Part shown: in pieces, positions 1-64,000 of the stretch | Layout of the letters: each line of letters begins with the position of its first letter | Numbering within the stretch: position 1 is the stretch's first letter | DNA from: Paenibacillus sp. 37 | Lineage (GTDB): Bacteria; Bacillota; Bacilli; Paenibacillales; Paenibacillaceae | Length of the DNA: 64,000 nucleotides | Reading direction: 5' to 3' | NCBI RefSeq assembly: GCF_008386395.1 | Contig: NZ_CP043761.1 | Span: 2,604,001 to 2,668,000, forward strand | Notes under the pieces: model-generated | What the model saw: the letters and a program-made list of their open reading frames with translations, nothing else | Database searches by the model: none | What the model was told of the DNA's origin: nothing | Made by a program: the position numbers and the translations under genes

Positions 1-359
1 TGGTAGCTGAACAGGATCATGGGAACATTGTCGGATTTGCTTGTGGGGGTAAGGAGCGTAAAGGCAAATTACCTTATGATGGAGAGTTGTACGCTATATA
101 TTTGCTTAAGGAAGTGCAACAAACGGGGATAGGTCAGCAACTGGCGACACATGTCGTTCATCATCTGCAGACCCACAATATGAAACGTTTGATCATATGG
201 GCTTTGGAGCGAAATTCAGCTTGTCGCTTCTATGAAAAGATGGGAGGCACTCCAGTCCAAACACAGTCCCTCCGCATTGGTGGTCAAGATCTGATCGAAG
301 TTGGCTACGGATGGGAAGACTTAAGCCTCTTTGGAGAGAAGAGCCTGCCCGACTGTTGA
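1..359 (+). CDS. GNAT family N-acetyltransferase, 3' part only
   Basis: The reading frame is already open at the left edge of the window, so the start of this gene lies outside. The visible part (about 118 residues) shows the GNAT acetyl-CoA binding motif A as QQTGIGQQL, followed by the usual helix and a C-terminal strand region containing FYEKMGG, where GNAT proteins carry a conserved Tyr. GNAT enzymes transfer an acetyl group from acetyl-CoA to an amine of a small molecule or protein; the substrate cannot be deduced. It stops at TGA 357-359 and no strong terminator follows directly. Confidence 0.8.
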   Translation, partial: VAEQDHGNIVGFACGGKERKGKLPYDGELYAIYLLKEVQQTGIGQQLATHVVHHLQTHNMKRLIIWALERNSACRFYEKMGGTPVQTQSLRIGGQDLIEVGYGWEDLSLFGEKSLPDC

Positions 360-528
360 AAGACTTTCAGATGGCGAGAGAATAGTGTGGGTTGTGTTGT
401 TTCCTTAAACTTTAAAAATGGAATAGCTAATTCAGGTCTTCACGTTTGCGTAATTCTGAACAAGGTTAATGATGTATTACACCGTTGTGCAGGTGTGACA
501 TTTAATCTTGATCAGGGGGCGTATTCAC

Positions 529-2004
529 ATGACTTTAATGGACACTGAACATACAACATGGACGAAACAATATATTAATGGCAGCTGGGTAGATGGCTCC
601 GGTGAGAAAACAATGGAGAATATCAATCCTTATTCGGGAGAAGTTATTGCTACATGGCGCTCTTCCAATAAGAAAGACATAGATAAGGCTTATGAGTCAG
701 CTCAGAAAAATTCGATTGAATGGGCGAAGTCATTACCTGCTGCGAAAGAAGAGGTATTGCGTAAAGTTTCATCCCTGATGACGGAGCGGAAAGAGGAGAT
801 CATTCAACTGTTGATCACGGAATCCGGGAGTACCCGTATCAAATCGGAGGCGGAGTTTGCAGCGGCTAAACGCATTGTGGACGAAGCAGCATCTTTTCCT
901 TATCGCATGAAGGGTGAGATCATCCCGTCCAATACCCCTGGCAAAGAGAACCGTGTGGTTCGTGAGCCGAAGGGAGTGATTGGTGTTATCGGGCCATGGA
1001 ACTTCCCTTTGCATCTATGCCTGCGATCTGTAGCTCCAGCAATTGCTCTTGGTAATGGTGTGGTGATTAAACCAGCATCGGATACTCCGATTACGGCAGG
1101 GTGGCTTATTGCCGATTTGTTTGAACAGGCTGGTCTGCCTGAGGGCGTGCTGAATGTCGTTGCGGGAAGTGGCAGCGAGATTGGAGATTACTTTGTCGCT
1201 CATCCGGTTCCCAAAGTAATTTCATTCACGGGTTCCACAGAAGTTGGACAAGGGATCGGTAAACTGGCGGGTGAACATTTAAAAGAAACGGCACTGGAAC
1301 TAGGCGGCAACAACGCCATGGTTGTGCTGGAAGATGCGGACATTGAACGTGCTGCCGAAGCGGCGGTCTTTGGTAAGTTTCTGCATCAGGGACAGATCTG
1401 CATGGCTCTGAATCGTATCATTGTGCATACCGATATTTACGACCAATTCGTCGAATCATTTGTTGCCAAAACGAAGAATGTCCAGGCAGGTGATCCAGCG
1501 GATGCCAAAACACTCGTGGGTCCTCTCATTCGGGAAAAAGAGGTAGAACGATTGCTGGAGCTTGTGAACAAAACCAAGGCTGAAGGCGCACAGTTAATGC
1601 TCGGGGGGACCAGTCAAGGCAGCGTGCTGTCTCCTACTGTACTTGCCGATGTTAAACCTGAACAGGATATCGTGCAGCAGGAATTATTTGGCCCAGTAGC
1701 AGTGATCATGAAGGCTCATGATGAGCAGGAAGCTGTACGTTTGGCGAATGATACTCCTTATGGACTTAGTGGTTCCGTATTCACCAAAGATCTGAATCGA
1801 GGATATCAGGTTGCCCAGCGCATTGAATCGGGTATGGTGCATGTAAATGATCAGTCTGTGAACGATGAAGCGCATGTGATGTTTGGCGGTGAAAAAGCTT
1901 CAGGGATTGGACGTTTCGGTGGGGATTGGGCCATTGAAAAGTTTACACGTACTCGTTGGATCAGCATTCAGCACCAATATCGGGAATATCCGGGAGTGAA
2001 ATAA
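529..2004 (+). CDS. NAD(P)-dependent aldehyde dehydrogenase
   Basis: This 491-residue protein belongs to the aldehyde dehydrogenase superfamily, which oxidises aldehydes to carboxylic acids with NAD(P)+ in the cytoplasm. The cofactor-binding segment GVIGPWNFP, the strand FTGSTEVG, the catalytic base motif ELGGNN (Glu about 257) and the nucleophile motif GQICMALNR (Cys about 291) are all present, and the length is full for the family. Overall wording is closest to the vanillin/benzaldehyde-type dehydrogenases of bacilli (YfmT-like), but the substrate is an inference. ATG 529 is chosen because AGGGGGC lies 8 bases upstream; an in-frame TTG at 508 has no such site. A terminator follows at 2081, so the gene appears monocistronic. 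Confidence 0.9.
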   Translation: MTLMDTEHTTWTKQYINGSWVDGSGEKTMENINPYSGEVIATWRSSNKKDIDKAYESAQKNSIEWAKSLPAAKEEVLRKVSSLMTERKEEIIQLLITESGSTRIKSEAEFAAAKRIVDEAASFPYRMKGEIIPSNTPGKENRVVREPKGVIGVIGPWNFPLHLCLRSVAPAIALGNGVVIKPASDTPITAGWLIADLFEQAGLPEGVLNVVAGSGSEIGDYFVAHPVPKVISFTGSTEVGQGIGKLAGEHLKETALELGGNNAMVVLEDADIERAAEAAVFGKFLHQGQICMALNRIIVHTDIYDQFVESFVAKTKNVQAGDPADAKTLVGPLIREKEVERLLELVNKTKAEGAQLMLGGTSQGSVLSPTVLADVKPEQDIVQQELFGPVAVIMKAHDEQEAVRLANDTPYGLSGSVFTKDLNRGYQVAQRIESGMVHVNDQSVNDEAHVMFGGEKASGIGRFGGDWAIEKFTRTRWISIQHQYREYPGVK

Positions 2005-2080
2005 GTCGAAAAAGAGTGAACCAGCAGGAGCATTTATGAATGATTAGAGTGGGTTACAAAAAAACGACAAATCATGCGAA

Positions 2081-2113
2081 AGTCCGTCTCCAGCTTGGTG
2101 GGACGGGCTTTTT
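2081..2113 (+). terminator. Rho-independent terminator after aldehyde dehydrogenase
   Basis: AGTCCGTC and GACGGGCT form a stem (with a G-U pair) and are followed by a run of T. It lies 77 bases behind the aldehyde dehydrogenase stop codon. Confidence 0.75.
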
Positions 2114-2248
2114 GCACAATTTTACACCTCAGCAAAATACGGCTTAATATAAGAGTGGAAAAGCTGTTTGGGGCTGACGCTATCTGGTTATTTATGGATA
2201 CACGGAAGAATCGATCCGTAAATCCAATGGCAAAGGGGCTTTAAATTC

Positions 2249-2401
2249 ATGTCCATTGACCGCTTTATTCTGAGGAAACTGAATACCTGTCAGGAAGAAC
2301 ATACACGTGCCAATTTGGTTCGGCTGTTTGTCATTCGTATTCGTAAAGCCGAGATTGCGGAAGAACATGATGCCGCCTATGTCCTGAGCAAACTGCACTG
2401 A
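2249..2401 (+). CDS. possible small protein, 50 residues
   Basis: ATG 2249 is preceded by AAAGGGG about 10 bases upstream and opens a 50-codon frame with codon use like that of neighbouring genes. The product is rich in charged residues and alternates basic and acidic patches, as expected for one or two amphipathic helices. A terminator lies at 2454. The opposite strand is also open over nearly the same stretch (2192-2398) with equally normal codons, so the coding strand is uncertain. I do not recognise either product. Confidence 0.3.
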   Translation: MSIDRFILRKLNTCQEEHTRANLVRLFVIRIRKAEIAEEHDAAYVLSKLH

Positions 2402-2453
2402 GTGATGGCTGACAATAATTGCGATCCGATGTTAACGTGTATACAACTCAAAA

Positions 2454-2486
2454 AAGGAAGCTTGTCTATAACGACAGCTTCCTTTT
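2454..2486 (+). terminator. strong rho-independent terminator, probably bidirectional
   Basis: AAGGAAGCTTGTC and GACAGCTTCCTT pair as a long stem with a TATAAC loop, flanked by an A run on the left and a T run on the right. It can end the small plus-strand frame at 2249 and the minus-strand gene that stops at 2524. Confidence 0.8.
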
Positions 2487-2523
2487 TCATGTCTTGTAAA
2501 AAATGTGTCTTGGTTGACTCCTT

Positions 2524-2763
2524 TTAATATAAGGATAAAGCAAGGGAGTCGTTTTCACTTCGACTGTGGAGAATGGCTTCTCCATTAACAATCTCAATAC
2601 TAATTAAAGAATGCAGACATTTTTGAATGGCGCGTTTACCGTTGCTAATTTTATGCTCAAGAGCACTGCTAAGCAATCTTAATGTCTTCTGCATAGGTTG
2701 TTTGTTTTCTTGATTAAAATATACAGGGATTGATTTGTTTTGAAAGGTTATTAGGGTTCTCAC
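2524..2763 (-). CDS. hypothetical protein, 79 residues
   Basis: The minus-strand frame begins with GTG at 2763, preceded by AGGTGAT at good spacing, and ends just before a shared terminator. The product is basic and soluble, with no membrane segment, signal peptide or known motif that I can recognise. The central part (LSSALEHKISNGKRAIQKC) is probably helical. The ribosome binding site and the terminator are the main reasons to accept it as a gene. Confidence 0.45.
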   Translation of the reverse strand: MRTLITFQNKSIPVYFNQENKQPMQKTLRLLSSALEHKISNGKRAIQKCLHSLISIEIVNGEAILHSRSENDSLALSLY

Positions 2764-3185
2764 TTGAAATCACCTCACGGTTGTTATTTCATACAGCTAA
2801 TATTAAATTCCAATGCTTAAAATTACCTTAAAATCAGCTTATGAAAACATAAAGGTGGGTAATGTTTGAAAAGTGTTCACAATTCAATTGTGAGCGAAGG
2901 AATAAAAGTCCTGAAAAACGTAACTTAATTACCATTTAAATGGAACTAAAAACGATAGTTTTCGTATCCTCGCAATATTTAATTGCATAACTGCCACGAA
3001 AGTTCTGAGTCGAATGTACGATATTTTAATATATACGTGGGTCATATGTAACAAAATTACAGGTGGTACATTGCAAACAGGGGGTTTATGTAAGAAAATA
3101 GGGTTGATATAACGATTCATTCTCTTTTTTTTGATTTAATCTGACATTAGGACAATTTACATATGAGACCATGGGAGGGATTCGG
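2764..3185. promoter_or_regulatory. intergenic region ahead of the type VII secretion locus, with a perfect palindrome
   Basis: This 420-base stretch has no convincing gene. It contains a perfect 17-base palindrome TCACAATT-C-AATTGTGA at 2877-2893, which looks like a regulator binding site placed between the minus-strand gene and the secretion operon. The stretch 3020-3160 is A+T rich, and I could not fix a single convincing promoter in it. Confidence 0.5.
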
Positions 3186-3506
3186 ATGATTCTAACCGTG
3201 TATTCCGGCCGCGAGGAAGGAGAATGGTTCGACATCGATGTTCCGGACGAATGTACCATTGAACATTTGAAGACATTACTCGGCGTTCGCATTTTTGGAC
3301 AGGCACCGGGAGACGGCATTCAGTACATCCTTGAAGCCAAGTTTCCGGAAGGTTTGTGGTTCTCTCCGCAGAACGCACAGCAATTAATGGAAACAGGGCT
3401 GCGACAAGGCAGTTGCGTACGTGTCCAGCGGGCTTTTTCAACGACTTCGGAAGAAGCGCCTGTATATGGAAGACGTTCATTGTTTCAACAGGACAGCAAC
3501 GAATAG
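3186..3506 (+). CDS. type VII secretion ubiquitin-like protein (EsaB/YukD family)
   Basis: The 106-residue product starts MILTVYSG and has the alternating strand/helix pattern of the small ubiquitin-like proteins EsaB/YukD that accompany EssC in Firmicutes type VII secretion systems. Identification rests on this pattern, on size and on position directly ahead of the EssC-type ATPase. ATG 3186 is chosen because GGGAGGG lies six bases upstream; the in-frame ATG at 3171 overlaps that site. It is the first gene of the secretion cluster, with a 54-base gap to the next gene. In staphylococci EsaB acts in the cytoplasm as a regulator or accessory factor; the same role here is inferred. Confidence 0.7.
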   Translation: MILTVYSGREEGEWFDIDVPDECTIEHLKTLLGVRIFGQAPGDGIQYILEAKFPEGLWFSPQNAQQLMETGLRQGSCVRVQRAFSTTSEEAPVYGRRSLFQQDSNE

Positions 3507-3560
3507 GGCTTTTGAACGTATACATTCATTATTGAACGAACTAAAGGAGGTCTTCTCTTC

Positions 3561-6500
3561 GTGAATGTGTTATATCAGCGTTCTCCAAGAATGACACCGG
3601 TTCTCAAGGAAGAGAGACTCGAAATACTCAGGCCTCCAACAGAACCGAGCAAACCCACGTTTTCCATGATATCCATTATTGTGCCGATCATGATGACTAT
3701 GGTCAGCATTGGTTTCTACGTATATATCAATATGACCGGCAAAATGGGCAACAGCAATTATATGATGTTTCAGATGATGACGGTCATGATGATGCTTACT
3801 TCTTACACCATTCCATTCTTCGTGTATCTGAGCAACAAGAAATCATATCGCAAAAAATTGGAAGAACGAAAAACAATGTATCTTGCCCAACTGGACAAAC
3901 ACCGGGAAGAACTGAAAGAAGCTCAGGCGGAGCAAGTGAAGAGCCTGTACGAAATTCACGGTGATCCGGGTGTATGTCTTCAAGTGGTGAAGAACCGGAA
4001 CAGTTCCTTGTGGGAGCGTTCACCAGAGGATGATGATTTCCTTCAGGTGCGCATTGGAACGGGAGAGATTCCATTCCGCATCAAACTTCAGGTTCCGCGG
4101 ATTGATGGTTACGAGAAGGATGAGCTGATTGAAGCTGCCCATGAACTTGCGGCTGAATTCCAGACGGTACCGGATGCTTCCATTACATTACCTTTGTTCC
4201 AATCGAAGGTTATGGGACTGGTCGGCGATCGGGAGGAAGTACTTGCTTCCCTGCGAGTCATCATCTCACAACTGACGGTACGCCATTCCCCGGATGAACT
4301 GAAGCTTGCTGCATTCTATGAAGAAAAGGACAGCAAGGAATGGGACTGGCTTCGCTGGATGCCCCATATCTGGGATGAAGACCAAGGACAACGCTATATG
4401 GCCGACAGGCACAGCGGTGCGCATCAATTGGCGGACAGCTTGTTTTCCGTGTTGAACCGGCGTCGTAACAATAAGGAAGACCGCTACAAGAAAAGTGTAC
4501 AAACGCCATGTTACGTTGTGATTCTCTCCGATACGCAATTGATTGAAGAAGAACCGTTACTTCCGCTGCTGTTGGAGTCGGCTCATGACATTGATGTATG
4601 CACCATCATACTGGCTAATCGCAAGGAGTCTCTACCGATGCATTGTCAGTTGATTATGGATGCCTCCAAAGGCAAAGGGGTGTATATCAAAAAAACGGAA
4701 GATGCGGATGTTATACAACAAATGTACAAGCCTGATGTGATTTCGAAGGAGATGGCAGAGGCGCTTTCCCGTTATATGTCACCGATCCGCTTAAAGCGTT
4801 CATCTGCTTCAGATATCCCGCAAGTGCTTCCGTTATTCGATATGCTGAGCACATCACGTGTGGAAGATCTGGATGTGGTGTCCAGGTGGGGACAGACGAG
4901 ATATCCTGACACGCTGCCCGTACCGATGGGTGTACGAGCTGGCGGTAAAAAAATTGCGATAAACTTGCATGACAAAATTGAACGTCAGGGTCATGGTCCC
5001 CATGGTCTGATTGCAGGTACAACCGGTTCAGGTAAAAGTGAAGTCATCCAGTCCATCGTTGCTTCACTCGCTGCTGAATTCCATCCACATGATCTGGCAT
5101 TCATGCTGATTGACTATAAAGGTGGCGGTATGTCCAATACATTTGTTGATCTGCCTCATGTGGTAGGGACAATCACCAATCTGGATGGAAATCTGATCGA
5201 GCGGGCAAATATCTCACTTCGTGCCGAACTGGTCAGAAGGCAAAAAATATTAAATGATGCGGGAAACCTCCAGCATATTGATGAATATTACAAGATTCTG
5301 CGTTCCAGACATGAACAGCCACTGCCACATCTGGTCATTATCATTGACGAGTTTGCTCAATTGAAGCGGGACCAGCCGGAGTTTATGGATGAATTGATCA
5401 GTATCGCGGCCATTGGCCGGACACTTGGGGTTCATCTAATTCTGGCAACCCAAAAGCCAGCTGGTGTTGTGGACGATAAAATATGGAGTAATTCCCGTTT
5501 TAGGATCTGTCTTCGCGTACAGAGTGAGGGAGACAGCAGGGACATGATCAAGATTCCAAATGCTGCCTGGATTACAAAGCCTGGTCGCGGATATTTCCAG
5601 GTTGGTAGTGATGAAGTGTTTGAAGAAATGCAATTCGCCTGGAGTGGTGCACCTTATAACCAGCAGGAGGATTCAACAACAGTATTGCCTGTTATGGAAG
5701 TGCGCCTGAACGGTAAGCGGGAGCCTCTGTTAACTGGAGAGCGCAGAGCCGTTCTCAAAGGTGAAGATGTTCCGAAACAGCTTCAGGTATTTATTGATTA
5801 TGTTGCGCAATCTGCAGCTGATGCGGGTATCCGTCGTTTGCCAGGACCATGGTTGCCACCTTTACCAGAGACACTGGAATGGGAAGGTCTTCAGGACTGG
5901 CAGGAAGAAGAAAATCGGGATCTGCTGCTTGATGGCGGGGCGAGTGGTCTGAAACCACTGGTTGGTTTGCTGGATGATCTCCCTAATCAGCGCCAACAAC
6001 CGCTCGCATTGCCTGTGGATCAAGGACATCTGGTCGTGTACGGCATGCCAGGACTGGGCAAAACAACATTTGTTCAGACCTTGCTTATGTCTTTGGCCCG
6101 TTCCCATAGAACTGAACCTTGGCATGGTTACATTATCGACATGGGCCGCATGATGAAGGACTTTGCAGCACTACCTCAGATTGGTGGCGTGATGATGGCG
6201 GAAGAAGAAGACCGGATCAAACGGTTATTCCGCTATATTCTCAAGCTGTCAGCACAACGCAAAGATATCATCTCGGAGGCGGGGGTTAAAACGATTTCGG
6301 CCTACCGCCGGACAGCTCACGCGGCTGTTCCGCAGGTTGTGGTCGTTATCGATGGTTATCTTTCATTCCGCAATGCCTATCCGGAAGAGAATGAACTTCT
6401 GGAGACGATCCTGCGTGAAGGCGGAAGTCTGGGTATCACCTTTGTGCTCACCGCCAATCGGGTAACAGATGTATTTGAAAAATTCAGAAGTAATATTCCC

Positions 6501-7565
6501 AATGCGGTTTCATTTGAGTTATCCGATCCAAGCGATTATTATTATGCCGTGGGAAGACCTTCCAAGGCGCCAAGCCAACTTCCGCCAGGAAGAGGTCTGG
6601 TCAAAGGGCAAGTGCCTCCGTTAATGTTCCAGGCGGCATTACCATCTTCAGGGGCAGATGAGGGCAAGCGTTCATCTGAACTGCGCCGTACGATTGCTGA
6701 GATTCGCCAAGGCTGGACAGGGGAAGAAGCGCCGCAGATTGCTCCACTTCCGGAAGAGATCAAACTCAAGGATCTACTCATTCGGACAGGATCATATGGT
6801 CAGGCGTGGGATACATCGTCTATAACTGTCCCTGTGGGACTGCTTACGGATGATCTGGAACCATTCGAGCTTAATCTGCGTGAAGGTCCGCATTTCATGG
6901 TAACGAGTCCGATGGAAGGCGGCAAAACGACATTTTTATTGACATGGATGTTATCACTGGCTTATCATGCTTCTCCGGAAGATGTGCAAATATACACAGT
7001 AGATATGCGTTATGGCTCAGGTGGGCTGGGGGAAATCAGCAGTTTGCCCCATGTCCGTGGACATGTATCGCGAGAAGAACAGCTTGCACCTGTCATTCAA
7101 CAGTTGTACGATGAAGTTCTGAAAAGAGGCGAGATTTCCGGTGGACCGGAACTTGTGCTCGTCATCGATGATGCGGACACCTTGTCCAAGCAGCTAAACG
7201 ATTTTAATGTAAAAGATCAATTGGGAGCGATTGTTCGTCAAGGAAGGGATCGCGGTGTACATGTGATTCTGTCCGGGGTTCCGGCAGACTTCCCGACCTT
7301 CGGTTCTGACTGGGTAACGGATGTGAAGGCTTCCCAGAGCGGAATGCTGTTCGGGACTTTAGACCCTAACGATCTCTCGTTCTTCCGTATACCTTATTCC
7401 GAATCTGGAGGTAGTTCAGGTGGGCTGAAGGTACTGCCTCCGGGTCAAGGTTATTATGTAAAACGTAAATATTCCAGGGTTAAAGGTGCAGTTCCATGTG
7501 ATGACAGCTGGAAAATGACCGATTGGATTTCTGAAATTCGTGACCGATGGCATGTTGTAGTTTGA
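3561..7565 (+). CDS. type VII secretion FtsK/SpoIIIE-type ATPase, EssC/EccC family
   Basis: This 1334-residue membrane ATPase is the motor of a type VII (ESX) secretion system. After about 35 residues there are two membrane segments (about 36-57 and 68-90), then three FtsK/SpoIIIE nucleotide-binding domains: Walker A GTTGSGKS at about 486, with IIIDEFAQL as Walker B; GMPGLGKTT at about 828; and a third at about 1118 in which the first glycine is replaced (SPMEGGKTT). The first domain is the best conserved, as usual for this family. Unlike staphylococcal EssC and Bacillus YukBA there are no N-terminal FHA domains, so the layout is closer to mycobacterial EccC. GTG 3561 follows AAAGGAGG at ideal spacing. 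Confidence 0.93.
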   Translation: MNVLYQRSPRMTPVLKEERLEILRPPTEPSKPTFSMISIIVPIMMTMVSIGFYVYINMTGKMGNSNYMMFQMMTVMMMLTSYTIPFFVYLSNKKSYRKKLEERKTMYLAQLDKHREELKEAQAEQVKSLYEIHGDPGVCLQVVKNRNSSLWERSPEDDDFLQVRIGTGEIPFRIKLQVPRIDGYEKDELIEAAHELAAEFQTVPDASITLPLFQSKVMGLVGDREEVLASLRVIISQLTVRHSPDELKLAAFYEEKDSKEWDWLRWMPHIWDEDQGQRYMADRHSGAHQLADSLFSVLNRRRNNKEDRYKKSVQTPCYVVILSDTQLIEEEPLLPLLLESAHDIDVCTIILANRKESLPMHCQLIMDASKGKGVYIKKTEDADVIQQMYKPDVISKEMAEALSRYMSPIRLKRSSASDIPQVLPLFDMLSTSRVEDLDVVSRWGQTRYPDTLPVPMGVRAGGKKIAINLHDKIERQGHGPHGLIAGTTGSGKSEVIQSIVASLAAEFHPHDLAFMLIDYKGGGMSNTFVDLPHVVGTITNLDGNLIERANISLRAELVRRQKILNDAGNLQHIDEYYKILRSRHEQPLPHLVIIIDEFAQLKRDQPEFMDELISIAAIGRTLGVHLILATQKPAGVVDDKIWSNSRFRICLRVQSEGDSRDMIKIPNAAWITKPGRGYFQVGSDEVFEEMQFAWSGAPYNQQEDSTTVLPVMEVRLNGKREPLLTGERRAVLKGEDVPKQLQVFIDYVAQSAADAGIRRLPGPWLPPLPETLEWEGLQDWQEEENRDLLLDGGASGLKPLVGLLDDLPNQRQQPLALPVDQGHLVVYGMPGLGKTTFVQTLLMSLARSHRTEPWHGYIIDMGRMMKDFAALPQIGGVMMAEEEDRIKRLFRYILKLSAQRKDIISEAGVKTISAYRRTAHAAVPQVVVVIDGYLSFRNAYPEENELLETILREGGSLGITFVLTANRVTDVFEKFRSNIPNAVSFELSDPSDYYYAVGRPSKAPSQLPPGRGLVKGQVPPLMFQAALPSSGADEGKRSSELRRTIAEIRQGWTGEEAPQIAPLPEEIKLKDLLIRTGSYGQAWDTSSITVPVGLLTDDLEPFELNLREGPHFMVTSPMEGGKTTFLLTWMLSLAYHASPEDVQIYTVDMRYGSGGLGEISSLPHVRGHVSREEQLAPVIQQLYDEVLKRGEISGGPELVLVIDDADTLSKQLNDFNVKDQLGAIVRQGRDRGVHVILSGVPADFPTFGSDWVTDVKASQSGMLFGTLDPNDLSFFRIPYSESGGSSGGLKVLPPGQGYYVKRKYSRVKGAVPCDDSWKMTDWISEIRDRWHVVV

Positions 7566-7581
7566 GGGGAGGTGGCTCATA

Positions 7582-8412
7582 ATGTTGACGGTTCATGATT
7601 CTAAGCAAAAGGTAGTCACGTTGCAAACAAAGGAACTTTTTTTCCTGGCTGGTATTCTCGGTTCAGACCGACTGCTTGGTGTAGAAGATCCGTTTCGCGG
7701 CTATATGGCTGAGGATATCGCGAGGGAGTGGGAGCGTGTCAAAACCTCCCTTCTTGACAAAGGATATCTGATTCGGGATCAGGATACCGATGAGCTGATC
7801 ATGACACCGACCGTTTTCTCCAGGGTAGCCATTGCCGGATTGTCCGACAGAGCTTGTTGGATTCGCTACACGATCAACGGCAAGTCGTATGAGAGTTATA
7901 TACATTGCACGGATGAGCGGGTCGTTGAAGTTTCCCGTGTTGACGACGTACCGGACTCGTTCCGGCTCAGCGATCTGGGAAGTGTTCGTGAAGCCATCGA
8001 TGTTCTGATAGAGCGGATGAAATGGAGCGGCCATTCTCCTGCGGAGAAACCGGCCCTAATGTGCTCCAAGAAAAAATTTTATGATGTCATGAATGAGCTC
8101 GAAAACAGCGGAGTACAGACCGTAGCAGCGGAACTCGAACAGGAGACAAGTGATCCTGAGGGCTCACTTGCACTGGCACGCTGTCTGGTGGGTAAGGAGT
8201 CAGACGGGGAGCTCAGGTTGCTTGTATGGAATGAAGACGGGTGGAAGTCGCAGTCGGCAGCCTTTGCTGCAAGTGCGGTATCCAACTGGTTGTTCCGGAT
8301 GAGCACTGCGGCTTCAGATGATTGGCTTGTTGCAGCACTAACGACTAGAGAACAGTTTCACGAGATGCTGCTGGACTGGCTTAAACAGCCTGCAGGGGAA
8401 GAGGAAAGGTGA
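7582..8412 (+). CDS. type VII secretion-associated protein of unknown function
   Basis: The 276-residue product starts 16 bases after the ATPase stop codon, behind GGGGAGGTGG, so it is translated from the same operon. It is soluble and has no recognisable catalytic motif. The N-terminal part (ELFFLAGILGSDRLLGVEDP) reads like a mixed alpha/beta or winged-helix domain, and the C-terminal half is helical. Its size and its place between an EccC-like ATPase and WXG100 proteins recall the EspG-type chaperones of mycobacterial ESX loci, but that comparison is only an inference from context. It stops six bases before the next gene. Confidence 0.7.
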   Translation: MLTVHDSKQKVVTLQTKELFFLAGILGSDRLLGVEDPFRGYMAEDIAREWERVKTSLLDKGYLIRDQDTDELIMTPTVFSRVAIAGLSDRACWIRYTINGKSYESYIHCTDERVVEVSRVDDVPDSFRLSDLGSVREAIDVLIERMKWSGHSPAEKPALMCSKKKFYDVMNELENSGVQTVAAELEQETSDPEGSLALARCLVGKESDGELRLLVWNEDGWKSQSAAFAASAVSNWLFRMSTAASDDWLVAALTTREQFHEMLLDWLKQPAGEEER

Positions 8413-8418
8413 TGGTAA

Positions 8419-8967
8419 ATGCGCATTCGTGTGGAACCGGATGTGCTTCGGGCACTGAGCAAGCAGATTCAGTATGCAGCGGAGCAAATACAGCAAAAGA
8501 TGACAGTGTTGGATCAGGCGATTCATTCGCTGGAGTGGGAGGTTGAATCCCGCGCAGCGGTGATGAATGAATGGAATCACAGTAAACGACTGGGCGAGGA
8601 TGCGCTGCGTCGATTAATGGACTTAAGCGTACAGCTGGGACGCAAAGCGTTGTTATTCCAGCAGGCAGACATGGAGTATCGTTCCGTGCTGAGTCATGTG
8701 AACACAGCCTATGGTAATGCGGTCAATATGCTGAATGTTCTTCAGAACAATCGTACAGGAGAAATCATGCCTGCACATTCTGCAACTGTAGCTGTAGTAT
8801 CCGATCCCCTTTCCGCAATGGCGGCCGTATATCGTGTACAGGATGCCGCTCCGCCTGATGGCTCCCCGGCTACACTGGTGCAGGCTATGCAGCCTGAGCC
8901 TGTAGCATGGAGATTCACAGATCCTTCCTTTCGGGGAAGAAGAGGGACCGAGCCTGTGGTTTCCTGA
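8419..8967 (+). CDS. WXG100-like secreted or partner protein with C-terminal extension
   Basis: The 182-residue product has an N-terminal region of about 100 residues predicted as a long two-helix hairpin, beginning with VLRALSKQIQYAAEQIQ. The turn carries LEWEVES in place of the exact WxG triplet, which makes it a diverged WXG100 protein. The C-terminal 80 residues are rich in Ala, Pro and Val and are probably flexible. It sits between the unknown operon member and the canonical WXG100 gene and may be the partner that pairs with it. The start follows GAGGAAAGGTGATGGTAA. The secretion role is inferred from fold and context. Confidence 0.65.
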   Translation: MRIRVEPDVLRALSKQIQYAAEQIQQKMTVLDQAIHSLEWEVESRAAVMNEWNHSKRLGEDALRRLMDLSVQLGRKALLFQQADMEYRSVLSHVNTAYGNAVNMLNVLQNNRTGEIMPAHSATVAVVSDPLSAMAAVYRVQDAAPPDGSPATLVQAMQPEPVAWRFTDPSFRGRRGTEPVVS

Positions 8968-9077
8968 ACAGGGTGAATGAAAGTAACAGCAGAAAGTGAA
9001 TCTTTTTTTGTAAATAGGCTGTTAGGAGAAGTTTCAAATGCTAAAAATGGGGTAAATAGGATTAGGTCCTTCGGCTT

Positions 9078-9106
9078 TTGTCCGATCGATCCTGGTATAG
9101 TACAAT
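9078..9106 (+). promoter_or_regulatory. sigma-A type promoter for the WXG100 gene
   Basis: TTGTCC at 9078-9083 and TACAAT at 9101-9106 are separated by exactly 17 bases. The pair lies 48 bases ahead of the start codon of the canonical WXG100 gene, inside the secretion cluster, which suggests separate and higher transcription of the small substrate. Confidence 0.7.
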
Positions 9107-9153
9107 TTGAACAAGTAAAAAATTAATTGCACAAACCAAGGAGGAATTTACAA

Positions 9154-9429
9154 ATGGCAGGACGTATTTTAGTTACCCCAGAGCAGCTTGATCAGGTTTC
9201 CAACCAATTTAAACAAAGCGGTGAGCAAAGTCAGCAAATCGTATCTACATTGACTCAATCCATCACAAGCATGGAAGGACAATGGGAAGGTATGACAAAG
9301 CAACGCTTCTTCCAAGAGTTCCAAGAAGCTAGCAAACAAATGCAATCATTCGTTCAAACGCTGAACAGCATCAGCGCTGAACTTACAGCTATTGCTAACA
9401 AATTCCGTACAGCTGACCAAGCTCGTTAA
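9154..9429 (+). CDS. WXG100 family type VII secretion substrate, EsxA-like
   Basis: The 91-residue product is a canonical WXG100 protein: two helices joined by the turn QWEGMTKQ containing the WxG triplet, no signal peptide and no cysteines. Such proteins are exported by EssC-type ATPases as helical-hairpin dimers and help secretion of larger substrates. ATG 9154 is preceded by AAGGAGG at ideal spacing. The gene has its own promoter (9078) and its own strong terminator (9514), so it can be made in excess over the machine. Codon choice (many CAA, GCT and ACA codons) looks adapted to high expression. Confidence 0.93.
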   Translation: MAGRILVTPEQLDQVSNQFKQSGEQSQQIVSTLTQSITSMEGQWEGMTKQRFFQEFQEASKQMQSFVQTLNSISAELTAIANKFRTADQAR

Positions 9430-9513
9430 TCTGCTTTACATAGATCAGGCCGATGTGAAGTCTGATTTCGTCCTGAATTATAGGTGGATAGCAAGCTGAA
9501 GATGTACAACTAC

Positions 9514-9552
9514 AGCAAAAACCGGGCGTTGTCACAACACCCGGTTTTTGCT
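9514..9552 (+). terminator. strong terminator after the WXG100 gene
   Basis: AGCAAAAACCGGGCGTTG pairs with CAACACCCGGTTTTTGCT around a three-base loop. The near-perfect 18-base stem separates the WXG100 gene from the kinase-like gene downstream. Confidence 0.88.
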
Positions 9553-9587
9553 GCAACTATGACACTAGGACAGAGAGAGGGATAAGC

Positions 9588-11663
9588 ATGTCTTTTCAAC
9601 CAAATCCCGGGGATGAAGTGGTGATTAACGACATTGCCTATACGATTGGGCAACATCCGGCAGCGCCGGGTCTGGCTTATGCCCAAGCCGGAAGGCAGGG
9701 GATTGTTTATCAGTTAATACCCCGTAATGGTTCCGTTCATGGGGCCAAAGCACTAAAAGTCTTTTTTCCTAAATTCCGTATTCCGGCTATGGTATATCAG
9801 TCTGAGCATATGGAGTCTTATAGTGAACTGCCAGGTTTGCAGGTATGCAAGCGTGATGTGCTCACTCCGGAAAGAAACGGAGCGCTCATTGGAAAACATC
9901 CCGATCTGTTATATGCGGTGTTGATGCCATGGGTGCAAGGTCAGACCTGGTTCGATGTGATCAGTGATCAGAGACAGTTGACGGCTGAAGAGAGCTTGAA
10001 GCTGGCCAGAGCACTTGCTGGAACAGGTTCGGCTATGGAACAACGTGGACTGGCTCATTGCGATATGTCCGCTCCCAATGTAATGATTCCGTTTTTTTCC
10101 GAAGTGGAGAACCTGGGGAAGACGTCTGCGGTAGAACTTGTGGATGTCGAGCAGATGTACGGTTCCAAGATGGATCGTCCGGATGCCCTGCTTGCCGGGT
10201 CACCCGGTTATGCAGCCCATCGAACAGTGCACAGCGGTTTGTGGAGTTCATATGCTGACCGATTTGCAGGAGCTGTTATCATTGCTGAAATGTTAAGCTG
10301 GTCAGACCCTGTGATTGTAGAGAAGGCGTGGGGCGAAAGTTATTTTGACCAGCATGAAATGCAAACAGTGAGTGAACGGTATTATGCGATGCGGGAGTCC
10401 CTTGAGAAGCGTTGGGGTTCCAAACTGTCAGATCTGTTCATTCGAGCTTGGGAAAGTCACGATTTGAGCAGCTGTCCGACGTTTGGTGAGTGGTATGTTG
10501 CATTGGCTGCGGTAAACGTGGATCAGGCCAATGCGGCGGTTGCTGCGACATCGGAAGAAGCAGCTACCAATTCGTCCGAAGCTGATGTGAATCTGAAAAA
10601 GAGCTCAAAACCAGTAAATGAACCGGTGAATACGCAAGACGGGAACCGTCCCCAAACGCCGCACTCTCCAGATCAGGAAGCGGTTGTGAATCGTCTGTTC
10701 CTGCAAGCAAGAGCCCTGGAGGATGAAGATAAACCGGCTGCAGCACTGGAAGTGTACCGCTCTCTTTATCATTTTATTCCTCATAACAGCGCGATGCAGA
10801 TGGAAGTCGAGGCTGCAATCAAGGAACTGGATGCCAAGCTTAATCCAAAAGAAGACACAGACAAGCCCGTACCTGTGCCATTCTACAGATCCAAAAAGTT
10901 CATGATTTCCTCCGCTGTGCTTATTGTATTGCTGGCAGGTGGCGTGCCAACGGTCAAAATACTCGCCGATCAGGCAGAGGTAAAACAGAAAGAACAGCTG
11001 GAAGCCACACGACTGGCAGATATCAAAGCTGCGGAAGAGGCGGAAGCAGCAAAGGCAGCTGCGCTCAAACAGCAGGAAGAACAAGAGAAACAAAAGGCCG
11101 CAGATGCTGCAAAACTGGACGCAGAGGAAAAGAAAAAGCTCGCTGAAGCCAAGCAGAAGGCAGCTGATGCAAAGAAAAAAGAAGAAGAACGTAAGGCGTT
11201 ACAGGCCAAATACGACAAACAGGCGAAATATGAGGCCTTTCTGGTGAAGCAGGAGCAGCAGAAGAAAGAAGCTGCTAAGAGAGCACAGCAGGAGAAGTAC
11301 GATAAACAGGCAAAATATGAAGCTTATCTGGTCTGGAAAAAAGAGAATGATGCCAAGCTTGCAAAACAGGAAGCGGAGCGTAAAGCGGCAGCTGAAGTTA
11401 AACGTCAACAGGAGATTGCTCAGAAAGCAGCTCTGAAGAAAAAACGTGCCCAGAATGTGGTCACGCTGATTGCTCATTACAATAAGACGTATAACGCGCA
11501 AAAAGGCAGAAAAATTGAAAATGCGGAAGCGTATGCCCGTGATTTCAAAAATCTTTACAATACCGATGCTTCCTATTTCAAAGGTGTCGGCAAAGTGGCC
11601 GCTCGAATGAGCGCCATTAACAAATTCCTGAGCAACACTAATTATACGTTGCCCAACTTATAA
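9588..11663 (+). CDS. membrane protein with kinase-like domain, EssB/YukC-like position in the type VII locus
   Basis: The 691-residue protein has an N-terminal domain of about 300 residues with the protein kinase fold: AKALKVF holds the probable ATP-binding lysine, the catalytic loop is HCDMSAPNVM (His157, Asp159, Asn164) and LVDVEQ (Asp186) takes the place of the DFG motif. A linker follows, then one membrane segment (about 438-458), a very long Lys/Ala/Glu-rich coiled coil (about 465-620) and a small C-terminal domain. EssB/YukC of other Firmicutes also pairs a kinase-like cytoplasmic domain with one membrane helix, but is a pseudokinase. Here the catalytic residues look intact, so real kinase activity is possible. 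The next two genes encode a VWA protein and a PP2C phosphatase. Confidence 0.8.
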   Translation: MSFQPNPGDEVVINDIAYTIGQHPAAPGLAYAQAGRQGIVYQLIPRNGSVHGAKALKVFFPKFRIPAMVYQSEHMESYSELPGLQVCKRDVLTPERNGALIGKHPDLLYAVLMPWVQGQTWFDVISDQRQLTAEESLKLARALAGTGSAMEQRGLAHCDMSAPNVMIPFFSEVENLGKTSAVELVDVEQMYGSKMDRPDALLAGSPGYAAHRTVHSGLWSSYADRFAGAVIIAEMLSWSDPVIVEKAWGESYFDQHEMQTVSERYYAMRESLEKRWGSKLSDLFIRAWESHDLSSCPTFGEWYVALAAVNVDQANAAVAATSEEAATNSSEADVNLKKSSKPVNEPVNTQDGNRPQTPHSPDQEAVVNRLFLQARALEDEDKPAAALEVYRSLYHFIPHNSAMQMEVEAAIKELDAKLNPKEDTDKPVPVPFYRSKKFMISSAVLIVLLAGGVPTVKILADQAEVKQKEQLEATRLADIKAAEEAEAAKAAALKQQEEQEKQKAADAAKLDAEEKKKLAEAKQKAADAKKKEEERKALQAKYDKQAKYEAFLVKQEQQKKEAAKRAQQEKYDKQAKYEAYLVWKKENDAKLAKQEAERKAAAEVKRQQEIAQKAALKKKRAQNVVTLIAHYNKTYNAQKGRKIENAEAYARDFKNLYNTDASYFKGVGKVAARMSAINKFLSNTNYTLPNL

Positions 11664-11695
11664 ATAACGTGAACGATGGAGGTGACCCACCCTAG

Positions 11696-12448
11696 ATGAA
11701 CTACACGATTCAAGCATCACAGCGTACACCTGCACTTATTATATATTTAATTGATATTAGCGCCTCCATGAACATGGTTCTGGAAAATCGTCGACGGATT
11801 GACGTCGTCTATGATGCCCTATCTCTCGCGATCCGCCAAATGGTATTTCGCTCTACCAAGGGAAATCGTCTGACACCTCGCTATCGTATAGCCATATTGG
11901 CTTACAGCGATGATGTATATGACTTGTTGAACGGAATCAAAGGGATTGACGAGATCGCTGCAGTTGGTTCTTTGCCTGACCTGACTCCGAGACGCTTTTC
12001 CGATTCTGCGAAGGCTTTTCTACAGGCGGAAAAGATTCTACAGGCCGAAATTCCGAATATGCAGGATTGTCCTGCGCCACTTGTATGCCACATGACCGAT
12101 GGGGTAGCCACAGGTGAAGATCCCGAACCTATTGCAAAAAGAATTATGGGTATGAGTGTACCAGACGGCAATGTACTGGTGGAAAATATTTTTATATCCG
12201 ATCATCTGCTGGAAGGTCCAATTGCTGAACCCAGAAGATGGAAGGGAATCTCTTCGGAAACGAATCTACAGGATGAGCATGGAGAGAAGCTGCGGAATAT
12301 GTCATCCGTCCTGCCCGAAAGTTATCGGGAAATGCTTGTTGAAGCTGATTATTTGCTTGCACCCGGTGCACTCATGATGCTGCCAGGTACCTGTGCAGAA
12401 TTGGTATCAATCGGGTTCCAGATGTCCGCTGCTACGCCTGTTAGATAG
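11696..12448 (+). CDS. von Willebrand factor type A (VWA) domain protein, TerY-like
   Basis: The 250-residue protein is a single VWA domain with the metal-binding MIDAS motif DISAS (Asp20, Ser22, Ser24) and a later MTDG segment that would supply another metal ligand. There is no signal peptide, so it is probably cytoplasmic and mediates metal-dependent protein contacts. It lies between the kinase-like protein and the PP2C phosphatase. The same trio (VWA, kinase, PP2C) is known from TerY-type stress modules, and that parallel is the basis for the TerY-like label. The start follows GGAGGTGACCCACCCTAG, so the spacing is a little long. Confidence 0.8.
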   Translation: MNYTIQASQRTPALIIYLIDISASMNMVLENRRRIDVVYDALSLAIRQMVFRSTKGNRLTPRYRIAILAYSDDVYDLLNGIKGIDEIAAVGSLPDLTPRRFSDSAKAFLQAEKILQAEIPNMQDCPAPLVCHMTDGVATGEDPEPIAKRIMGMSVPDGNVLVENIFISDHLLEGPIAEPRRWKGISSETNLQDEHGEKLRNMSSVLPESYREMLVEADYLLAPGALMMLPGTCAELVSIGFQMSAATPVR

Positions 12449-12458
12449 GAGGGGAATC

Positions 12459-13301
12459 ATGAGAGCGATGCGTTTGGCAACATTGTCTGCTGGAGATAAG
12501 GGGGGCCATGCCGAGCAACGGCATGGCAACTTTCGCTATGTTAGTGTACAGACGGGAGAACAGCCACTAACCCGCTATCAGGGTACATTTAAGTGCAGAT
12601 ATGGTTATGGCAGAGCGGCTGAGACGGTACATCAGGGAGATACCGGACAGGACTTTGCTGCGGTACGTATGAAAGGAAATATCTGCAATTTTGTATTGTG
12701 TGATGGGGTAGGCATGAGTTACCTGGGCGATTTTGCAGCGCGTTTTCTGGGGAATGCTTTGCTGGATTGGTTGGAAACGACGCAACACCCGACAGAAGAG
12801 GGCGTGGAGCGTCTTCTCCATGATCTAACCCTTCCTGCATCTCAGCAGTTGGAGAAATTACAGCCACTGGAAAGTTCCCCTTTGTTGCTGCGTGAAGTGT
12901 TGATGGAAAAGCGAAGTCGGGGCAGTCAGGCCATGTATGTGTGTGGACGGATCGAGCTTACGGGAGGTGGCCGCAAAAGCCGTGTATGGTTAGCGTGGCA
13001 AGGAGATTCCCGTATTCGCCTTTGGCGTAATGGTCAGGAACAGTCTGAATTATTTCAGACTCACTGCAAGACAAATGAGCGTTGGTCTACACTTGAAGGG
13101 CCTGTTGGTGGTAAGCCGCACATCTGCGAGATGAAAGGGTCGGCAGGAGATTCACTGCGACTCCAGTTATATACGGATGGACTGAACGACCTGGATGCCA
13201 TTCAAGCCTATGTCCCGGATGAACACATTCAGGTACTGCTGGATGCTACACATACCGGCGGACTTGAAGATGATGCCGCTTTCATTGAGCTGGAATGGTG
13301 A
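12459..13301 (+). CDS. PP2C-family serine/threonine protein phosphatase
   Basis: The 280-residue product carries the aspartate motifs of metal-dependent PP2C phosphatases: GDTGQDFAAV, VLCDGVG, GDSRIRL, YTDGLND and a final DDAAFIELEW. PP2C enzymes remove phosphate from serine or threonine and counteract Hanks-type kinases; here the likely target is the kinase-like membrane protein encoded two genes upstream, or its substrates. ATG 12459 is preceded by AGGAGGGG; the open frame extends further upstream, but without such a site and into the end of the VWA gene. It is the last clear gene of the type VII cluster. Confidence 0.85.
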   Translation: MRAMRLATLSAGDKGGHAEQRHGNFRYVSVQTGEQPLTRYQGTFKCRYGYGRAAETVHQGDTGQDFAAVRMKGNICNFVLCDGVGMSYLGDFAARFLGNALLDWLETTQHPTEEGVERLLHDLTLPASQQLEKLQPLESSPLLLREVLMEKRSRGSQAMYVCGRIELTGGGRKSRVWLAWQGDSRIRLWRNGQEQSELFQTHCKTNERWSTLEGPVGGKPHICEMKGSAGDSLRLQLYTDGLNDLDAIQAYVPDEHIQVLLDATHTGGLEDDAAFIELEW

Positions 13302-13486
13302 GTGCGGGATATCAAGTTGTGGATCGATCCTGCTGAAGCTGTGACAGCGGCGAAGATCAACTGTGAAAAAACTTGTTGATGTTGATTTAAAAGACACTCT
13401 TTTTGGGTAATCTTGTGAAGAATTGGCTAATGAAAGCTTGAATGTACATTCTTACATAATTGCTAATCAAAGGAGTGGAATGGATA

Positions 13487-14293
13487 ATGACACAACATAA
13501 CGGTAAGTCACGGTTCCAAGGCAAGGTTGCGATTATTACCGGAGCAGGCTCCGGGATTGGGAAAGCCACTGCGGTCAAGCTGGCTAAAGAGGGTGCACAT
13601 GTTGCATTGTTTGATCTGGTGAATGATCGGATCTCGGAAACGGAAGCAGAGATTAATGCGCTGCACCCCGGTGCGGCAAGAGCATTTGATGTAGACATTT
13701 CTGACCCGGCACGTGTGGAAAAGGCTGTACTGGAAACCGTTGAGTTATTCGGTGGTTTGGATATCGTTTTTGCCAATGCGGGCATTAACGGAGTATCGGC
13801 ACCCATTGAGGAAATTCAGGTTGAAGATTGGCAACAGATTATTACAACCAACCTGAATGGTACATTTTTCACCGTAAAATATGCTTTGCCTCACGTTAAG
13901 AAACGGGGTGGCGGCAGCATTATCATTACAAGTTCGATTAACGGCAATCAACGCTTCTCAAGCTTTGGCATGTCGGCGTACAGCACGTCCAAGGCAGGAC
14001 AGGTTGCTTTTGCCAAGATGGCTGCGCTTGAACTGGCGAAGTTCAAGATACGTGTGAACGTAATCTGCCCAGGAGCGATTGCGACAAATATCGATCAAAG
14101 TACGGTCAAAACGGATGATCTGCAACAGATCATTATTCCGATGGAGTTCCCGGAAGGACAGCAACCACTTGCGGACGGGCCGGGTCAGCCGGAACATGTT
14201 GCCGATCTGGTAAGTTTCCTCGCATCGTCCGAATCCAGACATATTACGGGAGCAGAGATCGTCATTGATGGTGCCGAATCATTGCTCAGCTAA
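13487..14293 (+). CDS. short-chain dehydrogenase/reductase (SDR)
   Basis: The 268-residue protein is a classical SDR oxidoreductase. It shows the Rossmann dinucleotide motif TGAGSGIG near the N-terminus, the NAG motif, and the catalytic Ser and YxxxK (ITSSI, YSTSK). The acidic FDL at the end of the second strand suggests preference for NAD(H). The substrate is unknown; sequence style is that of the 3-oxoacyl-ACP reductase/glucose dehydrogenase-like group. ATG 13487 follows AAAGGAGTGG with suitable spacing. The gene stands alone and is followed by a terminator at 14353. Confidence 0.9.
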   Translation: MTQHNGKSRFQGKVAIITGAGSGIGKATAVKLAKEGAHVALFDLVNDRISETEAEINALHPGAARAFDVDISDPARVEKAVLETVELFGGLDIVFANAGINGVSAPIEEIQVEDWQQIITTNLNGTFFTVKYALPHVKKRGGGSIIITSSINGNQRFSSFGMSAYSTSKAGQVAFAKMAALELAKFKIRVNVICPGAIATNIDQSTVKTDDLQQIIIPMEFPEGQQPLADGPGQPEHVADLVSFLASSESRHITGAEIVIDGAESLLS

Positions 14294-14352
14294 GTGAGCA
14301 TTCTGGATAAATTTCATTTTTACTAAGGCGTGTCTTAGGGTGTGTCTGCGAT

Positions 14353-14379
14353 AGTCGTTCCTCTGGAACGGCTTTTTTT
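14353..14379 (+). terminator. rho-independent terminator after SDR gene
   Basis: GTCGTTCC-TCT-GGAACGGC forms a compact hairpin followed by seven T residues. Confidence 0.8.
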
Positions 14380-14446
14380 GTTATAATGCTAACATTCGAA
14401 TAGAGATACTGAAGAGCAGTATGGTACATTCATTAGGAGCGATCAT

Positions 14447-16966
14447 ATGCATATAGAGTTACCGATACAAGAGGTTATTCCTGAGTTAAGACAGTTATTT
14501 CGGGATCAAGATACAGGTGTGTTAATTGCAGAGCCAGGAGCGGGAAAAACGACTGTTGTACCGCTGGCTTTGCTGGAGGAGCCGTGGGTTGCGGGACGGA
14601 AAATCATTATGCTGGAACCTCGAAGGCTGGCTGCGCGTTCGGCTGCATCGAGACTGGCGGCTACACTAGGGGAAAAGGCGGGTCAGACTGTAGGATATCG
14701 TGTACGCATGGATACCCGGGTGAGTCAGGCGACGCGTATTGAAGTTGTGACGGAAGGCGTATTGACCCGAATGTTGCAGCAGGATCAGGGACTTGAAGAC
14801 ACGGCGATGATTATATTCGATGAATTCCATGAGCGTCACTTACATGGGGATTTGGGTTTGGCTCTGGCATTGGAATCCCGAGCGATGTTACGTCCAGACT
14901 TGAAATTGCTGGTGATGTCGGCGACCCTCGATTCTGTTCCCGTCTGTGCATTGCTTGGCGAAGGTACAAAATCAATTCACTGTCCCGGGCGAACGTTTCC
15001 GGTGGAAACACGATATGTATCGAGACCAACAGCCATGCCACTGGAACAATTCACGGCTCAGACGGTGCACAGGGCATTAGCCGAACAGGAGGGGGACGTG
15101 CTTGTTTTCCTTCCTGGCGCAAAAGAGATACATCGTACAGAACGGGAGTTATGGAATGGTTCTCTTCCCGAACATGTGAAAGTTCATTCCCTGTATGGCA
15201 GTATGCCCGTGGAACAACAGGATGAGGCCATACGCCCGGCAGCTGAGGGCTCGCGCAAGGTGGTCTTGTCCACCTCCATTGCGGAATCCAGTCTCACACT
15301 CGCTGGAGTTAAGATTGTGGTGGATGCAGGGCTAAGTCGTGCATCGGCATTTTCGCCGCGCACGGGCATGAGCCGGCTTGTAACCCTGCCGGTGTCCAAG
15401 GCGTCAGCCGATCAACGGCGGGGTCGTGCAGGGCGAATTGCCCCGGGGGTGTGTTACCGGCTATGGAGCGAGGAGGTTCATGGGGGGCTGCCTGAGGCAG
15501 CTCGCCCGGAGATCACCTCCGCGGATCTTGCGCCGCTGGCGTTGGAGCTTGCCGTCTGGGGTGTCCAGTCCCCAGCAGAGCTGCAATGGCTGGACACCCC
15601 GCCTGACGCCGCCTACGGCCAGGCACAGGCGTTGCTGCGCCAGCTGGGCGGCCTGGACGACGCAGGCCGCATCACGCCCTTCGGGCGGCGGATGAACACG
15701 CTTGGCGTGCATCCGCGACTGGCCAGCATGCTGCTCCGCGCGGCGGAGCTTGGGCTGGCCAGCTACGCCAGCATGCTGGCGGCACTGCTGCAGGAGCCTG
15801 CCGGCCTCCGCAGCAGTGGCAGTGCGAGCGCGGGCACGGACCTCCGCCCGCGCGTAGAGGCGCTGCTGACCGCGGACAGCAGCGGTATGCCGCAAGCGGC
15901 AGCGGCTGTCGCAGACGGCGGGGCCGTGCGGCGCATGCTCCAGGAGAGCCGCCAGCTGCGCTCGGCGCTCGGCCCGGCGGCCGATCCGGTAAGGCCGGAT
16001 GAGGACAGCTGCGGATTGCTGCTGTCCTTCGCCTATCCGGACCGGATCGGGCAACGCCGGGAGGACGGCCGCTATCTGCTGAGCAGCGGCCGCGGCGTAC
16101 GGCTCGCAGCGACAGAATCGCTGAGCCGTTCAGCGTATCTGGTCGCAGCCGAGGCAGACGACCAGGGCGCAGATGCGCGCATCCTGCTGGCTGCGCCGTT
16201 GCAGGAGCAGACATTGTTACAGGCAGGTCAGTACTTGCTTCACAATGAAGTGCAAGTGGCCTGGGATTCCAACACTCGCAGCGTGCGAGCACATAAGAGA
16301 CTTCGTATTGGAGCCCTTGTGATGAAAGAGAGCAGTATTGCACAGCCACCTGAAGATCAGGTGTTGGAAGCACTATTAACCGGAATTCGAATGGAAGGGC
16401 TGGATTGTCTGCCCTGGACAAAAACATCCAGACAACTTGCGGACAGGCTGCGGTTCCTGCATCTCCATGCACCTGAGTGGCCCGACCTGATCGAAGATGA
16501 TCTGACCGAAGAGTTGGCAGAACATCTTACCCCTTATCTGACAGGCATGCGTTCGGCAGCCGACCTGAAGAGATTGTCGATGCAAGATGTATTACTGGGT
16601 GGCCTGAGCTGGACGCAACGACAACAACTGGACGATGAAGCTCCGACGCATATACAGGTGCCCAGTGGTTCGCGTATTCCCGTGGACTACAGTCGTCCAG
16701 AGGACCCGGCGCTGGCGGTAAGATTACAGGAGATGTTTGGACAACAGGAGACACCGCGTATAGCGGGTGGGCGAGTCCCGTTGACAATCCACCTATTATC
16801 ACCGGCTCAGCGACCTGTACAGGTCACACGTGACTTGGCGAATTTCTGGCGAGAGACGTATTTTGACGTCAAAAAAGACCTGAAAGGTCGTTATCCGAAG
16901 CACTACTGGCCGGATAATCCACTTGAAGCGGTCGCCACAAATCGGGCCAAACCAAGGGGGAAATGA
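14447..16966 (+). CDS. hrpB: ATP-dependent helicase HrpB
   Basis: The 839-residue protein is a DEAH/RHA-type helicase of the HrpB family, with full length for the family. Motif I is AEPGAGKTT (Lys34), motif II is DEFH in IIFDEFHERH (about residue 125), motif III is SATLD, and motif VI is DQRRGRAGR. These are followed by the ratchet and HrpB-specific C-terminal region. HrpB proteins are cytoplasmic ATP-driven helicases; their substrates in Firmicutes are poorly known. ATG 14447 follows TAGGAGC. About 15.45-16.2 kb of the gene is strikingly GC-rich (about 70% by eye in several lines) compared with its own ends, which creates long spurious frames on the other strand. Confidence 0.93.
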   Translation: MHIELPIQEVIPELRQLFRDQDTGVLIAEPGAGKTTVVPLALLEEPWVAGRKIIMLEPRRLAARSAASRLAATLGEKAGQTVGYRVRMDTRVSQATRIEVVTEGVLTRMLQQDQGLEDTAMIIFDEFHERHLHGDLGLALALESRAMLRPDLKLLVMSATLDSVPVCALLGEGTKSIHCPGRTFPVETRYVSRPTAMPLEQFTAQTVHRALAEQEGDVLVFLPGAKEIHRTERELWNGSLPEHVKVHSLYGSMPVEQQDEAIRPAAEGSRKVVLSTSIAESSLTLAGVKIVVDAGLSRASAFSPRTGMSRLVTLPVSKASADQRRGRAGRIAPGVCYRLWSEEVHGGLPEAARPEITSADLAPLALELAVWGVQSPAELQWLDTPPDAAYGQAQALLRQLGGLDDAGRITPFGRRMNTLGVHPRLASMLLRAAELGLASYASMLAALLQEPAGLRSSGSASAGTDLRPRVEALLTADSSGMPQAAAAVADGGAVRRMLQESRQLRSALGPAADPVRPDEDSCGLLLSFAYPDRIGQRREDGRYLLSSGRGVRLAATESLSRSAYLVAAEADDQGADARILLAAPLQEQTLLQAGQYLLHNEVQVAWDSNTRSVRAHKRLRIGALVMKESSIAQPPEDQVLEALLTGIRMEGLDCLPWTKTSRQLADRLRFLHLHAPEWPDLIEDDLTEELAEHLTPYLTGMRSAADLKRLSMQDVLLGGLSWTQRQQLDDEAPTHIQVPSGSRIPVDYSRPEDPALAVRLQEMFGQQETPRIAGGRVPLTIHLLSPAQRPVQVTRDLANFWRETYFDVKKDLKGRYPKHYWPDNPLEAVATNRAKPRGK

Positions 16967-17143
16967 ATGAATGATTTCGTTTTTTCAGATATCAACGATT
17001 GGGTTCCCAAAGGGCGCTCTTCATCAGGCTCAGACTCTCCTGAACAACCTTAAGTTTTGTAGCTGACCGAATCATTCTCTGACTTAAAGAATCATCCTCT
17101 AACCAGGACGTGTCTCAAAACTCACTAACATGCAACTTTTACT

Positions 17144-17198
17144 GCCTTTTCGACCCATGTTAGTCACTTTGCCTTTTCGCTCCATGCTGCGTTACTTT
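17144..17198. repeat. tandem repeat of about 27 bases
   Basis: GCCTTTTCGACCCATG at 17144 and GCCTTTTCGCTCCATG at 17171 begin two adjacent units of 27 and 28 bases that both end in a T-rich ACTTT. Confidence 0.7.
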
Positions 17199-17423
17199 CT
17201 CCTTGACGTGCTCCGGCACGCCTACCAAAAACATCCGGCATGGAACGAGAATCCAGCAAAATCTGCTTCTATTGAGGTTGAAGTCGCGCCCCAGAGCGTG
17301 TCCTCAACCTGCCGAAAGCCGGAGTGTAACTGAACGTGCCGGGGGCTGAACATGGATCAGAATCATGGAGCGGAGCGCTAACGAACTTGTGACGTCTTAT
17401 TCAGCGACTTAAAAGCGCCCGCA

Positions 17424-17576
17424 GTAATCTAAGGAATCTGAAACACGCTATATTTGAATAACCAGCCGTTTAAAACGGGTTTTTCAGGTGATTTTGGTTA
17501 ATAACGTGTCTCATGTTCCTTACAAACTAAAATGAGGACCCGAAGGCTAAATAAGACGTCCTCGGTTCCTTAGAAA
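17424..17576. repeat. related inverted and direct repeat units
   Basis: The unit ACGTGTCTCATGTTCCTTAC at 17504 recurs in diverged form at 17556 (ACGTCCTCGGTTCCTTAG) and in inverted orientation at 17424-17447 (TCTAAGGAATCTGAAACACG). The inverted pair could fold into a long stem in RNA. Confidence 0.55.
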
Positions 17577-17754
17577 ATCGCCAGGATCAGGCAACTTGTA
17601 ATTCAAGATGTTTTGGACGCCCACGTCCTTCAACGTAGAGCATGCCTGACAACGTATTACATGCCTGAGTTGAACGCATACTCTGATGAGGATTAAAAAG
17701 GAGTGAACCTCAGCGTTTTTTTACTATCAGCACATACGATATTGACTTGCAAGC

Positions 17755-17779
17755 GTTTGAAAGAAACGAAGGCGGGTAA
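17755..17779 (+). promoter_or_regulatory. candidate SigB-type promoter
   Basis: GTTTGA at 17755-17760 and GGGTAA at 17774-17779 are 13 bases apart, matching the GTTTAA-N12-15-GGGTAT pattern of the general stress sigma factor. It lies about 40 bases ahead of a general stress protein gene. The left half also overlaps a weak cre-like sequence (TGCAAGCGTTTGAA). Confidence 0.5.
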
Positions 17780-17820
17780 TAACATAACGAACCACTCAAT
17801 CAGATGAGGAGGGATTCATT

Positions 17821-18426
17821 ATGCAAAAGAAAATCGTAGGTGTGTTTAATACAGAACGTGAAGCATCGCAGGCTATCGAGGGTCTGAAGGCACAAGGATT
17901 CACTTCAGACGAAATCTCCGTTGTTACACAAGATCGGGATGAACTGAAGGCAATTCGGGAAGAGACAGGTACCAAAGCCCCTGAAGGCGTGGCTGCAGGT
18001 GCAGCAACAGGTGGTGTACTTGGTGGCGTAGCTGGTCTGCTCGCAGGTATCGGTGCACTGGCTATACCCGGTATAGGACCGATTCTGGCCGCTGGCCCCA
18101 TTGCAGCAGCATTTACCGGTGCAGCTGTAGGTGCGGGAGCTGGTGGACTGGTGGGTGGACTGGTAGGTCTTGGTATTCCTGAAGAGGACGCTAAACAGTA
18201 TGAGGAGTATGTACAGAATGGTAAAATCCTGCTGCTCGTAGATTCTACGGATCGGGACTCCGATGTGTACGATGTATTCAGTGGCAACAGCCAGCTTAAC
18301 CGGGACAGAGCCGAAGCAGCTCATCGCGGAGATGTGCCAGCCGAACGTCCGGATCTGGATATGGAAGAACGCAGATTGGAAGCACAAAACAAGGCAGCGC
18401 GATTCGGTAACAATACATTCCTGTAA
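17821..18426 (+). CDS. general stress protein 17M-like (YflT family)
   Basis: The 201-residue protein starts with a ferredoxin-like domain MQKKIVGVFNTEREASQAIE, typical of the YflT/GSP-17M family. It then has a central Gly/Ala-rich hydrophobic part (about 57-120) resembling the glycine-zipper segments that associate with membranes, and a charged C-terminal tail. Family members in bacilli are induced by stress; their biochemical role is unknown. The start follows GAGGAGGG. A SigB-like promoter upstream fits stress control, and a terminator follows at 18518. The gene stands alone. Confidence 0.85.
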   Translation: MQKKIVGVFNTEREASQAIEGLKAQGFTSDEISVVTQDRDELKAIREETGTKAPEGVAAGAATGGVLGGVAGLLAGIGALAIPGIGPILAAGPIAAAFTGAAVGAGAGGLVGGLVGLGIPEEDAKQYEEYVQNGKILLLVDSTDRDSDVYDVFSGNSQLNRDRAEAAHRGDVPAERPDLDMEERRLEAQNKAARFGNNTFL

Positions 18427-18517
18427 TCTTGCCGCAAATATAATCGATATGAAATAAAACCCAATGACTTAATATCTGTAAAATGGAATGACATATATGA
18501 TCCACCAGATGGTCATT

Positions 18518-18546
18518 AGCCGGTTTCCTTAAGGGAAGCCGGCTTT
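18518..18546. terminator. bidirectional terminator between convergent genes
   Basis: AGCCGGTTTCC and GGGAAGCCGGCT pair around TTAA and are followed by TTTT. The hairpin lies between the stress protein gene and the convergent DUF202 gene. Confidence 0.8.
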
Positions 18547-18603
18547 TGTCCCTGTGTTGCATATGGGTGGGTGTCAATAATGTCGGATGGTGTTTTTACC
18601 CAG

Positions 18604-18996
18604 TCAAGCAGGGAATAACAATACATATAACAGTACAGCTAAAGCGAGTCCAATCACCAGTAGCATCCATGTGAGAAACCGAATTAAACCGGTCGATGCC
18701 TGAAACGTCTGTTCATTGATTTGTGTACGCTTCCGATGATAGGCTGTTGCCGAATACACAATGATGGATATGCCGCCAATCAGAGAAGTGATACCCGTAA
18801 TAATCGCCGCAATATGTGCAAGTTGATCATACGCCGACGAATTGAAGCCAAATCCGGCAGCAAGAAAGCCGATGCCCGCCATGGCAATACCGGTGCTTAC
18901 CCAAGCCAGAAAAGTTCGCTCGTTAGCCAGATGTTGTTGGACATACTTGGAATCGGTAGTGGTTAGGTCTTTGTCTGTTAACGAAATGTGAATCAA
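18604..18996 (-). CDS. DUF202 (YidH-like) small membrane protein
   Basis: The 130-residue product has three predicted membrane helices (about 29-49, 60-82 and 105-127) and the typical DUF202 N-terminal signature VQQHLANERTFLAW. Members of this family are small inner-membrane proteins of unknown function. The assigned start is TTG 18996 with ACGGGG directly upstream, so the exact start is uncertain. The gene is divergent from the acyltransferase gene, with start codons about 70 bases apart. Confidence 0.85.
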   Translation of the reverse strand: MIHISLTDKDLTTTDSKYVQQHLANERTFLAWVSTGIAMAGIGFLAAGFGFNSSAYDQLAHIAAIITGITSLIGGISIIVYSATAYHRKRTQINEQTFQASTGLIRFLTWMLLVIGLALAVLLYVLLFPA

Positions 18997-19068
18997 CCCC
19001 GTTCATTAGATATACGGCTTCATTGTACGTTGTTTTTATTGCAAAACCAAGAAAAGGAGTCTGAATGT

Positions 19069-20217
19069 ATGCCTCGCAAAGAACGAATTACAGAAATAGA
19101 GAGTTTAAGGGGAATCGCCTTTGCCGCAGTGGTTCTCCAGCATTCCATCGCACATTTCTCTCTGGTCCCGGAAACGAGACTGGAGGATGGGGTGTTACTG
19201 GCCATACTGCTGATGCTCTCCAAATTTGCAGTTCCTTTATTCATATTCATAACAGGTATGGTGCTGTTTTATAACACGGGAGACAAGCTGCATTACGGCA
19301 AGTTTATGAGAAAAAGAGTAACCGACGTGATCGTGCCTTACCTGATCTGGTCACTTATTTATTTTACACTTGCACCGCGGGGTTGGACCGGATTTGGATG
19401 GAATGACATCCCAGACCTGGGTCTGAAGTTGCTTACGGGCAAAACGACTTCACACTTTTGGTACATCATTATGTTGATTCAGTTTTATCTGTTATTTCCG
19501 CTCTTTTTGCGAGCCATTCGTTATGTATATAACCGATATGAGGCCAAGGGGCGCTTGATCGCATTACTGATTTCTGGTGTGGTGTATCTTGTACTTGCGG
19601 ATCAATTAAGAAACATCGCCAAGGTCATGGAATGGCTGAATATCCCGGTGCTGAGAGATGCTTTTACAACGTATGCAGATCGGAATTTCCTCTATTTCTT
19701 TATTTATTTTGTGCTTGGTGCCGCAGCGGGGTTATCCGTGCAGCACTGGAATGAATGGATTCATCGATTACGCTGGATATACTGGACAGTGTTTATTGTT
19801 CTGGGTCTGCGGTTTACATATCTATTAATGCTGGAGTTTCAGAAGCCGGAAGGAATCAAAATTACGTTTTACACAGTCAGCTTGATCCGCCCTGATATGG
19901 CACTCTTTCTGATCGCTTCCATTATGGTCATGTACCAGTTGGCCGGAAAACTTCATAACCTCAGGGCTACACGATTGCTGGGATGGATTGGTGGTGTATC
20001 GTATGGCGGTTATCTGATGCATATGTTGATGCTGCGGTATAGCTACATTCCGGATGAGTTGTTCTATGTTGCTATGGGCTTGAACCCTGTCGTTCGAATG
20101 ACCATCACCTGGTTGCTCGCTCTTACATTATCCTGTGTAGTGACATGGCTTATCTCGCGTGTAAGCTGGGGCAAATGGATTGTGGGAACCGTACCGAAGT
20201 CTGTTCGCGATAAATGA
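19069..20217 (+). CDS. membrane acyltransferase, acyltransferase family 3
   Basis: The 382-residue protein has about ten membrane helices and the family hallmark near the N-terminus: RITEIESLRGIAF followed by LQHS with the conserved His. Such integral membrane acyltransferases O-acetylate or O-acylate cell-surface sugars, polysaccharides or antibiotics; the acceptor is unknown. ATG 19069 is chosen because AAAAGGAG lies about ten bases upstream; the frame is open further upstream to 18988, but that would overlap the divergent DUF202 gene. Confidence 0.88.
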   Translation: MPRKERITEIESLRGIAFAAVVLQHSIAHFSLVPETRLEDGVLLAILLMLSKFAVPLFIFITGMVLFYNTGDKLHYGKFMRKRVTDVIVPYLIWSLIYFTLAPRGWTGFGWNDIPDLGLKLLTGKTTSHFWYIIMLIQFYLLFPLFLRAIRYVYNRYEAKGRLIALLISGVVYLVLADQLRNIAKVMEWLNIPVLRDAFTTYADRNFLYFFIYFVLGAAAGLSVQHWNEWIHRLRWIYWTVFIVLGLRFTYLLMLEFQKPEGIKITFYTVSLIRPDMALFLIASIMVMYQLAGKLHNLRATRLLGWIGGVSYGGYLMHMLMLRYSYIPDELFYVAMGLNPVVRMTITWLLALTLSCVVTWLISRVSWGKWIVGTVPKSVRDK

Positions 20218-20229
20218 ATCCATCAACAT

Positions 20230-20442
20230 ATGAAAAATTCACAACAGAATCACAGCTTTACAGGATCGTACAGGGTCTATGCCGATATTGGAATTCAGGA
20301 TTCAGCTATGCAGGAAACAGCATTCAGGACTACAGATGTAACAGCCTTTATAATTCGATCGAACGACTCGCTGGGTTCCTGAAATAAAACAAACTTTCCA
20401 ATACTATTTAAAATTTCATTACATGAAAAATTCACAACAGAA
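20230..20442. repeat. exact 20-base direct repeat flanking the leader of the rtp-like gene
   Basis: The 20-base sequence that begins ATGAAAAATTCAC and ends AACAGAA occurs at 20230-20249 and again at 20423-20442, 193 bases apart, in the non-coding region ahead of the Rtp-like gene. The space between holds no gene that I recognise. Confidence 0.8.
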
Positions 20443-20605
20443 AACCTTTTTCCGTGCTTCCCCCAGCTTAACGCGTATTCACACGATTTCTTTCTCACCT
20501 TCTTTAAAGATGGATAAAAGGCAGACCAAGCGGAGAAAGATGGCAGAACCCGAACATAAGTTTTATAATACTAGATATATAGGTTCTGACAGGAGGGGAA
20601 TGAAC

Positions 20606-20980
20606 GTGGCTTTTATGATTGCACAGCGGGCATTTATCAAGCTGTATCTGATTACGATGGTTGAACAGCACAGGGGGTATGGTTACGAAATGCTGGAGGC
20701 GATGAAGCAGGAATTCAAAGACTACGGTTATGTACCACCCCAGAGCGAGGTATATCGGGCACTGCATGAATTGGTCCAGCAAGGTGTTTTTTATCGCACG
20801 AAGAAGCTGAAGGGCAATGATCCGAAGGTCGATTTTCAGGAAATCGTTTTATATCATTTCACGGATGATGGTGCGGAGAAAGCTGAGTTATACAAGAAAC
20901 AGGTCAAAACGGATCTGGATCGTTGTCTCGGCATGTTACACAAGGCAGAAGAGGACAATTACGGTACGAAAGGAAGATGA
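20606..20980 (+). CDS. replication terminator protein (Rtp)-like winged-helix protein
   Basis: The 124-residue product resembles the Bacillus subtilis replication terminator protein over its whole length (Rtp is 122 residues). Shared stretches include QRAFIKLYLITM, EVYRALHEL, QEIVLYHF and LYKKQVK. Rtp is a winged-helix dimer that binds Ter sites and stops replication forks moving in one direction; distant PadR-type regulators share the fold. The conserved dimerisation helix (LYKKQVKTDLDRC) is present. GTG 20606 has AGGAGGGG at better spacing than ATG 20600, and ATG 20615 is also possible. It stops two bases before the next gene. A regulatory role instead of fork arrest cannot be excluded. Confidence 0.75.
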   Translation: MAFMIAQRAFIKLYLITMVEQHRGYGYEMLEAMKQEFKDYGYVPPQSEVYRALHELVQQGVFYRTKKLKGNDPKVDFQEIVLYHFTDDGAEKAELYKKQVKTDLDRCLGMLHKAEEDNYGTKGR

Positions 20981-20982
20981 GC

Positions 20983-21990
20983 ATGAACAGACAGTTACAG
21001 TGGGGAGTACTCGGTACGTCAACCATTGCCAAGAATGCAGTCATTCCGGCGATCCAGCAGTCTGAACGTGGTGAGGTGTTGGCGATTGCCAGCCGTAGCA
21101 AGGAAAAAGCGGAAACCCTTGCCGAAGAACTGGGCATTGCCAGATCATATGGCAGTTATGAAGAGCTCATCGCTGATCCGGACATTGAAGCCGTCTATAT
21201 TCCTTTGCCTAACCATATGCACAAAGAATGGACCATCAAAGCGGCACAGGCTGGCAAACATGTGTTGTGTGAGAAACCAGCTGCCCTGAATGCTGATGAA
21301 TCGGCAGAAATGATTGAGGTATGTCATCAGCATGGCGTTCTTTTTGCAGAAGCGATTATGTATCGATATCATCCCAAGCACAGACGTGTGCAAGAGATTA
21401 TAGCTAGTGGAGAGATTGGCATTGTCAGAGCCATCCATGGTAACTTTACCTGTAATACCGCTGATGACAAGGAAAATGTAAGGTTCAAAAGAGAGATGGG
21501 CGGCGGATCATTATTTGATCTTGGCGTGTATCCGATCTCGGCAGCCCGGATGTATCTGGGACAGGAACCGGAAGCGGTGACAGTTCACGCTCTATTCTCG
21601 GACGAGCATGATGGCGTGGATATGATGGCGTCGGGACTGGTAGAATTTCCGAATTCGGTTGCTTTAACTTTTGACTGTGGCATGTGGGCTTCAGGTCGAG
21701 CGGAGATGGAGATTCTCGGGACGGAAGGGCGGATTGAACTGCCAAAAGTGTTTGGCTGGGAAAACAGCGATATTCCACCTCAGATTATTGTACACACGGA
21801 TTCGGTCAGCCGTGAGGAGCGTGTATCGGTGTCGAATTCCTATGTCCTTCAGGTAGAGACGTTTGCAACGGCTGTGCTTGAAGGAGAGGCCTTACCTTTC
21901 AGTCCGGAAAATACCATTCAAAACATGCGCGTTATTGATGCATGCCTGGAATCGGCTCGAACTCGTCAACGTGTGCAACTGATCGATTAG
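20983..21990 (+). CDS. Gfo/Idh/MocA family oxidoreductase
   Basis: The 335-residue protein has the N-terminal Rossmann motif GVLGTSTIAKN, the conserved EKP triplet (CEKPAAL) that positions cofactor and substrate, and the C-terminal beta-sheet domain of the family. Such enzymes oxidise or reduce sugars or polyols with NAD(P). ATG 20983 follows AAGGAAG at good spacing and directly follows the stop of the Rtp-like gene, so the two may be co-transcribed, though no functional link is obvious. A terminator lies at 22021. Confidence 0.88.
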   Translation: MNRQLQWGVLGTSTIAKNAVIPAIQQSERGEVLAIASRSKEKAETLAEELGIARSYGSYEELIADPDIEAVYIPLPNHMHKEWTIKAAQAGKHVLCEKPAALNADESAEMIEVCHQHGVLFAEAIMYRYHPKHRRVQEIIASGEIGIVRAIHGNFTCNTADDKENVRFKREMGGGSLFDLGVYPISAARMYLGQEPEAVTVHALFSDEHDGVDMMASGLVEFPNSVALTFDCGMWASGRAEMEILGTEGRIELPKVFGWENSDIPPQIIVHTDSVSREERVSVSNSYVLQVETFATAVLEGEALPFSPENTIQNMRVIDACLESARTRQRVQLID

Positions 21991-22020
21991 GTCAGCTCAG
22001 TTTAAACATACTAGAAAAGT

Positions 22021-22052
22021 AGACTCCATCTTCAGGGATGAGAGTCTTTTTT
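22021..22052 (+). terminator. rho-independent terminator
   Basis: AGACTCCATC and GATGAGAGTCT pair with a single bulged base and are followed by six T. Confidence 0.75.
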
Positions 22053-22253
22053 ATGTCTTAAAATGTTACAATTATAATATTTTACAATTCAAACGTCTTT
22101 ATTTGATATTTCTACCAAAATGATGTGATATAAATAGTCATGAGATGACTTGTTTACTATAATCTAGCAGAACGTAAAACTAGAAAGTTATAGCTTGCAG
22201 TATGCGTATCGTGACAACGTTCATCTACTTTGAGAGATCGGGAGGCCGGATTG

Positions 22254-22694
22254 ATGAAAAAGTTGATATCCACCGCATTACTGGCATTGTTGTTAACGTT
22301 TGTTTTCCTCACAGGATCACAGTTCACTCCAGTCGCACAGCAGAAGGCAACTGCTGCAACATGTACCATCATCAATACGTTTACAGGTGTAGCAAACTAT
22401 TTGAGTGCAAACGGAACGTTGCCATGTAACTTTATTACCAAATCACAGGCAACAGGACTCGGCTGGGTAGCGTCAAAAGGAAACTTGGCTGTAGTGGCTC
22501 CTGGGAAAAGCATCGGTGGGGACACATTTGGCAATCGGGAGGGACTTCTGCCTTCGGCAAGCGGACGTACATGGCGCGAAGCGGATATTAACTATACTTC
22601 CGGCTTCCGTAATTCGGATCGGATTGTGTACTCCAATGATGGACTTATCTACAAAACGACAGATCACTATGCATCATTTACACGCATGAAATAG
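22254..22694 (+). CDS. secreted guanyl-preferring ribonuclease, barnase family
   Basis: The 146-residue precursor has a signal peptide (about 35 residues, MKKLISTALLALLLTF then a polar end with ATAA) and a mature part that aligns with barnase residue by residue with offset 36. The catalytic residues fall at Lys63, Glu109, Arg119, Arg123 and His138 (barnase Lys27, Glu73, Arg83, Arg87 and His102), within GRTWREADINY, GFRNSDRIVYS and TTDHYASFT. It cleaves RNA outside the cell, preferring sites after G. Unlike barnase, the mature part has two cysteines (37 and 58) that could form a disulfide. ATG 22254 follows GGGAGG. The inhibitor gene comes directly after. Confidence 0.95.
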   Translation: MKKLISTALLALLLTFVFLTGSQFTPVAQQKATAATCTIINTFTGVANYLSANGTLPCNFITKSQATGLGWVASKGNLAVVAPGKSIGGDTFGNREGLLPSASGRTWREADINYTSGFRNSDRIVYSNDGLIYKTTDHYASFTRMK

Positions 22695-22708
22695 AGGAAG
22701 GAGCAGCC

Positions 22709-22984
22709 ATGATTACCGTGATTCTGGATGGAGAAGACTTTGCGAGTAGCGCTGAACTTCATCAACAATTAAAGGACAAGCTGAAGCTGCCGGATTTTTA
22801 TGGCGGTAATCTCGACGCTCTGTGGGATTGCCTGACGGGTACGATTGAACTTCCACTAGAGCTAAAATGGACCAACTACCAAATCAGCGAAGAACGACCG
22901 GGGAATGAAGCAGGCTGGGTACGCGATTTGATGTTGGAGGTACAGGCTGAACAGGCTGGATTTCAATTAAGTGTTGAGAAGTAG
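22709..22984 (+). CDS. barstar family ribonuclease inhibitor
   Basis: The 91-residue protein matches barstar, the cytoplasmic inhibitor that protects the producing cell from barnase before export. The inhibitory helix is FYGGNLDALWDCLTG, with both aspartates (equivalents of barstar Asp35 and Asp39) and the conserved Trp and Cys. It starts 14 bases after the ribonuclease stop codon behind AAGGAG, so toxin and inhibitor are made from one transcript. The pair ends at the terminator at 23022. Confidence 0.95.
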   Translation: MITVILDGEDFASSAELHQQLKDKLKLPDFYGGNLDALWDCLTGTIELPLELKWTNYQISEERPGNEAGWVRDLMLEVQAEQAGFQLSVEK

Positions 22985-23021
22985 CAGCAATAAAGGCAGT
23001 TCAAATACATTCCATCCCGAG

Positions 23022-23046
23022 CAGACCACTTGTGGTCTGTTTTTTT
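23022..23046 (+). terminator. terminator after barnase-barstar pair
   Basis: CAGACCAC-TT-GTGGTCTG is a perfect hairpin followed by seven T. Confidence 0.88.
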
Positions 23047-23057
23047 GTGTTAAAGGA

Positions 23058-23083
23058 GGTTGTCCAAAAAGGTTGTTCAAAAA
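23058..23083. repeat. tandem 13-base repeat
   Basis: GGTTGTCCAAAAA is followed immediately by GGTTGTTCAAAAA. The meaning is unknown. Confidence 0.6.
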
Positions 23084-23187
23084 GTCTTTTTGTCGATTAC
23101 GAATCAACTGAAAGAAGAGCGAGTTTTTTACTTTGCCTACTTAGCGTTAAAATTATTTTCACGGAGGTATTGATTTCTGCACAATTT

Positions 23188-23225
23188 ACGTTAAAATAAA
23201 ATTAACATGAAAAATATTTTAACGT
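23188..23225. promoter_or_regulatory. operator-like inverted repeat ahead of the MFS gene
   Basis: ACGTTAAAATA (23188-23198) and TATTTTAACGT (23215-23225) are perfect inverted 11-base arms with a 16-base spacer, ending 16 bases before the start codon. A further half site CGTTAAAAT is at 23145. This is a likely repressor site for the exporter gene. Confidence 0.65.
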
Positions 23226-23241
23226 TGAGGAGAGAAAAAGA

Positions 23242-24531
23242 ATGAATGATAGCTCAGCAGTTGGCAAGCAAGGTATGGGTGAGTTAATACGAATCAGACC
23301 GTACATGCAATTTATGCTTAGTAAAGTGGTATCCAGATTTGGTGATTCGATTGACTCGATTGCCTACAGTTGGATGGTATACATTCTAACCGGTTCGAAA
23401 GTGTTGATGGGTACGTTGCTGGCGGTGAATTTTTTGCCCAATATCCTTCTGGGTCTGTTCGCCGGGGCTTTGGTTGATCGCATGTCTCCCAAAAAAGTGA
23501 TTGTGATTACGAATACGGGGCGCGGGTTGTTGGTGGGTATTACAGCTCTGCTGTTTGGATTGGGCCAACTTGAAGTCTGGCATCTGTTTGTCATGACAAT
23601 TCTGAATTCTTTGCTGGAATGCTTCACTAGTCCTGCGGAAGTATCAAGTGTCCCCCGATTGCTTCCCCCATCGATGCTGCTTTCGGGTAATGCGATGTCC
23701 TCTTCCGCAACCAGAGTGGCCGAACTCGCAGGACTTGCAGTGGCTGGTGCCCTTATTGCTACAATAGGCATTGCCTGGACGATCCTGATTGATGCGGGGT
23801 TGTTTGCGCTAAGTGCTTTAATTATGAGCCGAGTGGGCTATCCTGAAGGTTCAACATCTGCTAACAATGAAGATAAAACAACAATGGAAATAGATTCTCT
23901 TCCTTCCGACAAAAGTAGCATATTCTCCGAAATGGCGGAAGCTTTTCATTTTCTCCGTAAACATGCCTTATTGTTAATTGTCTCCATCCTGTTTGCCTTC
24001 GTTAATTTCTGCCTGATGCCGTTTAATGTTCTCCGTACACCCTATGTCATTGAAACGTTGCATGCTGGCGCTGGGGGATTAAGTCTGCTCAGTGGGCTGA
24101 TGGTGGGAGGCATGTTGCTTAGCGGTGTATGGTTGACACAAAGGGGAGCGAATTATCGTAAAAGTGTGCTGGTCATCAGCGGTATTGTCATGTTGGGTCT
24201 CAGTTATGCGATGACGGCACTACCCGCTTATATGACTTCCTTCCAACTGCCGGTTGCAGCGGCCTTTTGTCTACTGATGGGTATGGGGATTCCGCTGGCT
24301 ACAACACCGCTGGCAACCTATCTTATGGAAGTTACCCCTTCGGAGATGCTGGGCAGAGTGTATGCCCTTCAGAGTATGCTCGTCTTGAGTGTTGCACCAC
24401 TTGGGAGTCTGGTTTCGGGAGCACTTGCAGATTGGATGACCATGCCTGTTCTTTTTATCGTCTTTGGGATTATGCTTGCCATGTCCGCAGGTATGCTGTT
24501 ATTTAGCAAAAGCTTTCGGAGTGCGATGTGA
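23242..24531 (+). CDS. MFS transporter, probable drug or metabolite efflux
   Basis: The 429-residue protein has 12 predicted membrane helices with a soluble loop in the middle (about 205-235), typical of the major facilitator superfamily. The segment GALVDRMSPKK between helices 2 and 3 is the family loop motif. Sequence style fits the MFS_3/antibiotic efflux group, but the substrate is unknown. The start follows GAGGAGAG. An inverted repeat upstream and an ArsR-type regulator gene downstream suggest control by that regulator. Confidence 0.87.
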   Translation: MNDSSAVGKQGMGELIRIRPYMQFMLSKVVSRFGDSIDSIAYSWMVYILTGSKVLMGTLLAVNFLPNILLGLFAGALVDRMSPKKVIVITNTGRGLLVGITALLFGLGQLEVWHLFVMTILNSLLECFTSPAEVSSVPRLLPPSMLLSGNAMSSSATRVAELAGLAVAGALIATIGIAWTILIDAGLFALSALIMSRVGYPEGSTSANNEDKTTMEIDSLPSDKSSIFSEMAEAFHFLRKHALLLIVSILFAFVNFCLMPFNVLRTPYVIETLHAGAGGLSLLSGLMVGGMLLSGVWLTQRGANYRKSVLVISGIVMLGLSYAMTALPAYMTSFQLPVAAAFCLLMGMGIPLATTPLATYLMEVTPSEMLGRVYALQSMLVLSVAPLGSLVSGALADWMTMPVLFIVFGIMLAMSAGMLLFSKSFRSAM

Positions 24532-24590
24532 AGGATATTTAGAAAGAAACATGATCTGATTTTTTGATAACATGTCATCGCCAGCTTACT

Positions 24591-24620
24591 TTGACCGAAG
24601 TCCTGACGCAGCGGTATAAT
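24591..24620 (+). promoter_or_regulatory. sigma-A type promoter of the ArsR-type regulator gene
   Basis: TTGACC (24591-24596) and TATAAT (24615-24620) are 18 bases apart. The expected transcription start (about 24627) supports ATG 24667 as the true start of the gene rather than the in-frame ATG at 24631. Confidence 0.75.
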
Positions 24621-24666
24621 AGAGATATCGATGGACAACAGGTACCCCGGAAATGAGGATACAGGG

Positions 24667-25359
24667 ATGGCGCACAAGGTTCTTTCAACAATTGAAGAAA
24701 TTAAAATCTACTCCGATCCTTATCGGATACAGATTATGAATATGTTTAACAAGCAGGGCAGACCATCCACTGTCAAAGAGATCGCCGACCAGATGGGTGA
24801 GGTGCCAGCCAAAGTTCACTATCATGTAAAAAAGCTGGAGAAAATTGGTCTGCTGACGATCGTTTCCACACGTGAGATTAATGGGATTATCGCAAAATAT
24901 TATGAACCATTCACCGGAGAGATCCATCTCCGTCATGAAGATGAAGACAAGGAAAACTCACCATTGAAACAGGTGTTTCGGTCCGAGACGCTCAAATTAT
25001 TAAATGAGATGTTCGAACAGAGTCGTCAGCGATTCATGCATCAGGCGGAAAACGAAGACCGAATGTTTCTCTCGGACATTACGCTGTACGCCACCCGAGA
25101 CGAAGTAGAGGAGTTGTATAAAAACATCATAAAACTCTGTGAACCCTATACAACAAAAGAGAATCGACAAGGGGAACATGAGGTCTTTCAGTTATTTTCA
25201 GCACTTTCTAAACCTATAGTGAAAATACCTGCTTCCAAGACAGATGCAAAAGAGAAAAAGAAAGCTACGTCTGATAAGGGCAAATCAACTCCGAAAACCT
25301 CTCGATCTGTGTCGAAGCGGCAGGGATCTGCATCATCTGGTCGTGAGTCGGAAGAATAA
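24667..25359 (+). CDS. ArsR-type winged-helix transcriptional regulator with basic tail
   Basis: The 230-residue protein has an N-terminal winged-helix domain of the ArsR/HTH-20 kind: SDPYRIQIMNMF, then TVKEIADQMGEVPAKVHYHVKKLEKIGLL. A helical middle part follows, and then a long Lys/Ser/Thr-rich tail that is probably disordered and DNA-binding. The domain is the type that accompanies MFS exporter genes, and the exporter gene lies directly upstream. ATG 24667 follows GAGGAT. The metal-binding cysteines of classical ArsR are absent, so the signal is probably not a metal. A terminator follows at 25441. Confidence 0.82.
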   Translation: MAHKVLSTIEEIKIYSDPYRIQIMNMFNKQGRPSTVKEIADQMGEVPAKVHYHVKKLEKIGLLTIVSTREINGIIAKYYEPFTGEIHLRHEDEDKENSPLKQVFRSETLKLLNEMFEQSRQRFMHQAENEDRMFLSDITLYATRDEVEELYKNIIKLCEPYTTKENRQGEHEVFQLFSALSKPIVKIPASKTDAKEKKKATSDKGKSTPKTSRSVSKRQGSASSGRESEE

Positions 25360-25440
25360 ACGGATGGAATACATGGGTTCAGCCTTATCACTGGAAGCCA
25401 AGTAACCGCAAACGTGAGAGACTGCTTAGGAGAAAACTAG

Positions 25441-25466
25441 AAAAAGCCGCCCAATGGCGGCTTTTT
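25441..25466 (+). terminator. strong rho-independent terminator
   Basis: AAAAAGCCGCC and GGCGGCTTTTT form a perfect stem around CAAT. The flanking A and T runs allow use in both directions. Confidence 0.88.
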
Positions 25467-25551
25467 AATGCGTGATAAGGAAGGCTAATGGTGGAGCAGC
25501 CTATGGAATCCAATTCAATTTTGACGCTTACCGTTTCAGTTCATAACGAAG

Positions 25552-26118
25552 TTACATGTTCTCATCGTAACCCTTCACATCACGTTTGGCTGCGGTTGCG
25601 GGGGAATTAGATGTGCCATATTCTTCGACAGCTTCCCAGGCATCTGCGTTGTCGAACTTGCCGGCCCGCTGCTGTCTTCCTTCCCCAGCACCACTCGGAG
25701 GCATGGTCATCACTTCTTCTTCAACGGGCCGATCGTTGCTGATCTCCCGGTTAGGTGTGTCGTCAATACAGTAAGCCGTATAGGGGATAGCTTCAAGTCG
25801 ATCGAAGGGAATATCTTCGCCGCACGTTACACAGGTTCCATATGTACCTTGCTCCATACGTTCCAATGCGTCGTTCACTTGATTGAATTCGTCTGTTAAT
25901 GTATCGTCGATCGCCAGATCACGGCTGCGTTCAAATGTTTCCGTACCGGCATCTGCCGGATGATTATCGTAGGAGGACAGCTCACCGGTTGAATCTTTCA
26001 GCGACTGGGCCGGAGCACCGTCTTCCATGCTGGATTCAAAATGACGCTGCAAGTTTTCACGTTGCTCCAAAAGGGCATTTTTCAGTATTTGATGTTGATC
26101 TTTAGTTAATGTACTCAT
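25552..26118 (-). CDS. YteA-like DksA/TraR family zinc finger protein
   Basis: The 188-residue protein has a helical coiled-coil N-terminal part and a TraR/DksA-type zinc finger with CVTCGEDIPF and a later single Cys (YCIDD); the fourth ligand is not an obvious Cys, as in related YteA proteins of bacilli. The family is common in spore formers and related to RNA polymerase-binding proteins; the function is not established. ATG 26118 follows AAAGGAG at good spacing. The frame is open further upstream, but that part overlaps the promoter region of the divergent DivIVA-domain gene. Confidence 0.82.
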   Translation of the reverse strand: MSTLTKDQHQILKNALLEQRENLQRHFESSMEDGAPAQSLKDSTGELSSYDNHPADAGTETFERSRDLAIDDTLTDEFNQVNDALERMEQGTYGTCVTCGEDIPFDRLEAIPYTAYCIDDTPNREISNDRPVEEEVMTMPPSGAGEGRQQRAGKFDNADAWEAVEEYGTSNSPATAAKRDVKGYDENM

Positions 26119-26317
26119 AAGGACATGCTCCTTTCCCGTTGTGGGGTGTAGTGAGTCTTTACCCGAAATGGATGAAAAGCAATCATTTTCGTGAGGAATA
26201 GGGCTGTATCGTTTTATATCTGACGGATTATGTGTTATAAAAAATAGAGAGAGAAAATGCCGTATGTTCTTCACAGGAAATAGAAACACGGCTTGGCTTA
26301 TAATGGAGGTTGTCAAT

Positions 26318-26695
26318 ATGGATGAACATATGAAACGAAGATTGGATAAACAGAGACAATTGTTTAAACAATTGGGAGTGCAGCTAGATGCGTTATCGAT
26401 ACATGAAAAACAATTTAATTATAAACTTCGTGGTTATGATCCGGATGAGGTAGATGCTTATCTTGACCTAGTCATCAAAGATTACGAACGTTTCTATGCC
26501 AATATTGCAGATCTGATGGACAAATGGCAAGAACAGCAGTTAACGATCCGAGATCTCAAGTCGTCCGCGAAACCGGTGGAAGATCCAACCAAGATTGATC
26601 GCAAACAGCTGGATGATATTGTGAAACAACTGGAATATAGTGTGCGACAGCTCAAGATCAGAGCACGTCCCGAGAAGGATCTGTTCTCTGAATAA
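26318..26695 (+). CDS. DivIVA-domain protein (GpsB-like size)
   Basis: The 125-residue protein contains the N-terminal DivIVA/GpsB lipid-binding fold signature FNYKLRGYDPDEVDAYLD, then a coiled coil (about 50-85) and a charged helical end. DivIVA-domain proteins bind curved membranes at the division site or poles and organise cell-wall and division enzymes. With 125 residues it is nearer to GpsB than to full DivIVA. ATG 26318 follows TGGAGG; the frame is open further upstream without a better site. It is divergent from the YteA-like gene. Confidence 0.8.
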   Translation: MDEHMKRRLDKQRQLFKQLGVQLDALSIHEKQFNYKLRGYDPDEVDAYLDLVIKDYERFYANIADLMDKWQEQQLTIRDLKSSAKPVEDPTKIDRKQLDDIVKQLEYSVRQLKIRARPEKDLFSE

Positions 26696-26737
26696 AATCA
26701 GCATGACTAGGATTATATTAAATAAAGGTGGTTAATC

Positions 26738-27172
26738 ATGAGTACTCATTTTTCGGTCAGTGTGCATTGTTTGTTGTTATTGTCACTCAGCGCGCCTGAA
26801 CGAATCACGTCTGCACATATTGCAGGTAGTGTGAATACCAACCCTGTCGTCGTCAGACGTATACTGGGCGGGCTGAAAAAGGCAGGATTAGTGAACTCTT
26901 CTCCTGGAACAAGAGGTTTCTACCTGGCGAAGCCATCAAGTGAAATCACATTAGACATGATCTATCAGGCTGCGAAGGACGAAGGTCCATTGTTCCCGAT
27001 TCACGGCAATTGTAACCCGGATTGTGAAGTGGGCTTGCATATAGACAGCTTGCTGACCAATCTGTATCAGGTTGCGGAGTCCAAGGTGGAGCAATTCTTC
27101 GCATCCATTACCCTTGAAGATATGGAACGTTCCAGTTCCCAGATGTTAGCTGTCCCATCGCAGTCAGAGTAG
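26738..27172 (+). CDS. Rrf2 family transcriptional regulator
   Basis: The 144-residue protein has the Rrf2 winged-helix layout: FSVSVHCLLLLS, the recognition region SAHIAGSVNTNPVVVRRILG, and the wing GLVNSSPGTRGFYLAKP. Only two cysteines lie in the region that binds an iron-sulfur cluster in IscR/NsrR (NCNPDCEVG), so cluster binding is doubtful and it may be closer to YwnA-type regulators. The start follows AAAGGTGG. It lies ahead of a phosphodiesterase gene with a 34-base gap, perhaps in one transcript. Confidence 0.87.
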   Translation: MSTHFSVSVHCLLLLSLSAPERITSAHIAGSVNTNPVVVRRILGGLKKAGLVNSSPGTRGFYLAKPSSEITLDMIYQAAKDEGPLFPIHGNCNPDCEVGLHIDSLLTNLYQVAESKVEQFFASITLEDMERSSSQMLAVPSQSE

Positions 27173-27206
27173 ATTGTAATAAGACGAAGGAAAGGTGGGT
27201 TGTTAT

Positions 27207-27704
27207 ATGAAAATTGTAGTCATCTCTGATACGCATTTATCTCGTAAATCACGCAAGTTACCGACTCAGCTCCTTAATGTATTGCCGAGTGCGGATCTCA
27301 TTCTTCATGCCGGTGACTGGTCGGATTGGAGCGTATACCCATTGCTTAGTGAGTATGCACCAGTTGAAGGGGTAGCTGGTAATACGGACCCGTCCGAAAT
27401 CGCTGAAAAACTGGGATATTCCCGTATTGTTGAAGTGGAAGGACTTCGTCTGGGTCTTGTACACGGTCATCTGGGATCAAAGGGTACGGAGCAGAATGCA
27501 ATTCATACCTTTGTAGGCCAGCATGTGGATGCTGTGATTTACGGACACTCACACATCCCGGTGATGCATACCGTCGACAACACGCTGGTATTTAATCCGG
27601 GATCACCTACAGATCGGCGTTTCCAGAAACAATACTCATTTGGCATCATGACAATAGATCAGGGGAAACTACAGGCTGAACACGTGTTCTTTGATCGGGA
27701 TTAG
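27207..27704 (+). CDS. YfcE/MJ0936-type metallophosphoesterase
   Basis: The 165-residue protein shows the calcineurin-like motifs in order: DTHL near the N-terminus, HAGDW, GNTD, HGH and YGHSH. They build a two-metal site that hydrolyses phosphodiesters. The length fits the YfcE/YsnB subfamily. The physiological substrate is unknown. ATG 27207 is taken because AAAGGTGGG stands upstream. A strong terminator follows at 27741. Confidence 0.9.
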   Translation: MKIVVISDTHLSRKSRKLPTQLLNVLPSADLILHAGDWSDWSVYPLLSEYAPVEGVAGNTDPSEIAEKLGYSRIVEVEGLRLGLVHGHLGSKGTEQNAIHTFVGQHVDAVIYGHSHIPVMHTVDNTLVFNPGSPTDRRFQKQYSFGIMTIDQGKLQAEHVFFDRD

Positions 27705-27740
27705 AGAGATATGATTTCATCCTATATATAGTTATGGTAC

Positions 27741-27789
27741 AAGACATCTTTGAACAGAATTGAATTCTGTTCCAGAGATGTCTTTTTTT
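27741..27789 (+). terminator. long-stem terminator
   Basis: AAGACATCTTTGAACAGAAT pairs with ATTCTGTTCCAGAGATGTCTT with few mismatches, followed by a T run. Confidence 0.88.
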
Positions 27790-27928
27790 GATTTTTGATC
27801 ACATCATTCTCTTGAGAAGTTATCTCTGAATGGGGAATGTGCTCTGTTCGTTATCTGTCATTCATCTGTTGGCGTTTGCCCCTATGGTGACGTTCGCCGG
27901 AGTGATACAATGCCTTTACGACATGAAA

Positions 27929-27942
27929 TGAATACGTTTACA
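27929..27942. promoter_or_regulatory. cre-like site (CcpA) ahead of the sugar catabolic operon
   Basis: TGAATACGTTTACA matches the cre consensus TGWAARCGYTWNCW at 13 of 14 positions and sits just ahead of the AAGGAGA site of the first gene. This suggests carbon catabolite repression. Confidence 0.65.
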
Positions 27943-27956
27943 TAAGGAGATGGATC

Positions 27957-28874
27957 ATGATGAAACTGTCTGTATTCACCGTGGCTACCCCTGATCTGAA
28001 TGCAGAGGAATTGGCATCGGCTGCGGCAGCAGCGGGGATTGATGGAATAGAGTGGCGTTTCCGCGGAATTCCTGAAGATGCGATATCCGAGGAGCCTTCT
28101 TACTGGAGGAATAATCGATGCTCCGTAGATCCGAGCCGCTGGGAAGAACAGGTTCCTGTTTTTCGTGAAGCAGCGCTAGGGCAAGGTAGAAAATCCATCG
28201 CACTTGTACCGTATCTGAACTGTGGAGATCTGTCTGCCACCGAGCAGGCGTTTCAGGCTGCAGCTGGGTTAGGAGCATCTATGATGCGTGTGGGTGTTCC
28301 TGGATATGATCGCAAGACCAGTTATCCTGAGTTGTATCGTCAAGCCGTTGATTACCTGAGTGAAGTACAAGATCTGGCCAAACAGTACAACGTCAAGGCG
28401 ACTGTAGAGACGCATCACCTGACAATTGCACCGACGGCATCGCTGGCCTATCGGCTTGTGCAATCGCTCGACCCGCTGCATGTGGGTGTATTGTACGATC
28501 CAGGCAATATGGTGCATGAAGGCTATGAGAATCATCGGATGGGGCTTGAGCTGCTAGGTCCGTATCTCGCTCATGTGCATGTGAAAAATGCCGGGTGGTT
28601 TGAACCAGAAACGAAAGATTCGCAAAAGGCTAATATGACTGGGAAGAGTAGCGGATTGGCTCTGAATACAGCCTGGAAATGTCAATGGACCCCCCTGACT
28701 GAAGGCATGGTCGATTGGGTACAGATGGTGCGGGATCTTCGTGCCGTCGGGTATGAAGGATATTACGGCATTGAGGACTTTAGTGGAGCCTTGGAATCCA
28801 AGGCGATGTTACAGCATTTTGCAGACGTTTTTGCCGAAATTGAGCGTCGTGTGGACGAGGAGGAGCAGTCATGA
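27957..28874 (+). CDS. sugar phosphate isomerase/epimerase family protein (xylose isomerase-like TIM barrel)
   Basis: The 305-residue protein has the AP endonuclease 2/xylose isomerase-like TIM barrel pattern: FTVATPDLNAEELA, DGIEWRF, the metal-binding ETHHLT, LYDPGNM, HVHVKN and GIEDFSG with acidic and His ligands at strand ends. Such proteins isomerise or epimerise sugars or inositol derivatives, or cleave keto-polyols. It starts with ATGATG behind AAGGAGA. Its stop overlaps the next start by four bases (ATGA), so it forms an operon with two oxidoreductases. Confidence 0.87.
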   Translation: MMKLSVFTVATPDLNAEELASAAAAAGIDGIEWRFRGIPEDAISEEPSYWRNNRCSVDPSRWEEQVPVFREAALGQGRKSIALVPYLNCGDLSATEQAFQAAAGLGASMMRVGVPGYDRKTSYPELYRQAVDYLSEVQDLAKQYNVKATVETHHLTIAPTASLAYRLVQSLDPLHVGVLYDPGNMVHEGYENHRMGLELLGPYLAHVHVKNAGWFEPETKDSQKANMTGKSSGLALNTAWKCQWTPLTEGMVDWVQMVRDLRAVGYEGYYGIEDFSGALESKAMLQHFADVFAEIERRVDEEEQS

Positions 28875-30043
28875 GTATCGTACGAGTAGCGGTGATTGGT
28901 ATTGGAAATATGGGAGCAGCTCATGCCAGAACATTGGTTGCCGGAGAAGTACCGGGTGCAGAATTGGTCGCCGTATGTGATGTAAGAAGAGAGATGGAGA
29001 GCTGGGTTTCGAGTCATCTTCCGGCTACGGTCACCTATTGGCAGGATGCAGAGCAGATGATGGCTTCGGGTACGATTGATGCGGTCATTATTGCAACGCC
29101 GCACTACGATCATCCCGAACAGGCGATTCAGGCTTTCCAGCATGGTTTGCATGTCATGATCGAGAAGCCAGCAGGCGTGTATACGAAACAGGTACGCAAG
29201 ATGAATGAAGCGGCCGTAGCCAGCGGTAAAGTCTTTTCCATGATGTACAACCAGCGGACCAATCCACTCTACATTAAACTGAGAGACTTGATTGCGTCGG
29301 GGGAACTGGGAGAGGTACGTCGTACCAACTGGATTATTACGAACTGGTACCGATCCCAGAGTTACTATGATTCCGGCGGCTGGCGGGCAACTTGGGCAGG
29401 GGAAGGTGGCGGTGTACTGATTAACCAGGACCCCCATCAATTGGATCTGTGGCAGTGGACCATTGGCATGATGCCGGTGCGAATGCGTGCTTTCTGTTCG
29501 TTTGGCAAGTATCGGAATATTGAAGTGGAAGATGATGTAACGGCTTATGTGGAGTATGAAAATGGCGCAACAGGTGTGTTCGTAACCACGACAGGTGAAG
29601 CACCAGGTACCAATCGATTCGAGGTTAACGGAGACCGAGGTAAAATCGTGATCGAAGATGGAAAACTTACGTTCTGGCGACTTCGAGAATCTGAGCCGGA
29701 ATTCAATCAGCGGTTTACCGGAGGTTTTGGAGAGCCAGAATGCTGGAAATGCGAGATTCCAATTACAGGTGTGGAAACGGGGCATCCTGGCCTGATTCGC
29801 AACTGGGTTGACTCGATTCGTACAGGCGCACCACTCATTGCTCCTGGTGAAGATGGTATACACGGATTAACATTGTCGAACGCGATGTTGCTGTCCACCT
29901 GGACGGATAACTGGGTGGATCTGCCGATCGATGAGGATCTGTTCTACGAGCATTTGCAGGAACGCATTGCTGGTTCAACGACGAAGAAAGACAAGGCATT
30001 CAGTGGCAGTCAACCTGCTGATTTGAGTCAGACGTTTAAATGA
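28871..30043 (+). CDS. Gfo/Idh/MocA family oxidoreductase
   Basis: The 390-residue protein has the Rossmann motif GIGNMGAAHA, the EKP triplet (IEKPAGV) and the C-terminal sheet domain, with GGWRATWAGEGGG in the substrate region. Family members act on sugars or polyols with NAD(P). The start codon overlaps the isomerase stop. Together with the following oxidoreductase this suggests stepwise oxidation and isomerisation of one sugar or cyclitol. Confidence 0.9.
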   Translation: MSIVRVAVIGIGNMGAAHARTLVAGEVPGAELVAVCDVRREMESWVSSHLPATVTYWQDAEQMMASGTIDAVIIATPHYDHPEQAIQAFQHGLHVMIEKPAGVYTKQVRKMNEAAVASGKVFSMMYNQRTNPLYIKLRDLIASGELGEVRRTNWIITNWYRSQSYYDSGGWRATWAGEGGGVLINQDPHQLDLWQWTIGMMPVRMRAFCSFGKYRNIEVEDDVTAYVEYENGATGVFVTTTGEAPGTNRFEVNGDRGKIVIEDGKLTFWRLRESEPEFNQRFTGGFGEPECWKCEIPITGVETGHPGLIRNWVDSIRTGAPLIAPGEDGIHGLTLSNAMLLSTWTDNWVDLPIDEDLFYEHLQERIAGSTTKKDKAFSGSQPADLSQTFK

Positions 30044-30105
30044 AGACGATTTGTTATATAAGACGAGTTCATGTAATCATAATTTTATAATAAGGATGGG
30101 ATGAC

Positions 30106-31203
30106 ATGGCTAAAGACGGAATGTTTTATGCACCAAAAAGTGTTACAAAAGAGGTCGTATGTGGTCCCGGTGAATTCACCATTGCTGCTGTTGCGCTGGA
30201 TCACGGGCATATTTACGGCATGGTTGGAGGATTGTTGGACGCTGGAGCTACCCTCAAGTGGGTATATGATCCGGACCCGGCGAAGGTAGAGGCATTTCAG
30301 AAGCAGTTCCCACAGGCTCAAGTCGCTGGATCTGAGGCAGAAGTGCTTGCAGATGATGAGGTGTTATTGGTGGCGAGTGCAGCAATCACTTCAGATCGTG
30401 CGCCGCTTGGCATGAGAGTGCTAGCCGCAGGCAAGGACTATTTTACAGACAAAGCCCCATTTACGACGCTGGAGCAATTAAAGCTTGCACGAGAAGAAGT
30501 GAAGCGAACAGGCAAAAAGTACATGGTGTATTACAGTGAACGATTACATGTAGAAAGCGCGATCTATGCGGGGCAGCTCATTGAACAAGGAGCAATCGGC
30601 AAAGTAGTGCAAGTTATGGGTACAGGCCCGCATCGCCTGAATGCCGGAGGAAGACCCGACTGGTTCTTCAAGCATGAGCAGTATGGCGGTATTCTCTGCG
30701 ATATCGGAAGTCACCAGATCGAACAATTTCTGACGTTTGCATCATGTACGGACGCTGAGGTAGGGTTCAGTCGTGTGCATAACTTCAATCACCCACAGTT
30801 CCCGGAACTGGAAGACTTCGGTGAAGCTTCACTGATTGGTGACAACGGAGCGTCGGGTTACTTCCGAGTGGACTGGTTCACACCGGATGGTCTGGGCACA
30901 TGGGGGGATGGGCGTACGGTTATTCTCGGAACAGACGGTTATATCGAGTTGCGGAAGTATATCGATGTAGCGAGAGAGCCGGAAGGTGATCAAGTCTATC
31001 TGGTAAACCATGAGGGCGAGTTTAGATACAGTGTAAAAGGCAAGGTCGGTTATCCTTTCTTCGGCCAACTCATTCGCGATTGTCTGGATCGTACCGAGAC
31101 CGCCATGACACAGGAACATGCATTCAAAGCGGCAGAACTCTGCCTGATTGCACAACATAAAGCGATGAGTGATCGCGTGGTGTGGAGTAGTGGAGCGAAG
31201 TAA
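30106..31203 (+). CDS. Gfo/Idh/MocA family oxidoreductase
   Basis: This 365-residue member of the same family lacks a perfect GxGxxG. The N-terminal fold is AAVALDHGHIYGMVGG, and the usual EKP is DKAP (FTDKAPFTT), as in several diverged sugar oxidoreductases. The later segment CDIGSHQIEQ carries the conserved Asp and His of the active site. It starts behind AAGGATGGGATGAC, 62 bases after the preceding gene, and closes the operon at a structured terminator. Confidence 0.88.
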   Translation: MAKDGMFYAPKSVTKEVVCGPGEFTIAAVALDHGHIYGMVGGLLDAGATLKWVYDPDPAKVEAFQKQFPQAQVAGSEAEVLADDEVLLVASAAITSDRAPLGMRVLAAGKDYFTDKAPFTTLEQLKLAREEVKRTGKKYMVYYSERLHVESAIYAGQLIEQGAIGKVVQVMGTGPHRLNAGGRPDWFFKHEQYGGILCDIGSHQIEQFLTFASCTDAEVGFSRVHNFNHPQFPELEDFGEASLIGDNGASGYFRVDWFTPDGLGTWGDGRTVILGTDGYIELRKYIDVAREPEGDQVYLVNHEGEFRYSVKGKVGYPFFGQLIRDCLDRTETAMTQEHAFKAAELCLIAQHKAMSDRVVWSSGAK

Positions 31204-31268
31204 ATGTTTTAGGTGAAGGGGAGCACAGGTTGATTACTAAAGGTTATCCGTTAAGTTGAGTGAAGAAA

Positions 31269-31349
31269 GAGCAGCCCAAATGTTAAACTGGATCCCAAAG
31301 GTTAGTCTTTTCTAACAAATGGAGCAGTTCGCACTGGGGCTGCTTTTTT
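31269..31349 (+). terminator. nested-hairpin terminator or structured RNA
   Basis: GAGCAGCCC and GGGGCTGC form the outer stem, AACTGGATCC and GGAGCAGTT a middle stem, and GTTAG-TCTTTT-CTAAC the tip, followed by six T. The layered structure is larger than needed for simple termination. Confidence 0.65.
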
Positions 31350-31498
31350 AAGTATGTTCGTGACTTCGCAGATGGATTAATCTGGGTTATATTATATGTA
31401 GTTCGGATATTGTTTGAAAAGAGAGGTATTTACGAAGTTCGTAGATGTGATGTTATGAGAAAGTGATGTAGACATTGTATAGAGGGAGATTATTCTAG

Positions 31499-32002
31499 AT
31501 GATTCGAAATACAGTAAGAGCATTGATTATTCAGAAAGACAATCTTTTATTAATAAAGAAAAGGAGAGCAAATATAGGTATTTATTATGTACTACCTGGA
31601 GGAGCTCAAGAAGAGAACGAAACATTGGAACAGGCGTTAAGTCGCGAGTGTATGGAAGAACTGGGTATTGAAATATCGAGTAGTAGGTTAGTTTGTGTAA
31701 GAGAATACATATCGCGCAATCATGAATACTCTTTCATAATGAAGGAAGTTCATTCTATTGATTTTATTTATGAGTGCAACAATCAATTCCTAAATAATGA
31801 ATTAAGAAGCCTACAAGCTGATGTTGGACAGGTTGGGATTGAATGGTTACCCATTAATGAAATTAAGAGGACAGTGTATAGGCTAGAAGAATCTTTAGAA
31901 CATTATAAATTTCCTAGAACAACCAATGAATTCTTTAAAGAATATTTTTCGGATCAAGTAATAAAACCATATTCTAGCGTAATATTTGAAAGTAATCCAT
32001 AG
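31499..32002 (+). CDS. Nudix hydrolase, cassette 1
   Basis: The 167-residue protein contains a complete Nudix box: the glycine of LPGG, then EENETLEQALSRECMEELGI with the REUXEE core that binds metal. Nudix enzymes hydrolyse nucleoside diphosphates linked to another group, such as oxidised nucleotides or NADH. The gene is much richer in A+T than the operon upstream. ATG 31499 follows AGAGGGAG with a slightly long gap. It is the first gene of the cassette array and is followed by the attC-like site at 32017. Confidence 0.88.
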   Translation: MIRNTVRALIIQKDNLLLIKKRRANIGIYYVLPGGAQEENETLEQALSRECMEELGIEISSSRLVCVREYISRNHEYSFIMKEVHSIDFIYECNNQFLNNELRSLQADVGQVGIEWLPINEIKRTVYRLEESLEHYKFPRTTNEFFKEYFSDQVIKPYSSVIFESNP

Positions 32003-32016
32003 AAGACATCACCATC

Positions 32017-32173
32017 TCATAACACCATATTCACGCATCGGGCATTCGCCCTCGGTCGCCAAGAGAGATTTCGGGGAAGCTGAATCAGGCGTCAACCCTG
32101 CACTGGCTAAGTCCGTCGGACCCGCGCTTACGCGCTTAAGCCAGTGAGGGTTCGTGAATACACAACGTTATAC
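32017..32173 (+). repeat. attC-like site 1
   Basis: TCATAAC (32017) and GTTATAC (32167-32173) are the outer boxes; ATATTCACG (32027) and CGTGAATA (32153) are the inner complementary boxes. The 157-base site has a long structured centre with GCGCTTACGCGC and ACTGGCT/AGCCAGT pairs. Confidence 0.8.
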
Positions 32174-32288
32174 GAAAATTATTATCCAAAAAATACAATT
32201 AAAACAAAAGGAGAATTTCATTTGAATAGAGTACTTCCTTCCAAATACTGGGCTTTTAGTTTCGGGAAAATTCCCAACATTACCTTCT

Positions 32289-32807
32289 TTGCAATCTTTT
32301 TACATGGGGTATGAAGATGATGAAACAATTAATGTAGAAGATGGATATGATACCAAAACAGAAAGACTATTTTGGATTCGTCATAAGGATTTAGATAAAA
32401 TGTTATCTATTGTAGGGGAAAGCAATTTTTTTTCATTTCATCGCGTATTTTTGAGCTATTATGAAGCGCATTTCAAATTAAATTATTTTTGGATTCATCG
32501 AATTTTCAATGAAAGTGAACAGACAAGAGAACCTTTGAAAATAGCTGAAATAGAAACCATGTTAGAAACTCAAGATATACAGATTGTTGATTCTGGAGCT
32601 TTGAAGTATGCCAACCACATTTTAAACGCAGGAACAAAGATACATGTAAAAGAAAACCATTTCAAAGAATACTTATGGGCAACCCAAATGAATGAACTTC
32701 TCCAAGCTTATAACTTATCGAGCTTTGAGAGCGTAACAATCCAAAGTAATGATATATTAAAGAGCTCTTACTTGTTCAAAGGAGCATTAGTAAAAAAAAG
32801 AAATTAG
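32289..32807 (+). CDS. hypothetical cassette protein, cassette 2 (start uncertain)
   Basis: The 172-residue product is acidic to neutral with mixed alpha/beta character and no motif I recognise. The listed start is TTG 32289, but the frame is open and protein-like back to 32226. The best ribosome binding site (AAAGGAG at 32207) serves TTG 32222, which is in a different frame and runs only 30 codons. Either a rare start (ATA 32226) is used or a one-base shift separates the start from the rest. The gene ends at TAG 32805-32807, five bases before the next frame. Confidence 0.6.
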   Translation: MQSFYMGYEDDETINVEDGYDTKTERLFWIRHKDLDKMLSIVGESNFFSFHRVFLSYYEAHFKLNYFWIHRIFNESEQTREPLKIAEIETMLETQDIQIVDSGALKYANHILNAGTKIHVKENHFKEYLWATQMNELLQAYNLSSFESVTIQSNDILKSSYLFKGALVKKRN

Positions 32808-32811
32808 CGTA

Positions 32812-33261
32812 GTGTTATATGAGTGGGCTAATATATATAGTTACACACAAACTGATTTTATTAAAAGAGTAAGTAACATTTTGGAAGTAATAAAAAATGA
32901 TATTGAACGCAATAAAGAATCATATGATGAAAAAAGCACAAGGCCATGGGTAAATAATTTAGTTTATTTCTTAAGTAAGCAAGTTAATGACAATAATTAT
33001 TATAAAGGATGTTTTTTTGGTGTGTTTAATGCTTCAGACCTGTTTGGTCCCTACTCCCGTCATGGGAGTGCTGAGATTAAAAGCATTAAAGGAGTGAACA
33101 ATCAACAGAGTATGGATTGTAAAACTATTATAAATGAGTGGAGAAACAACGGAATATTGCCTAGCGATGAACAGTTCATGAAGCTGTTTAAGTTATGGTA
33201 CTTTACTACCTCCTACTTAGTAATTAACTGGTTAAGACTACCTCACTTTTCTGCTAAATAA
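32812..33261 (+). CDS. hypothetical cassette protein, cassette 2
   Basis: The 149-residue product starts at GTG 32812, right behind the previous stop, and has no strong ribosome binding site of its own, so it is probably translated by coupling. It is predicted to be largely helical, with a distinctive segment GVFNASDLFGPYSRHGSAEI. No known family is recognised. The two genes together form a two-gene cassette ending at attC-like site 2; toxin-antitoxin or defence roles are possible but not shown. Confidence 0.6.
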   Translation: MLYEWANIYSYTQTDFIKRVSNILEVIKNDIERNKESYDEKSTRPWVNNLVYFLSKQVNDNNYYKGCFFGVFNASDLFGPYSRHGSAEIKSIKGVNNQQSMDCKTIINEWRNNGILPSDEQFMKLFKLWYFTTSYLVINWLRLPHFSAK

Positions 33262-33356
33262 TGCGTGTAAGCATGACTTAGTTTATGCAGTTTTGTCACG
33301 CTGGAAATTATTAAGATTTTATAATCTAGTAGAGGGCTTTAAGAAGAGATACCATC

Positions 33357-33452
33357 GTATAACATAATATTCACGCTGCGGACATTCGTCCTTGGTTCGG
33401 CGTTCGCCGGACACCCGACATGCGTCGGGTCGTGAATACAAGAACGTTAGGC
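33357..33452 (+). repeat. attC-like site 2
   Basis: GTATAAC (33357) and GTTAGGC (33446-33452, exact GTTRRRY consensus) enclose ATATTCACG (33367) and CGTGAATA (33431). The centre has two further hairpins, CCGGCGTT/GCCGG-like and CCCGAC/GTCGGG. Length is 96 bases. Confidence 0.85.
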
Positions 33453-33517
33453 GAAATTCTTAAAATCAAATATGTTTAAATCATCAAAACACAAACTTGG
33501 AGGTGCAAGTAAGAAAA

Positions 33518-34330
33518 ATGCCTAATTACTTAGAATATCAAAAGTCAATTGCCAAGGAATTTAAAGCGCACGAGTTACGTGTTCGGCACCTTATCGACGA
33601 TGCTAATTGGGCAGAAGAAGGACGATATAAAGAAATCATATTAATGAATTATTTAAAAAGGATTCTTCCCAAAAACCTCTCCGTAGGAACTGGATTCGTA
33701 AGGAACAAAAATCGCATAACCAAGCAGATAGATCTCATAATTTATGAGAATAATATACCACCTATTTTTTCAGAGGGAGATTTTATTGTTACAACTCCAG
33801 AAAATGTGATAGGTATCATCGAGGTTAAGAGTTCAATAGAACCTTCCAAATTATTAGAAATAGTTGATAAAGCTAACGAGAACGGTCTTATTATTTCTAA
33901 TGGACGTGACATTTCAATATTTAATGGGGTTTTTGCATATAGCGAAGTTAAAAGAAAAGACCAAGCTTATCAAAGTTACATGAAAAAGTTTTTTGATAAT
34001 AAAATTGTACAACGTGATCACTTTAATGAAATTTTACCGAAAAATTTAAAAGTTTGTGTTAATAATATTTGCTTAGGAGATAGAAGGTTTATTAAATTGT
34101 GGCCGTTTAAAGAAGAATATGATGAGTTCTTTGCAGAATATAGTTTTTATAAATTACCAAGTGGATTAGGTATATCTTATTTTTTATCTAATTTACAAGA
34201 GTTTATTTTACGTAGACAACTCGGGAATTATAGTGATCCTTTAGAATCGCATTATAAAGATGTTTATTATCCTCTCCCAGAAGGCAAAGAAGTTCATAAG
34301 ATGTATTTTGAAAAGTTTAAAGTATTATAA
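33518..34330 (+). CDS. DUF6602-like protein with PD-(D/E)XK nuclease-like core, cassette 3
   Basis: The 270-residue protein has a core that reads like a restriction-endonuclease fold: KQIDLIIYENN supplies the Asp and, after about 25 residues, VIGIIEVKSS supplies the ExK triplet. This arrangement and the flanking GFVRNKN match proteins of the DUF6602 kind. A role in DNA cleavage or phage defence is an inference. ATG 33518 is chosen downstream of GGAGGTG; TTG 33497 overlaps that site. The gene is the only one in its cassette and is A+T-rich. Confidence 0.75.
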   Translation: MPNYLEYQKSIAKEFKAHELRVRHLIDDANWAEEGRYKEIILMNYLKRILPKNLSVGTGFVRNKNRITKQIDLIIYENNIPPIFSEGDFIVTTPENVIGIIEVKSSIEPSKLLEIVDKANENGLIISNGRDISIFNGVFAYSEVKRKDQAYQSYMKKFFDNKIVQRDHFNEILPKNLKVCVNNICLGDRRFIKLWPFKEEYDEFFAEYSFYKLPSGLGISYFLSNLQEFILRRQLGNYSDPLESHYKDVYYPLPEGKEVHKMYFEKFKVL

Positions 34331-34347
34331 AAATAACTACGAAAATC

Positions 34348-34443
34348 GCCTAACAATATATTCACGCTGTGGGCATACGCCCTTGATCCGGCATTCGCCG
34401 GACACTCGACATGTGTCGAGTCGTGAATACGGGAACGTTATAC
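34348..34443 (+). repeat. attC-like site 3
   Basis: GCCTAAC (34348-34354, exact RYYYAAC consensus) and GTTATAC (34437-34443) enclose ATATTCACG (34358) and CGTGAATA (34422). The centre closely resembles site 2, with TCCGGCATTCGCCGGA and CTCGACATGTGTCGAG hairpins. Length is 96 bases. Confidence 0.87.
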
Positions 34444-34565
34444 GCAACCCCTTAAGAATGTTAAACCATGCAACCATTTAATAACAAATAATAAATATAG
34501 GTGAAAGAATACATTTACAGCGTAGCAGTTGAAACCAGGATGAACGGAATATTAGAAGGTGTACC

Positions 34566-34599
34566 ATATAACAATAAATTTCTACATCGTTAGTTATGC
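34566..34599 (+). repeat. possible collapsed attC remnant
   Basis: ATATAAC at 34566 and GTTATGC at 34593 lie only 20 bases apart in the gene-free part before the membrane protein gene. They could be the outer boxes of a site that has lost its centre. Confidence 0.25.
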
Positions 34600-34689
34600 T
34601 CCTTGGTCATTATGAGGAATACCAGAGAAGCGGATTTATAATAAAGTGCAAACTAAAGAATATTTCTTTTATGCGAAAGAGAGGATCAA

Positions 34690-35130
34690 ATGAATTATCA
34701 TTTTGGTTTTTCATGGAAGGGTCTGCTAATCTTTTTATTGCCAATGATACCAAATATATTTTATTTTTTAATTCCTGCGTCAGATATATCAGGAAACAAT
34801 GCAAATAGCCATTTGATTTTAGATGTTTTGGAGCACGGAAGTCAGGCGATATTTTTCTTTCTTCTGATATTTGTTGTAAGAGAACAAGCATCTGAAATGC
34901 GATGTCCGTATATAATTGGTATGCCAATAATGTTGATTTTTTATTATGGGCTATGGATATTGTATTTTACAGGCAACGCAAACTCGATTATTTTTTTGGG
35001 GATGGCCGTTCTCCCGGTAGTATATTTTATATTAGCTGAGATTTGGCTTCAAAATTATCTGGCTATTATACCAACAGTACTTTTTGGTATTGTGCATGTC
35101 ATTAATACATATTTGTCTATTGCGAATTAA
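34690..35130 (+). CDS. small integral membrane protein, cassette 4
   Basis: The 146-residue product has four predicted membrane helices (about 9-29, 47-67, 75-93 and 97-115, with a further hydrophobic C-terminal stretch). No enzymatic motif is visible and I do not recognise the family. The start follows GAGAGGA. About 245 bases before it and 230 bases after it contain no gene, so the cassette is unusually loose, perhaps because of decay of an older cassette. Confidence 0.7.
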   Translation: MNYHFGFSWKGLLIFLLPMIPNIFYFLIPASDISGNNANSHLILDVLEHGSQAIFFFLLIFVVREQASEMRCPYIIGMPIMLIFYYGLWILYFTGNANSIIFLGMAVLPVVYFILAEIWLQNYLAIIPTVLFGIVHVINTYLSIAN

Positions 35131-35362
35131 AGGGAGGACAACAATTCTCTTAAATTTTGATTGTGCGTTCAACATGTATTCTATTTCAAGGATTAAGTCC
35201 CGAATGGTGAAGGTGTACGAGAGTAAATGAGGGGATCTTTCCTATGCGGAAACGGATTTAATAGAAGCAAATGATAGAACCAAAAGATAAAACACATAAA
35301 GACATATTAAATACATAAAACACACCAGACATATAAGGATGTGGAATCGAAGAAGGGGCAGC

Positions 35363-35522
35363 GTATAACAATGCATTTTTGCTTCGTCGCTGACGCTCCT
35401 CGGTCTTCAAGAGGGATTTCGGAGAAGTGGAATCAGGCGACGCATCAACCAGCTAAGTGGCAAAGCTACCCGAACCTCCGGTCCTTAAGCCGTTTGGACG
35501 TCAGAAATGCGCAACGCTATAC
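35363..35522 (+). repeat. attC-like site 4
   Basis: GTATAAC (35363) and GCTATAC (35516-35522) are outer boxes, extended by GC on the left and GC on the right. The inner pair is GCATTTTTG (35373) and CAGAAATGC (35502). The 160-base centre resembles site 1. The outer right box deviates at its second base. Confidence 0.75.
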
Positions 35523-35603
35523 GCAATACACTAGAGTCAAGAAGAAAAACTAAAGAACAATAAAAAGAAGAAACATAATAAAACTTAAATGAAGGTGATA
35601 ATT

Positions 35604-35891
35604 ATGAAAGAATGGGACTATAGTAAGCCTTGGTTCCATGGCTCGCCATTTAAAGAAAAATTCAATTCAGATACGAAGGAGCACCAGATGATAAGTTATA
35701 AACCATTTCAAAAATTATTGATTGACAGGGAGATTAAGAAGCAGGATTTATTGAAAATGACGGGGATTTCATCGGCAACGATGGCAAAGCTCAATACGAA
35801 TGAGTATGTATCGTTAGAAGTAATTGATAAATTATGTACGGCATTGGGATGCCAGCCTGGAGATCTATTGGAGCATATAGTAGATCAATGA
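35604..35891 (+). CDS. XRE-type helix-turn-helix regulator, cassette 5
   Basis: The 95-residue protein has a C-terminal Cro/CI-type helix-turn-helix: FQKLLIDREIKKQDLLKMTG, then ISSATMAKLN and a final CTALGCQPGDLLEHI, the usual ending of short XRE regulators. The N-terminal 30 residues are polar and probably disordered. It likely binds DNA as a dimer; its target is unknown. ATG 35604 is taken because GAAGGTGA lies upstream; ATG 35589 overlaps that site. Confidence 0.85.
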   Translation: MKEWDYSKPWFHGSPFKEKFNSDTKEHQMISYKPFQKLLIDREIKKQDLLKMTGISSATMAKLNTNEYVSLEVIDKLCTALGCQPGDLLEHIVDQ

Positions 35892-35924
35892 TGGTTGATG
35901 ATTACTCAAAGATGAGATTCCGTC

Positions 35925-36046
35925 GTATAACATAGTATTCAAGCAGCGGCTCCGTCGGAGCCTTGATCTGCCAGAAGGATTTCAAAGAAGCATTTTAGCA
36001 GACACATCCGACTTTGTCGGACGTCATGAATACAACAACGTTATCT
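35925..36046 (+). repeat. attC-like site 5
   Basis: GTATAAC (35925) and GTTATCT (36040-36046) enclose GTATTCA (35935) and TGAATAC (36027). The centre contains GGCTCCGTCGGAGCC and a TCCGAC/GTCGGA pair. It shares the CAGCGGCTCC core with sites 7 and 9. Length is 122 bases. Confidence 0.82.
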
Positions 36047-36078
36047 GACATAAAACTGTTACATTTTAGGAGCAAATA

Positions 36079-36798
36079 ATGAATATCACTTTCTCGAAAT
36101 GGGTGCAATATTATCGAAGAAATAATCAAAACCTCAAATATATTCATTGGGATGACAACTATAAATTAACAACTAATGAAAGAGAAATAATCATTAAGTC
36201 AATTCAACAGTTTCAATTAGGAGAAAACTCTGAAGGTAAACATCTAATTAAACGTGCGCAAGAATATGTACATCAGACACAAGATCAGGATTACTATGAA
36301 GCGCTTATAGAATTCATTAAAGAAGAACAGAGGCACGCTAGAGATCTAGGCAGATTTATGAAGGTACAGGGAATCCCACTCCTTCGTAGACATTGGGTGA
36401 ACAATGTATTTAGAAGATTACGTCGATATGCGAGTTTAGAACAATCAGTCATTGTTCTATTAACCGCTGAGATCATTGCTAAGTTGTACTATAAAGCTTT
36501 GCAAAAATCTACAAAGTCAGAAGTATTAATCGATTTATGTAATCAGATTTTAAGTGATGAGGAGAAACATGTTCAGTTTCAATCCGAAACACTTCATAAA
36601 TTTGCTCAAAATAGAAACGTCTTCTTTAACAGAATAGTTTATACCCTTCGTAGAATTCTTTTTGAAGGAACGCTAATTATAGTGTGGTATCAACATAAGT
36701 CTGTATTTAAAGCTGGGGGATATAAACTCAAAAGTTATTACTATGAATGCCGTCATGAGTTTAACTTAACAAAGAAGATTATAACTAATTCACAGTAG
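36079..36798 (+). CDS. ferritin-like superfamily protein, cassette 6
   Basis: The 239-residue protein is nearly all helical and carries two ExxH-type metal motifs typical of ferritin-like di-iron proteins: EFIKEEQRHARD (about residues 79-90) and ILSDEEKHVQFQ (about 154-165), with an additional Glu in TAEIIAKLYY. It may oxidise a substrate or handle iron or oxygen; the exact activity is unknown. The C-terminal 60 residues are basic and may touch membrane or nucleic acid. The start follows TTTAGGAG. It is the single gene of its cassette. Confidence 0.8.
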   Translation: MNITFSKWVQYYRRNNQNLKYIHWDDNYKLTTNEREIIIKSIQQFQLGENSEGKHLIKRAQEYVHQTQDQDYYEALIEFIKEEQRHARDLGRFMKVQGIPLLRRHWVNNVFRRLRRYASLEQSVIVLLTAEIIAKLYYKALQKSTKSEVLIDLCNQILSDEEKHVQFQSETLHKFAQNRNVFFNRIVYTLRRILFEGTLIIVWYQHKSVFKAGGYKLKSYYYECRHEFNLTKKIITNSQ

Positions 36799-36809
36799 AG
36801 GCTTACGTC

Positions 36810-36976
36810 AGTTAACATTATATCCAAGCTTTGGGTCCTGACGCTCCCTCGGTTAGCCCGAAGGGAATTGGCAGGGAAGTGTAATCAGGCGGACACATCC
36901 GCACGGACTAACCGCATCGCGGCCGCCCCTAACGTGGTTTAAGTCGGTGGGCGTCGTGGATACAGTAACGTTATAG
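36810..36976 (+). repeat. attC-like site 6
   Basis: AGTTAAC (36810) and GTTATAG (36970-36976) are outer boxes and TATCCA (36821) and TGGATA (36957) the inner pair. The 167-base centre has several GC-rich hairpins and resembles sites 1 and 4. Confidence 0.7.
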
Positions 36977-37035
36977 GAAATTAGCGTATAAAAATACAAA
37001 ATAAAATTATTCAAACTCTGAATAGGAGTGAAATC

Positions 37036-37680
37036 ATGCTGGAAGCGGTTATTTTCGATATGGATGGTACACTATTTCAAACAAACAAAATCTTAGAGTT
37101 ATCGTTAGAAGAAACGTTTTCTATCTTGAGGTCTCGTAATGAATGGTCGAGTGAAACTCCAATTCAAAAATATCGTGAAATTATGGGAGTTCCTCTACCA
37201 GTAGTTTGGGAAACGTTATTACCGAACCATTCAAACGAAATCAGACGAGTTGTAGACGAAATCTTCTTGGAGAAGTTAATTGCAAATATTAATTATGGCA
37301 ACGGTGCGCTTTATCCGCATGTCAAAGAAATTTTTGATTTTTTAAAACAGGAAGGCTGCTTAATTTTTATTGCAAGTAATGGACTAATCGAATACCTCAA
37401 TGCTATCGTTAACTGTTACAAGTTAAATAATTGGGTCACAGAAACCTTTAGCATCCAGCAAATAGAGACTCAGAATAAGGATGACTTAGTTAGATACATC
37501 CTTATGAAATATCACATCAGCAACGCTGCTGTAGTTGGCGACAGGATTTCTGATATCAAAGCAGCAAAAAACAATGGATTGAAGGCTTTCGGTTGTCGAT
37601 TTGACTTTGCCCAAGAATGGGAGCTTAAACAAGCGGATTATATTATTGATGATTTACTTGAATTGAAAAAATATATTTAA
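37036..37680 (+). CDS. HAD-superfamily phosphatase, cassette 7
   Basis: The 214-residue protein has all HAD motifs: FDMDGT at the N-terminus (nucleophile Asp8, acid Asp10), IASNG as motif II, a Lys in the region before VGDRISDIKAA (motif IV). The size and helical cap fit the phosphoglycolate phosphatase/beta-phosphoglucomutase group. It likely dephosphorylates a small metabolite. The start follows AATAGGAG. Single gene in its cassette. Confidence 0.9.
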   Translation: MLEAVIFDMDGTLFQTNKILELSLEETFSILRSRNEWSSETPIQKYREIMGVPLPVVWETLLPNHSNEIRRVVDEIFLEKLIANINYGNGALYPHVKEIFDFLKQEGCLIFIASNGLIEYLNAIVNCYKLNNWVTETFSIQQIETQNKDDLVRYILMKYHISNAAVVGDRISDIKAAKNNGLKAFGCRFDFAQEWELKQADYIIDDLLELKKYI

Positions 37681-37734
37681 CATCATGGGAAGTGGAATAA
37701 TTTGTGAAGTATTTTCGAATAAGACGCTGACATC

Positions 37735-37837
37735 ATATAACATCATATCAAGCAGCGGCTCCTCACGGAGCCAGGATTTCGGAGAGGAATTTCAACAGAC
37801 AACCCCTTGGGGGTTCATGAATACGGGAACGTTATGT
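37735..37837 (+). repeat. attC-like site 7
   Basis: ATATAAC (37735) and GTTATGT (37831-37837) enclose ATATCA (37745) and TGAATAC (37818). The centre has GGCTCCTCACGGAGCC and ACCCCTTGGGGGT hairpins. Length is 103 bases. Confidence 0.82.
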
Positions 37838-37882
37838 CCATAAGAGCTTTAAAACATAATGACACTTTTTGGAGGTTAATTG

Positions 37883-38287
37883 ATGGGAGCATGGGGAACT
37901 GGAATTTTCGAGAACGATGATGTATTAGATTGGAAGGCAGATTTACTTGATTCTGATGACATCGAATTAATTGAAGAGACGATTGAAGAAGTACTAGAAG
38001 AAGATTATATTGAGTCAGATTTAGCTTCCAATGCTTTAGGCGCAATTGAGATCCTTGTAGCATTACAAGGTAATCCTGGGAAAGAAATTTTGAAAAATCA
38101 AAGTAATACAGAGGATCTATATGACTGGATCAATAGACATAAAGGAAAAGGAAAAAAACTCATTTCAAAAGCTAAACGAGCAGTTAAGAAAATTAAGAAA
38201 GATTCAGAACTAAAAGAGCTATGGGAAGAATCAGAAGAATACCCAATCTGGTTAAATACAATAAATGACTTAGAAAATCGATTGTAA
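37883..38287 (+). CDS. DUF4259 domain protein, cassette 8
   Basis: The 134-residue protein begins MGAWGTGIFENDDVLDW, the hallmark of the DUF4259 family, whose function is not known. An acidic helical segment (about 25-50) and a lysine-rich part (about 80-105) follow. ATG 37883 lies behind GGAGG; the neighbouring TTG 37880 is less likely. Single gene in its cassette. Confidence 0.88.
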   Translation: MGAWGTGIFENDDVLDWKADLLDSDDIELIEETIEEVLEEDYIESDLASNALGAIEILVALQGNPGKEILKNQSNTEDLYDWINRHKGKGKKLISKAKRAVKKIKKDSELKELWEESEEYPIWLNTINDLENRL

Positions 38288-38321
38288 AGAAATGGATAGC
38301 TTTTCGAGAAGAGGGAACTTC

Positions 38322-38437
38322 ACATAACAAATATTGAAGTTGCGGTTCCGTAGGAGCCTTGGTCTGCTGGAAGGATTCCGATGAGGCAATTTCGGCAGAC
38401 AACCCCTTTGGGGTTCATGAATACAGGAACATTAGCA
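38322..38437 (+). repeat. attC-like site 8
   Basis: ACATAAC (38322) and ATTAGCA (38431-38437) are outer boxes; ATATTGA (38331) and TGAATAC (38418) are the inner pair with one mismatch. The centre (GGTTCCGTAGGAGCC, ACCCCTTTGGGGT) is close to site 7. The outer right box has A for the first G. Confidence 0.75.
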
Positions 38438-38505
38438 GAAACCAAGGGATGCCTTAATCAAATTATAAAGACTAGATAAACTATTATTTAAGGACGGGGA
38501 TTTCA

Positions 38506-39132
38506 ATGAGTAGCTTGTTACTAACCTCTTGTGGTTTTTATACTGAAGATATTAAAAATCAATTTTTGGATTTTATTGATGGAGATATTTCTCAATTAAA
38601 AGTCTCAATTATTACAACAGCATCCCCTAGAAAAGAAACTAATAGATATGCACAAAGAGCAATGCAAGAGTTTAAGGACATGGGATTTCAACATATCAAT
38701 TTTGTAGATATTGAATTTGATGACCCGCAAATTCTCTTACATAGAAATGTTATATATATCAATGGTGGAAATCCATTTACATTATTGTATTACGCGAAGA
38801 AAAGTGGTGCTGATGAAGTTATTAAAACACTGGCTGCACAGAATGTAATTATAGTTGGTGTTAGTGCTGGAACTTTATTACTGGGCCCGAATATTAACAT
38901 TGTGGATTTCTTTACTCCACAGATGAACACAATGAATTTAACGGATTTTAAAGCATTAGGTGTAACCGACAAGCTTATTTTTCCTCACTATGATCGAGAG
39001 GACATATTTAAAGATAGTACTAATAAAACAATTGAAGAGAGAATAATAGAATTTGAATCCAATGAGAACTGTAAGGTGACAAGGCTTAAAGATGAAGAAT
39101 ATATTTCAATCTTAATAAACCAAGCACATTGA
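38506..39132 (+). CDS. peptidase E (S51 family), cassette 9
   Basis: The 208-residue protein is a member of the S51 serine peptidases. The nucleophile elbow is VGVSAGTLLLGPNI (Ser120), GGNPFTLL forms the oxyanion region, and FPHYDRED carries the catalytic His (about 161). Such enzymes cleave dipeptides with N-terminal Asp or act as cyanophycinase-like peptidases. The start follows AAGGACGGGG. It shares its cassette with the nucleotidyltransferase gene 57 bases downstream. Confidence 0.88.
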   Translation: MSSLLLTSCGFYTEDIKNQFLDFIDGDISQLKVSIITTASPRKETNRYAQRAMQEFKDMGFQHINFVDIEFDDPQILLHRNVIYINGGNPFTLLYYAKKSGADEVIKTLAAQNVIIVGVSAGTLLLGPNINIVDFFTPQMNTMNLTDFKALGVTDKLIFPHYDREDIFKDSTNKTIEERIIEFESNENCKVTRLKDEEYISILINQAH

Positions 39133-39189
39133 AAGTCGTAAATTCATTGAAAGTAGCTCGAAGAAGTTCTTATTTTAGGAGGAGTCTAT

Positions 39190-39957
39190 ATGATATTAGA
39201 AAAAGTTATAAATAGAATTGCAATACAAAGTGAATATAAGGATTTGGTTGATAAGTATGTGGATCGTATACTTTACGATTTCAAAGATAAGATTCATAGC
39301 ATTTATATGTGTGGATCGATTCCCAAAGGAACGGCTCAACCTTTTAAGTCAGATGCAGACTTTACTATTGTATGTGCAAATCCCGAAGATATTGATTACG
39401 AAAGATTGTCAATGATTAAAGACAGGCTTTTGGAAGAATATCCATTCGTCACTAAGATGGATACGATCATTTGCTCGATTGATGATGTATTAAGTAGACC
39501 GAACGATTGGGGTTTTTGGATTAAGATCATTTGTGTTTGTATACATGGGGAGGATATTGGTGAAAAAGTACCCCCGATCATAATTTCTCCAGAATTCATT
39601 TTAGACTTAAATACAGATACCAAGGAGGAAGTAGATCGTGTACATCGTTCACTTTCTAATGTTAGTGATCACGCAATGAAAACTAGATATATTAAAGGTT
39701 ACTCTAAGAGATTAATTCGTGCATTATACTCTTTGGTTTTAGAAGATACAGGGGTATGGGAAGACGAAATCATTAAGATGAAGAATGCCATATTAAACTA
39801 TTGCGATATTGACTCCGCTTTAGTTGAGTATCTTTATGCTTGTTACTTGGATAGCGATGTATCTGTTGAAGAGTTTCTGGAAATCGCAGATGAAGTATAT
39901 AGCTATTTTGAGAATGCCTTAAATATAATGGCTGCTTCAAAAACTTCCTCTGGCTAA
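39190..39957 (+). CDS. nucleotidyltransferase-fold protein, cassette 9
   Basis: The 255-residue protein has the pol-beta type nucleotidyltransferase signature GSIPKGTAQPFKSDADF (GS followed by DxD) and a helical C-terminal half. This layout is shared with small-molecule adenylyltransferases, including aminoglycoside-modifying enzymes, but no specific resistance family is recognised. The start follows TTAGGAGGAG. No attC-like site separates it from the peptidase gene, so the two form a double cassette or a fusion of two cassettes. Confidence 0.82.
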   Translation: MILEKVINRIAIQSEYKDLVDKYVDRILYDFKDKIHSIYMCGSIPKGTAQPFKSDADFTIVCANPEDIDYERLSMIKDRLLEEYPFVTKMDTIICSIDDVLSRPNDWGFWIKIICVCIHGEDIGEKVPPIIISPEFILDLNTDTKEEVDRVHRSLSNVSDHAMKTRYIKGYSKRLIRALYSLVLEDTGVWEDEIIKMKNAILNYCDIDSALVEYLYACYLDSDVSVEEFLEIADEVYSYFENALNIMAASKTSSG

Positions 39958-40000
39958 CAACATTTTTACGATATTGGTCACTCTGAGAGGCGATTTCGTC

Positions 40001-40107
40001 GTATAACATAACATTCAAGCAGCGGCTCCTCACGGAGCCATGGTATGCTAGACATATTTTTTGGAAACGCTTCATCGAACCCATTCAACTAATGTTGAAC
40101 GTTATAA
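40001..40107 (+). repeat. attC-like site 9
   Basis: GTATAAC (40001) and GTTATAA (40101-40107) are outer boxes. The left inner box ACATTCAAG is present with the CAGCGGCTCC core and hairpin seen in sites 5 and 7, but the right inner box is not clear, so the right half is degenerate. Confidence 0.65.
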
Positions 40108-40152
40108 TTAGAGGAAAATTAGGTAAATAATAGTTAGCGAGAGGAGGATTAA

Positions 40153-40785
40153 ATGCATATAAGAGGAGTAATTCTTGAGGGGTACTCAAATGCCGGGAAG
40201 ACTTCAGTATTAAAAGCGATTAAACGATATCAATCACAAGAAGAATCCTCAGAACGGAGTGTAGTTATTCTTGGAGAACATTATTCTCAAATTTTGAATA
40301 ATAAACATGGAGAATATGTGAGTCTAACGCGAGAAGAACACATTGAGTTACTTAAAGAGCGGGTGGAAATGCTAAAGAAACTTAATGATTGGGCAATTCA
40401 ACTTGGTCCTGCATCTAGAGGATCTAGGGGACTATTTTATGTGCTGGAGAGGTTTCACTTAAATCATAGAGCTGCATTTGCAGATTCGGATTTGGATGAG
40501 ATAAATAAAATAGAAGAACAGCTTGAGTCTTTAAACGCCAAGTGTATTTTGCTTACAATCTCGCCCGAAGTTGTAGAAGAAAGAATCAAAAGCAGACAAC
40601 CTGAAGAATGGATCTATAAAACAGAAGAAGAAGTAAGATCGTCGGTAAGTGAATTATTAAAAATCCAAAATGTATTAAGACATCAAGCTCAAATCTCAAG
40701 AGTGCCAACACTCGAAATCAATACAGACGGTAAGGATTGGGATGAGTATGTAAGGGTAATCATGGAGGGCAACGACATTGCCTAA
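40153..40785 (+). CDS. P-loop kinase-like NTPase, cassette 10
   Basis: The 210-residue protein starts with a strand and Walker A GYSNAGKTS (Lys16), then a helical region and a LID-like arginine segment EERIKSRQPEEW, as in deoxynucleoside and thymidylate kinases. It probably phosphorylates a small nucleoside-like or antibiotic-like molecule; the substrate is unknown. The start follows GAGAGGAGG. The TAA stop codon (40783-40785) lies inside the left box of the following attC-like site. Confidence 0.8.
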   Translation: MHIRGVILEGYSNAGKTSVLKAIKRYQSQEESSERSVVILGEHYSQILNNKHGEYVSLTREEHIELLKERVEMLKKLNDWAIQLGPASRGSRGLFYVLERFHLNHRAAFADSDLDEINKIEEQLESLNAKCILLTISPEVVEERIKSRQPEEWIYKTEEEVRSSVSELLKIQNVLRHQAQISRVPTLEINTDGKDWDEYVRVIMEGNDIA

Positions 40786-40837
40786 CCAAATGTTCAAGCA
40801 TCGTCGCTAGTGCTCTTCGGTCTGGTAGAAGTTATAA
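40780..40837 (+). repeat. degenerate attC-like site 10
   Basis: GCCTAAC (40780-40786, exact consensus) overlaps the stop codon of the kinase-like gene, followed by ATGTTCAAGC as left inner box. A GTTATAA at 40831 is the best right box, but no matching inner right box is seen. Confidence 0.5.
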
Positions 40838-40897
40838 GCAGAAGGATGTATCCAGCCAGACGTATCAGATCAAAACAACAAGCATAGGAGCAATATT

Positions 40898-41299
40898 ATG
40901 ACAATCATTTTCAAAGAAGTAAAAGACATTGATACACAAGCAATTCAAGAACTGTTTCACTCGGTGGAATGGAAATCAGGAGATTTCCCAGAAGATCTTA
41001 GACAAGCAATAAACAACTCACATACGGTTATTACAGCATGGGATGATACCAAATTAGTTGGCTTAATAAATGCATTGTCTGACGGCGTGATGACAGTATA
41101 TTTTCATTACATGTTAGTACACAAAGAATATCAATCATTAGGAATTGGAAAGAGAATGATGGAACAAATGCTTAGTCGATATTCTAATATCAAAACAAAA
41201 GTGCTTATATCCTATGATAGTGCAGAAAAGTTCTATGGATTATTTGGATTTAAGCCAGAAGAAGGCACAAAAGCTATGTTTATTTCAGATATGGTGTAG
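40898..41299 (+). CDS. GNAT family N-acetyltransferase, cassette 11
   Basis: The 133-residue protein has the acetyl-CoA motif QSLGIGKRMM and the C-terminal AEKFYGLFGFKPEEG typical of GNAT enzymes. It lacks any signal peptide. The substrate may be an amine, polyamine or antibiotic; nothing in the sequence decides this. The start follows ATAGGAGC. Single gene in its cassette. Confidence 0.9.
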   Translation: MTIIFKEVKDIDTQAIQELFHSVEWKSGDFPEDLRQAINNSHTVITAWDDTKLVGLINALSDGVMTVYFHYMLVHKEYQSLGIGKRMMEQMLSRYSNIKTKVLISYDSAEKFYGLFGFKPEEGTKAMFISDMV

Positions 41300-41334
41300 C
41301 ATTTTGGGAGTTTATCAAAGAAGTTGGGATCATC

Positions 41335-41396
41335 AGATAACAACACTTTTCAGTTCTAGGCATTTAGCATAGCCATTAGAAGAAGAGTGGTTATAT
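41335..41396 (+). repeat. short attC-like site 11
   Basis: AGATAAC (41335) and GTTATAT (41390-41396) enclose CACTTTTC (41344) and GAAGAGTG (41382), which pair with G-U. At 62 bases it is near the lower size limit of attC sites. Confidence 0.7.
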
Positions 41397-41419
41397 AAAC
41401 CAACATAGGAGGAATTAGA

Positions 41420-41821
41420 ATGAAATTTATCGTTTCTGCTAGTGTAATCGTTCTCAATGAACATAATGAGATTTTACTCATGAAAGGTCGAAGAGGCTGG
41501 GAAATGCCTCAAGGTTGTGTTGAAGAAGGAGAGACTATTAGGCAGGCAGCAGTACGAGAAGTGAAAGAGGAAACAGGAATTGACATCGAATTAATTAAAT
41601 TTTGTGGTTTGTATCAGAACATAACGCGCGGCGTATGCAACAATATATTTACTGGAAAACCGATTGGTGGAGCTTTAACTACCAGTGATGAAAGTGAAGA
41701 GGTGGGCTACTTTACTTTAGAAGAAGCTGGGCAAATGATAACATGGGGGAATTTCTATGACAGAATTCACAATGCATTAGATGAGAAAAGTCATCCTTTT
41801 TTGATTGAATTTTCAGAATAA
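41420..41821 (+). CDS. Nudix hydrolase, cassette 12
   Basis: The 133-residue protein holds a full Nudix box GCVEEGETIRQAAVREVKEE followed by TGI. It is not closely related by eye to the Nudix protein at the other end of the array. The gene starts behind ATAGGAGG. It is the last cassette gene; a decayed attC-like remnant follows. Confidence 0.9.
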   Translation: MKFIVSASVIVLNEHNEILLMKGRRGWEMPQGCVEEGETIRQAAVREVKEETGIDIELIKFCGLYQNITRGVCNNIFTGKPIGGALTTSDESEEVGYFTLEEAGQMITWGNFYDRIHNALDEKSHPFLIEFSE

Positions 41822-41842
41822 GGGCAATCATTAGATCACAAT

Positions 41843-41850
41843 ATATTCAC
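41843..41850 (+). repeat. decayed attC-like remnant at array end
   Basis: ATATTCAC is identical to the left inner box of sites 1 to 3 and lies right behind the last cassette gene, preceded by a mutated outer box (TAGATCAC). No right half is visible. Confidence 0.4.
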
Positions 41851-41955
41851 TTATCGGGTTTACTCCCTCTGTCCGAAGACGAGATCTCGATAAATTAGAG
41901 AAAATATACTCCACATGACACTCCACAAGCTCTACATTATGGTAGATTCCATCTT

Positions 41956-42027
41956 AAAAGGTGCTCCTCTCATGGGTTGGTGATGTTCTAAACAAACACC
42001 ATTCTACCATAGATAGGAGCTCTTTTT
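41956..42027 (+). terminator. long-hairpin terminator after the cassette array
   Basis: AAAAGGTGCTCCTCTCATGG pairs with CCATAGATAGGAGCTCTTTT, and GTTGGTG with CACC further in, followed by T residues. It marks the transcriptional end of the array region. Confidence 0.75.
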
Positions 42028-42136
42028 ATATGATTGTACCTTCGTAACTCAGGTTTAATTGCGCTAGTTTTCTAATTGTGAAAATGGGATCGGCTCAATA
42101 GGGGCACTGCTTCTGCTCACCAATGGAGATATAAGG

Positions 42137-42298
42137 ATGAAACAACCTATTATAAGTCTTTGCGTACCTTAAAACTATGAAGATCACCATTTTGATAGCC
42201 ACCGTTCGAATGAGTTAGTAGAAATGTTAAATGAATGCGCCCTGGTTGAGGATGTACTTATTGATCCACCGACAGCTTTATTTTTCGCGATTAGCTAA
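42137..42298 (+). pseudogene. remnant of a small gene with an internal stop
   Basis: ATG 42137 follows ATAAGG and begins a frame that meets TAA after 11 codons and then continues in the same frame for 41 codons to the next stop. The second part (FDSHRSNELVEMLNECALVE) reads like real protein. It is probably the end of a decayed gene; the family is not recognised. Confidence 0.35.
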
Positions 42299-42343
42299 CT
42301 TAGACTCAGACTTGAGTATTGTTTGATATGAGACATGTTGGTA

Positions 42344-43420
42344 TTACAGCTCAACCTTGTGCTGTGCTCGGTACTTCGAGGGTGAAAGACCCAAATGAGA
42401 CTTGAAGGTGCGGCTAAAATGAGACACATCGGTAAAACCAGTGAAATCTGCAATTTCTTCAAGTTTCAGATTGGATTCATTTAAATACTGAACCGCTTTT
42501 TTTAACTTCACAGCCATTAACAGTTTGGAAAAGCTAGTACCTGACACCTGTTGTGTAATTCGGCAGATGTACTGTTTGCTAAGATGCATGTATTCGGCAG
42601 CTGAAGCCAGAGTGGCAAATCTGAAATCTTTCCTTACATAACTCATAATTTCATTGAAATGCAGTTCGATATTTGAAAGTGAAGTTGGAGTTTCGATATC
42701 CGATTGTTTGTGACGGAATAGAAAGCTGAACAACAACTTCAAATAACACTCCATGATTTGGTTTCGAAATTCATCTCCCCATAAGTATTCACTAAATAAG
42801 CGGAGCATGGTTTCACTAACGTCAGAATTATTTCCAGTATGAAAAAGAATATAATTTGTATCATTGTTGTTTTCATCCAATAGAGCCTTATTAAAAAAAC
42901 TGACCAAGAGAGAATTGTGATGAAATAAGTCAAAAAAAACAGAGTTTATATATTTACGTCGTATCATTACATAAATACATATGCTTCCTTCTTCTATTTT
43001 TATCGAATGTTTAATATTAGGGGGCATTACAAACAAGTCTCCCGACGATAATTGGAAAGTTTTATTTAGCAAGTTAAGAACACCAGCACCTTTATATATA
43101 TATATACATTGGAAGAAATTATTGGAATGCATAAGGTCCAGTGAGAAATTGATATGTTTAACGATAGCCATGTTAAGATCCTCTAAAATAAGCATGTTCT
43201 CGTCTAATTCAGTAGAATCAGTAATGTATTTGGGGGTCTCAGAAGAGTACTGTGGCCAATATATACGAATCAGGTTGTTTTGTTTTATATAATTACTGGA
43301 CAAAAAATTGATATAAGTGGAATATTTATCGGATTGAAAATCTTCTTTAGTGTTTTCTTTGTAAAAATCCTCTAAATTAGTTAATACTTGGAGTATGTGA
43401 TCCAACTTCTCTACGTTCAT
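42344..43420 (-). CDS. AraC family transcriptional regulator
   Basis: The 358-residue protein has a cupin-like sensor part (about 100-160, LLNKTFQLSSGDLFVMPPNI) and a C-terminal double helix-turn-helix of the AraC kind. This is seen as ASAAEYMHLSKQYICRITQQ and LEEIADFTGFTDVSHFSRTF with final GLSPSKYRAQ. It is divergent from the sugar symporter gene and likely activates or represses the glycan-degradation operon in response to a sugar. The start follows AGGAGAG on the minus strand. Confidence 0.9.
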   Translation of the reverse strand: MNVEKLDHILQVLTNLEDFYKENTKEDFQSDKYSTYINFLSSNYIKQNNLIRIYWPQYSSETPKYITDSTELDENMLILEDLNMAIVKHINFSLDLMHSNNFFQCIYIYKGAGVLNLLNKTFQLSSGDLFVMPPNIKHSIKIEEGSICIYVMIRRKYINSVFFDLFHHNSLLVSFFNKALLDENNNDTNYILFHTGNNSDVSETMLRLFSEYLWGDEFRNQIMECYLKLLFSFLFRHKQSDIETPTSLSNIELHFNEIMSYVRKDFRFATLASAAEYMHLSKQYICRITQQVSGTSFSKLLMAVKLKKAVQYLNESNLKLEEIADFTGFTDVSHFSRTFKSHLGLSPSKYRAQHKVEL

Positions 43421-43879
43421 AATACACTCTCCTCATAAAATTTTACCTATACTGAAGTCTATGGTATTGCTCCTTAACATTCAACTTTACTTATTACAGT
43501 TTCATTATGTTCATGTAAATAGTCGTTGTAATCAATAATCAAACGCTATATTACTCATGACTGACCACACCCATTAACAAAAGCAGTTAAAGCATATTTT
43601 AAAACAAATCTGGTTATCCAAGGCTGAGGCTAATGTTGAACTGTTCAAAAATTGGAAGTGCTTTTTGTTTCATAATATACAATGAAAGCGTTAATATTAT
43701 TCATTTCAGTGATCTTTATATGCTATTACAATTGTATTAATGAATTAAGTATTAATTTTATCATTCAGTTTTGGAAGGGCATACAAAAATGAAGTGATAT
43801 CAATTTTATCGCAATAGGAACATGGTTTAGCTTAGGTTCCGATTCTTTATAAGAGGTATTCACAAAAGGGGGATATACC
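43421..43879. promoter_or_regulatory. divergent regulatory region with cre site
   Basis: This 459-base region separates the AraC regulator from the symporter gene. It holds a cre-like sequence at 43683-43696 and A+T-rich stretches but no further gene. Promoters for both directions must lie here; I could not assign them uniquely. Confidence 0.6.
43683..43696. promoter_or_regulatory. cre-like site (CcpA)
   Basis: TGAAAGCGTTAATA matches the cre consensus TGWAARCGYTWNCW at 13 of 14 positions. Its place between the regulator and the symporter operon fits carbon catabolite repression of glycan use. Confidence 0.65.
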
Positions 43880-45289
43880 ATGTTTGCAGAGAGTAAAACA
43901 AATGAAGAACATCCTGTCGAATCATCAAGTGAGATTCCATTGCAACTCCGCAAGGGCCAGCTAGTTGGAGATAGTATGGGGGTGGCAGGAGGTGCGATAA
44001 TCTCTTTAATTTTCTCTTCTTTTGCAATGTATTACCTAACATCTATTGCACAATTAGATGGAATAATGCTAGGAACACTGGTATTGGTAGGATCAATAAT
44101 TGGTGCTGTGTCGAGTTTCGTTACGGGAATCATGATTGATAAATTTAACTCGAAATATGGGAAGGTAAGACCGTGGGTTCTGGTATCCATACTTCCAATG
44201 GCTGGTTCGCTGCTTCTCTTGTTCTCCATTCCGGAGAGTCTTGCAGTATCGACCCAAATGGTATGGGCAGGAATATGTATCATCTTGTTCAACATTGGAA
44301 CTTCCATGTATAGCTCGGCCTCCGGCTCACTTATCCCGATGGCGACCCGAAACCAGCTCGAAGTTACAAAAATGGGTTCCTCACGGGCGTTAGGCACCAT
44401 GGGTGGAGCTATGCTTGTCTCCTTGGGCTATGTGCCGCTGGTAGAACTTGTAGGAGGAGATCGAAGAGCTTATTTAATTGTAACCGCCATCATAATCATT
44501 CTTGGTTCTTTATTGATCTTCAATCAGTTTCGAACCTCACGTGAGAATGTTAAAACCGTTAACCGCGATGCAAGCGGGATGGAGAAGAAAGTTCCGTTCA
44601 AGGATGCTATAGTATCCATTCTTAAAAATAAATATTTTCTCGCTGGATGGCTGATTCTCTTTACTTCAACCACTATGCTTGCAATGAATAATGCGAGTAC
44701 AGTCTACTACGCTCGGTATATTCTCGGAAACATTAATATGCAAAGTTTACTCTCCTTGGTGAGTATTGTTCCGTCTTTGCTCGTTTTAGCTGCACTTCCC
44801 ATCCTGGTTAAAAAAATGGGGGTGCGAGTGGTTATTCTAATGGGAACCATATTTGCCATCGCAGGAATGTTAATCCGCCTACTAGACACAAGCAGTATAC
44901 CACTTGCTTTCATAGGCTTTATTCTCTCTGGAATGGGGGCACTTCCGATGTCTGCACTCGTTACAGCCCTTATCAATAGCACGATCGATTATGGTGAGTG
45001 GAAAAGTGGTATTCGGTCACCCGGCATGATGATGAGCTTGGTTGGAATGGCTGCCCTTTTAGCAAGTTCACTTAGTATTTCCAGTATCGGATGGATATTG
45101 GGAGCCACTCATTACGACGGATCGGCAGCGCAGCAATCTGAATCGGCCATTCAAGGCATCTTAACGATCAGTATTTATTTACCAACTATTCTGGCATCAA
45201 TTGCTTTCATATGCGTGCTTTTTTGGAGACTGGAAAAGCAACATCCTCAAATCGTTAGTGAGTTAAGAGCAAGAAATGGCGAGAATTAA
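43880..45289 (+). CDS. GPH-type glycoside/pentoside/hexuronide:cation symporter (MFS)
   Basis: The 469-residue protein has about 12 membrane helices and the GPH family style: an N-terminal GDSMGVAGGAIISL, the loop IDKFNSKYGKVRPWV between helices, and a central cytoplasmic loop. Such carriers import glycosides or uronides with Na+ or H+. It is the first gene of the glycan operon and probably brings oligosaccharides to the enzymes encoded next. ATG 43880 follows AGGGGG at suitable spacing. Confidence 0.88.
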   Translation: MFAESKTNEEHPVESSSEIPLQLRKGQLVGDSMGVAGGAIISLIFSSFAMYYLTSIAQLDGIMLGTLVLVGSIIGAVSSFVTGIMIDKFNSKYGKVRPWVLVSILPMAGSLLLLFSIPESLAVSTQMVWAGICIILFNIGTSMYSSASGSLIPMATRNQLEVTKMGSSRALGTMGGAMLVSLGYVPLVELVGGDRRAYLIVTAIIIILGSLLIFNQFRTSRENVKTVNRDASGMEKKVPFKDAIVSILKNKYFLAGWLILFTSTTMLAMNNASTVYYARYILGNINMQSLLSLVSIVPSLLVLAALPILVKKMGVRVVILMGTIFAIAGMLIRLLDTSSIPLAFIGFILSGMGALPMSALVTALINSTIDYGEWKSGIRSPGMMMSLVGMAALLASSLSISSIGWILGATHYDGSAAQQSESAIQGILTISIYLPTILASIAFICVLFWRLEKQHPQIVSELRARNGEN

Positions 45290-45335
45290 GGTTTGTCTGC
45301 GATCAAAAATTTCTAGTTAAGAGGTGAGAGAATCG

Positions 45336-47801
45336 ATGATCAGAACTTCGTTTAATGATAATTGGACCGTTGCACCCAAAGCTGGATTTTTCTCTGAGGT
45401 TGTAGCTTCAGCGACAACTCCACAAGAGATCACACTTCCGCATGATGCGATGATCTGTAACAAAAAGCTTAAGCCAGAGGACGGCGGAAATGTCGCAATC
45501 GGTTTTTTTCCGGAAGGCAGTTACGATTACAAGAAGAAATTCTTCGTTCCGTTGGAGTACAAGGATAAAAGAGTAACCTTCGAATTTGAAGGCGTATACA
45601 TGAATGCGATGGTGTACATTAACAGTGAATTTGCTGGACAACATCCGAACGGATATACCAATTTTTATGTTAGTGCGGATCGTTTCCTGAAATACGGCGA
45701 GGAGAATGAGATCAAGGTCGCTGCTATGAACCTTAAGGATTCTCGCTGGTATTCCGGAGCAGGCATTTACCGTAATACAAAGCTTATTATCGGGAATCTG
45801 TTACATCTCGCCTTGGATGGTATCAAGATTGCAACTCCCGAGATCCATAATGACCGTGCCGCAGTAACCGTAGCAACTGTGCTCGAGAACGAAGGACACA
45901 ACACACAGACTGTTCACGTGCATACAACAATTGTGGATCCCGGCGGAGAGGTAATAGCGAGCGAAGTTTCGCCGATTACGACTTTTGCTGGTGAAAGCGC
46001 CATACTCCGGCAACGACTTTACGTAAGAAACCCGAAACTCTGGAGTGTTGATGCTCCCCATTTATATCAATGCAGAACGAGCATCGTGGCAGAGGACGGG
46101 GAACAGCTGGACAAGGAGACAACTACCTTTGGCATTCGATCGTTGACGTTGAACCCCGATCAAGGTCTTTGTATTAACGGGGAAACGGTCAAGCTGCGAG
46201 GGGCGTGCATTCACCACGACAATGGCGTGATCGGTGCTGCTACGATTGACCGGGCAGAAGAGCGTCGGGTCGAAATTCTTAAGGAAGCAGGCTTCAATGC
46301 GTTGCGAAGCTCACATCATCCAATGAGTAAAGCATTGCTTGATGCCTGTGATCGTATAGGCATGCTTGTGGTGGATGAGAGCTTTGATATGTGGACCTCA
46401 ACGAAGGCTGACCACGACTATGCATTACATTTTCCAGTGTGGTGGGAAAAAGATATTCAGGCAATGGTGGATAAAAATTATAATCATCCAAGTGTCATCA
46501 TCTATACAATCGGGAATGAAATTCCAGAAACTGGAAGAAGAGTCGATGCGGCATGGGGCCGTAAGATCGTTGACAAGATCCGATCACTTGATAACACGCG
46601 TTACATAACAAATGCTATTAATTTTACGGTATCTGTTCTGGATGAGCTTTCGAAATGGATGAAATCCCAGCAATCGGATCAGCTGGAGAAGAGCGAGAGT
46701 GGTAACGAAGGCATTAATACGATGATGAATAATTTGGGTGAACAGATGGCTAAGATCGTGGCCAGCGATTTTGCGAAAGATAAAACGGCAGAAGCCTTTG
46801 CCTGTATTGATATTGCAGGGTATAACTACGGGGAAGCACGCTACAGCCTAGACATGGAGCTGTTTCCAAATCGCATCATTATAGGTAGCGAGACTAAACC
46901 GGAAGAGATAGATAAAAACTGGGAAATGGTCAAGCAACACAGTCAAATTATTGGTGATTTTACTTGGACCGGCTGGGATTATCTGGGGGAATCAGGGATC
47001 GGTAGAGTTGTCTATGAACCTGAGGAGTTAGCAACGGGCATCGTAGGAGGTTATCCGTGGTTTACTGCCTGGTGTGGAGACATCGATATTATTGGAAATA
47101 GACGGCCGGTATCCTATTATCGAGAAATTGTATTTGGCCTACGTAAAACCCCGTTTATTGCAATTCAGCGTCCGAATCATTATGGAAAACAAATGTTTCC
47201 GATGATGTGGAGCTGGAGCGATTCCATATCAAGCTGGTCATGGGACGGGTATGAGAATAAACCGATTAAAGTCGAGGTTTATTCGGATGCCGAACAGGTG
47301 GAGCTTCTTGTCAATGGTGTATTAGTAGGCCAATCACCCGCGGGCAAAGAGAATCGGTATAAAGCAGAATTTGAGACTGTCTACGTCCCGGGGGAAGTTG
47401 AAGCCATTGCTTATGAAAATGGTCAAGAAATCGGTCGCATGAAGCTCCGTTCGGCTGTCAACGATGTGAGATTAAACGTTGAAGCCGATCGAAACGTGAT
47501 TTCCGCATCCGATAACGATTTGTCGTTTGTTATGATTACGCTCAAAGATGAGCAGGGAAATTTGTATAATACCGCTGACCGCAAGGTTTCAGTTTCAGTT
47601 ACAGGTTCGGGTATTTTGCAGGGCTGCGGTAGTGCCAATCCAAAATCGGAAGAAAACTTTTTTGATGGTGCATACACGACTTTTGATGGTAAAGCTCTAG
47701 CCGTTATACGCCCGATCGGAGCTGGTTTGATTAAAGTGACCGTTTCAGCAGAAGGTTGTGCATCACAAACTGTGCAAATTAATGCCCTACCCTTGGATTG
47801 A
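45336..47801 (+). CDS. glycoside hydrolase family 2 enzyme (beta-galactosidase-like)
   Basis: The 821-residue protein shows the GH2 order: a sugar-binding domain (SYDYKKKFF, GVYMNAMVYIN), an immunoglobulin-like domain, and the TIM barrel with RGACIHHDNG and LRSSHHPMS. The acid/base is in IGNEIPE (Glu about 395) and the nucleophile in IIGSETK (Glu about 519), and C-terminal beta domains follow. No signal peptide is present, so it works in the cytoplasm on imported oligosaccharides, releasing beta-linked galactose, glucuronate or a similar sugar. ATG 45336 lies behind GAGGTGAG; the frame opens further upstream at a GTG overlapping that site. Confidence 0.92.
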   Translation: MIRTSFNDNWTVAPKAGFFSEVVASATTPQEITLPHDAMICNKKLKPEDGGNVAIGFFPEGSYDYKKKFFVPLEYKDKRVTFEFEGVYMNAMVYINSEFAGQHPNGYTNFYVSADRFLKYGEENEIKVAAMNLKDSRWYSGAGIYRNTKLIIGNLLHLALDGIKIATPEIHNDRAAVTVATVLENEGHNTQTVHVHTTIVDPGGEVIASEVSPITTFAGESAILRQRLYVRNPKLWSVDAPHLYQCRTSIVAEDGEQLDKETTTFGIRSLTLNPDQGLCINGETVKLRGACIHHDNGVIGAATIDRAEERRVEILKEAGFNALRSSHHPMSKALLDACDRIGMLVVDESFDMWTSTKADHDYALHFPVWWEKDIQAMVDKNYNHPSVIIYTIGNEIPETGRRVDAAWGRKIVDKIRSLDNTRYITNAINFTVSVLDELSKWMKSQQSDQLEKSESGNEGINTMMNNLGEQMAKIVASDFAKDKTAEAFACIDIAGYNYGEARYSLDMELFPNRIIIGSETKPEEIDKNWEMVKQHSQIIGDFTWTGWDYLGESGIGRVVYEPEELATGIVGGYPWFTAWCGDIDIIGNRRPVSYYREIVFGLRKTPFIAIQRPNHYGKQMFPMMWSWSDSISSWSWDGYENKPIKVEVYSDAEQVELLVNGVLVGQSPAGKENRYKAEFETVYVPGEVEAIAYENGQEIGRMKLRSAVNDVRLNVEADRNVISASDNDLSFVMITLKDEQGNLYNTADRKVSVSVTGSGILQGCGSANPKSEENFFDGAYTTFDGKALAVIRPIGAGLIKVTVSAEGCASQTVQINALPLD

Positions 47802-47830
47802 ATTAGCCAAAGAAGAAAAGGGGAAACAAA

Positions 47831-48685
47831 ATGAGAACACAATTTGAGATGGAAGAAGAGATAAAAAATAAGTTTTTAGAATTCGCTCAAAAAAAAGCAC
47901 CTGTTAAATCTTTAAAACCAGAGCGATTTATTCATAAAATGCTGAAGAATAAAGGAAATTTAGGGGCGTTTAGCCCCGATGGACTTGACGAAAAAGGTTT
48001 GGAGAGAAGAAATCCTATTATTGCCGTTTTGGGAGACAGTGTAACTGCTGGACATTTTGAATGGACTATTGATCCCGCTGAGCTTTTCAAAGGAATAGGA
48101 AAAGAAGCGTTAGAAGATATGGAGGATCCGCCAAGATTCGCTGGACCACTAGAAATTACAGACGCCAGAGAAGTGTATCATGAACGGTTTCGCATGAAGC
48201 TTATTGATAAGTATGAGGAGACTTCAGTTTCTGTAATTAACGCAGGGATCGCGGGTGACAACATCATCGGAATGGAGCGCAGACTGAGCAGGGATATTAT
48301 TAATTGCCAACCGGACTTGGTATTGATCAATGGTAGCTTGAACTGGACTGCAGATATATCGTTGCTTTCTGTTTTTGAAGGTTCAGTACGGAGAATAGTT
48401 AAGAGAATCCAGGCTGAGACTGAAGCAGATATTATTCTAATGACACCAAATGCAGAAGGACCGAGCCCGTTTAACCCTAATGGCTCGACATTGTCTGAAC
48501 GAGTAGAAATTATTCGTAAAATAGCAACAGAAGAAGGCGTTTGTTTGTCCGATACCTATGCCGTATGGATGGATTTTCTCAACATGGGATATGACGTAAC
48601 TAAAATGCTGGCCAATAAAATTAATCACCCGAGTAAAGCGGGTCATGAAGTATATGCGATCGAGTTAATGAAATTATTTAAATAG
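47831..48685 (+). CDS. SGNH/GDSL hydrolase
   Basis: The 284-residue protein has the SGNH blocks in order: VLGDSVT (nucleophile Ser), INAGIAGDN (Gly), ING with SLNW (Asn) and NHPSKAGH (His). It has no signal peptide. In a glycan operon such enzymes usually remove acetyl or other acyl groups from sugars. The start follows AAGGGGAAAC. It lies 29 bases after the GH2 gene. Confidence 0.87.
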   Translation: MRTQFEMEEEIKNKFLEFAQKKAPVKSLKPERFIHKMLKNKGNLGAFSPDGLDEKGLERRNPIIAVLGDSVTAGHFEWTIDPAELFKGIGKEALEDMEDPPRFAGPLEITDAREVYHERFRMKLIDKYEETSVSVINAGIAGDNIIGMERRLSRDIINCQPDLVLINGSLNWTADISLLSVFEGSVRRIVKRIQAETEADIILMTPNAEGPSPFNPNGSTLSERVEIIRKIATEEGVCLSDTYAVWMDFLNMGYDVTKMLANKINHPSKAGHEVYAIELMKLFK

Positions 48686-48736
48686 GAAGCCAATGAACTC
48701 TATCCTTAATCAGGCTGGAGAGGAGAGAAGAGAAGG

Positions 48737-50257
48737 ATGATGCTGAAAACAGCAATAATATTTGGCGACAATATGGTGATACAGCGTCAGAAGAAGTTTA
48801 AAGTCTGGGGAACCGGTTTACCGGGGAAAGAAATATCCGGCACTTTGAAGGGGAAAAACACACAAATTGTAAAGGGAGTTGTCCAGAAAGATGGTAGCTG
48901 GATGCTAACCTTTCCACCATTAGAAGCTGAGAAGAATGTTTTGCTTAGTATAACAGATGGCAGGGATACTTTATCATACCAGAATATTGGTGTCGGAGAA
49001 GTGTGGCTGGCTGGTGGGCAATCCAATATGGAGTATTATCTCCAGTTCGATGCAGAGAAAGAGCAAGTTATCAAGGGAGAAATGAATCCGGATATACGCT
49101 TTTTTGATTATCCCAAAGTATCATATGAGGGTCAGATTGAAGAACATGATTACTTCAGATTTGGCCTGTGGAGAGGCTGCACCCCAGAGGATTTACTTTA
49201 TTTTTCTGCAGTTGGTTACTATTTCGCAGCCAATTTACATGAAAAACTTGATATTCCTATCGGTGTAGTGGGCTGTAATTGGGGAGGAACGCCTGCTTGT
49301 ACCTGGATGGACCCTGATTATTTGAAAGATAATGAAGGAAAAGCTTGGCTTGAATCATATGAAGAAGATATTGCAGGTTTGAATGTTGAGGACTATAAAG
49401 CGGATTTCAAGGAAAATCCTATGAATGACCATTCGGACCCATTTCGTGACGAAAGGCTGAACAAAATGATGTTCCCCGGATTCTCCCAAGAGGAGCAGTT
49501 GGAACTCATTCAGAGAATGTCGGCAGGCGAGCAGGTGGGAATATCATACTCTAAGCCCGGGCCTTATTGGGAGAAACGACCTGGTGGATTGTATGAATCA
49601 ATGCTGAAGCAGATTGCGCCGTATGGTATACGAGGTGTTATTTGGTATCAAGGTGAAAGTGATGACGAAAGGGCAGCGTTATATGGCACAGTGTTCAGCA
49701 AGTTGATTGAATGTTGGCGTGATCTATGGGCTGACAAGCTCCCGTTTCTGTTTGTACAGTTGGCCCCGTTTGGAGAATGGATGCAAAACTTACCAGAAGT
49801 ACGCAGGCAGCAAGAGCTTGTATCTCAAACGATTCCAGACACCTGGATGGCCAGTTCATCGGATGCTGGAATGGAGTGGGATATTCATCCAAAGTATAAA
49901 AAACCAATTGGTACCCGTTTGGCTCTGCTGGCTAGAGCACACATATATGGCGAAAACATTTTATCGGATCCACCGGAATTTTTAAGTGCAACAAGAATTC
50001 CGGGAGGGATCGTAATCAACATCCGGCATGCCAATGGGTTACATGTAAAGGGTGACAAGGTTAATGCCATCTCGCTGACTGAACGTGATGGAACCGTGAG
50101 GACTCCAGCAGAGATTTCAGTGATCAATGATCAGTTATGGATTAAGGGAGAATTCCCAGAGCAGATAAAGATTTCCTTTGCAAATCAGGGATATTATGAA
50201 GTCAATGTTTACAATAATCAAACTAATCCTATGAAACCGTTTCAAGTTATTGTGTAA
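48737..50257 (+). CDS. sialate O-acetylesterase-like carbohydrate esterase
   Basis: The 506-residue protein shows the esterase motifs AGGQSNMEYYL (nucleophile Ser) and VIWYQGESD near the middle, as in the sialate O-acetylesterase family, whose bacterial members often remove acetyl groups from plant polysaccharides. It has no signal peptide and would act on imported oligosaccharides. The start ATGATG lies behind AGAGGAGAG. It is the second esterase of the operon, which argues for a heavily acetylated substrate. Confidence 0.88.
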   Translation: MMLKTAIIFGDNMVIQRQKKFKVWGTGLPGKEISGTLKGKNTQIVKGVVQKDGSWMLTFPPLEAEKNVLLSITDGRDTLSYQNIGVGEVWLAGGQSNMEYYLQFDAEKEQVIKGEMNPDIRFFDYPKVSYEGQIEEHDYFRFGLWRGCTPEDLLYFSAVGYYFAANLHEKLDIPIGVVGCNWGGTPACTWMDPDYLKDNEGKAWLESYEEDIAGLNVEDYKADFKENPMNDHSDPFRDERLNKMMFPGFSQEEQLELIQRMSAGEQVGISYSKPGPYWEKRPGGLYESMLKQIAPYGIRGVIWYQGESDDERAALYGTVFSKLIECWRDLWADKLPFLFVQLAPFGEWMQNLPEVRRQQELVSQTIPDTWMASSSDAGMEWDIHPKYKKPIGTRLALLARAHIYGENILSDPPEFLSATRIPGGIVINIRHANGLHVKGDKVNAISLTERDGTVRTPAEISVINDQLWIKGEFPEQIKISFANQGYYEVNVYNNQTNPMKPFQVIV

Positions 50258-50324
50258 CTAAACAAGATGAATGAAAGTTTTTGCATAAATTTAGACTTAT
50301 AACTTTATGGAGGTGCAGATTTAC

Positions 50325-51746
50325 ATGGAAAAACAAGTTTATAATCCGTTTTTACCGAGCTATGAATATATTCCGGATGGAGAGCCGCACATATTCGGAG
50401 ATCGAGTATATCTCTATGGATCTCACGACAAATTTAACGGGACAGATTATTGCATGAATCCGTATGTGTGCTGGTCAGCACCGGTGGACGATTTGAGTAG
50501 CTGGAAGTATGAGGGAATCATTTTAGATAAAGGCATGGATCCGTTGGATCCTGAGGGAAACAAATTATATTATGCGCCTGACGTTGCGCAGGGGAAAGAT
50601 GGAAGATATTATCTCTATTATTCTATTGAGGGTTCGTGTTGCATTTCGGTAGCCGTATGTGATACTCCAGCGGGAAAATACAAATTCCATGGACATGTGC
50701 AGGATCAGGACAGGCATGTACTTGGCTCTGCTGAAGGAGATGCCTATCAATTCGATCCAGGTATCTTTGTAGATGATGATGGAAGATGTTACCTCTATTC
50801 AGGGGGGAATTCATTATTTGCCGATGAGGATCAGGGACGGAAACGGGTTGGAGCCATGGTTATGGAATTAGAGGATGATATGATGACTGTTAAATCGATG
50901 CCGGAAATTATTACCTCCAATAAAGAGAAGGCGTTCGAGGAGAATCAATACTTTGAAGCTCCGTCCGTGCGTAAAGTGAATGGTCTATATTATTTTATAT
51001 ATTCTTCATTTCCAAATGTACACAATCTTTGTTATGCAACCAGTCCATATCCGGACAGAGATTTCACGTATCGGGGCGTAATTATATCTAATGCAGATAT
51101 ATTTACAGACAATAAAGAGAGAAATAAAGCTATGAGTTACTGTGGCAATAATCATGGAAGTTTTATTCAGATCAAGGGTCAATGGTATATTTTCTATCAT
51201 CGCCACTCGAATCGAGATGGATACAACAGACAAGCCTGTGCGGAAAAAATCTTCTTTCTCGAGGATGGAACCATTCCTCAGGTGGAACTTACATCTTGCG
51301 GGTTAAATGATGGGGATTTGGCGGAAGTTGGAACATATGAGGCGCGAATTGCGTGTAATATGGCAAGTAAAGAAGGGGTCCCATTGCTGGTGCTCACCTA
51401 TGACGAGAACCATCCTTATTTCACGCAAGAAGGAGAAGACAGAGAAGAGAATGGGAATCAGTATATCGCTAATTTCCAAGATGGTGCGACAGCAGGATAT
51501 AAATATTTTCAGTTCGCTGAGGCAAACAGATTCCGAATTAAAATACGCGGAGAAGCAACCGGGAAAATCCTGGTTACCCACCATTTAGGGGGCGAGGTTT
51601 GCGCTTCTGTAATCATAACTCCATCGGAAGAGTGGCAGAATTATGAAACGGCGTTTAGTCCTGAAAAAGGGAGACAACCTGTATTTATTACGTTCCAAGG
51701 TACTGGAGTGATTGATATATTGGAATTCGAATTTAAGAAAGTTTGA
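50325..51746 (+). CDS. glycoside hydrolase family 43 enzyme with C-terminal carbohydrate-binding domain
   Basis: The 473-residue protein begins with NPFLPSYEYIPDGEPHIFGD, typical of GH43 enzymes in which the base Asp lies in the first blade. YAPDVAQGKDGRYYLYYS and the later FEAPSVRKVNGLYYFIYS carry the other acidic residues. The last 130 residues look like a CBM6-type beta sandwich. GH43 enzymes release arabinose, xylose or galactose from side chains. ATG 50325 is chosen because GGAGGTG lies upstream. No signal peptide. Confidence 0.88.
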   Translation: MEKQVYNPFLPSYEYIPDGEPHIFGDRVYLYGSHDKFNGTDYCMNPYVCWSAPVDDLSSWKYEGIILDKGMDPLDPEGNKLYYAPDVAQGKDGRYYLYYSIEGSCCISVAVCDTPAGKYKFHGHVQDQDRHVLGSAEGDAYQFDPGIFVDDDGRCYLYSGGNSLFADEDQGRKRVGAMVMELEDDMMTVKSMPEIITSNKEKAFEENQYFEAPSVRKVNGLYYFIYSSFPNVHNLCYATSPYPDRDFTYRGVIISNADIFTDNKERNKAMSYCGNNHGSFIQIKGQWYIFYHRHSNRDGYNRQACAEKIFFLEDGTIPQVELTSCGLNDGDLAEVGTYEARIACNMASKEGVPLLVLTYDENHPYFTQEGEDREENGNQYIANFQDGATAGYKYFQFAEANRFRIKIRGEATGKILVTHHLGGEVCASVIITPSEEWQNYETAFSPEKGRQPVFITFQGTGVIDILEFEFKKV

Positions 51747-51766
51747 GCCAGAAGGGAGCTGCTGAA

Positions 51767-54355
51767 ATGCTAAAAGCTATACTGCTGAAAACAGAATATT
51801 TAACTAATCCCTTAGGTATTGATATTGTTCGACCTGAATTTGCATGGAATTTAGTGGGAGACAGCAAGAAACAGACTGCTTATGAAATTATAGCAACACA
51901 TACCAAGGAAGAACTAGACAAAGCATCGTACGTCTGGAGTAGCGGGAAAGTAAGCTCGGCCAGCATGACCCATGTTCCCTATGGAGCGGATGTCCGTAGT
52001 AGAGAACGGATCTATTGGAAGGTTCGTGTGTGGGATGAACATGATGTTGCCGGTGAGTGGAGTGAGACAGCTTTTTTTGAAATGGGCTTGCTGGAAAGAC
52101 AGGATTGGAAAGCAGAATGGATCTGTGGTGACTACGAACCAAAACCGGGAGAACGGTATCCAGTAGATGAGTTTAGTAAAACATTTCAGATTCCGGCATT
52201 TGTGAAAGCCAGAATGTATATCACTGCTTGTGGTATTTATGAGACGAGTCTCAATGGAATGAAAGTGGGAGATATGGTTCTGACCCCTGGCGTGACCAGC
52301 TATGAAAAGCGAATACAGTATCAGGTCTACGATATTACAAAGCAATTACAGAGCGGTGTGAATAGATGGGACATCTCATTAGGTGACGGCTGGTTTAGAG
52401 GGAAACAGGGCGTATTTGGCGCCACCAATGTGTTCGGAACCCAGACCTGTGCTTTAGGGCAGATTGAAATAACGGGAACAGATGGAACAACGACTTATAT
52501 CGGAACAGATGGAAGCTTCAGATGGTCCAATGACGGACCTGTGCGTTTTAATGATATGAAGGATGGAGAGACGATTGTTGCTGCTCTTTCACCTTCATAT
52601 AAAGGTCAAGCACGCGTTACAGAATGGGAGACTCTGCTGTGCTGTTCCAATAATGTTCCAGTCAAAGAAAAGGAAACATTTAAACCAACAGTTCTACTTA
52701 CTCCAGACGGAAGTACGGTCCTCGATTTCGGACAGGTTATTGCCGGATACCCGCAATTTTCAATACAAGGTAAGCAAGGGCACACCGTTGTGTTGACGAT
52801 GGGAGAAATGCTTGATAGTGAAGGGAACTTTACTTTATCCAATGTGGTACAGGAATATGATTATGCCCCGGATTATTGTGATGATTCCAGATTCCAGACC
52901 ATCATTTATTCCTGCGGGAGTGAAGCGAGAGAAACCTGGAAGCCTAAATTCTGTATTCAAGGATTCCGGTACGTCAAATTGGATAATTGGCCAGAACCAG
53001 TGCAGGCAGATCATTTCACTGCAATCGCTGTATATTCGGACATGGAGCAAACTGGACAATTCAGCTGTTCCTCCCCGTATTTGGAGAAACTCGTGAACAA
53101 TACGCTGTGGAGTATGAAAGGGAATTTCCTAGATGTGCCTACAGATTGCCCAACAAGAGAACGGGCAGCCTGGACCGGAGATGCCCAATTGTTCTTTCAT
53201 GCGGGGCGTTACTTTATGGACTTTACAGCCTTTTTCAGAAAATGGATGCAGGATGTTTTTGACGATCAGGCTGCAGATGGAAAAGTATATAATATTGTTC
53301 CTCGTGTAGCCCCGCATGGTGAGGGATTTGATTATGTAGAAGGCTCAAGTGGATGGATCGATGCAGGTATTCTGATTCCGTACAGATATTGGAAAACATA
53401 TGGTGATTTGAAACAATTGGCCAACTGGTATGAACCTATGACTAAACTGGCCGACTTTATGATCAATAGAATGGGAGATACCTCCGATCCCGATCTGGAT
53501 CAGAAGCTGGAGCCGAGTGAACACCGTCAATATATTGTGACGACCGGTTTTCATTTCGGTGAATGGAATGAGCCTGACCGGGAGGAACTGGTATCAGGGC
53601 TTCCGAAATATGAAGAAGCTACCGCCTATTTGGCTTATTCCTTAAACTGCTTGTCTCAAATCTCTGATGCACTGGGTAAGCAGAAAGACGCAAGCAAATA
53701 CCTTAAGGTATCTGAGCGAGCCAAAGCGGCGTATCAATATTATTTTGTGAAAAACGGAACAATTTCAACAAATAAAATGGCCAAATTGGTAAGGCCATTG
53801 GCTCTGGATCTGCTAGATCAAGACATGAGAAAAAATGTTGAGCATGAATTGATCTCATTGGTACGTGAACGGGAGCACCATGTAGGCACTGGATTCCTGT
53901 CAACCCCATTCATCCTGAGGGCATTAAGTGATGCGGGATATGTGGATGATGCCTATCAGATGCTGGAGAAGGAAGATTATCCAAGCTGGATTTATCAAAT
54001 TAAGCAGGGAGCGACAACGATTTGGGAGAACTGGAATGGCGAAGCATCGAGAAACCATTATTCCAATGGCGCTGTCTGTGACTGGATATTTAATACTGTG
54101 TGTGGTATCAACCTTGCTGGAGAAAACCAATTCTTGATTTCACCCCAACCAGGTGGAAGCCTGACAGAGGCGTATTTGACGTATCAAAGTATCTATGGAA
54201 AGGTATCCTGTTCATGGAGAAAAGAGAGTGCCCATTACGTTTATTGGATTGAGATTCCGGCAGGATGCCAAGCAGAAATTAATATTCAGGGGGTCGAGCC
54301 ACAGGTTGTCGAAGCTGGAAAACATTGTTTCAAACCATCGGTGCAAGCGTTGTAA
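51767..54355 (+). CDS. alpha-L-rhamnosidase, glycoside hydrolase family 78
   Basis: The 862-residue protein has the full GH78 layout: N-terminal beta domains starting LKTEYLTNPLGIDIVRPEF, GDGWFRGKQG in the second beta domain, then an (alpha/alpha)6 barrel with DVPTDCPTRERAAWTGDAQ (acid residues) and TIWENWNG, and a C-terminal beta domain. It inverts and removes terminal alpha-L-rhamnose. No signal peptide. The start follows AAGGGAG, and the gene is separated from the GH43 stop by 20 bases. It closes the enzyme operon before a terminator at 54390. Confidence 0.93.
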   Translation: MLKAILLKTEYLTNPLGIDIVRPEFAWNLVGDSKKQTAYEIIATHTKEELDKASYVWSSGKVSSASMTHVPYGADVRSRERIYWKVRVWDEHDVAGEWSETAFFEMGLLERQDWKAEWICGDYEPKPGERYPVDEFSKTFQIPAFVKARMYITACGIYETSLNGMKVGDMVLTPGVTSYEKRIQYQVYDITKQLQSGVNRWDISLGDGWFRGKQGVFGATNVFGTQTCALGQIEITGTDGTTTYIGTDGSFRWSNDGPVRFNDMKDGETIVAALSPSYKGQARVTEWETLLCCSNNVPVKEKETFKPTVLLTPDGSTVLDFGQVIAGYPQFSIQGKQGHTVVLTMGEMLDSEGNFTLSNVVQEYDYAPDYCDDSRFQTIIYSCGSEARETWKPKFCIQGFRYVKLDNWPEPVQADHFTAIAVYSDMEQTGQFSCSSPYLEKLVNNTLWSMKGNFLDVPTDCPTRERAAWTGDAQLFFHAGRYFMDFTAFFRKWMQDVFDDQAADGKVYNIVPRVAPHGEGFDYVEGSSGWIDAGILIPYRYWKTYGDLKQLANWYEPMTKLADFMINRMGDTSDPDLDQKLEPSEHRQYIVTTGFHFGEWNEPDREELVSGLPKYEEATAYLAYSLNCLSQISDALGKQKDASKYLKVSERAKAAYQYYFVKNGTISTNKMAKLVRPLALDLLDQDMRKNVEHELISLVREREHHVGTGFLSTPFILRALSDAGYVDDAYQMLEKEDYPSWIYQIKQGATTIWENWNGEASRNHYSNGAVCDWIFNTVCGINLAGENQFLISPQPGGSLTEAYLTYQSIYGKVSCSWRKESAHYVYWIEIPAGCQAEINIQGVEPQVVEAGKHCFKPSVQAL

Positions 54356-54389
54356 CGCTCTATACCAATAAGCCCCTGCCTATATAAAT

Positions 54390-54424
54390 AAGAACATTGT
54401 CCATATCCAGGATGATGTTCTTTT
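54390..54424 (+). terminator. terminator after the glycosidase operon
   Basis: AAGAACATTGTCC and GGATGATGTTCTT pair around ATATCCA, followed by TTTT. Confidence 0.75.
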
Positions 54425-54458
54425 CTTACTTTGCGATAATCTCTTATGAAAAGGATTG

Positions 54459-56231
54459 ATGAATATAATTCCTCATGGATCGGCCAAACGTAAAATATTT
54501 AATTCCATCCGCTTTAAACTAATAGCTGGACTATTTGTAATCATCTTTCCTATGATCATATTTCTGATCTACAACAATCTGTACTCGATCAAGGTTGTGA
54601 GGAATCAGGTAGCACAATCCAACAGTAACTTGGTCAACCTCTATATGAATCTAAGCGACGCCATTCTGGATGACATTGACCGATATTTATATAAGGTGAT
54701 TTCAGAGGATAGTGGGCTACAAAGCCTAGCTAGCCCGGATGAGACCAACCCTGATCTCTATAATATGGGGACGTATCTTCTTTTTCGGCAGTTCATTGAA
54801 GACAGTGTGTATTATAAAGGTCTGGATTATTTTTTTGCATTTTCAGCCGTGAATGAAGATTTAGTTTTTGCCCCTAAACCAACGGGACATGCTTATACTT
54901 GGAACCAGCCAATCCGTGAAGAAATCGTTCATCTGCTCCAGAGCAAGGACACGCAAGCAAGTCTTCCAAGAGACAAATGGTTTGTGACTAGAATAGCCGG
55001 GGCCGACTATCTCTTAAAAATCATAAAAAGTGGTAACGTCTATATTGGAGCTGGAGTCAACGTAAGTGAGGTTATGGGGCCGCTTGATTTATTGAATCTC
55101 GGGAGCAAAGGAAAAGCAGTACTTGTTACTGATAATAATAAACCTCTGCAGGATGAAATTTTTTTCAATGAAAATAAAATCAGTCTGATTAATAAAGACA
55201 CGTCCTCCTATTTAACCGGTGAGGGAGATAAATATTTGGTGACCCATAAACACTCTGCAAAGGGAAATTTTAGACTGGTGGCCGTGATTCCTGATGAAAC
55301 AATCCTGGAGGGGCTGCCTTATCTTCAGCGAGTGATTTTCTTCATTACAACAGGAACCGGATTAATTCTATTGGCGGCATTATTTTTTATTAGAAAAGTC
55401 ATTCTATTGCCGATCAATCGCCTCGTATTCGCTATGCGTAAAGCAAAAAAGGGATTATTGGAACAGAGAATTGAACGCGTACCTTCGTCCAGCGAATTTG
55501 AACTGATGGATGAAACATTTAACAGCATGGTTTCAGAAATTCAGCAGCTGAAAATTAATGTCTACGCAGAGCAGTTAATTAGTCAAAAGGCTGAACTTAA
55601 GCACCTTCAATTGCAGATAAATCCCCATTTTTTTCTGAACAGCTTAAATATTGTATATTATCTTGCACAGGAAAAAAAGTATAACTTAATCCAGGAGTTA
55701 TCTTTGTCTCTTGTTCGTTATTTTCGATTTATGTTCCGAAGTCAAACCGATTTTGTATTGTTACAGGATGAACTGGATCACACTGAGAATTATTTAAAAA
55801 TTCAAGAATTTCGTTTCCCAGGAAGCTTGGAATATTCAATTTCGCTTCAGCAGGGATTGGAGGACTGTCTGATTCCACCACTAATGATTCAGACTTTTAC
55901 GGAAAATACGATTAAACATGCAATAAATACAGACGGAACTACCCAAATCCATATTGTGATTAACAGTGATCATAATGAAGATGGAGATCGAATGATTCAC
56001 ATCCACATTAAGGATACTGGAAAAGGATTCTCTGACGATATACTACACCAACTGCAGCAACAATTAAATCTAACTAACGAAGACGGCGAGCATATCGGCA
56101 CTTGGAACGTACGACGCAGGCTATTGCTGCTATTTGGTGAGAAAGCACACATTGAGTTTTCAAATAGCGATGGAGCAGTCATTGATATCATGCTGCCTTA
56201 CTATGAAAAGGAGGATATTAGCGATGTATAG
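54459..56231 (+). CDS. YesM-type sensor histidine kinase
   Basis: The 590-residue protein has two membrane helices (about 22-42 and 288-310) around a large extracytoplasmic sensor domain, a HAMP segment, and a LytS/YesM-type kinase domain with the phosphorylation motif LQINPHFFLNSL (His about 390) and an ATPase lid KDTGKGF. Such sensors detect extracellular sugars and signal to an AraC-type response regulator. The start is assigned at ATG 54459 close behind AAGGA; the spacing is short. The regulator gene overlaps its end by eight bases. Confidence 0.9.
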   Translation: MNIIPHGSAKRKIFNSIRFKLIAGLFVIIFPMIIFLIYNNLYSIKVVRNQVAQSNSNLVNLYMNLSDAILDDIDRYLYKVISEDSGLQSLASPDETNPDLYNMGTYLLFRQFIEDSVYYKGLDYFFAFSAVNEDLVFAPKPTGHAYTWNQPIREEIVHLLQSKDTQASLPRDKWFVTRIAGADYLLKIIKSGNVYIGAGVNVSEVMGPLDLLNLGSKGKAVLVTDNNKPLQDEIFFNENKISLINKDTSSYLTGEGDKYLVTHKHSAKGNFRLVAVIPDETILEGLPYLQRVIFFITTGTGLILLAALFFIRKVILLPINRLVFAMRKAKKGLLEQRIERVPSSSEFELMDETFNSMVSEIQQLKINVYAEQLISQKAELKHLQLQINPHFFLNSLNIVYYLAQEKKYNLIQELSLSLVRYFRFMFRSQTDFVLLQDELDHTENYLKIQEFRFPGSLEYSISLQQGLEDCLIPPLMIQTFTENTIKHAINTDGTTQIHIVINSDHNEDGDRMIHIHIKDTGKGFSDDILHQLQQQLNLTNEDGEHIGTWNVRRRLLLLFGEKAHIEFSNSDGAVIDIMLPYYEKEDISDV

Positions 56232-57789
56232 ACTCTTAATTGTGGATGATGAAATGTTTATTGCGGACGGCATCAAATCGAGCGTAAGCTGGGAGCGCCT
56301 CGGCTTTGCTGATGTACTCGTGGCGTATAACCTGCGGCAGGCTAAAGAAGTATTTGAAACCTACTCCATTGATCTGATGATATGTGATATTGAGATGCCT
56401 CAAGGAAGCGGGCTCGAACTGGTTGAATGGGTGAGGGCGTCCTCTACGCAGACGGAGTGTATTTTTTTAACGGCCCATCCGAATTTTGATTATGCTAAAA
56501 AAGCCATTCAGCTTGGGAGCTTTGAATATCTGTTAAAGCCCATTCCCAAAGAGGAGCTGAAAGATGCTGTGATTAGAGCGATAGAAAAAATTAGAAAAGA
56601 TAAAGAAGGGGCGCACTTCAAAAGAGTAACTTTCTGGAAAGATGTGCTCAGTCAAGCGATTCCTTCTATTCCGGAGCAATTAAATAATATGATTCGGAAG
56701 CTTGAACTGCCTTATCTGGTTTCCAAGCCTATACTGCCAATACTTATTTGGCTCCAGCACTGGGATAAATCTTTCAACTCTCGGGATATTCAAATATTGA
56801 AATATGCTCTGAAAAATGCGCTGGAAGAATCGTTTATTCAAGAAAATCCTTCTGAATTGTTATGGATAAACGATGAAGTGATCTTGGTGATTATACCGAA
56901 TCTAAATGGGGATCAGGAAGAGTTACAGCGAATAAGAAGAAAAATAAAAATACATTCTGAGTCTTTTGTGAAGGCATGCAATACATACTTCTATTGTCAT
57001 CCTTCATGCTATATCGGCAATACTGCATTCTTACATGAATTTAGGCCTATGGTTGAAACCTTAATTGCATTTCAAAAGGATTATGTTAATTTTACTGACC
57101 GTGCATTATTTTTGGATGATTATAAAATAAAGGACTTACCGATTCCTATGCCACCGTTCAAAATATGGTCGGAGATGTTCAAACGCGGTGATCATAAAAA
57201 GCTCATTGAAGAATCCTGGGGATTTCTGGAACGTTGGAGGAAAATTGAGGGCCTTGATGCAAAGTGGATCACTCATTTTTATCAAAGCTTTATGCAAATG
57301 ATCATGACAGCCTTGGAGCAATTAGGCTTCCGGGCTGATGAGATAACGCAGTTGTCTCCGGCGCGAATTCAAGCTGCTACACGCTCAGTGAAGGATTTGC
57401 AAGAGTGGATGTTGGGTGTTTTAGAAGCTGCATATGTTCATATCAAGACAGGACAAGGAGAAAGTGTCGTTGAAAAAACAAAAAAATATATTGCACTTCA
57501 TATTGAGGAAGAACTATCCCGACAATGTATAGCCGATTATATCGGGCTTAGTCCTGACTATGTTGTGAAGGTTTTTAAAAAGGAAACAGGCGATTCGATC
57601 AATGATTATATTCTAAAAGAACGGATTCATATGGCAAAAGAAATGCTGGCTAACACCGATATGACGATTACTAGTATTGCAATGTCTGTTGGATTCTCAA
57701 ATAATTTCCCTTATTTTTCTACAATATTCAAGAAAAATGTCCTGATGACACCCCAAGAATATCGAAAAAGTTATCGCAAAAAATTGTGA
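56224..57789 (+). CDS. YesN-type response regulator with AraC DNA-binding domain
   Basis: The 521-residue protein has an N-terminal receiver domain (VDDE at residues 8-10, phospho-acceptor Asp55 in CDIEMP, Lys in LLKPIP), a long helical middle and a C-terminal AraC-type domain with IADYIGLSPDYVVKVFKKET and ITSIAMSVGFSNNFPYFSTI. It is expected to activate the ABC importer genes that follow. ATG 56224 follows AAAGGAGG and overlaps the kinase gene by eight bases, so both are translated together. Confidence 0.92.
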   Translation: MYRLLIVDDEMFIADGIKSSVSWERLGFADVLVAYNLRQAKEVFETYSIDLMICDIEMPQGSGLELVEWVRASSTQTECIFLTAHPNFDYAKKAIQLGSFEYLLKPIPKEELKDAVIRAIEKIRKDKEGAHFKRVTFWKDVLSQAIPSIPEQLNNMIRKLELPYLVSKPILPILIWLQHWDKSFNSRDIQILKYALKNALEESFIQENPSELLWINDEVILVIIPNLNGDQEELQRIRRKIKIHSESFVKACNTYFYCHPSCYIGNTAFLHEFRPMVETLIAFQKDYVNFTDRALFLDDYKIKDLPIPMPPFKIWSEMFKRGDHKKLIEESWGFLERWRKIEGLDAKWITHFYQSFMQMIMTALEQLGFRADEITQLSPARIQAATRSVKDLQEWMLGVLEAAYVHIKTGQGESVVEKTKKYIALHIEEELSRQCIADYIGLSPDYVVKVFKKETGDSINDYILKERIHMAKEMLANTDMTITSIAMSVGFSNNFPYFSTIFKKNVLMTPQEYRKSYRKKL

Positions 57790-57905
57790 AGAAATGTTAT
57801 ACATGCGATGACGGAATCTTATAAACGGAATGGCTGATATTTAAATTTCCCTTCTGCCTTTGTGGATTAGAATGAACCTATCAATCAATAAAGGTGGTAG
57901 TGATC

Positions 57906-58883
57906 TTGCAAAACGATATCATGCTTCAGGTGGATCAACCCCCGAGCAAAAAGAAAAATTCAAAATTGGTTCTGGAGCTGAAGAAGGTAGTAAAATACCG
58001 AGCACTAGTATTAATGGCGTTGCCTGGCTTGCTGTACCTGTTTATCAACAACTATTTGCCTATGTTTGGAGTAGTCATTGCATTTAAGGATTACAACTTT
58101 ATGAAAGGGATAACAGGTAGTGACTGGGTAGGTTTCAAAAATTTCGAATACCTTTTCAAAACAAAGGATGCGTATATAATCACCAGAAATACCATCTTGT
58201 ACAATGGAGCATTTATTATTCTGACTACGATTATGGGGATCGGGACAGCGATTATTCTTAATGAAATTAGAAAGCGCTTTCTAACCAAAGTGTATCAGAC
58301 TCTCATTTTATTGCCTTATTTGATTTCCATGGTTATCGTTTCCTATTTGGGTTTGGCCTTCCTTGATGTCGAGAACGGATTCATAAACAAAAGTATACTT
58401 CCTTTTTTGGGTCTGGATACGATCTCTTGGTACAGTGAACCGAAATATTGGCCTTGGATTCTTACCTTCGTGCATCTATGGAAAAGTATAGGCAACTCTT
58501 GCATTATCTATTATGCCGCTATCATCGGTATCGATCACGAATATTACGAAGCTGCAAAAATAGATGGGGCAACAAAATGGCATCAAATCAGGAGCATTAC
58601 AATTCCGGCTATCATGCCATACGTTTCCATTATGACTTTGCTTGCTGTCGGGCGAATTTTTTATTCGGATTTCGGTTTGTTCTATCAAGTACCCCTCAAC
58701 CAAGGAGCACTGACAACTGTCACAAGCACTATAGATACCTATGTTTTCCGTGCATTAATGAATTTGGGTGATATTGGGATGTCCTCTGCAGCAGGATTAT
58801 ACCAAGCTGTCGTCGGTTTTATTCTCGTCCTGTTATCTAACGCCATAGTAAGCAGAAGAAACAAAGAGAATGCATTATTTTAG
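57906..58883 (+). CDS. sugar ABC transporter permease, LplB-like
   Basis: The 325-residue protein has six membrane helices and the EAA loop EYYEAAKIDGATKWHQIRS near the C-terminal part, which contacts the ATPase. It belongs to the permeases of oligosaccharide importers of the LplB kind. TTG 57906 is preferred because AAAGGTGG lies eight bases upstream; the GTG codons at 57894 and 57900 fall within or too near that site. The next permease gene follows after 16 bases. The ATPase subunit is not encoded nearby; a shared MsmX-type ATPase is likely. Confidence 0.9.
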   Translation: MQNDIMLQVDQPPSKKKNSKLVLELKKVVKYRALVLMALPGLLYLFINNYLPMFGVVIAFKDYNFMKGITGSDWVGFKNFEYLFKTKDAYIITRNTILYNGAFIILTTIMGIGTAIILNEIRKRFLTKVYQTLILLPYLISMVIVSYLGLAFLDVENGFINKSILPFLGLDTISWYSEPKYWPWILTFVHLWKSIGNSCIIYYAAIIGIDHEYYEAAKIDGATKWHQIRSITIPAIMPYVSIMTLLAVGRIFYSDFGLFYQVPLNQGALTTVTSTIDTYVFRALMNLGDIGMSSAAGLYQAVVGFILVLLSNAIVSRRNKENALF

Positions 58884-58899
58884 AAAGGGGGGATTGTCA

Positions 58900-59787
58900 G
58901 TGCAATCCAGCAAATGGAGTCAAATCATTCTCAACGTAATCATGATCATATTTTCACTAATGTGCTTGCTGCCCTTTTGGTTGTTATTCTCGGCGTCAAT
59001 AACGGATGACATGGAAATTATCAAAAATGGCTATTCATTTCTACCGAAAGAAATCACATTTTCAGCATATTCTTATATATTCAGCGGATCTCTCGATATT
59101 ATGCATTCTTATGGTGTTACGTTTCTGGTGACCATTATAGGGACTGTTACGGGATTAACGCTGTCAGCGATGTTGGCTTATCCGCTCTCCCGGGCAGAGA
59201 TGCCTTTCAAGAATGGACTAGCTTTCTTCGTATTTTTTACCATGCTGTTTAACGGCGGACTTGTTCCCACGTATCTGCTCTACACACAAGTTTTTCATAT
59301 CAAAAATACGATATGGGCACTAATTATCCCAAGTTTGCTCATGAACGCATTTTACATTATTTTAATGCGGACCTTTTTTGCCACCTCTATTCCCAAAGCG
59401 TTAATCGAATCAGCTCAGATTGATGGAGCGAAAGAATGGAGAATCTTCTTTCGAATTGTCCTTCCACTATCAACTCCTGTATTAGGGACGGTCGGGTTAT
59501 TTTACACATTAACATATTGGAATGATTGGAATAATGGCTTGATCTATATCACGGAGAGTCGGCTCTACAGTTTGCAAAACCTGTTGTATCGTATTCTCCA
59601 GGATATACAATTTTTGCAAACGTCCACCCAAATAAACGGCAAAGGTGATGAATTGGCAGCGAACATTCCATTAGCATCCATGCGTATGGCTATAGCTTGT
59701 ATAGGGGTTGTGCCCTTGTTGGCTGTCTTTCCTTTCTTCCAAAGATTTTTCGTGAAAGGTCTGACCATCGGTTCTGTAAAAGGATAA
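58900..59787 (+). CDS. sugar ABC transporter permease, YtcP/LplC-like
   Basis: The 295-residue protein has six membrane helices and the EAA loop LIESAQIDGAKEWRIFFRI. It would form the channel together with the preceding permease. GTG 58900 has AAAGGGGGG at ideal spacing; the in-frame TTG 58894 is too close. The gene is followed after 126 bases by the lipoprotein gene. Confidence 0.92.
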   Translation: MQSSKWSQIILNVIMIIFSLMCLLPFWLLFSASITDDMEIIKNGYSFLPKEITFSAYSYIFSGSLDIMHSYGVTFLVTIIGTVTGLTLSAMLAYPLSRAEMPFKNGLAFFVFFTMLFNGGLVPTYLLYTQVFHIKNTIWALIIPSLLMNAFYIILMRTFFATSIPKALIESAQIDGAKEWRIFFRIVLPLSTPVLGTVGLFYTLTYWNDWNNGLIYITESRLYSLQNLLYRILQDIQFLQTSTQINGKGDELAANIPLASMRMAIACIGVVPLLAVFPFFQRFFVKGLTIGSVKG

Positions 59788-59913
59788 TCCCATTAGAAAT
59801 GACGGATTTTTGGAAAGGCTATGACGGAAATGAGAAAGATGAATTTGAATTTGCATGCTAACATGTAATTGCGTAGGACAATAATACATCGACATCCATG
59901 GGAGGTAATTCAA

Positions 59914-61437
59914 TTGAGTAAAAGAGCTTTCAAAACTTTCCTGCTTTCAATGGTGGCGCTGACCCTCATCGTTACAGCCTGCAGCAATGCTTCTGGAACG
60001 AATTCCGGAGAGGCAGCCAGCAACAACAGTGGCACAGCAGGTAGTCTGAAACCGGTAGAATTAGTCATGGCATTTCCCATCGCTATGGATCAAAAGGACA
60101 TGGGGCTAGTACAAGAGGAGTTCAGCAAGCTCATTAAAGAGAAAATTAACGCAACTGTAAAACTGGTTCCCATAAGCTTTGGAGCCTGGTCTCAGCAAAA
60201 AACGTTGATGTTATCCTCCGGGGAACAAGTTGACTTGATGGTTAGTGGTCTTGGAACATACAGCCAGGATGTTGGCAAAGGAATGTATGTTGAACTGGAC
60301 GACTTACTGGCTAGTCACGGGAAAGGGATTGAGGAAGCATTCAAAACAACGATCGGATTGGATATTCTGGATGGAGCAAGAATCGACGGTAAGCTTTATG
60401 GTATGCCAAATATAAAAAATGCAGCACAAGATTCTGTGATTGGTATGCGCAAGGACTTAATCGATAAATACAAAATGGATACATCAAAGATTAAAAATTT
60501 GGATGATTTCGATCAAGTCTTCAAAGTCATTAAAGAGAATGAACCGGACATCATACCGATAGCCAAATCCGGAAATTCCATTCTACAGGTGTTAAGTGGC
60601 AATGTGTTGGAACTGCTTGGAGATGGGGTAGCCCTCTCAAATGAGCAATCCAGTTTAAAGGTCATCAATCAGTTCGAAAATGAAGAATATATCTCCATGT
60701 TAAATACGGTTAGACGATGGTATCTGGCAGGTTACATTGCTAAAAATTCAACGATGAGTACAGAAACAGGAAACAATCTTATGACTGCGGGAAAAGCCTT
60801 CTCATATCCTAATTTAGTCGATGCGTGGCTTAACATTGATTCGACATCGAGCGGAAAAGAACTGGTACTAGCGCATCTGAAGCCAACGTTGATTGAAACA
60901 GGGGCGATTACTGGGTTTATGTGGAGTATCACCAAAAACTCGGTAGACCAGGAACGGGCAATGATGTTAATGAATTTATTGTACACAGATAAAGACGTTA
61001 TTAATTTACTGAATTACGGCATTGAAGGAAAACATTACGTAAAAGTATCAGACAACGTTATTGATTTTCCAGAGGGTATTAATCAATCGAATTCAACTTA
61101 TTTCCCGAATCAAAGATGGATGTTTGGAAACTGGTTCCTTTCCTATCTCATTAAAGGTGAGGATCCGGAGACTTATACCAAAGCAATAGACTATACAAAA
61201 AAAGCTACAAGATCCAGAATTCTTGGTTTCAACTTTGATTCAGAGCCCGTTCGAACAGAGATTGCAGCAGTAACTAATGTCATTAATCAGTATTTAGTTC
61301 CACTTGAAACTGGTGTGCTTGACCCTGTGACTACAGTGCCATTATTTAATAATCAGTTGAAGGATGCAGGAATTGACAAAATCATTGCTGAGAAACAACG
61401 ACAGCTTGATATATGGTCAGCAAGCCAAAAACAATAA
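59914..61437 (+). CDS. sugar ABC transporter substrate-binding lipoprotein, LplA-like
   Basis: The 507-residue protein has a lipoprotein signal peptide with the lipobox IVTAC (Cys23), a Ser/Gly/Asn-rich linker and a large two-lobed binding domain of the extracellular solute-binding protein family 1 kind. It captures an oligosaccharide outside the membrane for the two permeases. TTG 59914 follows GGGAGG; the frame is open further upstream without a better site. It is the last gene of the importer operon and is followed by two hairpins. Confidence 0.9.
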   Translation: MSKRAFKTFLLSMVALTLIVTACSNASGTNSGEAASNNSGTAGSLKPVELVMAFPIAMDQKDMGLVQEEFSKLIKEKINATVKLVPISFGAWSQQKTLMLSSGEQVDLMVSGLGTYSQDVGKGMYVELDDLLASHGKGIEEAFKTTIGLDILDGARIDGKLYGMPNIKNAAQDSVIGMRKDLIDKYKMDTSKIKNLDDFDQVFKVIKENEPDIIPIAKSGNSILQVLSGNVLELLGDGVALSNEQSSLKVINQFENEEYISMLNTVRRWYLAGYIAKNSTMSTETGNNLMTAGKAFSYPNLVDAWLNIDSTSSGKELVLAHLKPTLIETGAITGFMWSITKNSVDQERAMMLMNLLYTDKDVINLLNYGIEGKHYVKVSDNVIDFPEGINQSNSTYFPNQRWMFGNWFLSYLIKGEDPETYTKAIDYTKKATRSRILGFNFDSEPVRTEIAAVTNVINQYLVPLETGVLDPVTTVPLFNNQLKDAGIDKIIAEKQRQLDIWSASQKQ

Positions 61438-61473
61438 TACAGATAAAACGGCAGAATTGCCGTTTTATCTGTA
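61437..61473 (+). terminator. perfect long hairpin after the lipoprotein gene
   Basis: ATACAGATAAAACGGCA and TGCCGTTTTATCTGTAT form a perfect 17-base stem around GAAT. No T run follows, but TTTT lies within the stem. Confidence 0.7.
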
Positions 61474-61550
61474 TTATTACCAAGAAAAATTTTATTTAAA
61501 TAAGCACAACCTGATATATCAGTGTTCCTTTCTGGATTGTTCCACTCCAA

Positions 61551-61587
61551 AGAGACTTCAACTGTATTACAGTTGAAGTCTCTTTTT
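61551..61587. terminator. strong terminator between convergent genes
   Basis: AGAGACTTCAACTG and CAGTTGAAGTCTCT form a perfect stem around TATTA, followed by TTTTT. It lies between the lipoprotein gene and the convergent TetR gene. Confidence 0.85.
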
Positions 61588-61743
61588 CATATCTGAAGAA
61601 AATACGTCTATAACATGGGCCCAAACATGATAAAGATTAACTTATGTCATATAAATGCACCTTTTTAGAATGTGAAGTCCCAGTAGAATCTAAAGTTCTA
61701 CTCCTAGCTACTTCCTGTAGATATTCTGAATTTGATGAGAGGA

Positions 61744-62352
61744 TCAAGGCTTAAGTTGCTCTAAAAAAAGGTTTTTAAGGATGCGGAATTGTTCAGACGG
61801 ATCGACCTGTGTATGAAACGCATCAATACCGCTAAGCATGGACATTTTTTTAGAGAAATTTCCGAAGACATGAAGCATCGTAATCAAGGTGTCCACGGTA
61901 TCGTTATCCTTTCGGATAGAACCATCTAGCTCTCCCAGCCCAGAAAGTTTCGAAAAAAGGTTTATAAGCTTGTCATACTGTGCTTTATAGAGGTGAATAT
62001 CCTCAAGCGGCTCCTTGGAAAGTGCCACGTAACATTCAAATGCTTCAATTAGTTTGGAATTGTTCTGGTGTTTAGCCTCTTGGAAGTTCATAATGTCGAA
62101 AATACGCTCCAATTTATCGTAGCAGGTTCCTTGTCCATATACGATTTCTTCGAATGCATTGACTTCAGACTCCACGATTTTTGAAGCAACGGCGACAATT
62201 AAATGTTCTTTTTTAGGGAAATATCGAAATATGGTGGCAATACCCAGATTTGCCTCAGTGGCGATTTCCTGCATCGTTGACTTTTCGAAGCCTTGATGGG
62301 AAAAAACGGTTTTGGCCGCTTCGATAATACTTAACCGTCTTTTCATTCGCAT
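61744..62352 (-). CDS. TetR family transcriptional regulator
   Basis: The protein (202 residues from ATG 62352) has the TetR helix-turn-helix IIEAAKTVFSHQGFEKSTMQ, then ATEANLGIATIFRYFPKKEH, and an all-helical ligand domain. It is divergent from the cytochrome P450 gene and probably represses it. ATG 62352 has only a weak GAGG upstream; a perfect AAGGAGG (plus-strand 62400-62406) stands eight bases ahead of an in-frame ATT at 62391, so the real start may be that rare codon, adding 13 residues. Confidence 0.88.
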   Translation of the reverse strand: MRMKRRLSIIEAAKTVFSHQGFEKSTMQEIATEANLGIATIFRYFPKKEHLIVAVASKIVESEVNAFEEIVYGQGTCYDKLERIFDIMNFQEAKHQNNSKLIEAFECYVALSKEPLEDIHLYKAQYDKLINLFSKLSGLGELDGSIRKDNDTVDTLITMLHVFGNFSKKMSMLSGIDAFHTQVDPSEQFRILKNLFLEQLKP

Positions 62353-62586
62353 AGTGCTACGTTCAGCCTCAAGTCTTTGCTGGGGTTGAATGGCGAAAAC
62401 CTCCTTGTATCTATAACTCTAAATTAGCCTATCAACAGTGTGATTTTTTGTCAATGAAGCTAGTTTATACTTCTGATTTAAGCTTTAAATTTGAAGTTTC
62501 ACATAAGCCAATCCATAAGAGAAACGTACCTGTTAAAAGGGCAGATTGTAAGGAATTTGAAATTGTCACTTAATAAATGGTAGCAT

Positions 62587-62609
62587 AATAATCGTGACGA
62601 TATTATCGC
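62587..62609. promoter_or_regulatory. operator-like palindrome ahead of the P450 gene
   Basis: AATAATCG-TGA-CGATATTAT is a near-palindrome in the region between the TetR gene and the P450 gene, close to a TTGTCA (62564) that could be a -35 box. It is a candidate binding site for the TetR protein. Confidence 0.4.
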
Positions 62610-62633
62610 TATCAAAAATTAGGAGGCATTCAA

Positions 62634-63854
62634 TTGTTTACAAACGAGAACCAGAGCAATTCCGAGTCCAAGGTCGATTTCTTAGATCATTCCTTTATTC
62701 AACAACCCTTTCCAGTTTATGAGAAGTTGCGAGCAGAAGAACCCATTCATCGTTTCTTGATGCCAGAGGGTCATTATGCTTGGATGGTGTCTCGTTATGA
62801 GGATGCCGTAAACGTTTTGCAAGATGCTCGCTTTGTTACAAGTCCTCCCGGGCAGAATGGAGAGGAAGAACCTCCACATGTAGAGGTGATCTCTCATAAT
62901 CTGCTGAGCGTGGGGCCAGAGGATCACCGGCGTCTACGACGCCTAATCCAAAAGGCATTTACCCCTCGAATGATTGAGCGATTGCGGGGAAGGATTGAGG
63001 AGATCAGTAACGAGTTGTTGGACAAAATACTCGTTTCAGGCAAAAAGAAAATCGATCTGATTGAGGAGTATGCCTTCCCTTTGCCTATTATCGTTATTTG
63101 CGAAATGCTGGGTGTGCCTCTCAAAGATCAGGACAAATTCCAAATGTGGTCCAATATAATTATGGAGAGTGTGAGCAATCCGGATCTAAGTCACGAAAGC
63201 GATGAGGCTATGAAAGCTTTCATCGAATACCTGCATGAATTGATAATTGAGCGACGCAAGGATCTCAAGAAAGATCTGATTAGTGATCTCATTAGTGTAG
63301 AAGAGGAAGGCGACAAGCTATCGGAACAAGAACTGTATGCGCTCGTTTTTGTCCTCATTATTGCGGGTCATGAAACTACAGTGAATCTAATTGGTAACGG
63401 TATGTTAGCTCTTCTGGAGCACCCAGAGCAAAAACGCCTATTGATGGCTAACCCTGACATGATCCAGTCAGCAATGGAAGAAATTTTACGATTTAATGGT
63501 CCTGCCGAAGTAAGCAATATCCGTTGGGCAACAGAGGATGTTGAACTGGATGGAAAACAGATCCGTGAAGGCGACATGATGCTGGTTGCCTTGTCATCTG
63601 CAAATCGGGATTCGAGTAAATTTGACGAAGCAGATGAGTTTGACATCACACGTAAACTTAATGACCATATCGCATTTGGTAAAGGTGTACACTTTTGTCT
63701 AGGTGCGCCCCTTGCCAGACTTGAAGGAGAAATTGCAATTAATGACCTGCTGCGCAGACTTCCTGAAATCAGGTTGGACACGGAGGCTCAATTGCTGGAA
63801 TGGAGACCAGGTATGATTATTCGAGGGCTTAAGACCTTTCCAATCATATTCTGA
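62634..63854 (+). CDS. cytochrome P450
   Basis: The 406-residue protein is a soluble bacterial P450 of the CYP107-like size class. The I-helix oxygen-binding motif is IIAGHETT, the K-helix ExxR is EEILR, and the haem loop is FGKGVHFCLGAPLAR with Cys355 as haem ligand. It hydroxylates or epoxidises an unknown small molecule and needs separate redox partners, which are not encoded in the window. TTG 62634 follows TAGGAGG. Control by the divergent TetR gene is likely. Confidence 0.94.
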   Translation: MFTNENQSNSESKVDFLDHSFIQQPFPVYEKLRAEEPIHRFLMPEGHYAWMVSRYEDAVNVLQDARFVTSPPGQNGEEEPPHVEVISHNLLSVGPEDHRRLRRLIQKAFTPRMIERLRGRIEEISNELLDKILVSGKKKIDLIEEYAFPLPIIVICEMLGVPLKDQDKFQMWSNIIMESVSNPDLSHESDEAMKAFIEYLHELIIERRKDLKKDLISDLISVEEEGDKLSEQELYALVFVLIIAGHETTVNLIGNGMLALLEHPEQKRLLMANPDMIQSAMEEILRFNGPAEVSNIRWATEDVELDGKQIREGDMMLVALSSANRDSSKFDEADEFDITRKLNDHIAFGKGVHFCLGAPLARLEGEIAINDLLRRLPEIRLDTEAQLLEWRPGMIIRGLKTFPIIF

Positions 63855-64000
63855 CTATAGAGAAATGATGAAATCTACCATATAAACCCCTGAACAATCC
63901 TTGTGAATTTGCAAATTAAAACACAGAAGTGATAATATTAATATTGTAACGATAGTGAAACTATCAATTGTATTGGTTCACATTATGTTAGGGGGAAGAA
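63855..64000 (+). promoter_or_regulatory. promoter region of a gene beyond the window
   Basis: GATAG-TGAAA-CTATC (63951-63965) is a perfect short inverted repeat, followed by AGGGGGAAG at the very end of the window, which looks like the ribosome binding site of a gene starting outside. Confidence 0.4.

Follow-up and report, generated by a model that had tools for sequence, protein, structure and literature searches.

An integron-type cassette array behind an orphan attI-like site in Paenibacillus, probably served in trans by a patchless tyrosine recombinase

In an integron, the bases that open a cassette after the G|TT junction and the final R'' box of the same cassette come from one circle, and they pair with each other because of this common origin. 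Within an array, one attC site is made up of halves contributed by two different cassettes. It is the I2 helix that is regarded as having made an integron integrase out of a Xer-like enzyme. Its role is described as wanting direct proof, since its removal kills IntI1 (PMC7790495, in the part consulted). According to the excerpts of PMC2727003 available to us, the L stem of an attC site carries two to three extrahelical bases, and sites without them still recombine with strand choice partly lost. Integrases have been selected by the patch (PMC2426708, in part). The accessible part of PMC9024848 reports a few CALINs from Firmicutes and a single complete integron (Limnochorda), so arrays in Firmicutes are not new as such.

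Here we describe an array in the window, by which we mean the whole 64 kb stretch of the Paenibacillus sp. 37 chromosome that was analysed. An earlier note on this DNA had reported eleven palindromes, and inspection of the sequence confirms the run where it had been placed, with one gene or gene pair on the plus strand preceding each. Sites were sought with R1, a covariance model built in this analysis from 30 rows, drawn from sites of this genome and its relatives; three rows come from the window. At E <= 1 the scan gives 10 attC-like matches, all on the plus strand and all within 32014-40894, and seven of these lie outside the training set. Eight are strong (46.7-107.4 bits) and two are weak. 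A covariance search, which the earlier note had proposed, thus detects the sites, and the single orientation claimed for their R''-L''-L'-R' order holds for all ten, as does the plus strand for every array ORF of at least 130 aa. The number eleven is close without being exact: near 41337 and 41833 the eye picks out two more R''-like remnants, which R1 misses.

The array opens with an orphan attI-like site (31383..31455), the predicted insertion point of new cassettes, where the cut would fall between G31452 and T31453; this and all the following features are on the plus strand. Cassette 1 (31453..32167) encodes a Nudix hydrolase (Pfam PF00293) and ends in attC 1 (32014..32178, R1 60.2 bits). 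Cassette 2 (32168..33446), with two ORFs that have no Pfam match, and cassette 3 (33447..34437), with DUF6602 by Pfam, each have an own pairing of 5/5, and their sites, attC 2 (33354..33457, 95.8 bits) and attC 3 (34345..34448, 87.7 bits), are both training rows. A 146 aa ORF without a Pfam match lies in cassette 4 (34438..35516), whose attC 4 (35360..35527) is degenerate, with GCT in place of GTT (21.7 bits, E 0.011). Cassette 5 (35517..36040) carries a Cro/C1-type HTH gene (PF13443) and the third training row from the window, attC 5 (35922..36051, 107.4 bits). The 239 aa product of cassette 6 (36041..36970; attC 6 at 36807..36981, 54.4 bits) has a weak ferritin-like match just under the cut-off (PF00210). 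There follow a HAD hydrolase (PF13419) in cassette 7 (36971..37831; attC 7 at 37732..37842, 71.3 bits) and DUF4259 (PF14078) in cassette 8 (37832..38431), in whose attC 8 (38319..38442, 98.3 bits) ATT replaces GTT. Cassette 9 (38432..40107) encodes a peptidase S51 and a nucleotidyltransferase (PF03575, PF01909) and ends in attC 9 (39998..40118, 46.7 bits). Cassette 10 (40108..40894) is P-loop kinase-like, with AAA and Thymidylate_kin matches under the cut-off, and has the weak attC 10 (40777-40894, 23.5 bits, E 0.0039). At the array end (40898..41850), GNAT and second Nudix genes (PF13673, PF00293) lie behind decayed sites recognized by eye only.

The array is A+T-rich, as had been noted (34-37% G+C against 43-51% in the 10 kb on its left), and the claim that its genes are mutually unrelated stands by Pfam family for all except the two Nudix genes. 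Three array ORFs gave no match in the Pfam search, and an Rfam search of the sites matched no family. A promoter-like stretch at 31365-31393 (plus strand) agrees with the consensus at 9/12 bases, a match to consensus only. The 64 kb window contains no integrase and, with at least two attC sites and no adjoining integrase gene, the locus has the composition of a CALIN.

For the structure of the sites we used R1 matches from relatives as well, 203 sites in 22 sources (20 integrase loci, the window and the locus L009); a second scan yielded 199 sites in 21 sources. Statistics of the L stem come from the 150 best of the 203 sites, in an alignment fitted to R1. All of these (150/150) match on the expected strand, and a six-pair L stem is gap-free in 148/150; the commonest patterns are eight consecutive pairs (61 sites) and six pairs, one 1x1 mismatch and a further pair (54). 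As aligned, the sites have no extrahelical bases, where an integron L stem has two to three, and this matches the loss of the patch from the integrase described below. Among the sites of 104 bases, 30/32 fold into a closing stem with three hairpins, a cloverleaf, with 96.8% of cells paired, nine pairs changed on both sides against a shuffled mean of 6.2, and a covariation of 0.201 against 0.116 in shuffles. One of the five covariation measures, further pair types, was not above the shuffles. By folding energy the bottom strand is more stable in 62/106 sites, which gives no clear strand preference.

Short palindromic repeats are frequent in bacterial genomes, and on that ground the palindromes could be taken for ordinary repetitive extragenic or transposon-borne elements beside unrelated genes. 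Their pairing speaks for something else. At three variable positions, pairing is perfect within a cassette in 65/104 cases and within a site in 8/106, and the mean own-pairing is 2.33 against 1.15 (sd 0.07) in 10,000 shuffles, our control against chance (both in 22 sources). The same comparison gives 75/102 for cassettes against 16/119 for sites in more distant loci, and 33/61 against 7/79 in window-like loci of other species. Sequence motifs defined the boundaries, and each own pair was taken from one detected boundary to the next, so that a site missed in between lowers the count. This motif-based test was used instead of an exact 10-mer scan of the distant loci, which was dropped because it is symmetric between strands by construction. 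Own-cassette pairing, G|TT junctions and a common orientation are all unexpected of ordinary repeats; we reject transposon-type repeats because of the first two, and regard this explanation as hardly credible.

The junctions themselves were located by comparing first cassettes at 42 junctions with all loci. Counting alignments of at least 80% identity and at least 150 bp, 41 have their start in the range from -100 to +150 around the junction: 24 begin right at the G, 3 begin at +1, 4 run through attI in both sequences and 10 begin elsewhere. The 27 at the G or +1 stem from 16 junctions and are not independent, since several share a cassette. A single cassette occurs behind the integrase attI in L053, behind the orphan attI of both L078 and L082, and also after an attC in L053 and in L049. 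Cassette 1 of the window, the Nudix unit, recurs in 5 other loci at about 95% identity, the alignment starting -3 to +1 from the G, and the homologous unit of cassette 4 behind the orphan attI of L072 (96%) aligns from the G onwards. Judged by these alignments, the cassettes are units bounded at G|TT that recur between species and between integrase-linked and orphan platforms, and genome comparison finds the insertion and loss of cassettes at G|TT that characterize an integron. The earlier note had suggested just such a comparison of strains; its outcome, relatives that differ by units starting at G|TT, together with the R1 matches, supports the note's interpretation of the locus as an integron-type array in a Gram-positive chromosome.

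The platform on which these cassettes stand is itself conserved. The attI-like site of the window is 72-78% identical to most of the integrase-linked attI regions matched in other genomes. A query of left flank plus attI (30106-31460) has matches in 63/75 genomes of the genus, those in G017, G060, G062 and G063 being to the attI part alone. We fetched 20 flank loci, of which 19 match up to the attI-like site (79-93% identity) and one, L087, has the flank with the attI-like site absent. In 18/20 loci the match stops at most 8 bases behind GTTA, and in L081 just before it; the sequence beyond varies, and GTTA is altered in 2/19 (L074, L081). A tblastn search of 16-19 kb behind the flank found no integrase at the 20 counterpart loci. 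Given this and the lack of an integrase in the window, the locus is, as read from these genomes, an orphan attI platform, about 0.9 Mb from the integrase locus.

This strain has integrase pieces at C1:1759150-1759703 and 1765900-1766056, some 0.87 Mb away from the array in the window. The two copies found are both broken, and an attI-like site and cassettes stand behind each. The distance between integrase locus and array is 0.86-0.97 Mb in the ten relatives for which it was computed. A 107-residue integrase piece has matches in 67/75 genus genomes at E <= 1e-15, Xer-like proteins included. Our census of the 75 genomes, made by reading the table of matches, calls an integrase intact if its frame stays open for 360 residues or more with no stop, its identity is 68% or higher and the match extends over the C-terminal piece. 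It counts 23 genomes with such a gene, 31 whose copies are altered or short, and 21 that have at most a small piece. The 20 integrase loci that we fetched represent 19 genomes, of which 16 belong to the intact set. Behind all 20 stand attC-like motifs, mainly on the integrase strand with few on the other, and an attI-like site, recognized from sequence only and weak in L045, L046, L058 and L059 (22-24/31 bases). The gene reads towards the array, so that the order in these genomes is integrase gene, predicted attI-like site and array, in one orientation.

The integrase is not the IntI-patch recombinase that the earlier note had expected. TIGR02249 scores it at 209.6 bits, in two stretches, against a cut-off of 265; the alignment of 2a3v is likewise in two pieces, skipping chain residues 173-239, and a 43-column insert of IntI1 is missing. 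Canonical IntI (TIGR02249) was found in 0/75 genus genomes at E <= 1e-40, none being over the cut-off. As this alone would be no proof of absence, IntI1 was run as a positive control (507 bits) and the search extended to the order, where 0/296 genomes have a match over the cut-off (search at E <= 1e-60).

Could the patchless integrase be a bystander to real cassettes, moved by XerC/XerD-type recombinases of the host or by a canonical IntI passing through? Arrays do persist in 20/21 genomes without an integrase, and cassette capture is said to require the I2 helix (PMC7790495, in the part consulted). Against this reading stand the joint occurrence of integrase, attI-like site and array at every one of the 20 genus loci and the lack of a match over the IntI cut-off in the 75 and 296 genomes. 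The integrase also appears, on a rough estimate, to be under purifying selection, with a median dN/dS of 0.11 (14 intact genes, 91 pairs; median dS 0.95). In addition, attC matches, counted per genome as lower bounds, have a median of 21 where the integrase is intact (23 genomes) and 12 where at most a small piece is present (21 genomes; one-sided Mann-Whitney p 0.0005, the species not being independent). For the 31 genomes whose copies are altered the median is 25, which links the number of attC matches to having had the gene. Taken together, we consider a bystander role unlikely.

We therefore read the locus, with a probability of about 85%, as a Paenibacillus integron array that stands behind an orphan attI-like site and is likely supplied in trans with a patchless tyrosine recombinase, whose gene lies about 0.9 Mb off in relatives. 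Since both copies found in this strain are broken, its array is likely to stay frozen unless an integrase enters anew. The patchless protein is presumably an active recombinase, which would bring a duplex attI together with a single folded strand of attC and join them at G|TT, leaving a single crossover for replication to resolve. Because the VIA list for the whole integrase covers mainly residues 90-347, the N-terminal part was folded alone, and the model weakly resembles HARP/UvsW-like branched-DNA recognition domains. More speculatively, this domain might read the folded site, replacing the I2 helix that serves IntI for extrahelical bases. In a tree, one split (97/97) places IntI1 and a Chryseobacterium protein on the side of the patchless set, and four Xer-type proteins from this genome on the other; the branches are long and the placement unsure, so we claim no origin.

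The system is not confined to this genome. R1 finds attC matches in 74/75 genus genomes at E <= 0.01, and the integrase is found in 107/296 genomes of the order at E <= 1e-30. In other genera of the order, 17/20 fetched loci have at least two R1 matches in the orientation of the integrase; of the other three, L126 and L138 lie at contig ends and L135 yields no R1 match. Across the phylum, 27/398 genomes match the integrase at E <= 1e-60, many over its full length, three of them Paenibacillus. The 11 phylum loci fetched include 8 with at least one exact own-pair match, mostly with attC-like flanks and not all convincing, and 4 with R1 matches at E <= 0.1; other classes show the same architecture with fewer sites. 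Proteins from Saccharibacillus, Cohnella, Gorillibacterium and a Clostridia MAG stand among the best 120 of 5439. Relatives with arrays occur in other Bacillota. It seems that one also occurs on a Bacteroidota plasmid, from Chryseobacterium, where a patchless relative (39% identity) precedes two copies of a 188-base repeat (97%) as well as an inverted pair of the own-pairing kind; an R1 scan of this plasmid locus gave no match.

This distribution bears on the view that the arrays are leftover CALINs of laterally imported Gram-negative integrons, a view that can draw on the few reported Firmicutes CALINs, for which recent acquisition is suggested (PMC9024848, in part). With attC matches in nearly all genomes of the genus, attI-like sites and an integrase of its own, and an architecture shared by other genera and, at lower site numbers, by other classes, we reject such import as the main source on the genus-wide attI and integrase, and think it very improbable. 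The wider generalization, a second kind of integron reaching across Bacillota into Bacteroidota, with an integrase whose N-terminal branched-DNA domain takes over from the I2 helix in reading folded attC sites, which has no need of extrahelical bases and which fills several attI platforms of a chromosome, orphan ones in trans included, is one we put forward tentatively, at somewhat less than even odds.

Integrons may be a regular part of Paenibacillus genomes, as the attC matches suggest, in a phylum where the accessible part of PMC9024848 calls them extremely rare; that rarity is likely apparent, because surveys ask for the patch. The earlier note had thought the array unexpected and perhaps an undescribed lineage. 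On the first point, arrays as such are not new, given the published Firmicutes CALINs; as to the second, our literature search (titles and starts of abstracts, with subscription papers and preprints outside it) found no Paenibacillus integron and no patchless integrase with arrays. Nor did the literature searched yield a report of an orphan attI, though this was not sought by name. A natural patchless integrase with varied arrays makes the question of the I2 helix directly testable, and it may represent an older state or another solution.

How, then, does the system compare with those already described? By the cassette tests it behaves as an integron, yet it lacks two of the features by which integrons are now defined, the patch and the extrahelical bases. 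With CALINs the window shares an attC cluster without an adjoining integrase, but it keeps an attI-like site conserved in relatives, and the integrase lineage exists on the chromosome. The Limnochorda pilosa integron is likewise an integron in Firmicutes (PMC9024848, in part); being complete by IntegronFinder it should have a canonical IntI, unlike the patchless integrase here. The integrase of L011 passes the cut-off of NF040815, the XerA-type 'site-specific tyrosine recombinase/integron integrase' (225.8 against 220 bits), whereas no cassette platform is described for the patchless members of that family or of the 'integron-like' subgroup in the part of PMC8138268 consulted. Sedentary chromosomal integrons, for example of the Vibrio type, share the most: attI, cassette arrays, R''-L''-L'-R' sites, joining at G|TT and a tyrosine recombinase. 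The Paenibacillus system differs from them in having neither the IntI patch (I2 helix) nor extrahelical L-stem bases, and in having an extra N-terminal integrase domain and a second, orphan attI platform. Its integrase also reads towards the array, which is not the usual orientation of an integron integrase.

Cassette 2 of the window array carries two adjacent open reading frames of 172 and 149 amino acids in different frames (window 32289-33261). This pair is perhaps a single gene broken by a frameshift; neither frame had a match in a Pfam search. The array's right-hand end has a segment of about 140 bases (window 41935-42076) with matches of 80-89% in four counterpart loci (L068, L074, L076 and L081), and this segment may be a right border common to these loci. 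The sole Rfam match in this area lies far under its cut-off.

In the integrase region of the same strain (L009), two mutually related genes of about 600 amino acids apiece (3037-4839 and 11521-13317) lie alongside the pair of broken integrase copies and in the interval that separates them. By eye, their predicted products appear to be serine-hydrolase-like. A patchless integrase, built as in Paenibacillus, is also found on a Chryseobacterium plasmid (L121). It is followed by two 188-base repeats (4071-4258 and 6166-6353, 97% identity) and by cassette-like genes for Crp/Fnr, RidA and metallophosphoesterase proteins. This is seemingly a Bacteroidota version of the patchless-integrase system.

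Outside the window, a locus from a genome of the same family (L133) hosts a run of about 10 copies of a cassette of about 630 bases (1817-8836), with near-identical junctions. Each copy has an internal second inverted pair, GTTAGGTCAAG and CTTGACCTAAC, and the run looks like the amplification of a single cassette. Two further loci, L132 and L134, host dense arrays, each with more than 20 attC matches per 20 kb by the covariance model, and these are comparable in size to superintegrons.
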